Source: a virus. From it: a DNA stretch of 27,440 bases. The notes under the pieces were generated by a model that was not told the origin of the DNA, did not search any database, and was given only the letters and a program-made list of their open reading frames with translations. The position numbers and the translations under genes were made by a program. Location: the IMG/VR virus record IMGVR_UViG_3300022839_000083, positions 1 to 27,440 of that record; one strand, written 5' to 3'. This document shows, in pieces, positions 1 through 27,440 of the stretch. Every line of letters begins with the position of its first letter. Within the stretch, counting starts at the first letter, position 1.

Positions 1-249
1 TTGCTAAGAAGTTTTTATGAACTATGTTGTGTTTTTCGACTGACAGCAATCAATCTATATCAACCTGTGAGCCCAATTTGTTTGGTGGCTTCCGCACTCT
101 GGTGCGTCGATCAATATGTTACGTGTCACGGATATCACCCCGGTTTTTCCACAGCGGTATTATTAAACTGGCCCGCTAGCCTTATGTGCTGTATTGATTT
201 GCCTTGTGGATGCCTGGTGCTCTAGGAGCGTTTATAATGTCTCTGCCTA
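1..249 (-). ncRNA. Candidate structured RNA or long 5' leader
   Basis: A perfect sigma-70 promoter at 256-284 points left into this stretch, where I find no convincing gene on either strand. Base composition is about 50% G+C in 61-180 by my count, against about 36% around it, as expected for structured RNA in an AT-rich genome. Read on the minus strand it can form several local hairpins in a row: 219-229 (GCTC/GAGC), 153-177 (AGCGG/CCGCT), 93-106 (CGCAC/GTGCG with a four-base loop), 70-90 (3 plus 4 pairs with a bulge) and 38-55 (five pairs, one G-U). I do not recognise an Rfam family or a tRNA. It could instead be the 5' leader of a gene beyond the left edge; in marine T4-like phages the clamp gene gp45 often lies near here. 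Confidence 0.35.
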
Positions 250-255
250 TGTGTT

Positions 256-284
256 AGTATAGTAGAGATTATTGTTAGTGTCAA
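256..284 (-). promoter_or_regulatory. Sigma-70 early promoter facing the left edge
   Basis: On the minus strand TTGACA (279-284) is followed by a 17-base spacer and TATACT (256-261). The -35 matches the bacterial consensus exactly and the -10 is one base off TATAAT. Transcription should start near 249 and run left. The same hexamers and spacing occur before gp47 and gp55. Confidence 0.8.
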
Positions 285-296
285 CCGATAATTATT

Positions 297-725
297 TTAT
301 AATGGATTGTTTTTAAGATGTTCTTTGAGAATATTTGATCCACCAACTCTAACATTAATAATACCGTTGTAGTATTCATCTGTTTCAAGTACTCTGCGTT
401 CAAACTGTTCACGTGCCTCTAAGTAACTTGCTATGCCTCTGCTGGGACAAAAATGTAATATTTCACGTGTGAAATTTTCTGAGCCTAACTCTAAAACGTC
501 TGCATTAAGTCTATCACTGGAGCCATAATATTCTCTCCAGTCACTTTCTTTAGTGCTACGTCTTTTATTCTTCTTGCCTTTAAGCGGGGGTTTAGTTACT
601 TTAAACTTTGCTAGTTTCTTGCCTATATACATCATGCAATTGGACTTGTTTGTTATCAAGTAAACAAACGCTTCGCACCCGATAGGTAGTTCGTTAATTT
701 CTTTTCCTTGATAAGTCCACTGCAT
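297..725 (-). CDS. GIY-YIG-like endonuclease-family protein
   Basis: A 142-residue protein of a type common in T4-like marine phages. The N-terminal half carries the two short strands typical of GIY-YIG nucleases: VYLI at residues 21-24 and YIGKK at 33-37. A basic loop follows (residues 36-58), then the YYGSS turn (67-71) and YLEAREQF (101-108), whose E103 is the likely metal-binding glutamate. The tail YYNGIINVR (118-126) is also typical of this family as I remember it. The start lies 32 bases after the 65-residue gene; its ribosome site is weak (GGTAA), which suggests translation coupled to upstream genes. It is probably co-transcribed with gp46 and the HNH gene. Whether it acts as a homing enzyme, a repair or host-DNA nuclease, or has lost activity cannot be told from sequence. 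Confidence 0.7.
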   Translation of the reverse strand: MQWTYQGKEINELPIGCEAFVYLITNKSNCMMYIGKKLAKFKVTKPPLKGKKNKRRSTKESDWREYYGSSDRLNADVLELGSENFTREILHFCPSRGIASYLEAREQFERRVLETDEYYNGIINVRVGGSNILKEHLKNNPL

Positions 726-757
726 GAGTATACTTACCGGTATATGGAGTAGGCTAC

Positions 758-955
758 CTAAGTTCTGGTTTGTCTAGTTGTTACATGTTTTTCGTGTATG
801 TTGTCTGCACGTTCTTTTGCTAGTGTACGAATATCTCGTAGACACTTGCGTACAATACGATGTGTGCGTACACTATTTTGTCTTTCAAATTTCTCATTTG
901 CTTTAAAATAGTCAAGATATGCCTTGACTAGTAAATCATGTGCGTCGTCTTGCAT
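758..955 (-). CDS. Small conserved phage protein, function unknown
   Basis: A 65-residue protein predicted to be mostly helical, rich in charged residues, with a basic second half (residues 26-52). It resembles short proteins I recall between gp46 and gp45 in cyanophages and pelagiphages, with the pattern AH-LL-KAYLDY-KANEKFE followed by a basic helix ending in LAKERAD. No enzyme motif or membrane segment is visible. Its ATG overlaps the stop of the HNH gene (TAATG), so it is translationally coupled to that gene. If the HNH gene is a late insertion, this coupling was re-made after insertion. A small nucleic-acid-binding or adaptor role would fit the charge pattern, but that is a guess. Confidence 0.65.
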   Translation of the reverse strand: MQDDAHDLLVKAYLDYFKANEKFERQNSVRTHRIVRKCLRDIRTLAKERADNIHEKHVTTRQTRT

Positions 956-1716
956 TAGTCAGTTACTTCCAAATCGTTAGCATATGATTTACAATTTTGT
1001 CCGTGCCATCTTTTGTAATTCGTAAGCATTGTAGTTTTTCCACAAAACTCGCAAGTTTTCTGTCCGTTTATTCGTGCTAATTTTTTTCTCTCTATAGTTT
1101 CTTGTGATTGCTTTCTGCCTTTAAGTTTTTCGCCTATTCTTTTCATTAGCTCAGGATCTCTAGATTTTCCTAACTTATTTTGTCTAATTTTTTCTTTTGT
1201 AGAATCACTTCTCTTTTTTCCAGTAGTTTCATTCTTACGCTTTTCTCGCATAACAGAAGCATATTCGTCTCCAAAGATTTCTTCATATGACTTTCCTTTT
1301 TTTGCTTCTGACATTTTTTTCTTAGTTTCTTCGCTGTGATTTTTTCCAAAAAAAGGATTGTTTTCTTTGCTCATTCTTTTAGATTGCGCAATTGAATGTT
1401 TGATTCTTGCCTCTTCATAGTCTTTTTCTGTAAATGTGTACTCTCTTTGCTGCGAACGACTTTGTTTATTCATCATTCTCCATAAAGCGCTCCACATCTT
1501 CTGATTGTCGACTCCTGTTGTAAATTTAACTAATAACTTGTGACACAAAAAATGATCTTCAGCACTAAGGCACACAACGTTGTCTCTTTTATTAGATCCA
1601 TTCAGTGATTTAGGAATGATATGATGTCTTTCACAATATTGAGATTTTGGATCTAGTACTTTGTTATTTTTTATAATATCATAATATTCTTTTAAATAAT
1701 TATTTTGCGTAAACAT
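955..1716 (-). CDS. HNH homing endonuclease with NUMOD3 repeats
   Basis: A 253-residue free-standing homing-type endonuclease. The N-terminal HNH nuclease core shows ERHHIIPKSLNG (29-40), an asparagine at 46 and SAEDHFLCHKLL (51-62), the usual His-His, Asn, His order. Lysine-rich NUMOD3-type DNA-binding motifs follow: NPFFGKNHSEETKKKMSEAK (120-139), a second around 165-184 and a third around 197-213. A short zinc-finger-like end has CEFC (222-225), H238 and C242. It sits between gp46 and the small 65-residue gene, a place where related phages usually have no gene as I remember. Its ribosome site is strong (AAAGGAG, 1724-1730) and a perfect T4-type late box lies just upstream at 1742-1749. Sampled lines look more AT-rich (about 30% GC) than gp46 (about 38%), which fits a mobile origin. 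It appears intact. Confidence 0.85.
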   Translation of the reverse strand: MFTQNNYLKEYYDIIKNNKVLDPKSQYCERHHIIPKSLNGSNKRDNVVCLSAEDHFLCHKLLVKFTTGVDNQKMWSALWRMMNKQSRSQQREYTFTEKDYEEARIKHSIAQSKRMSKENNPFFGKNHSEETKKKMSEAKKGKSYEEIFGDEYASVMREKRKNETTGKKRSDSTKEKIRQNKLGKSRDPELMKRIGEKLKGRKQSQETIERKKLARINGQKTCEFCGKTTMLTNYKRWHGQNCKSYANDLEVTD

Positions 1717-1741
1717 TATATCTCCTTTAGAATTTACTTAG

Positions 1742-1749
1742 TATTTATA
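1742..1749 (-). promoter_or_regulatory. T4-type late promoter box before HNH gene
   Basis: The minus strand reads TATAAATA, the exact T4 late -10 consensus recognised by gp55. It overlaps the gp46 stop codon and lies 25 bases before the HNH start, with the strong ribosome site in between. A start near 1736 would give a short leader of about 20 bases. The match is perfect but eight AT-only bases can occur by chance. Confidence 0.55.
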
Positions 1750-3520
1750 CGATACTAGTAATATCTAAATCTGGTTCGTATGAGGTGAAGCCATTTTCTT
1801 TTACTACTCGCAGCACTCGATTAACCCTACCAATTAATTCATCTTTGTGTGAGATAAGATAGATATTTTTATTACGTTCGCGAGCCATCTTTTTAAGAAT
1901 ACTCAAACTGTTCTCAACTCCAGCAGTGTCCATACCGCTATCAATCAGCTCGTCAATAAACAACAAGTTGATATTTTGATACAGGCTTTCCCAAACATCA
2001 CGGAATGCAAAGCTTAATCCTAAGATAAGTCTGTTACGTTCTCCTCGACTTAAATTATCAAAGTCTAGATCTTGACCAAGCTGCGTAATTTCAACATTCA
2101 AATCGTTTAAGAACACCACCCGATGCGGCAAGCCAATCTTATCAAGATAATATGTAAGTCTGTTGTTAAGATATGCTAAGTTTTGATCAATGATCTTCTT
2201 GCGAATAAAGCTGTCTTTGTTCGTAAGTAGCTTTAGTAAAAACTCTTGATGCTCTTTATAACTTGTAAGCTCGTTAACAACACCCCAATCAACTTTTTGG
2301 ATAGCAGTTTCATTTAACTCGTTAATTTGTGCAGTGTATGGGTTAACATCGTCGTGCTTGTTAGCAAGCGTCTGTTTCAAATTGTCTACATTACTTCTAT
2401 GTTCGTATGCATCTTTAGCATTTTCATAGAAGGTAGTAGGTTTACCATTAATGTCACCAATTTCTTTAAGTGCAGCCATTACATCAACTACCTTACCTGC
2501 AATTTCTGCTTGATAAGCTATTGCATCCAGCAGTTCGGTTTCTTTACGCTCGGCAATTTCTGCTTTCTTATCTAGATGAAGTGCTTGACCGCAGGTATAA
2601 CATGTTGCGTCTTCAAGTTCTGCAACATCCTTAGTAACCTTTTCAACAGTTTTATCAGCACGTTGTAGAGCTGGCTCGAGTGTGCTTAGTTCTTTCCTAA
2701 GCGCTAAGATGGTATTGTTATGTTTGGTCCAGTTTGCTAGTTTCTCGTGTGACTCAAGTTCAGTTTCAATATCCAGCTTCTCTAACTCTTCAATGGCGGC
2801 AGCAAGTTTATCTTGATCTTGAGTATGTTTAGCTTGCCAAGCACGTTGAGTACGCTTTAATCCTTCGATACTTGTTTCGATCTTCTCATTAGCAGTTTGA
2901 ATAGCATTGATCTTTAGCGTTTCTTCAGTAATGGCATCTTTAGACTGTCGAGTCTGTTCTTTAAGTGCATCTGCCTTCTCAGAAAGAATAGTAATGCCTA
3001 ACAACTGCTCAATGATAACACGTTGATCATTTACTCTCATACTCAAGAACGGTTCAGTATAGGTATTCAGTGCAACAATATGTTTAAACATATCATGACT
3101 CATGCCCAACAGGGTGTTTACATCGTCTTGTGTCTGTCTACTGTCGCCTTGTGACTCGTCTACTAGAGTTTCTTGATTATTAATATAGAATTTAAAGATA
3201 TTAGGACTACGACCGCGTTCAATACGGTAGTTGTTATTATCTTTTTCAAATTGTAGGGTAACCAACATGCCTTTGCTGTTGGTCTTGTTAATTAAGTTGT
3301 TTCTTTTGATGTTTGTAAGTGCTTGACCATACAGTGCATAGGATAGAGCGTTGATAATGGTCGTTTTTCCAGTACCATTACGTGATCCGCTGTCGTCACC
3401 ACCTTGATCTAAGTTTTCACCAAGTACTAGAGTAAGTTGTTCATTATCAAAGTCAACTGCCTGAGTCTGATTACCCACACTCATGAAGTTTTTAACTGTT
3501 AGGTCTTTAATTTTTATCAT
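1745..3520 (-). CDS. gp46: gp46 recombination endonuclease subunit (SbcC/Rad50-like)
   Basis: A 591-residue SMC-type ATPase, partner of gp47 in the phage Mre11-Rad50-like complex that resects DNA ends for recombination-dependent replication and degrades host DNA. The Walker A loop is GSRNGTGKTT (45-54). A long heptad-rich coiled coil (about 180-450) is broken by the zinc hook CYTC (307-310). The C-terminal lobe has the ABC signature LSRGERNRL (490-498), Walker B LLFIDELID (519-527) and the switch histidine in LISHKDEL (H558). The length is close to T4 gp46 (560). Its ATG lies one base after the gp47 stop, so the two are co-transcribed and probably coupled. The P-loop is preceded by a Gly/Asp-rich stretch (38-47) seen in phage gp46 proteins. 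All key motifs are intact. Confidence 0.93.
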   Translation of the reverse strand: MIKIKDLTVKNFMSVGNQTQAVDFDNEQLTLVLGENLDQGGDDSGSRNGTGKTTIINALSYALYGQALTNIKRNNLINKTNSKGMLVTLQFEKDNNNYRIERGRSPNIFKFYINNQETLVDESQGDSRQTQDDVNTLLGMSHDMFKHIVALNTYTEPFLSMRVNDQRVIIEQLLGITILSEKADALKEQTRQSKDAITEETLKINAIQTANEKIETSIEGLKRTQRAWQAKHTQDQDKLAAAIEELEKLDIETELESHEKLANWTKHNNTILALRKELSTLEPALQRADKTVEKVTKDVAELEDATCYTCGQALHLDKKAEIAERKETELLDAIAYQAEIAGKVVDVMAALKEIGDINGKPTTFYENAKDAYEHRSNVDNLKQTLANKHDDVNPYTAQINELNETAIQKVDWGVVNELTSYKEHQEFLLKLLTNKDSFIRKKIIDQNLAYLNNRLTYYLDKIGLPHRVVFLNDLNVEITQLGQDLDFDNLSRGERNRLILGLSFAFRDVWESLYQNINLLFIDELIDSGMDTAGVENSLSILKKMARERNKNIYLISHKDELIGRVNRVLRVVKENGFTSYEPDLDITSIV

Positions 3521-3521
3521 A

Positions 3522-4538
3522 TTAGTGTTCTAATCCGTTGTATATCTGCAAAAGCATGCTCTTATCATAGTTGTTAGTGTCAAGCGCTGCAATTTCATTA
3601 CTTACGATCTGGTCCACACTTTCAAACTGTGCAATATCAAGCTCTGTACTCATTTCTTCTAACTGCTTTTGTGGTATTAGTGTGATCTCACGACAGTTGT
3701 ATTGATTAATGAATGTTTCTTTGATAAAACTTGCTTCTTCATAGCTAATAGGAAGGTCAAGCGTTACTCGTAGATACATTTTATCCTTAATAAACGTATC
3801 TGCATTATCAATTAAGTTGCTAAGTGTTACAGTACGGTACTTAGGGCAATTAGGCCAGTTAACAAACTCTGGTTCTTTATTGTTCTCCTTATCAAGTATC
3901 ATCATACCTCGATCATCATCGCCAACATCAGCATAATTGTGGGGAAACGCATTACCTATGTAATGAATAGCACCTTGCTTCTGTCGTTTGTGGAAGTGTC
4001 CACTAAACACATACTCTTGATGCTTAAAATGCTCAGACTTAAGGTCGCCGTGATCTGGCATTCTAACTAAAGCGTTCATATAGAAGCTAGGAAGTTCAAA
4101 ATGACCAAACAAATACTTTGTTTTAATATCACCCATCGTCTTCCATTCGTCCCCGACGAGCCATGGAACAAGTGCAACATCATCTTCGATGAAGATTTCG
4201 TCTATAAATGTAATTCCAGGAATGTGCTTTGCAAATGCAGTGCTGTTTACAGAACGTTTGTCTCTATAATACAAATCGTGATTACCATCAAAGAAGTAAA
4301 ACTTCTCAAATGCAGCACCTAGCTTCTCCATGCTTCTAATTGTAGCATCCATAGTAGTAAGATTTAGTGAATTTCGATTGTGATGCCAGTCACCACAGAA
4401 GATTCCGGTCTCGCAACCGTTATCTTTTGCAGTTTGTATAAACCAATCAATGAATTCTTCGCAATCGTCATTATGAACGCGACTATTACCTTTAAGTCCG
4501 AAATGGATGTCTGTAAACACCGCAGCTTTTTTAAACAA
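3522..4538 (-). CDS. gp47: gp47 recombination nuclease subunit (SbcD/Mre11-like)
   Basis: A 338-residue metallophosphoesterase nuclease, essentially the same length as T4 gp47 (339). All metal-binding motifs are present in order: D10-x-H12, GD at 49-50, GNHD at 85-88, GH at 145-146 and GHFH at 180-183. It pairs with gp46 for double-strand end processing. The start codon is TTG: a GGAG ribosome site (minus strand, about 4546-4549) sits eight bases upstream, and the only nearby upstream ATG in frame is closed at once by a stop. The first residues then read MFKKAAVFTDIHFG, ideal for the family. Its own early promoter (4566-4594) begins right after the gp55 stop, so gp47-gp46 can be expressed independently of gp55. 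Confidence 0.93.
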   Translation of the reverse strand: MFKKAAVFTDIHFGLKGNSRVHNDDCEEFIDWFIQTAKDNGCETGIFCGDWHHNRNSLNLTTMDATIRSMEKLGAAFEKFYFFDGNHDLYYRDKRSVNSTAFAKHIPGITFIDEIFIEDDVALVPWLVGDEWKTMGDIKTKYLFGHFELPSFYMNALVRMPDHGDLKSEHFKHQEYVFSGHFHKRQKQGAIHYIGNAFPHNYADVGDDDRGMMILDKENNKEPEFVNWPNCPKYRTVTLSNLIDNADTFIKDKMYLRVTLDLPISYEEASFIKETFINQYNCREITLIPQKQLEEMSTELDIAQFESVDQIVSNEIAALDTNNYDKSMLLQIYNGLEH

Positions 4539-4565
4539 GATTAGTTCTCCATATGTACATGTTAC

Positions 4566-4594
4566 AGTATATAGTAAATATTAACACCTGTCAA
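4566..4594 (-). promoter_or_regulatory. Sigma-70 early promoter for gp47-gp46
   Basis: Minus strand TTGACA (4589-4594), 17-base spacer, TATACT (4566-4571). The -35 begins five bases after the gp55 stop and the leader to the gp47 TTG would be about 20 bases. Identical in hexamers and spacing to the promoters at 256-284 and 5468-5496. Confidence 0.85.
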
Positions 4595-4598
4595 CCAC

Positions 4599-5444
4599 TT
4601 ATTTGGTATCTGTGAACTGTGTAGGAGGAGCTTCTTCGTTGCGCTTAACAGCAGCTTCCCATTCGCCTTGACTTTGTCTTGTGTAGCTAGGATCCAACGC
4701 ATTCATTTCGAGAATATCGTCGCGAATGTTTTGATTACGTTTTTCAATATTAATAACACGCACAAAACTATTAGTTACTGCTGCTGTGTAGTAAGCAAAC
4801 GGATTATCCGACTTAGACTCGTCAAATTGTAGTCCGATCTGTGCAAGTTGTAAGATTGCTTGCCCCTTCATTTCGTCGTTGTATGTATATCCGCGAACGT
4901 TACCCCGAGTAGCATATCGATCAACAAGTTTTAACCACATCATGGCAAGTTTGTTCGTTGCTATTCCGTGATCTTTGTCAAAGTGTCCGTTGTCCATGCC
5001 GCCTTTCCAGTGACTTTTTCCAACTAACACAATTTCGCCTTCGTCGTTGTATTTGTAATGGTGGAAAGGAGGAAACGGAAGCTTAACTTTTGTATCGGCT
5101 ACGGATTTAGGATTTTTCTTACGTCCTGGCTCTTCTGGAATGTGTTCAAATGTCATTACACGGAAGATTAATTCTTCTTTAGTAATTTCAGATGCTAATG
5201 TTTCGCATTCTGCTTGCTTAACTTTTTCACCAAGCTCTTTACGACGCTCGTATTCTGCCGAACTAAGTTTTTTTGCTTTATTTTGTTTTGCTTCGGCAAC
5301 AATTAATGGATCAATTTTGTCTACGCTTGATAAAATAATATCATAGTCGCCGTATTCGGGAGCAGTGTAGCTATTAAACGCATTTTTTGATCTATGTATT
5401 TCTTTAAGTATATCTTTATTGTTAAGGTAATTCTTAGGTCGCAT
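4599..5444 (-). CDS. gp55: gp55 sigma factor for late transcription
   Basis: A 281-residue late sigma factor that directs host RNA polymerase to short TATAAATA-like promoters. The N-terminus MRPKNYLNNKDILKEI lines up with the start of T4 gp55 (KPKYNYVNNKELLQAI). A sigma-70 region 2-like segment spans about 167-245: YTYNDEMKGQAILQLAQIGL (187-206), NPFAYYTAAVTNSFVRV (214-230), then a basic helix ending KRNQNIRDD. T4 gp55 has 185 residues; the extra length lies mostly between the N-terminal motif and region 2 (about 30-160), including SHWKGG and GHFDKDHG, which I recall in marine phage homologues. The C-terminus (PPTQFTDTK) lacks the hydrophobic clamp-binding tail of T4 gp55. It has its own early promoter and a CAGGAAAA ribosome site. 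Its product should switch on the divergent baseplate operon. Confidence 0.87.
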   Translation of the reverse strand: MRPKNYLNNKDILKEIHRSKNAFNSYTAPEYGDYDIILSSVDKIDPLIVAEAKQNKAKKLSSAEYERRKELGEKVKQAECETLASEITKEELIFRVMTFEHIPEEPGRKKNPKSVADTKVKLPFPPFHHYKYNDEGEIVLVGKSHWKGGMDNGHFDKDHGIATNKLAMMWLKLVDRYATRGNVRGYTYNDEMKGQAILQLAQIGLQFDESKSDNPFAYYTAAVTNSFVRVINIEKRNQNIRDDILEMNALDPSYTRQSQGEWEAAVKRNEEAPPTQFTDTK

Positions 5445-5467
5445 GAGGTTTTCCTGTAGTTATATAT

Positions 5468-5496
5468 AGTATAAACTACTAACATAATTTTGTCAA
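5468..5496 (-). promoter_or_regulatory. Sigma-70 early promoter for gp55
   Basis: Minus strand TTGACA (5491-5496), 17-base spacer, TATACT (5468-5473). Transcription should start near 5461, giving a leader of about 17 bases before the gp55 ATG at 5444. The -35 hexamer directly abuts the plus-strand late box at 5497-5503. Confidence 0.85.
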
Positions 5497-5503
5497 CTAA
5501 ATA
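5497..5503 (+). promoter_or_regulatory. Late promoter box for baseplate operon
   Basis: CTAAATA on the plus strand resembles the T4 late -10 box (TATAAATA) and the CTAAATA form I recall from cyanophages. A start near 5510 would give a short leader carrying AGGAG (5511-5515) before the gp48 ATG at 5528. It is the only candidate promoter I see ahead of the rightward operon. Confidence 0.6.
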
Positions 5504-5527
5504 GTAGTAGAGGAGACAAAATAAATT

Positions 5528-6379
5528 ATGGCCTTTCAAATCAATTTTAATGCAAGCAACTTTGTTAGCAGTATTGTATCTGATGCAACTAGCGCTGTTA
5601 AAGGCGCAATCGGCAGTACTATTAATCAAAAGCTAGGCAGTCTAGGGCCGCTAGGAAAACTTGCTGCAAATTTTATTAATCAAACAGGCGGTTTTGGATC
5701 TTCAATTAATAATAGAACAATATCAAGAGCAATAATATCGTCTAACAATTCAGTATCTGATGCAAGTGATTGGCGTGTTAGCATTAGTGTGCCAGACATA
5801 CTTAGAAACGAGGGTGATATATTAGCGCCTCTAAGAGAAGCTAGTGGATCGAGTGCATTTAATACCGGAAATAGAATGATATTTCCGTTTAACCCTTCAG
5901 TGTTGTTAAGTCATAGTGCAACCTATTCTTCGGTTCATCCTACACATACAAATTATGCGTATAATGCATATGAAAATAGCCAAGTAGATGCAATTACAAT
6001 TACTGGTGAATTTTATCAAGAAAATGAAAACGATGCAAAGTATTGGGTTGCATGTTTGCACTTTTTAAGAAGCGCAACTAAGATGTTTTATGGCAACAGT
6101 CAGCCGTTAGGCAATCCGCCTGTGGTATGTAGATTAAACGGATATGGTAAACATGTTATGAATAATATTCCTGTTGTAATAACTAACTTTACAACTGATT
6201 TACCAGTTGATGTTGATTATATACAGTGTACAATTAATGGACAAGTAAACTATGTTCCTACACAAAGTTCAATTACAGTTACACTACAACCACAATACGC
6301 AAGACGTTCGCAATCGGGCTTTAGCTTAAATCAATATGCCGCTGGCGGACATATTAATGGTAAAGAAGGATTTGTATAA
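5528..6379 (+). CDS. gp48: gp48-like baseplate tail tube cap
   Basis: A 283-residue protein that I match to the marine-phage form of gp48, the cap joining the central baseplate hub to the tail tube. The hydrophobic, Ser/Gly-rich N-terminus (1-60) resembles that of other tube-initiating proteins. The core has FPFNPSVLLSHSATY (119-133), FLRSATKMFYGN (179-190), NPPVVCRLNGYGKH (196-209) and the DLPVDVDYI turn (224-232), all patterns I recall in cyanophage gp48. T4 gp48 has 364 residues, so this is shorter. It is the first gene of the late operon, with AGGAG 12 bases upstream, and its stop overlaps the gp53 start (TAATG). The tube-fold relative gp54 is the main alternative, since T4 gp48 and gp54 are both built on the tail-tube fold. 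Confidence 0.7.
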   Translation: MAFQINFNASNFVSSIVSDATSAVKGAIGSTINQKLGSLGPLGKLAANFINQTGGFGSSINNRTISRAIISSNNSVSDASDWRVSISVPDILRNEGDILAPLREASGSSAFNTGNRMIFPFNPSVLLSHSATYSSVHPTHTNYAYNAYENSQVDAITITGEFYQENENDAKYWVACLHFLRSATKMFYGNSQPLGNPPVVCRLNGYGKHVMNNIPVVITNFTTDLPVDVDYIQCTINGQVNYVPTQSSITVTLQPQYARRSQSGFSLNQYAAGGHINGKEGFV

Positions 6380-6681
6380 TGACTGCTGATAATAATTTAA
6401 GTCCATACGGAAGAACAGAAATTACCGCAAGTGGATATTTAGATATTTTAAAACCTCGTCCAGTTCCTATAAACAGAGATGATATATTGTTTGAAATAAC
6501 ACCTGAATATACGTATCGCCCTGATTTACTTGCATATATTACTTACGGAAAACAAGAGCTTTGGTGGGTGTTTGCACAACGTAATTTAGACATTCTTAAA
6601 GATCCAGTGTTTGACTTTGTTGCTGGCACTAAGATTTATTTACCTGATCCGTCGGCTTTAAAAAATACCCTAGGAGTATAA
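6379..6681 (+). CDS. gp53: gp53 baseplate wedge subunit
   Basis: A 100-residue protein matching the conserved part of gp53, a wedge component that clamps neighbouring wedges around the hub. Family patterns include YRPDLLAYITYGKQELWWVF (46-65), QRN (67-69), then DPVFDFVAGTKIYLP (75-89), the last resembling a LysM-type turn common in baseplate proteins. T4 gp53 is 196 residues, so this is about half length; the missing part is C-terminal. The ending is clean, with the next ATG two bases after the stop, so this looks like a natural short form and not a truncation. It lies between gp48 and the hub-like protein, a neighbourhood usual in marine T4-like phages. Confidence 0.8.
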   Translation: MTADNNLSPYGRTEITASGYLDILKPRPVPINRDDILFEITPEYTYRPDLLAYITYGKQELWWVFAQRNLDILKDPVFDFVAGTKIYLPDPSALKNTLGV

Positions 6682-6682
6682 T

Positions 6683-9600
6683 ATGGCGTTTAATCTAAGT
6701 GCATCTCTTAAAGGTAGTTTAACATCAGCAGTAAATACTGTAAAGACATCAGTCAGTACTGTTAGTCAAAACATCAGTACGGCTACCGGAGTAAGTACTC
6801 AGAAAATAAATTCAGCACTGCTAGGAGGAACTGTTGGCGGACTTTTAAGAGGAGGCCAAGGCGCTGCACTTGGTGCATTAGCAGGCGGAATACTCGGCGG
6901 CGGCGGAGCAGGCGATTTACTAGGACAAGTTAAAAACAAACTTAGTGGACTAATTAGTGCTGCTGAAGAATTACAGGGCCTAGCTAACAATCCGTTAAAA
7001 CTTGTAGAAAGAGGAATTGCAGATCTTGCAGGAATAACTGGCGAAGAATATGGATTAGTACAAGCTCAATATCGTGAACTAAATGAAAGAAGTGCGTTTA
7101 GTGATTTTATTGATACCGGTTATAAGTCTCCTTATCAAGGCGATGATACTTCAGCAAGCAAAATTCCAAATCCGTTAAGAAGTCATAATAGTTATAATTA
7201 TGTAATTTCATTAGGCGTGCTTGACGCTGCAGAATATAACAATCCAGAAAAATATAGAAGTGCAGGCGGATTTAAAAATTACATAATACAAAGCAGCGGC
7301 GGAAACTTAGATAAACGTTATCAAATTTTTGACGAAAAGGGCACCGGAAGATCTGAACACGCTGAATACTACATTGATGATCTTGAGATAGAAGGAGTTG
7401 TTGCTCCTAATCCAAATACTAGAGTAACAACCGGAACTGCTATATCATTTAATGTAACAGAGCCGTATAGCATGGGTAATTTTATTCAAGCAATTATTGG
7501 AGCAGCAGCTACTGCTGGATATAAAAGTTACAACCAGGCACCATTTTGTTTAAAAATTGATTTTAAAGGATGGAATCTAGATGGATCCACGGATGCAAAC
7601 TTTATAAGCCGTCCTATCTTTATTCCTATAAAGTTTATTAATATGGACTTTAACGTTACTGGTACAGGAAGTACCTATGCAGTTAAAGCGATTCCTATGA
7701 GTGAGTCTGGGCTAGATGATAATATTAATAAGATTAAAACATCAATTAAAGCAACAGGACTATTACTTCACCAAGTACTTGAAACAAATGACGCATCAAT
7801 AACATCAGCAATTAATGGTCAAATTCAAGCGTTGGAAAAAGCCGGCGCACTTACACCATATGATAGATATGTTATAGTATTTCCAAAAGATAGATCCACG
7901 CTGCTTTCGGCGCTACAAGCAGGCAATATTGATGACACTGCATTTACTACTTCGCCCGAGGAACGTGAGGAACAGCGTAGAGGAACAGTTGCAGCAAATC
8001 CAGAGTTACGTAATTCTTTTAGTCCAACAACGATAACAATTACTCCACCGTCTCGTACATATTCTATACTCAAGTCGTTTGCTGAAAACACTGGTCTAAT
8101 GAATGAAATTGGGTTAAGTACTCTTAATGAAGATACTAATGCTCCGGGAAATTCTAGCGAAGCAGACGCTGCTGCTGCAACTAACCCTCAAACTGGACTA
8201 GTTGACACTACTTCAAAAGCGGTACAGCCTGCAGATAAAGCAAGAGATTTCCAATTTAATCAAAACGAAAATATTACTAGTATTATTGAAAAAATAGTAG
8301 TACAGTCTACATTTTGTGCAGAAAATTCAACTATTAAAGCTAAAAATGGATTACACAAATGGTTTAAAATTAATACACATGTTTTTATAGATGAAAGCCC
8401 TGTAACAGAAGCACAAATGGGCCGTCGTCCAAAAGTTTATGTATACAGTGTTATGCCTTACGAAGTTCCTGAAACAGTTACTATGGCTAGCAACGCTAGA
8501 GCAAGTAATATTCAAGGTTTAAAACGAGTTGCTGTCAAAGGATACAATTACATTTATACAGGCAAAAATGAAGATGTATTAAACTTTGATATTAATTTTA
8601 ATAATGCATTTATGCTAACAGCAAACGCAGATTTTGGAATGACAACAGGATCTCAAAGTGATCCTGACGCAAGTAAAGTTGCTACTGCACAAACAAATAC
8701 ACCATCGGGCGCTGCTCCTGCAGAACCAAGCGATGCTGCAACTACAGACGACCAGACAGGCGGGACAGAAATGGGTACCGGCCCAAAAGGAGCAGCCGGC
8801 ACCCAAAGTAACGATGTACGCCGTCAAATTGCTGAGATGTTTCATGACAGAATTACAAACATGACAGTAGATATGGTCACAGCTGAAATGGAAATAATAG
8901 GGGATCCCTATTATCTTCCGCAAGACACTGGAAATTATGTATCAAAGCGTGTTGCAGGCAAACCAGGTATAACAGAAGACGGTACTATGCCGTATTCAAC
9001 TGGTCCTGTTTTAGTTGATGTTAATTTTAGAACACCGTTTGATTATCAAATAGATGGAGCAACAATGGAAATGCCATTAGCTGTTCCGGGATTTAGTGGA
9101 TTATTCCAAGTATGGGCAGTTACCAATATTTTTGCAGCCGGCAAATTTACACAGCTTCTTAAAATGATTCGCCTTAGAGGACAAGACGACAAAGCAAGTA
9201 CCGGAAACACTAACTTTATTCAAGTTAAAAACGAAGTAGCAATGGCTAAAACAACTACACAATCTGATGGCACTGTTGGACAAAGCGGTATGCCTGCGAC
9301 TAATAGTATGCCAGGACCAATGGCTGACGATATTCGAAATTTACTACCAGCAATAGGTGCCGATGTAGCTGCACAGTTAGCTGGCCCATTTAAACAACTA
9401 GAAATAGCACTTAAAACAGAAATACTTAATATAGGAGAATTAGTAAAAGGTGTTGATTTTGGCATTGCAAGTGTTCCTGATTTAACTAAAGTTATTCCTC
9501 GAATTGCAACAGGTGCTCTCGGCGGCCTAATAGGAAATGCTCTCGGCGGAAAGTTAGGAGCAGTTACCGGAGCAGTACTTGGATCGCAACTAGGTTCTCT

Positions 9601-9841
9601 TACTAGCGGCTTTGGCGGCGTAACAGGATCTCTTACTAGCGGATTAAACGGTTTAGGAGGAACTCTTAATTCAGCAGTAAACTCTTTAGGAGATCCAAAT
9701 GCTCCTCCTTATACAGGCAGTGATCCCATTATTAGAGCAAGATTAGGTCTACCGACTGTAAATACTGCTACTAATCAAAGCATTGCAGCAGTCTCAGGCG
9801 CAGCAACATCTAAAGTTAGAAATTTGATAGGACCACAATAA
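6683..9841 (+). CDS. Large hub-like baseplate structural protein
   Basis: A 1052-residue virion protein. Two glycine-zipper hydrophobic segments flank the body: about 46-82 (GGTVGGLLRGGQGAALGALA and following) and 944-1000. The N-terminal body (about 165-350) is soluble beta-rich sequence. The C-terminal body has EIIGDPYYLP (737-746) and FSGLFQVWAVTNIFAAGKF (804-822) followed by TQLLKMIRLRGQ. This pairing resembles the end of hub proteins of the gp27/gpD type, where a GDP strand and a 'V--V-N-F--GKFTQ-L---R' strand form the OB-like ring domain. A Thr/Ala/Pro linker (about 655-710) separates the parts. I infer a hub or tail-tip role; T4 gp27 has 391 residues, so much is extra. It is translated next to gp53 and overlaps the following gene by one base. 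The zippers could pack in the tail lumen or insert into membrane; sequence alone does not decide. Confidence 0.55.
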   Translation: MAFNLSASLKGSLTSAVNTVKTSVSTVSQNISTATGVSTQKINSALLGGTVGGLLRGGQGAALGALAGGILGGGGAGDLLGQVKNKLSGLISAAEELQGLANNPLKLVERGIADLAGITGEEYGLVQAQYRELNERSAFSDFIDTGYKSPYQGDDTSASKIPNPLRSHNSYNYVISLGVLDAAEYNNPEKYRSAGGFKNYIIQSSGGNLDKRYQIFDEKGTGRSEHAEYYIDDLEIEGVVAPNPNTRVTTGTAISFNVTEPYSMGNFIQAIIGAAATAGYKSYNQAPFCLKIDFKGWNLDGSTDANFISRPIFIPIKFINMDFNVTGTGSTYAVKAIPMSESGLDDNINKIKTSIKATGLLLHQVLETNDASITSAINGQIQALEKAGALTPYDRYVIVFPKDRSTLLSALQAGNIDDTAFTTSPEEREEQRRGTVAANPELRNSFSPTTITITPPSRTYSILKSFAENTGLMNEIGLSTLNEDTNAPGNSSEADAAAATNPQTGLVDTTSKAVQPADKARDFQFNQNENITSIIEKIVVQSTFCAENSTIKAKNGLHKWFKINTHVFIDESPVTEAQMGRRPKVYVYSVMPYEVPETVTMASNARASNIQGLKRVAVKGYNYIYTGKNEDVLNFDINFNNAFMLTANADFGMTTGSQSDPDASKVATAQTNTPSGAAPAEPSDAATTDDQTGGTEMGTGPKGAAGTQSNDVRRQIAEMFHDRITNMTVDMVTAEMEIIGDPYYLPQDTGNYVSKRVAGKPGITEDGTMPYSTGPVLVDVNFRTPFDYQIDGATMEMPLAVPGFSGLFQVWAVTNIFAAGKFTQLLKMIRLRGQDDKASTGNTNFIQVKNEVAMAKTTTQSDGTVGQSGMPATNSMPGPMADDIRNLLPAIGADVAAQLAGPFKQLEIALKTEILNIGELVKGVDFGIASVPDLTKVIPRIATGALGGLIGNALGGKLGAVTGAVLGSQLGSLTSGFGGVTGSLTSGLNGLGGTLNSAVNSLGDPNAPPYTGSDPIIRARLGLPTVNTATNQSIAAVSGAATSKVRNLIGPQ

Positions 9842-11166
9842 TGTCAGAAGCAGACGACAGCGGCTTACCAGAAGAAAGCCAAGGAAAATTAGAACAATCG
9901 AATGCTGTTCCTGTAGAAGGGGTTGGGCCTTGGACTAAACCTGAGCTTAACACAAATCGACAAATATTTGAAAATATTGACGACTTGTTTAAATATGGCG
10001 AAGACATTATTTTAAATTATCAACGCTCTTATCAAATTGTTATAGTTATTGATAATAGTGGCTGGAGCAAATTATTATATCCAAGTCAGCCACATTATTG
10101 GGTAATTGAAAAATTTGCGTTAGATCCAACAGTTGCCGCCGAAAATCCAGATCGTAGTCTTGAAATAGAGTGTGTCCCACTTTATGAAAAAATGGTAGAA
10201 TGGGCTGAACAAGATATAACAGCTGATGTTAAACCAGCGGGTTCTGTGCAAGTGTCTACGTATCAAGGCGTGCCGGTTTACTTGCCTGATCCTTTACTAG
10301 ATTATAGCAGGCCTGAAACACAAATAAGTGCTACCACTGGTGCAGCTACAGGCGCAACAGTTATAACAACTACTACCGTAAAACCAAATACTGCAGGCGG
10401 TGTAACAGTAAGTGAAACTGTTCCTGCAGAAGTTGCAGCACCCACAAACTTAACTGATGCAGAAAGAAAATGGTTAGGCGGTGCCGATCCTACTGATCCG
10501 TATATTCTCGCTCGTATGAAAGCTGCTACCGGAGCAACTCCATCTATTTTTGGAAAAGTAACTGACCTATTTGGAGGGTTACAACGCCTAGCTGCATTAT
10601 CAACAATAGCAAAAACTTCAGCAGCTAATGTATTGTCAGGAAACATTCCTTCCTTTCCTAATAATCCCCCTGCAGGCGCAGGAGTAAGCGGAGCAGGATC
10701 AACTCCTCCAAGATCTGTGCCGTATCAAGATGCTATTTTAAGACAAGCTAGAGCTGCTGCTGCTGCTCCAAAATCAACAGTGGCTGCACTAACTGCTGGC
10801 GCTGGCAGAGGAAATGGCGCAGCTGAAGTTGCTCAACGTGCTGCTAATACAACTGTTACTGCGCCTACAACAGTAACACAATCACCTTCTACACCTACAA
10901 CTGCAAATACATCGGCTACGCTTCGCCCGCCTAACGTATATGTATACGAGCCGCTAACACCGGGGTTTGATAGATACGATTTTAATACTGGTAAAAAAGT
11001 TTATACACCAGATGCAGGACCAAGCAGAACTGTATCATCGCAACCAGTTGTTCCTCAACTTACACCAAGAGTGCCTTCAACTGCAAATGATCTGGGGGTT
11101 ACAAGTCCGACATTAAACAACGCAACAACATCTGCTATTGCTCAAAGAGTAATAAGACCGCAATAA
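9841..11166 (+). CDS. Late structural protein with low-complexity tail
   Basis: A 441-residue protein I do not recognise. Residues 1-140 look folded: an acidic start, then YQIVIVIDNSGWSKLLYP (63-80), HYWVIEKFAL (84-93) and a strand-rich run to YQGVPVYLPDPLLDY (140-154). From about 160 to the end the chain is dominated by Ala, Thr, Pro, Ser and Val with few charges, so it is probably extended or disordered, apart from a helical patch (DAERKWLGG, 204-212) and IFGKVTDLFGGLQRLAALST (235-254). A short ordered island near 365-390 reads VYVYEPLTPGFDRYDF. Its ATG overlaps the stop of the hub-like gene (TAATG) and gp5 follows after 37 bases, so it is a late baseplate-associated product. A hub accessory or a chaperone-like partner of gp5 are both possible. 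Confidence 0.6.
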   Translation: MSEADDSGLPEESQGKLEQSNAVPVEGVGPWTKPELNTNRQIFENIDDLFKYGEDIILNYQRSYQIVIVIDNSGWSKLLYPSQPHYWVIEKFALDPTVAAENPDRSLEIECVPLYEKMVEWAEQDITADVKPAGSVQVSTYQGVPVYLPDPLLDYSRPETQISATTGAATGATVITTTTVKPNTAGGVTVSETVPAEVAAPTNLTDAERKWLGGADPTDPYILARMKAATGATPSIFGKVTDLFGGLQRLAALSTIAKTSAANVLSGNIPSFPNNPPAGAGVSGAGSTPPRSVPYQDAILRQARAAAAAPKSTVAALTAGAGRGNGAAEVAQRAANTTVTAPTTVTQSPSTPTTANTSATLRPPNVYVYEPLTPGFDRYDFNTGKKVYTPDAGPSRTVSSQPVVPQLTPRVPSTANDLGVTSPTLNNATTSAIAQRVIRPQ

Positions 11167-11203
11167 TCAATAAATTTAAAAGAATAACAGGAACTAACTA
11201 CTA

Positions 11204-13684
11204 ATGGCAAACGGAAATTATACAAGAACAACGTCTAATAATAATGCTGATTTTAAAAATGCAGGACCGTATGAAGCTATCATTGTTAATAATTTAGATA
11301 CAAAATATATGGGCGGCCTTGTTGTTGAATTATTAAGATATACTAGCTCTGGTGGCACGCCTGAACGTAGCGGCCAATTATTAAATGTAAGATATTTAAG
11401 TCCGTTTTACGGTGTTACTCCTAATGCTGCACTTACTGCAAACGATGGTTATGAACATACACAAAAGTCATATGGTATGTGGATGGTGCCGCCTGATGTA
11501 GGTACTAAAGTCCTTGTAATATTTGCAGAAGGTAATGCAAACTTTGGTTATTGGATTGGATGTATTCCCGCAGACTATATGAATTTCATGGTTCCTGACG
11601 GGAGAGCCTCAACTGAAAACACAACTGGAATTACTCCTCCTCCACTAAAGGGAAGAAAGCTTCCAACCGGCGAATATAATAAATCAATTGAAAGTGGATC
11701 TAAAGTTGATCCTACTTTATTTGCTAAACCGTATAACAAAGATTTTACAGAATCTTTAGAAATCCAAGGGTTACACAATGACGAAATCCGCGGCACTACT
11801 ACAACTAGTGCTCGCAGAGAAATTCCTAGTATGGTATTTGGTATAAGCACACCGGGTCCTAAAGATCGCAGAGACGGCTCGCCAACTGTAGAAATAGGCA
11901 CAGCAGGAAACAAAGTTGCAGTTCCTTCAAACAGATTAGGCGGTAGTAGTTTTGTAATGGATGACGGTGATGAAAGATTTGTTCGTTCAACTCATGCAGA
12001 AGATGGCCCTCCAATTTATAAAAATAAAGGTGCTAACGAAACCGGCGGCGATAGAACTATTCTACAAAACGAGCTAATGCGTTTTCGAACTAGAACCGGG
12101 CATCAGATATTAATGCACAACAGTGAAGATTTAATTTATATTGGAAATGCCCGCGGCACTACTTGGATTGAAATGTCCAGCGACGGTAAAATTGATATTC
12201 ATGCACAAGATAGCGTTAGTATCATGACTGAAAATGATTTAAACATTACTGCTGAACGTGATATAAACATGGAAGCAGGCAGAAATGTCAATATTAAGGC
12301 TACTGGCAGAGCAAGGGGTGCAGCTAGCGGTAGAGTACAAATTGAATCTAAGCAAGATTTTAATTTGTATGTCGGCGCAAACAGTAAAATTACTGTAGGA
12401 AACAATCAACATATTGCCGTAAAACAGTCGCAATATATTGATACAGCTAAATCATTACACGTTAAATCAGGACAAGACAATCGTCTCACTGCCGGGGGAT
12501 CTACACACATTAACAGTGCAAAAGAACATAGAGAAACTGCAACATATGTGCATATGAATGGACCAAATGCAGCTCAAGCTAACCCTGCACGACAAGTTGA
12601 ACAGTTGAGTACAATTACATTACCTCGTGTTAGACCAGGTGGCTCAATAAGTGGATACGAAAGTATATTAGCAAGGGCGCCGCAACACGAACCGTGGCCG
12701 CATCATGAAAACTTAGATCCGTTATCGTTTAAGAAAATAGAAACAGATAGAGACGCGCCCGGAGCGCTGCCTAGTTCGGATCGGGTGCTTACTCCCGATA
12801 CGTTTGATAAAAATTTACAAGGTAGAACGTCTAGTGCATTTGTATCAGGAAGCGGCGGTAACATCAGCACAGGGTATATATCAAGAGGTCCCGGCAACGG
12901 ACAAACACCTGTACCGCCTGGTGATTATAACAGTGACTTTAACTTTGATCCAGAATTAGGATCACTAAGTGCAAGATACGAATCAAGAGGAAATCCTGCA
13001 ACTATTGGATGGGATAGCACCGGCGGATTTAGTTACGGAACATACCAGCTTGCAGCAAACCGAGGTGTAATGAATGAATTCCATGCTTGGCTGACTAAGG
13101 CATACCCTAGCTTAGAATCGCAATTGGCAGCAGCCGGCGGCGCGTCAGCAGCTAGAGCAGGTACCGAAGCATACAAAGCTGCATGGGCACAAGTAATGTC
13201 AACAGCAGCAGGTAAAGAAGCACAGCACCAGTATGCAGTAATTGCATATTATGTACCTGCTGCAAAACTAATTAAAAATAAATCAGAGATTGATGTAAAT
13301 CAAAGATCACTAACATTACAAAATACTGTATGGTCTGCTGCTATACAACACGGTCCAGGCGGCGCACGCAACGTCTATGAAAGAGCACTTGCTAGTTTAA
13401 GTTATCCGCCAAGCCCTCCTACTACAACTGAGCCCACTGATTCGGCATTAATTAGAGCAGTTTATGCAGAACGCCGCGCAGAAAATGGCGCACGATATTT
13501 TAAAAGTAGTACACAAGGTGTTAGGGATAGTGTTGTTAACAGATTCCATAACGAAGAAGCAGATGCTCTTAGAAGTTTAGAACAAGAGATTGCTAAAGCA
13601 CAAGCTAATCCGCCGACACAAGATCCGACAGATAACAGTGCAGCTACTGCAACAGTAGCACTACATCGATCATCTGCACAATAA
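11204..13684 (+). CDS. gp5: gp5-like baseplate hub spike with C-terminal hydrolase domain
   Basis: An 826-residue puncturing-spike protein. Residues about 20-125 form the gp5/VgrG OB-fold (PPDVGTKVLVIFAEGN near 97-112, YWIGCIP just after). A linker leads to a triple-beta-helix needle at about 310-453, with short alternating repeats such as KIDIHAQDSVSIMTENDLNI and ERDINMEAGRNVNIKA, as in T4 gp5 and VgrG. The C-terminus (about 587-740) has LSARYESRG (588-596) with E593 as likely catalytic acid, then GGFSYGTYQLA (607-617), a pattern of peptidoglycan-cleaving domains on VgrG-type spikes. T4 gp5 (575 residues) instead carries a T4-lysozyme domain between OB-fold and helix; here that site holds only a linker. 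Its role would be to pierce the outer membrane and cut murein at injection. It has an ACAGGA ribosome site, with a weak AATAAAT late-like box at 11169-11175. Confidence 0.8.
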   Translation: MANGNYTRTTSNNNADFKNAGPYEAIIVNNLDTKYMGGLVVELLRYTSSGGTPERSGQLLNVRYLSPFYGVTPNAALTANDGYEHTQKSYGMWMVPPDVGTKVLVIFAEGNANFGYWIGCIPADYMNFMVPDGRASTENTTGITPPPLKGRKLPTGEYNKSIESGSKVDPTLFAKPYNKDFTESLEIQGLHNDEIRGTTTTSARREIPSMVFGISTPGPKDRRDGSPTVEIGTAGNKVAVPSNRLGGSSFVMDDGDERFVRSTHAEDGPPIYKNKGANETGGDRTILQNELMRFRTRTGHQILMHNSEDLIYIGNARGTTWIEMSSDGKIDIHAQDSVSIMTENDLNITAERDINMEAGRNVNIKATGRARGAASGRVQIESKQDFNLYVGANSKITVGNNQHIAVKQSQYIDTAKSLHVKSGQDNRLTAGGSTHINSAKEHRETATYVHMNGPNAAQANPARQVEQLSTITLPRVRPGGSISGYESILARAPQHEPWPHHENLDPLSFKKIETDRDAPGALPSSDRVLTPDTFDKNLQGRTSSAFVSGSGGNISTGYISRGPGNGQTPVPPGDYNSDFNFDPELGSLSARYESRGNPATIGWDSTGGFSYGTYQLAANRGVMNEFHAWLTKAYPSLESQLAAAGGASAARAGTEAYKAAWAQVMSTAAGKEAQHQYAVIAYYVPAAKLIKNKSEIDVNQRSLTLQNTVWSAAIQHGPGGARNVYERALASLSYPPSPPTTTEPTDSALIRAVYAERRAENGARYFKSSTQGVRDSVVNRFHNEEADALRSLEQEIAKAQANPPTQDPTDNSAATATVALHRSSAQ

Positions 13685-13697
13685 GGGTAAATATAGT

Positions 13698-14132
13698 ATG
13701 AGTCAATTAGAAAAAAATCTGTATAAAAGAGTAACTGTAAGTCAGCCTGTACAAAAATCTACAGTAGGTAGAAAATATAGAGGATTTTCTACAGTTGCAG
13801 ATGCTAAAAGTTTTAGTTTGTATGACTTTGAACTTATTAAACAAGATTTAATAAATCATTTTCATATACGTCAAACTGAAAAATTAAGTGATCCTACATT
13901 TGGCACAATAATATGGGATATATTATACGAGCCATTTACCATTGAAGTACAAGAAGCAATAATTGAAGATGTTACTCGTATTATTAACTACGATCCTAGA
14001 ATAAGAGCTGAAGACATTGTAATAGATACTTACGAACAAGGTATACAGATTGATTGTACAATAACTGTGCTGCCGTTTGGAGTAACTGACCAATTACGCT
14101 TTAAATTTGATAAAGAAAACGGACTACTTTAA
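13698..14132 (+). CDS. gp25: gp25 baseplate wedge subunit
   Basis: A 144-residue protein of the GPW/gp25 family, the sheath-initiating wedge protein at the inner baseplate. Typical patterns: SLYDFELIKQDLINHF (40-55), KLSDPTFGTIIWDILYEPF (62-80), where EPF stands in for the EPR core motif of T4 gp25, then ITRIINYDPRI-like sequence (92-102). The C-terminal strand region (110-140) shows ITVLPFGVTDQLRF-like alternation. The length is close to T4 gp25 (132). It starts 13 bases after the gp5 stop, with AAGG just after that stop as ribosome site. An AT-rich TAAATATA lies in the gap and could be a minor late box. gp6 follows, its partner in the wedge core. Confidence 0.9.
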   Translation: MSQLEKNLYKRVTVSQPVQKSTVGRKYRGFSTVADAKSFSLYDFELIKQDLINHFHIRQTEKLSDPTFGTIIWDILYEPFTIEVQEAIIEDVTRIINYDPRIRAEDIVIDTYEQGIQIDCTITVLPFGVTDQLRFKFDKENGLL

Positions 14133-14149
14133 CGCTAAGAATTAAATAC

Positions 14150-14197
14150 GTACTTTTCCTTATAAGATAAATATTATTAGTAAACAAGGAAACGTAC
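14150..14197 (+). promoter_or_regulatory. Hairpin covering the gp6 ribosome binding site
   Basis: Left arm GTACTTTTCCTT (14150-14161) pairs with right arm AAGGAAACGTAC (14186-14197), 11 of 12 positions, around a 24-base loop. The right arm contains the AAGGA ribosome site and ends at the gp6 ATG, so read-through mRNA from gp25 would hide the site. The loop holds a late-type box (14166-14173). Confidence 0.6.
14166..14173 (+). promoter_or_regulatory. Late promoter box for gp6
   Basis: GATAAATA differs from the T4 late consensus TATAAATA at one base. A start near 14179-14181 would give a leader of about 18 bases that keeps the AAGGA ribosome site and drops the left arm of the hairpin at 14150-14161, freeing gp6 for translation. 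Confidence 0.55.
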
Positions 14198-17100
14198 ATG
14201 TCTTCAAGCGATAGACAGTCAAGGTTATTAGTAGCTGAAGACTGGAAAAGAATTTACCAATCATTTAGAAACGCTGATTTCCAGAGTTATGACTTTGATA
14301 ATCTTCGTCGTACAATGATTAATTATCTGCGTCAAAATTACCCAGAGGATTTTAACGATTATATTGAGTCAAGTGAATATCTTGCACTAATTGATATGAT
14401 TGCTTTCCTTGGGCAAAATCTGTCATTCCGTATTGACTTGAATGCTAGAGAAAACTTTCTTGAAACAGCAGAACGCAGAGAAAGCGTATTACGACTTGCA
14501 CGTATGCTGTCTTACAATCCAAGACGTAATCAAGCAGCGAACGGTTTACTAAAGTTTGATACAATTAAGACAACTGAAAATCTTTTAGATAGTAATGGAT
14601 TAAATTTAGCAGGCATTACTATTAAGTGGAATGATCAAACTAATTCAAATTACTTTGAACAGTTTGTCAAGATTATGAATTCAGCATTGCCGTTGTCTAA
14701 CTCAATTGGTAATCCGTTAAAGTCTGCACTAATTGCAGATGTACAAACACAGAAATATCGCTTAAATGCCACAAATACTGGGCAAGCAATTTATCCTTTT
14801 ACTAAGCGTATTGAAGGTATAAGTACACGTTTTGAAATTGTAAGTACTGACTTATCAGCGGAAGATATTATAGAAGAAGCTCCGCTACCAGGCAATAGTC
14901 CTGCATTCTTATTCCGTGATGACGGCCAAGGCGCTGGAAGTGCTAACACTGGATTCTTTATGCATTTCCGTCAAGGCAAACTTGAAACAGGAAATTTTGC
15001 AGTAACTAACCCTACACCCAACCAAGCAGTTCAAATTGATGCTGAAAATATTAATGACTCTGATGTTTGGCTATTTGCACTAAATAGCGCAGGGTTTGAG
15101 AGTAACCAATGGACAAAAATTGATTCAACTGAAGGTAATAATGTTATCTATAATAGTTTGTTCAATAAAACTAGAGATGTATTTGCAGTAACTACTCGTA
15201 TTGGTGACAGAATTAATTTAAACTTTAGTGACGGAGTATTTGGAAATTTACCAGCTGGCAATTTTAGATCATACTATAGAACTAGTAATAATATACGCAG
15301 TGTAATAACGCCCGGTGCAATTAATACTGTAAGCATTGAGATTCCTTACCAAGCAAGAAACGGATCAGTGCAAACACTTACTATTGGTCTTAAATTAAAT
15401 TATACAGTTAGTAACGGTACTGCTACTGAAACTAATGCTGAAATTAAACAAAATGCACCTACTACATACTATACACAAAATCGTTTAATTACAGGTGAAG
15501 ATTATAACATTGGTCCGCTTGCTATTAGTCAAGATATTATTAAAACTAAAAGTACAAACAGAATATCAAGCGGGATAAGCAGATTTTTTGATTTAAAAGA
15601 TGCCAGCGGAAAGTATTCAAATACTAGTTTATTTGCAGACGACGGCGTAATTTACAAAGAAGAGTTTGTTGAAAAGCAGTCGTTTACGTTTGCTACGCAA
15701 ACAGATATTGAAGGTGTTATATACAACACTATTGAAGAAATTTTAGGAAGTGTAAGCACACAAAATTTCTATCTTGCAAAATATCCAAAAATTATTGTTA
15801 GTGACCTTAATGCAACTTGGTTGCAGTCAAGCACAAGTACAAACCAGTCATTAGGCCTGCTTCAAGATATTGATAGCAATGCATATTCAGTAGGTAGTTT
15901 TACTGCTAATAGTTTGCGGTTGGTAGAAGCAGGAACAATGTTAAAATTTGTTGCTCCTGTCGGCAAGCATTTTATGCCAGACGGCACCCTAATGGATGAC
16001 AATGATGTAGATCATTTAGGAAAAACAAATTATAAGTGGTCTAAAATAGTGTCTGTTTCTGGTGCAGGAACAACTATAGATGAAGACGGAATTGCGCCTA
16101 TCGCGCTAAATGATATTATTCCAACTGGTGCAATATTACAGCAATTAATTTCTAATTATTCTAAAGTATTAATTAACGATGTAAAAGTAGAATTAATTGA
16201 CCAAACATTTGAATACAGAGACTTTGCACTACGATACGATCAGTATGATAGACAATGGAAGATTGTGTTAGCAGAAGACATTAATACACTTGGCGCTTTT
16301 GCAACTGGTAAAGCAGGCGATATTAGCGGTGAGAATCTTGATGCAAGTTGGATGTTATACTTTAAAACAGATGGTGAAAAATACACAATTACCTATCGTA
16401 ATTTAAGATACATAATGGAAAGTGCAGATGAGATTAGATTCTTCTTTGATGCTGCTGATAAAATTTATGATCCTGCAACCGGTCAAATAGTTAGAGATAA
16501 GATTAATATCTTAAATATTAATCGTAAACCCGGTGCGCTAACACCGCTTACAACAGACTTTAACTGGACGATCACTGATGCATATAGAGATGTAGAAGGA
16601 TATCTAGACAGCCGTAAAATTCAAGTTCAGTTTATTGATCTTGACGATGACGGAGTAGTCGATGATCCAGATATATTTGAACAAATTGTTGGTGAAGAAA
16701 ATACTGCAATTGCAACCGCAGACAAATTAATATTCCAAAAGAAATATACAACAACCGACGGTGTAGAAGACTTTAAATATTTTGCAAATATAACTGCTGA
16801 AATAATTATAGTACAAAACGAAGCAGCAATATCTCCCTACAGCGCACGATTAGAAGGGCAGATATTTTATCTAATTGATGAAGGTATTTTTAGAAAGCTT
16901 AATAAAGTACTAAACAACACTGTAATTAATACAGACTATAAAGCATATTTTGGCCGTTCAGGGTTAAAATTTCATTATATCCATGTTGCTGATAGTGGAT
17001 ATAGAATTGACCCAAGTGCAAGTAATATTATTGATACATATGTGTTATCAAAGTCTTATGATATACAAGTAAAGCAATATATTGCTGGAACAATTTTAAC

Positions 17101-17716
17101 AAAGCCTAAGCCGCCCAGTAACGATGAATTATTTAGAAGTTATGGAACCGCGATTAATAAAATAAAAAGTATAAGCGACGAAATAATTTATCATCCTGCA
17201 AAATATAAAGTATTGTTTGGAGATAAAGCAACTCCGGATTTGCAAGTTAAATTTAAAATTGTTAAAAATGCTAATGTAGTTATCAATGACAATGAACTTA
17301 AATCAGGGATTGTTGACGCAATTAATCAGTTTTTTGATATTGAAAATTGGGACTTTGGAGAGACATTTTACTTCCAAGAACTTAGTGCCTATATTATAAA
17401 CCAGCTGTCGCCTAAATTGGTAAGTATATTGATAGTTCCGAGGCAGACAACACAATCATTTGGTAGCTTATTTGAAATTAAATGTGAACCAGATGAAATA
17501 TTTGCAAGTGCTGCTAAAGTAAGTGATATTGAAACAATTGATCAAATAACAGCTACTAATTTACAAGCTAGTGGTACAGTAATTAATAGTGTATCAACTA
17601 GTACAACCGCAGGAATAACAAGCAGTGTAACGTCAATATCAACTAGTACAACCGCAGGAATATCAAGCAGTGCAACAACAACAACTAACACAACAAGTGG
17701 AGGCTATAGTTACTAA
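14198..17716 (+). CDS. gp6: gp6 baseplate wedge subunit, enlarged form
   Basis: A 1172-residue wedge protein. The N-terminus is diagnostic for marine gp6: a TMINYLRQNYPEDFNDYIES stretch (about 39-58), then YLALIDMIAFLGQNLSFRID (62-81) and the segment from LNARENFLETAERRESVLRL to LSYNPRRNQAANG (up to about 117). In T4, gp6 forms a dimer per wedge and the ring around the hub with gp25 and gp53. T4 gp6 has 660 residues, so about 500 are extra, probably mid and late beta-rich domains (about 400-900). The chain ends in a Ser/Thr-rich tail of two 15-residue repeats (see 17593-17682) and GGYSY. The ribosome site AAGGA lies four to eight bases before the ATG inside a hairpin. The stop overlaps the start of the next, giant gene (TAATG). 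Confidence 0.88.
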   Translation: MSSSDRQSRLLVAEDWKRIYQSFRNADFQSYDFDNLRRTMINYLRQNYPEDFNDYIESSEYLALIDMIAFLGQNLSFRIDLNARENFLETAERRESVLRLARMLSYNPRRNQAANGLLKFDTIKTTENLLDSNGLNLAGITIKWNDQTNSNYFEQFVKIMNSALPLSNSIGNPLKSALIADVQTQKYRLNATNTGQAIYPFTKRIEGISTRFEIVSTDLSAEDIIEEAPLPGNSPAFLFRDDGQGAGSANTGFFMHFRQGKLETGNFAVTNPTPNQAVQIDAENINDSDVWLFALNSAGFESNQWTKIDSTEGNNVIYNSLFNKTRDVFAVTTRIGDRINLNFSDGVFGNLPAGNFRSYYRTSNNIRSVITPGAINTVSIEIPYQARNGSVQTLTIGLKLNYTVSNGTATETNAEIKQNAPTTYYTQNRLITGEDYNIGPLAISQDIIKTKSTNRISSGISRFFDLKDASGKYSNTSLFADDGVIYKEEFVEKQSFTFATQTDIEGVIYNTIEEILGSVSTQNFYLAKYPKIIVSDLNATWLQSSTSTNQSLGLLQDIDSNAYSVGSFTANSLRLVEAGTMLKFVAPVGKHFMPDGTLMDDNDVDHLGKTNYKWSKIVSVSGAGTTIDEDGIAPIALNDIIPTGAILQQLISNYSKVLINDVKVELIDQTFEYRDFALRYDQYDRQWKIVLAEDINTLGAFATGKAGDISGENLDASWMLYFKTDGEKYTITYRNLRYIMESADEIRFFFDAADKIYDPATGQIVRDKINILNINRKPGALTPLTTDFNWTITDAYRDVEGYLDSRKIQVQFIDLDDDGVVDDPDIFEQIVGEENTAIATADKLIFQKKYTTTDGVEDFKYFANITAEIIIVQNEAAISPYSARLEGQIFYLIDEGIFRKLNKVLNNTVINTDYKAYFGRSGLKFHYIHVADSGYRIDPSASNIIDTYVLSKSYDIQVKQYIAGTILTKPKPPSNDELFRSYGTAINKIKSISDEIIYHPAKYKVLFGDKATPDLQVKFKIVKNANVVINDNELKSGIVDAINQFFDIENWDFGETFYFQELSAYIINQLSPKLVSILIVPRQTTQSFGSLFEIKCEPDEIFASAAKVSDIETIDQITATNLQASGTVINSVSTSTTAGITSSVTSISTSTTAGISSSATTTTNTTSGGYSY
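17593..17682 (+). repeat. Tandem 45-base repeat at gp6 C-terminus
   Basis: Two adjacent 45-base copies (17593-17637 and 17638-17682) match at 40 of 45 positions, the first 25 exactly. They keep frame and encode STSTTAGITSSVT-type then STSTTAGISSSAT-type 15-residue units. The high identity suggests a recent duplication by slippage or a length-variable tail. Confidence 0.9.
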
Positions 17717-20700
17717 TGGCTAAGAATGATCAAAACGAGAGCGCTCTGCCTGTCCCAGGTCAGAATAATAAAATTACTGCAAGTGATTTTTTACCTAAGT
17801 TCTTTAGAACACAAGCAAATAAAAAGTTTTTACAAGGTACACTTGATCAACTTATACAACCTGGTGTTGCTGAAAAAATCAATGGATACTACGGCAGAAC
17901 AACAGCTAAGGCATATAAGACATCGGACAATTATAACGATGATGTAACTAATGATAGAACTAATTATCAACTAGAACCTGCTACTGTTATTAAAGACAAT
18001 TATAACAATGTAACTTTTTATAAAGACTACAATGATTATATAGGACAGCTGGGCGTCTTTGGTGCAAACACTGATAATCATAGCCGTCTAAACAGTCAGG
18101 AAACCTATGCATGGAATCCTAACATTGACTGGGATAAATTTGTAAACTTCCGTGAATATTACTGGTTACCTAACGGTCCTCTAAGTGTTACAGTCAGTGG
18201 TCAAAGTAGAGAAGTTGTTAGTACTTACGCTGTTACAGTAGAAGATCAGGGCGACAGTGTTGCTTATGTATTTAACGACGGTCTAACACGTAATCCTAAA
18301 TTAAAATTATACCGAGGCCAGACATATCGCTTTGATATTGATACTCCTGGCCACCCGATGGCTATTGCTATCAGTAGATCATTTACTCCCGGTACTGCTA
18401 TTTTGACAGCCGGAACAGAAGGATTACGCGCTGTAGGATTATTTGACGCAGTACTCTACGGCAATGAATATGACCAAGGTGAATATATTATTCTTCCAAG
18501 CGGCGGTAGCGTAACATTTGCTGCTGATGATAACGTTTCGACATTATATCCAGACGGCATCCGTAAGCTAGGCGAAGAAGGCGAAGAAGTTGCAATTGCA
18601 TATATTGAAAAGGGCACAATACAATTTACTATTCCTTTTAATGCACCTGGCAAACTTTATTACGTTAGCAAAAACGCAGTAGATACTAGCGGTCTTATTA
18701 AAATTTATGACATCGAAGAAAACGCCTTCTTAGATGTAGCTGAAGATATTTTAGGTAAGAAAACATATAAAAGTGCAAACGGTATAGAATTGTCAAACGG
18801 AATGAAAATTAGATTCCAGGGCGACGTGACACCGGCTGCATATGAAACTCATGATTGGTATGTTGAAGGCGTTGGCACTAAAATAACTTTAATTAAAGAT
18901 CAAGATTTAATTATTCCAGCAGCATACAGCGATAATAAACTTATTCCGTTTGATAGCGATGAGTTTGATACACTACCATTTGCTGATGCAAGTGCTTATG
19001 CAACTGAAAAAGATTATATTATAGTTAACAGAGCATCGCCTGATAGAAATGCCTGGAGTCGTTATAATAGATGGCATCACAAAGATGTAATTTTAAAAAG
19101 TTTCCGTTTCAATAACCTTCCAAGAGATGTTGACGAATCGGCTCGTGCTAAACGCCCTATTATAGAATTTGAAGCAGGGTTAAAATTAAATAATTTTGGT
19201 GCATATGCTAAAACTGATGTTGACTTAATTGACACATATACTACTGATGTGTTTAGTACAATTGAAGGCCAACTAGGTTATAATATTGACGGAATTAATC
19301 TTGCTGACAACATGCGCATTTTGTTTGCAGCCGACACTGATATACTAGTAAGCGGTAAAATTTATCAAGTTAAATTTGTTACAATTAATAATTCTAGGCA
19401 AATTAGTTTAGTAGAAACTATTGATACTACTCCTATTGATCTTGAAACTGTATTAGTTACACAAGGTGTAAAAAATGCAGGAAAAAGTTATCACTACCAA
19501 GGCGGCAAATGGGTAGCTGCGCAAGAAAAAACAACACGTAATCAAGCACCAATGTTTGAAGTATTTGATGTAACTGGAAATAGTTTTAGTGATGAAGCAT
19601 ATTACGGTTCATCTACTTTCAAAGGATCTAAATTATTTTCATATGCAGTAGGCGACGGAACACGCTTTGATACTGAATTAGGATTTGTGTTAAGCTATAA
19701 ATCAATTGAAAATTCAGGCGATATTGTCTTTGATTTTAATTTATTAAACGATACTTTTACATATCAAACCGAGACAGACTTATTTTCACAAGCTATTAAC
19801 AGCGGTTATTTAAAGAAGTTTAAATCACTTACTTCTTTTAATTATGTAAACGGATTTAGTAGCACTCCTACTATCAGTAAGCAGTATGTTATAAGAGAAT
19901 ACGCAGCAACTGATATTCAAGTTAATAACTTTAAAATTGATGTTTATAAAAATTCAAGCAGTGTAACTGATATAAAAGTAGTAGTATTTGTAAACAACAA
20001 ATTAAAGTTAGTTAATACTGATTACACAATTGATAAAACTAAACCAAATGCAGTTATTGTTTTTAATAGCAATTTAACAATTAATGATGTTATTAAAATT
20101 AAAACAAATAGTAAAACTATTAAAAATTCTAATGGATATTATGAGTTCCCCTACAATTTAGAACGTAATCCGCTAAATGACGATGTTAATCAATTCACAT
20201 TAGGTGAAGTAATTGATCATGTTGATAGTATGCTGGAAGATATACCTGGCTATATCGGAACATACCTTGGATCAAGCAACCTACGTGATTTAGGTGACTT
20301 AGCTCGTTATGGTAAAAGATTTGTTAAACACAGTGGACCAATAAATTTACCGTTATATCACATAACAAATAAAAGCTATAATATTGTAAAAGCATTAAAG
20401 TATTCTAAAAAAGAGTATTCAAGATTTAAGAAAACATTCTTAGACACTGCTGCTAGTTTAGGATATGACGGCCCAGTTAAAACGCACGTTGACCTTATTT
20501 TAAAAACTGTTAATAGTGATAAAGTAACGTCACAGCCGTTTTACTTTTCGGATATGCTTGCATCGGGATCGTCTAACAAAATTGTATATAAAGTATTAGA
20601 TTCAAGAGTACAAGATTATCCACTCACTACTACCTATAATCTTTTAACTCTAAGTTCAACAAGCATAACGGTTTATTTAAATGGAATCCAGCTAACACAC

Positions 20701-23700
20701 ATTAAAGATTATAACTTTAATGTAGCAGGTTATATATCAATCAACGCCGGCCAAATAGAAGATGATAAAATTGAAATACACGAGTATGCAACCACAGACG
20801 GCAGCTTCATTGCACCTACTCCTACAAAATTAGGACTATTTCCAAAATATTATCCTGAATTAACAATTGACGATACTGTGCTGGCCGACGAGCCAGTATC
20901 TACTGGTCCGTTTAAAGTTTACGGCGAAGACAGTGCTACTGGTACTAGAGGTTGGTTCTATCCTGTTTATACAACTAAGGGTGTAGCAGGCACAGGTGCA
21001 ACTTCAAAGTCTTACACCTTTGTAGGAATGAATAAAATATTTTACATTCCTACAACAGGCGCGACACTTGCTGGCAATGATGACATTGAAATTGATGAAT
21101 ACCCAATTGGCGTTGCATTTATTAGAGGACACGACGGTAGTTACATTAAAGCATATAAAGACTTTAGAGACGAATTACTGTTAGAATTAGAAAAGCGTAT
21201 CTTTAACAATATTAAGGCACAGTATTCAACTGATAGATTAGATGTCAACGCATTCATGGGCGGCGAATTTAGAACTAACGAATTTACAAAAATTGAAATT
21301 GATAATTCACTCCTTGGAGATTTTCAAAAGTGGTTACAAGAAAATTTAAACAATCAAACATATACTAACAATACTTTTTACAACAGAAACAACAACTGGA
21401 CATTTAATTATTCAGACACTACTTCACCAGACGGCAATGAAAACGCAGGCTTCTGGAGAGGAATGTATGTAAGAGCATTTGATACAGATCGCCCGCACAG
21501 TCACCCTTGGGAAATGTTAGGCTTAACAACTAAGCCAAGCTGGTGGAATACAGTATACGGTCCTGCGCCTTATACAGGTGATAACTTAGTACTTTGGAAA
21601 GACCTAGAAATTGGCCGCATTGCAGATCCTGCAAATGCTAGAATTGACTTAAATTATGCTCGTCCTGGTCTAACTAGATTTATTCCAGTTGATAGTAACG
21701 GTAAATTATTATCGCCGTTGAACAGTAAGTATACTAGAAATTTCCAGATACAAAGTGCTACTAGAAACTTTAAATTTGGCGATTACGCTCCAGTTGAAAA
21801 TGCATGGCGCAGAAGTTCAGACTATCCATTTGCTATACTAACTGCAATGTTACTAAACAAGCCTGCTAAAACAATGGGATTAGGGTTTGACGTTTCAAGA
21901 GTACTAAAGAACTTGGCTAACCAATGGGTAGACATAGGTACAAATAAACCAGTAGTTATTAAAGATTTAACATTACCAAATACGTATCAATCAGATGTTA
22001 GAACTAATACAGCAGGTTTAGTAAATTACATTTATAACCTTGTAGCAAGTGATATTCTAACAGTATACGAAGGATACAAAACTGATTTAGCTACAATTAA
22101 TAATCAGCTAGGTGTTAAGATTGCTGGATTTACAAGTAAAGAAAAATTTAATATAATTCTTGACAGTAGATCACCTGCGCAATCTCTTACACAAGATGGA
22201 ATTTTTGTTCCTCAAGAAAATTATCAAGTGTTTTTAAACACAAGTAGTCCTAGTGAACTAGCAGTGTTTAGTGGTATTATTGCAGAACGCACCGAACTAG
22301 GATATGTAATAAGAGGGTATAATCTAGAAAAGCCGTATTTTGAATATTATGCAGCTAGGGAAGGGTCAACATCTTCAACAGTTACTGTCGGCGGTATTTC
22401 CGAAAAAGTATCTCCTTGGGAAACGAACACGTCTTATATCAGCGGCGAAGTAATACAACATAATAATGCATATTATAGAGTAATTAATTCCTTTACTACT
22501 ACACTATCATTTGATACTAATGATATAGTTAAGCTTCCTGCACTTCCAGTAAGCGGAGGCAGAACCGCACAGTTTAAGAAAGATTTTGACACTGTTGAAC
22601 TTAAAACTTTACAGTACGGCAGTCGGCTTAACACTGCACAAGAAGTTGTTGACTTTATTTTAGGTTATAGTATAAGACAAAAAGAAATTGGATTCAGTTT
22701 TGAAAATGTTATTGACAGAACTAATTCAGTTGAAAACTGGAACCAAAGTGCAAAAGAATTTCTATTCTGGACAACTCAAGGTTGGGCAAATAACTCGTTA
22801 ATTGCACTAAGTCCAGCAGCAAACTTATTAGAATTCCAACGAGATTATTGTGTAGTTGATAACATTAAAGACGAGTTCTACGGCTATAGTATTTTTAAAG
22901 CCGACGGACAGTTTTTATCTTCGGAATTTAACAGTCTATTAAGAGATCAAAATAGTTTTGGTATTCAAACAGTTGGTACCGACGAGGGATTGTATCACGT
23001 ATCGCTTCCATTAGTACAAAAAGAGCATGTTGTGTTATTAGACAACACAACAGATTTTAATGATACAATTTACAATCCGAGTACTGGATACAGACAAGAA
23101 CGAATTCGTGTTAACGGTTATAGATCAGATAATTGGAACGGCGGCCTAAACATTCCGGGGTTTGTCTATGATGATGCAAAATATACTGACTGGGCACAAT
23201 GGAAAGATTATGTTATTGGTGATATTGTAAAATACAAACAATATTATTATGTTGCAACTAGTAATGTTACTGGATCACAGAACTTTGATTCTGCATTATG
23301 GTATCGACTAAACGAAAAACCAGTATCACAACTAATTACTAACTTTGATTATAGAGTTACACAGTTTACTGATTTTTACGACTTAGATTCAGATAGTTTT
23401 GATACTGAACAGCAAAAAATGGCACAGCATTTAATAGGTTATCAAAAGCGCCAGTACCTTGCTAACATTATTAATGATGATGTAAGTCAGTTTAAATTCT
23501 ACAGAGGTGCAATTGCAGACAAGGGCACAATGAATGTGTTTACTAAGTTGTTTAATGCACTTGGTAATACTACTGATAATTTAGAGTTCTACGAAGAGTG
23601 GGCAATACAAGTTGGTCGTTATGGAGCAACTGAGGATGTTCAACAGGTTGAATACAATTTAAAACAAGATAAAATGCAAGAGTCTCCTCAAGCAGTTGAA

Positions 23701-26700
23701 CTTGTCATGTCATTGCCTATAACTAATTTTGATAAGGTTTATAGAATTTTACCAAACGAAGTATTTGATAAGCCTGCAGGATATAATCACGCACCGTTTC
23801 CAACTAAAACAATAACTAGAGAATATATTAAAACTGCTGGTTATACAAATGCGGACGATGTTGATTTTGTTGTAGGTAATATGATAGATCTGTCAGCAGT
23901 AGACACTAACCAAATTAAATTAGGTGATACTATTTGGATAACTGATACAGATAATAAATCATGGACAGTAATGCAATTAGTACGAGCAAACGTAAATGCA
24001 CTTGGCGTAAGTACGCTTATTCAAGGTGTAGCAACCAACGGACTAAACTTAGTTGAAATAACATTAGATAAGTGGGCAGCTGGAACACTAGAAGTAGGCG
24101 ACTATATTGGTATTCGCGGAGCAACAGAATATTCAATTAATGGATTGTACGAAATTGATAATATAAGTCTTAATACTGTTCAAATAAGAGTTCCATTAGT
24201 TAACGACATCTCGGACTTTGAAGAAGAAAAGTTTACAGTATCTAAGTTAAGAACTATAAGAGTTAGCAATGTTACTGAAATTAATGCTGCAACTAATCAA
24301 GACATTTATAGCAAACAACGATTATGGATTGATACCTATAATAGCGAATGGGCAGTATTAGAAAATAACGCAGTTTATTTAAATTCTCAAGCAATTACAA
24401 ATCCGTCGTTGTATGATAGCACAGATCAGGGCTTTAGTAATAGTGTTGCAATAACAAAAAATAACACTAATGTTTTTGTGTCGGCACCTAATGATGCTAA
24501 CGGCAAAGTATCAGTATACAGAAGAACTAGGGAAGTTTCAAATTTATTATTAGATCAAGAAATTATTATAGAAAATGACGACTTGTTTACTCGTGATAAT
24601 TCTGCTTTTGGAAAAAGTATTGCAGTATCGCCAGACGGCGAGTATCTTATTGTAGGTATTCCGCAAGCTAGCAATGTTAAAACTCGACTATCATATAAAA
24701 CAGATGCTGATACAGGATTAAGTACATTTGATTTCCAACCAGATGCAGCGTATATTAAAAATGATATTGTACGTTATAGAGAAAGTCTATGGAAAGCTAA
24801 CAGACAAATACTACCTCAAATTGCTAACCAACCATTTAGTACATTTGATACTTATGTAAACATTGCCAGTGCAGCAGATGCTGATAGTACAACATTAACC
24901 TTATTAGTTACAGGCGATCTAGGATTACCTAATAACATAGTTAGTCACCTATTAGTGCGTGCTCCTAAAGACATGTATATTGGTACAGCCGCTGGCGATA
25001 CGGTAAACTTGTTCTGGAATCGTCGTAGTTTTGCATATCCAACATTAGACAACTATCTTCCTTTTGATAATGCAATACCGCAAATTACAGCAGATTTTTT
25101 AAGCCAAGCTCACACTATTATTGAAAAGATTGACCATGTATTTTTTGTTGAGACATTTGTAACATTGCCGATAATAGGCAATGTTGTAACAACAGATACC
25201 GGTAGTGCAACAGTAGCATATGTTAGCACCCGCAACGATAGTGCAGTAATATATATTAAAAACACTAATGGTGTTTTTGATATTACTGGAGAATTGTTTA
25301 TAGAAGAACTGGACTTTGTAGGGAGTTACACTGAAGAGTCAACATTTAGCACAACAACTGCGGTTGACGGCTTCTGGATGATTGCTACGCCTACGTATTC
25401 AAATAATAGTACATATTATGATATTGGACGTGGCTTAGTTTATGCAGATGTTAGACTACAGGGATCGGTAAGAGACCTTAATCGTTACTACAATATTCAA
25501 AATACTGTAGCTGTTATTGGTGCTTATGTAACTAACAGAAATCAAGCAAGCTACCTTGAACAGTTATCATATCGCGGCGACCCTGCAAATCAAGACGCTG
25601 CTGACGGAGTTGAGAGAGATTTACCTAGCAACAAATGGGTAGCCCGAGCAGGAACATCGTTTACTGATAATTTAACTATTGGGTCTACTGCTGAATTTAG
25701 ATTGTATGATCTTAATAATAGAATTATTGACGTTGCTAGTGCAGGATTTACATACAATATTTTAAACAAAGAACAAACAGTTGTTGACTTATGGGATGGA
25801 TATATTGACTTTACCCTTAGTGAATTTGACTTCCAAGGATTTGCATTCGAACCTCAAGTGGGAGACATTCTTGAAGACGTTCAAATTCCTAGAGACGGCC
25901 AAGGCGGACTAGCACTAACTTCAATTACAACCAGTAGTGCTGAAGTAATGTTTATGCAACGTAACTTTACTAGTGTTAGAGTCTATGTAAAGATTGTTGC
26001 AAATTTAAATGGCACTACAGGAACTTGGACACAAGAAACAAATATTGGACGTTTCCAAATTCGTAGAAGAGCAAACTTGAATTTAAGAGCAGGAGATGTT
26101 GCTCGTACAATTGGTACAATTTCAGATGTAAACAACCAAATAGTATTAGGAACTTCTTTAATTGGTAAACTAGTGGTATTTGAAAATGTAAGTAATTTTG
26201 ACATTGTTTCTAATCCAACTATTGTTGACGAAGAATATTGGTTCTTTGATGAAACAATTGAATCAGGAATTCAGAGATTGCCAAACCCTCCGTACAGTTT
26301 GAATAAAGATTATATACAAATCTACAATATTCCTGCAGAAAAAACAGGATCTAGTCCTTCAATGGAAAACGAAGGCGCAATTGCTATATACAGAAAATTA
26401 CGCGACGGTAGTTATAGATTCCAAACTGTATTTGCATCAGAGTACAGAGCAGCAAATAGAAATTTTGGTTCTAAAGTTGCAATAGTGCAAACTGGAAATT
26501 ATTATACATTATTAGTTGCTAGTGATAGTATTGCTAGTTCCGGTGAAACTGATAGTACAGGCAGAAGAGTGCAACCTGGCGCAATTGAAATATTCCGTCA
26601 TGGCACTAAACTATCTGATGCATTTAAAGGTGAATATCAACTAATAGCATATTTAATAGGCGATATTGTAGTATATAAAGATGATTACTATATTGCACTT

Positions 26701-27440
26701 AAAAATACAACTGCTGCCCAAAATGTTATAGTTGATACAACTTATTGGAATAAAATTAGTTGGAAGCACGGCAAAGATTCAAATTTCCGCGGCACATTTG
26801 ACAACACTTATTCATATAAGAAAGATAATATAGTTGTACAAAATAATGCACTATGGAAAGCACTAACAAATATTTCAGTAGGTGCAGTAATTCCTAGCGT
26901 CTCAAATAACTCTTGGATAGAAATTACTACAGATGTAGATTACTTAGGTTACTTGCCAAATCTAACTGCAAATGCGTTCTACGATGAAACAGTATTTGAT
27001 CCTATTGAAAACATATTAGAATTTAGCAAGAGTTTTGATATTAGTGATGATGCACAAGTATTAGTTGTAACAAGTACACAAACTGATGCTACTAGTACAT
27101 CAAATACAAAACTTGCAATTTATCGTGCAATTGAAGACAAATTTGTATTAGATCAAATAATTACTGCTCCTAATAATGTCGATGCGTGGGGCGATAAAGT
27201 TAGTATGAATCCTGCAGGAACACAAATTGCTGTAAGTTCAATGCTAAATGATTCTAATAAAGTTAATCAAGGCGTTGTATATGTTTATACACAAACATCT
27301 GGAACATTTACTTTAACACAGACACTAATGCCGCCAAATAATGAAGAAAGCGAAGGCTTTGGCTTTGGGTTATCTTACGGTACTGATAACTTAGTAGTGT
27401 CAAGCTTAAACGGTGATCAGACAATACCAACTACGTTTGA
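17716..27440 (+). CDS. Giant structural protein at gene 7 position, 3' end missing
   Basis: One frame stays open from the ATG at 17716 (TAATG overlap with gp6) to the window edge, at least 3241 residues. T4 has gene 7, a 1032-residue baseplate wedge protein, in this place, so I infer a wedge or baseplate-periphery role; I cannot show homology to gp7. Visible parts: start KITASDFLPKFFRTQANKKF (19-38), NIDWDKFVNFREYYWLPNG (about 136-154), a cupredoxin-like domain (182-332), a long beta-rich middle with HPWEMLG and WWNTVYGPAPYTGDNLVLW (near 1267-1295), five short modules resembling CBM5/12 carbohydrate-binding domains (near 1568, 1826, 2336, 2973, 3024), and FG-GAP-like propeller blades from about 2238 to the end. 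The last two may bind cell-surface glycans. No signal peptide or membrane segment is seen. Base use matches its neighbours. Confidence 0.8.
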   Translation, partial: MAKNDQNESALPVPGQNNKITASDFLPKFFRTQANKKFLQGTLDQLIQPGVAEKINGYYGRTTAKAYKTSDNYNDDVTNDRTNYQLEPATVIKDNYNNVTFYKDYNDYIGQLGVFGANTDNHSRLNSQETYAWNPNIDWDKFVNFREYYWLPNGPLSVTVSGQSREVVSTYAVTVEDQGDSVAYVFNDGLTRNPKLKLYRGQTYRFDIDTPGHPMAIAISRSFTPGTAILTAGTEGLRAVGLFDAVLYGNEYDQGEYIILPSGGSVTFAADDNVSTLYPDGIRKLGEEGEEVAIAYIEKGTIQFTIPFNAPGKLYYVSKNAVDTSGLIKIYDIEENAFLDVAEDILGKKTYKSANGIELSNGMKIRFQGDVTPAAYETHDWYVEGVGTKITLIKDQDLIIPAAYSDNKLIPFDSDEFDTLPFADASAYATEKDYIIVNRASPDRNAWSRYNRWHHKDVILKSFRFNNLPRDVDESARAKRPIIEFEAGLKLNNFGAYAKTDVDLIDTYTTDVFSTIEGQLGYNIDGINLADNMRILFAADTDILVSGKIYQVKFVTINNSRQISLVETIDTTPIDLETVLVTQGVKNAGKSYHYQGGKWVAAQEKTTRNQAPMFEVFDVTGNSFSDEAYYGSSTFKGSKLFSYAVGDGTRFDTELGFVLSYKSIENSGDIVFDFNLLNDTFTYQTETDLFSQAINSGYLKKFKSLTSFNYVNGFSSTPTISKQYVIREYAATDIQVNNFKIDVYKNSSSVTDIKVVVFVNNKLKLVNTDYTIDKTKPNAVIVFNSNLTINDVIKIKTNSKTIKNSNGYYEFPYNLERNPLNDDVNQFTLGEVIDHVDSMLEDIPGYIGTYLGSSNLRDLGDLARYGKRFVKHSGPINLPLYHITNKSYNIVKALKYSKKEYSRFKKTFLDTAASLGYDGPVKTHVDLILKTVNSDKVTSQPFYFSDMLASGSSNKIVYKVLDSRVQDYPLTTTYNLLTLSSTSITVYLNGIQLTHIKDYNFNVAGYISINAGQIEDDKIEIHEYATTDGSFIAPTPTKLGLFPKYYPELTIDDTVLADEPVSTGPFKVYGEDSATGTRGWFYPVYTTKGVAGTGATSKSYTFVGMNKIFYIPTTGATLAGNDDIEIDEYPIGVAFIRGHDGSYIKAYKDFRDELLLELEKRIFNNIKAQYSTDRLDVNAFMGGEFRTNEFTKIEIDNSLLGDFQKWLQENLNNQTYTNNTFYNRNNNWTFNYSDTTSPDGNENAGFWRGMYVRAFDTDRPHSHPWEMLGLTTKPSWWNTVYGPAPYTGDNLVLWKDLEIGRIADPANARIDLNYARPGLTRFIPVDSNGKLLSPLNSKYTRNFQIQSATRNFKFGDYAPVENAWRRSSDYPFAILTAMLLNKPAKTMGLGFDVSRVLKNLANQWVDIGTNKPVVIKDLTLPNTYQSDVRTNTAGLVNYIYNLVASDILTVYEGYKTDLATINNQLGVKIAGFTSKEKFNIILDSRSPAQSLTQDGIFVPQENYQVFLNTSSPSELAVFSGIIAERTELGYVIRGYNLEKPYFEYYAAREGSTSSTVTVGGISEKVSPWETNTSYISGEVIQHNNAYYRVINSFTTTLSFDTNDIVKLPALPVSGGRTAQFKKDFDTVELKTLQYGSRLNTAQEVVDFILGYSIRQKEIGFSFENVIDRTNSVENWNQSAKEFLFWTTQGWANNSLIALSPAANLLEFQRDYCVVDNIKDEFYGYSIFKADGQFLSSEFNSLLRDQNSFGIQTVGTDEGLYHVSLPLVQKEHVVLLDNTTDFNDTIYNPSTGYRQERIRVNGYRSDNWNGGLNIPGFVYDDAKYTDWAQWKDYVIGDIVKYKQYYYVATSNVTGSQNFDSALWYRLNEKPVSQLITNFDYRVTQFTDFYDLDSDSFDTEQQKMAQHLIGYQKRQYLANIINDDVSQFKFYRGAIADKGTMNVFTKLFNALGNTTDNLEFYEEWAIQVGRYGATEDVQQVEYNLKQDKMQESPQAVELVMSLPITNFDKVYRILPNEVFDKPAGYNHAPFPTKTITREYIKTAGYTNADDVDFVVGNMIDLSAVDTNQIKLGDTIWITDTDNKSWTVMQLVRANVNALGVSTLIQGVATNGLNLVEITLDKWAAGTLEVGDYIGIRGATEYSINGLYEIDNISLNTVQIRVPLVNDISDFEEEKFTVSKLRTIRVSNVTEINAATNQDIYSKQRLWIDTYNSEWAVLENNAVYLNSQAITNPSLYDSTDQGFSNSVAITKNNTNVFVSAPNDANGKVSVYRRTREVSNLLLDQEIIIENDDLFTRDNSAFGKSIAVSPDGEYLIVGIPQASNVKTRLSYKTDADTGLSTFDFQPDAAYIKNDIVRYRESLWKANRQILPQIANQPFSTFDTYVNIASAADADSTTLTLLVTGDLGLPNNIVSHLLVRAPKDMYIGTAAGDTVNLFWNRRSFAYPTLDNYLPFDNAIPQITADFLSQAHTIIEKIDHVFFVETFVTLPIIGNVVTTDTGSATVAYVSTRNDSAVIYIKNTNGVFDITGELFIEELDFVGSYTEESTFSTTTAVDGFWMIATPTYSNNSTYYDIGRGLVYADVRLQGSVRDLNRYYNIQNTVAVIGAYVTNRNQASYLEQLSYRGDPANQDAADGVERDLPSNKWVARAGTSFTDNLTIGSTAEFRLYDLNNRIIDVASAGFTYNILNKEQTVVDLWDGYIDFTLSEFDFQGFAFEPQVGDILEDVQIPRDGQGGLALTSITTSSAEVMFMQRNFTSVRVYVKIVANLNGTTGTWTQETNIGRFQIRRRANLNLRAGDVARTIGTISDVNNQIVLGTSLIGKLVVFENVSNFDIVSNPTIVDEEYWFFDETIESGIQRLPNPPYSLNKDYIQIYNIPAEKTGSSPSMENEGAIAIYRKLRDGSYRFQTVFASEYRAANRNFGSKVAIVQTGNYYTLLVASDSIASSGETDSTGRRVQPGAIEIFRHGTKLSDAFKGEYQLIAYLIGDIVVYKDDYYIALKNTTAAQNVIVDTTYWNKISWKHGKDSNFRGTFDNTYSYKKDNIVVQNNALWKALTNISVGAVIPSVSNNSWIEITTDVDYLGYLPNLTANAFYDETVFDPIENILEFSKSFDISDDAQVLVVTSTQTDATSTSNTKLAIYRAIEDKFVLDQIITAPNNVDAWGDKVSMNPAGTQIAVSSMLNDSNKVNQGVVYVYTQTSGTFTLTQTLMPPNNEESEGFGFGLSYGTDNLVVSSLNGDQTIPTTF
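18259..18711 (+). other. Cupredoxin-like domain lacking copper ligands
   Basis: Residues 182-332 of the giant protein follow the pattern of a cupredoxin-like domain frequent in marine phage structural proteins: LKLYRGQTYRFDID (196-209), GHPM (212-215), then TIQFTIPFNAPGKLYY (301-316). The usual C--H--M ligand loop after LYY reads VSKNAVDTSG here, so Cys, His and Met are replaced by S318, A321 and T324 at matching spacing. Only H213 remains. An extra segment of about 60 residues lies between the halves. Confidence 0.6.
24427..27440 (+). repeat. FG-GAP-like propeller blades with large insertions
   Basis: Blade signatures (GF/FG-x-S-hydrophobic-x-x-x-x-x-G-x-x-hydrophobic-V-x-x-P, then G-x-V-x-V-Y) occur at residues about 2239-2290, 2298-2324, 2917-2963, 3102-3147, 3157-3205 and from 3215. 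The second blade's first half (FGKSIAVSPDGEYLIVGIPQ) is separated from a matching second half (GAIAIYRKLRDGSYRFQTVF, 2887-2906) by about 560 residues. A seventh blade or closing strand would lie beyond the window. Confidence 0.6.
26632..26940 (+). repeat. Tandem pair of CBM5/12-like modules
   Basis: Residues 2973-3015 and 3024-3073 each show the order aromatic, Y-x-x-x-D-hydrophobic-V-x-x-x-x-x-x-hydrophobic-hydrophobic-x-A-hydrophobic, about 20 residues, then W-x-x-I: AYLIGDIVVYKDDYYIALKN with YWNKI, and YSYKKDNIVVQNNALWKALT with SWIEI. Single copies lie at 22417-22554, 23191-23322 and 24721-24864. Confidence 0.55.

Follow-up and report, generated by a model that had tools for sequence, protein, structure and literature searches.

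The baseplate wedge protein gp7 of phage T4 is 1032 residues long according to the T4 record, the same length as was assumed in an earlier, sequence-only reading of the DNA described here. A review of the T4 tail, in the sections available, counts gp7 among the proteins that are extra to those of P2 and Mu (PMC3004832). A paper on the type VI secretion system (T6SS), in its excerpted text, lists P2 gpI as a gp7 counterpart (PMC6300606), and the P2 gene order W-J-I is the counterpart of the order gp25-gp6-giant that is found in our locus. There is a precedent for receptor-binding proteins being attached through a gp7 counterpart: in Vibrio phage XM1, flexible segments of the counterpart gp17 hold the tail spikes, as stated in the accessible part of that paper (PMC10457771), and the same excerpt on T6SS describes loops of TssG that hold TssK (PMC6300606).

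Giant proteins in the gene-7 slot have been on record before, since cyanophages already carry them there: 5195 residues in P-SSM2, 4156 in S-SM2, 4307 in P-TIM68 and 3048 in S-PM2. The slot is named gp7 in P-SSM2 and S-SM2, baseplate wedge subunit in P-TIM68, and hypothetical in S-PM2; in S-SKS1 the match is not covered by any single annotated gene. The P-SSM2 gene order is gp25-gp6-gp7, and cyanophage gp7 aligns with T4 gp7 in the core region at 97% in hhalign. The available text of one report describes T4 gp7 as absent from pelagi- and cyanomyophages and apparently substituted by VrlC (PMC7029224); for the cyanophages, the profile comparison and the records of P-SSM2, S-SM2 and P-TIM68 disagree with this. 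P-SSM2_113, identified with VrlC on the basis of the name given to the S-SM2 gene at the corresponding position, reached a best domain score of −1.8 bits against four family HMMs of the giant, and shows no sequence similarity by this measure. Loci L091, L099, L100 and L101 are cyanophage giants bearing the gp7 core region. The C-terminal part of T4 gp7 may have a compact relative in Desulfovibrio phage 7757 (L097:6001-6816; tblastn E 1e-3), where the longest ORF found is 586 residues long.

The window, by which we mean the whole stretch of DNA that was analyzed, is a fragment record of 27,440 bases. The baseplate genes with their assignments, and the giant with its parts, are on its plus strand. 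Its baseplate genes comprise a small wedge subunit (6379..6681; phrog_7145, E 1.4e-21), assigned to the gp53 slot because the Vibrio phage gene in a like place is named gp53; a gp5-like hub/spike protein (11204..13684; phrog_13211, E 2e-48); the sheath initiator gp25 (13698..14132; phrog_261, and PF04965 at 28.6 bits with a cut-off of 27.2); and the wedge protein gp6, the presumed partner of the giant (14198..17716; phrog_10646, E 9e-297). The gp5-like protein has a C-terminal T6SS VgrG3-like domain (PF21277, E 4.7e-27, residues 585–785), and no phage lysozyme family is among the Pfam matches listed for it. A 441-residue ORF in the baseplate operon (9841-11166) is without a PHROG match at E 0.01 or an NCBIfam match at E 0.1. 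Elsewhere in the window, two ORFs at 297-1716 adjoin an SbcC/SbcD-like pair; the first has phrog_447 (labelled NAD synthetase) as its top match, followed by homing-endonuclease families, and the second has a homing-endonuclease family as its top match.

Directly after gp6 lies a single ATG-started ORF (17716..27438) of 3241 residues, which is free of stops and runs off the end of the window. Its ATG takes its A from the gp6 stop codon (TAATGG), giving a one-base overlap. The remaining five frames over 17716-27440 contain between 161 and 484 stops each, and the probability of 3241 stop-free codons at the local composition is about 10^-113, which excludes a frame arising by chance. The uninterrupted frame from the gp6 stop to the window end, as described in the sequence-only reading, is therefore confirmed. 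The full gene, which that reading had called for as a check, was obtained from a near-identical IMG/VR contig (L005:10001-25378), where it encodes 5125 residues, with 3238 of the 3241 residues in the window protein identical. The window accordingly holds the first 3241 of some 5125 residues of a giant wedge-slot protein (17716..27440), which phrog_10938, the family of the RaK2-type jumbo giant, matches in four stretches at E 4.6e-233.

This giant is a member of a known but little-studied family, and such giants have already been recorded in cyanophages and in jumbo phages. A tblastn search with its first 2995 residues matched 57 phage records, every one at less than 60% identity, including RaK2, 121Q, PBECO4, CBB, GAP32, Munch, PA5oct, Atu_ph07, Phosso, SCTP-2, and a Vibrio phage. 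The homologues are 4555 residues long in Phosso, 3857 in PA5oct, 3807 in SCTP-2, 3771 in the Vibrio phage, 3326 in RaK2 and 3323 in 121Q. A diverged member of 3138 residues follows gp6 in Stenotrophomonas phage CM1, an ‘UNVERIFIED’ record outside the 57 (core HMM E 1.3e-51). In the matched phage records the giant is mostly labelled ‘virion structural protein’, ‘structural protein’ or ‘hypothetical protein’. The fold of the core gave 26 matches at E ≤0.001 in BFVD, many of them without a name and led by proteins from uncultured Caudovirales and Atu_ph07. A literature search found no paper on the giant as such, which is no proof of absence: the main text of the RaK2 paper contains neither ‘gp070’ nor ‘ORF070’ (PMC3622015), and no mention of the giant was found in the available parts of the papers on Atu_ph07 (PMC6102473) and A-1(L) (PMC10966104) or of a review of jumbo phages (PMC13282480).

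The survey of IMG/VR gave 234 loci with the conserved core. These hold repeated contigs (for example, L104 = L196), and counts are therefore given for the 183 distinct loci, in which 111 homologues are complete, with lengths of 2242–6226 residues and a median of 4654. Three scans were limited to their 80 best relatives, out of 336, at least 581 and at least 597 respectively, and for this reason we claim no frequency in nature. Scans using the single PA5oct, SCTP-2 or Vibrio protein found no relatives, and scans using the alignments A1 and A2 did find them. Model A3 was built from 116 of 213 coverage-filtered relatives after removal of those more than 75% identical, A6 from 110 of these 116 with six dropped by hand, and A4 from 40 hand-picked sequences. 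The cyanophage gp7 profile contains 60 sequences, namely four named ones together with those retained by a coverage filter from 80 loci.

The assignment to the gene 7 slot is borne out both by the window and by its relatives. The order gp25-gp6-giant recurs in Phosso, RaK2, PA5oct, 121Q and CBB, whose homologues are 3.3–4.6 thousand residues long. A gp6 gene on the same strand lies no more than 600 nt upstream of the giant in 165 of the 167 distinct IMG/VR homologues that have at least 2.5 kb of upstream sequence, and gp25 lies upstream in all 139 that have at least 5.5 kb. SCTP-2 is an exception, in that its giant does not follow gp6 and its gp6 homologue is some 92 kb away. The ORF preceding the giant in SCTP-2 (L087) is 9291 bases long and has no match to the family HMMs. 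The giant of RaK2, 121Q and CBB is directly followed by a ClpA-like gene in the opposite orientation (loci L003, L088, L090 and L256, including a Vibrio phage), and the Vibrio phage has a Clp ATPase gene a few genes beyond the giant. Homologues of the protein are present in virions of relatives, where their absence would have counted against the sequence-only reading: CBB_236, whose identity as the CBB homologue was checked, is represented by 21 unique peptides (7.72% coverage) in the part of the CBB virion data available (PMC5259590), and the record of PA5oct gp355 carries an ESI-MS/MS note.

We propose that the giant is a gp7-like wedge scaffold with grafted modules, which would work like gp7, and give this a probability of roughly 0.55. 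The argument for kinship with gp7 is based on the slot, on the detection of no other gp7 in relatives, and on one short KG helix motif. The complete protein, from a marine giant phage, is probably a baseplate anchor with additional modules of a binding type. On this proposal it would do the job of T4 gp7 in the wedge of a jumbo myophage: the helix-KG(T)-helix around residue 1936 would pack with two gp6 chains into the wedge core, and the conserved blocks would form the wedge body. By analogy with T4 numbers in the accessible parts of two papers (PMC3004832, PMC6300606), each wedge would contain a single giant, and each virion six. Between the blocks and beyond them would lie slots that have taken up beta-rich modules (of CBM5/12 type, FG-GAP and, in one relative, an esterase), through which the wedge itself could hold fibres or make contact with the cell surface, and might take part in triggering contraction.

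The alternative that survives best is that the giant is a peripheral protein of the fibre network or upper baseplate layer, lying beside gp6 in gene order only, and that the genuine gp7 is a small, diverged protein that goes unrecognised at another place in the genome. We regard this as rather unlikely. The near-invariant adjacency to gp6 argues against it, and the distance of about 92 kb in SCTP-2 argues for it. The helix-KGT-helix at residue 1936, followed by EEWA, is by eye the best conserved short stretch in the protein. The segment (residues 1870–1965, 23323..23610, with KGT at 23521-23529) was first proposed to be gp7-like by eye, and subsequently fell on the KG motif of cyanophage gp7 in a profile alignment. 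In predicted models, both of the core and of a 141-residue piece, the KGT turn is flanked by two helices. The profile of this segment scores 30.5 against the N-terminus of cyanophage gp7, which none of 150 column shuffles reaches, column shuffles being a control that also destroys local make-up; with a deeper cyanophage profile the score is 29.0 (0/100 shuffles), and so does not rise with depth. The hhalign probabilities are only 5–25%, and fall as the stretch is lengthened. When the KGT HMM is run on the N-termini of cyanophage gp7, its best match covers the KG motif in all 59 sequences that have both the motif and a match (60 given), with a median of 4.1 bits compared to −2.7 for reversed and −3.3 for shuffled sequences; the cyanophage sequences are kin, and this therefore represents one consistent result rather than 59. 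That the motif match to cyanophage gp7 beats shuffles is a second point against a purely peripheral protein.

The corresponding comparison with T4 gp7 is much weaker: 24 of 150 shuffles score as high as the KGT profile, and with T4-type gp7 the best match of the HMM falls on the motif in three of five sequences (seven given), all at negative bit scores. The failure of whole-family gp7 models on the giant favors the peripheral placement, the window protein having no match at E 1 to either phrog_964 (T4 gp7) or phrog_2885 (cyanophage giant gp7). So does the lack of a fold match for the KGT piece, whose 141-residue model (pLDDT 74.4, pTM 0.45) gave 13 chance-level PDB matches, none with Z ≥2, an absence that excludes nothing. 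A phmmer search of the PDB with the single sequence returned nothing. Pfam searches of 40 KGT segments found no gp7-type family, including Tail_P2_I (PF09684), which is a weak test because T4 gp7 itself has no PF09684 match. P2 gpI scores −3.4 bits against KGT, no better than shuffles, and hhalign aligns a different stretch of it; a scan with P2 gpI returned copies that were 99–100% identical, and hence of no use for a profile. An N-terminal LPxFxR stretch (residues 24–60) was considered as the first gp7 helix and dropped, 21 of 100 shuffles equalling the score of a profile of 224 N-termini against cyanophage gp7. The comparison by segments with T4 gp7 that the sequence-only reading had suggested gave it no support, with hhalign scores not above shuffles and no fold match in the PDB. 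As judged from sequence comparison, any homology to T4 gp7 would amount to at most a short motif, and we do not file the giant as T4 gp7 since the profile, Pfam, shuffle and fold tests are negative or weak.

No separate gp7 of T4 type, which would have spoken against the giant as the wedge protein, was found in relatives. The phrog_964 model, which detects T4 and P-SSM2, matched nothing in the records of six relatives (Vibrio 2.275.O partial, the other five called complete), and PF23786 (Baseplate_wedge) was absent from eight relatives; PF23786 is weakly present in P-SSM2 and S-SM2 and misses T4 itself, and both models are weak for diverged proteins.

The conserved parts of the giant can be defined from blastp blocks to the isolate homologues. 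An N-terminal block comprises residues 1–175 (17716..18240), and the HMM for it (‘nt’) matches 223 ORFs within the 234 loci. It is followed by an insert, residues 176–342 (18241..18741), which is seen as a gap between blastp blocks and is unaligned in the six isolate homologues compared. The insert is cupredoxin-like by eye only, with the motif pattern found in 58 of 221 ORFs that have a start; it has no Pfam match, and its best sequence match in the PDB has E 0.52. A second conserved block covers residues 343–970 (18742..20625), and the most conserved core covers residues 1082–2010 (20959..23745), with a mean pLDDT of 85.5 in the predicted model. Block 3 is at residues 3290–4060. The core is 755–938 residues long in the 105 complete members having all three blocks, which were themselves chosen by having the core. 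In the same 105 members, the gap after the N-terminal block measures 595–1934 residues (the second conserved stretch included), the gap from the core to block 3 measures 219–1513 and correlates with total length at 0.82, block 3 measures 361–803 (shortest in L104, a split form), and the C-terminal tail measures 9–1492. A steady core in an otherwise very variable chain is what would be expected of a scaffold, and so is a further point against a peripheral fibre-network protein. The tails do not vary without limit: in the majority consensus of 18 hand-picked C-terminal tails there is a shared element, GERIEY...RRGTxGT, near the end; the tail profile at this element aligns with an insert of cyanophage gp7 at 32% in hhalign. 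The giant's growth is mainly between the conserved blocks and at the end of the chain. The earlier suggestion that the wedge protein has grown in this lineage therefore holds as regards growth, which is in slots; it does not hold as regards the lineage, because the whole jumbo family is affected, and gp7 of P-SSM2 has 5195 residues.

A second alternative is that the giant arose by fusion of several peripheral baseplate proteins, such as gp7 with counterparts of gp8 and gp9 or others. Homology to the giant does run over two separate genes in 3 of the 183 distinct metagenomic contigs. In one (L182:7583-19864), products of 2780 and 1301 residues are in one frame, and between them are two stops, a ribosome-site-like GGAG and a new ATG; in another (L179:3721-17368) a protein of 3123 residues is accompanied by a C-terminal part of 1255 residues as a separate ORF; and in the third (L104:2855-18093, the same contig as L196) a protein of 2608 residues is followed by another ORF and then by at least 964 residues, open at the end of the locus. 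Since the splits run over two genes, these forms suggest that the C-terminal part may be a separable unit, with metagenomic error being possible case by case. The split points differ, which makes fission or assembly error as likely as an ancestral pair, and PA5oct has a separate downstream gene noted as gp10-like. We consider an origin by fusion to be improbable.

Within the core there is a fold of the CBM5/12 (chitin-binding type 3) family at residues 1565–1609 (22408..22542). The Pfam score is 28.0 bits for the whole protein (cut-off 26.2), with single pieces at 15.3–18.2, below the cut-off, and the match spans only positions 2–26 of the 44 in the profile. Foldseek relates the same residues to several chitin-binding domains with a probability of 1.00 at E 0.08 or worse. 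VIA matches it to a chito-oligosaccharide deacetylase with Z 6.9 (45 residues, rmsd 1.3), and to a chain from the baseplate with receptor-binding complex of phage Milano with Z 6.7, both values lying below the Z of 8 under which the tool warns of common arrangements. The whole core gave no PDB match at E ≤0.001, the best rows being mostly on the CBM part. A second CBM5/12-like stretch, at residues 1826–1861 (23191..23298), comes from a pattern scan only. The slot between the core and block 3 contains FG-GAP repeats of propeller type, broken by a large insert (24424..27438; PF14312 scores 33.3 bits over the whole protein against a cut-off of 23, and 18.7 and 30.5 bits in the pieces on either side), and weak CBM5/12-like stretches are also found within it. 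In 20 hand-picked insertion stretches, Pfam identifies FG-GAP_2 in 10 and CBM5/12 in 8. One of the 18 hand-picked C-terminal tails ends in a BD-FAE-type hydrolase (E 5.1e-18), and in this relative (L115:6908-17374) the esterase-like alpha/beta hydrolase lies within a single frame of 3488 residues. The idea of a fusion with cell-binding modules is consequently upheld in part, in that a grafted CBM5/12 fold, FG-GAP repeats and, in one relative, a hydrolase are present. The CBM5/12-type domains may be glycan binders or may be plain building blocks, and receptor binding by the modules is a plausible predicted function. The CBM fold occurs also in fibres and in a baseplate receptor complex, which counts in favor of a peripheral protein.

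An assembly chimera or misread frame is already refuted, nothing having been found in its favor, by the occurrence of the giant frame in the 111 distinct complete homologues and in isolates, and by the differences between L005 and L044, which are mostly at third codon positions (1426, compared to 700 at positions 1+2) and comprise 1276 synonymous and 556 amino-acid codon changes.

Taking the giant as a wedge scaffold, we tentatively suggest a wider picture, in which the jumbo wedge protein would be an open carrier of modules: a chain of 2.2–6.2 thousand residues with a mid-chain gp6-docking segment and three conserved blocks, with fixed slots in which modules for host contact, and even an esterase-like enzyme, are exchanged. 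A single covalent chain in each wedge, in place of separate fibre proteins, would then unite the contraction trigger with the layer that contacts the receptor. If the wedge chain does carry surface-contact modules, then a single molecule would couple host contact mechanically to sheath triggering, and the insertion slots of this one gene might reveal part of the host range of jumbo phages. Borders of blocks and slots are available from the family survey, as are cultured homologues (121Q, CBB, RaK2), and a testable role is useful because most records label the giant as a structural or hypothetical protein. The size and modular growth are striking, yet giants in the gene-7 slot have been annotated already.

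Compared to known systems, the window giant follows gp6 as T4 gp7 does; it differs in size from the 1032 residues of the T4 protein, and has only an unproven motif in common with it. Other gp7 counterparts are tiny: P2 gpI, at 176 residues, has a like gene order and no significant sequence match, and XM1 gp17, which in the accessible text holds the tail spikes, has 242 residues (PMC10457771). The cyanophage giant gp7 proteins resemble the window giant in slot, in size and in the KG helix motif, and share with it a repeat-type decoration (matches to HMM c3). They have no whole-length similarity to it, the gp7-like motif is near the N-terminus at around residue 200 rather than near residue 1936, and the giants of P-SSM2 and S-SM2, unlike the window giant, contain a YHYH domain. 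The RaK2-type giants (RaK2 ORF070w, 121Q 582, CBB_236, PA5oct gp355 and Phosso 294) also lie directly after gp6 and have the conserved blocks in common with the window protein, which is longer (5125 compared to 3323–4555 residues) and has in addition the insert at residues 176–342 and a large insertion between the core and block 3.
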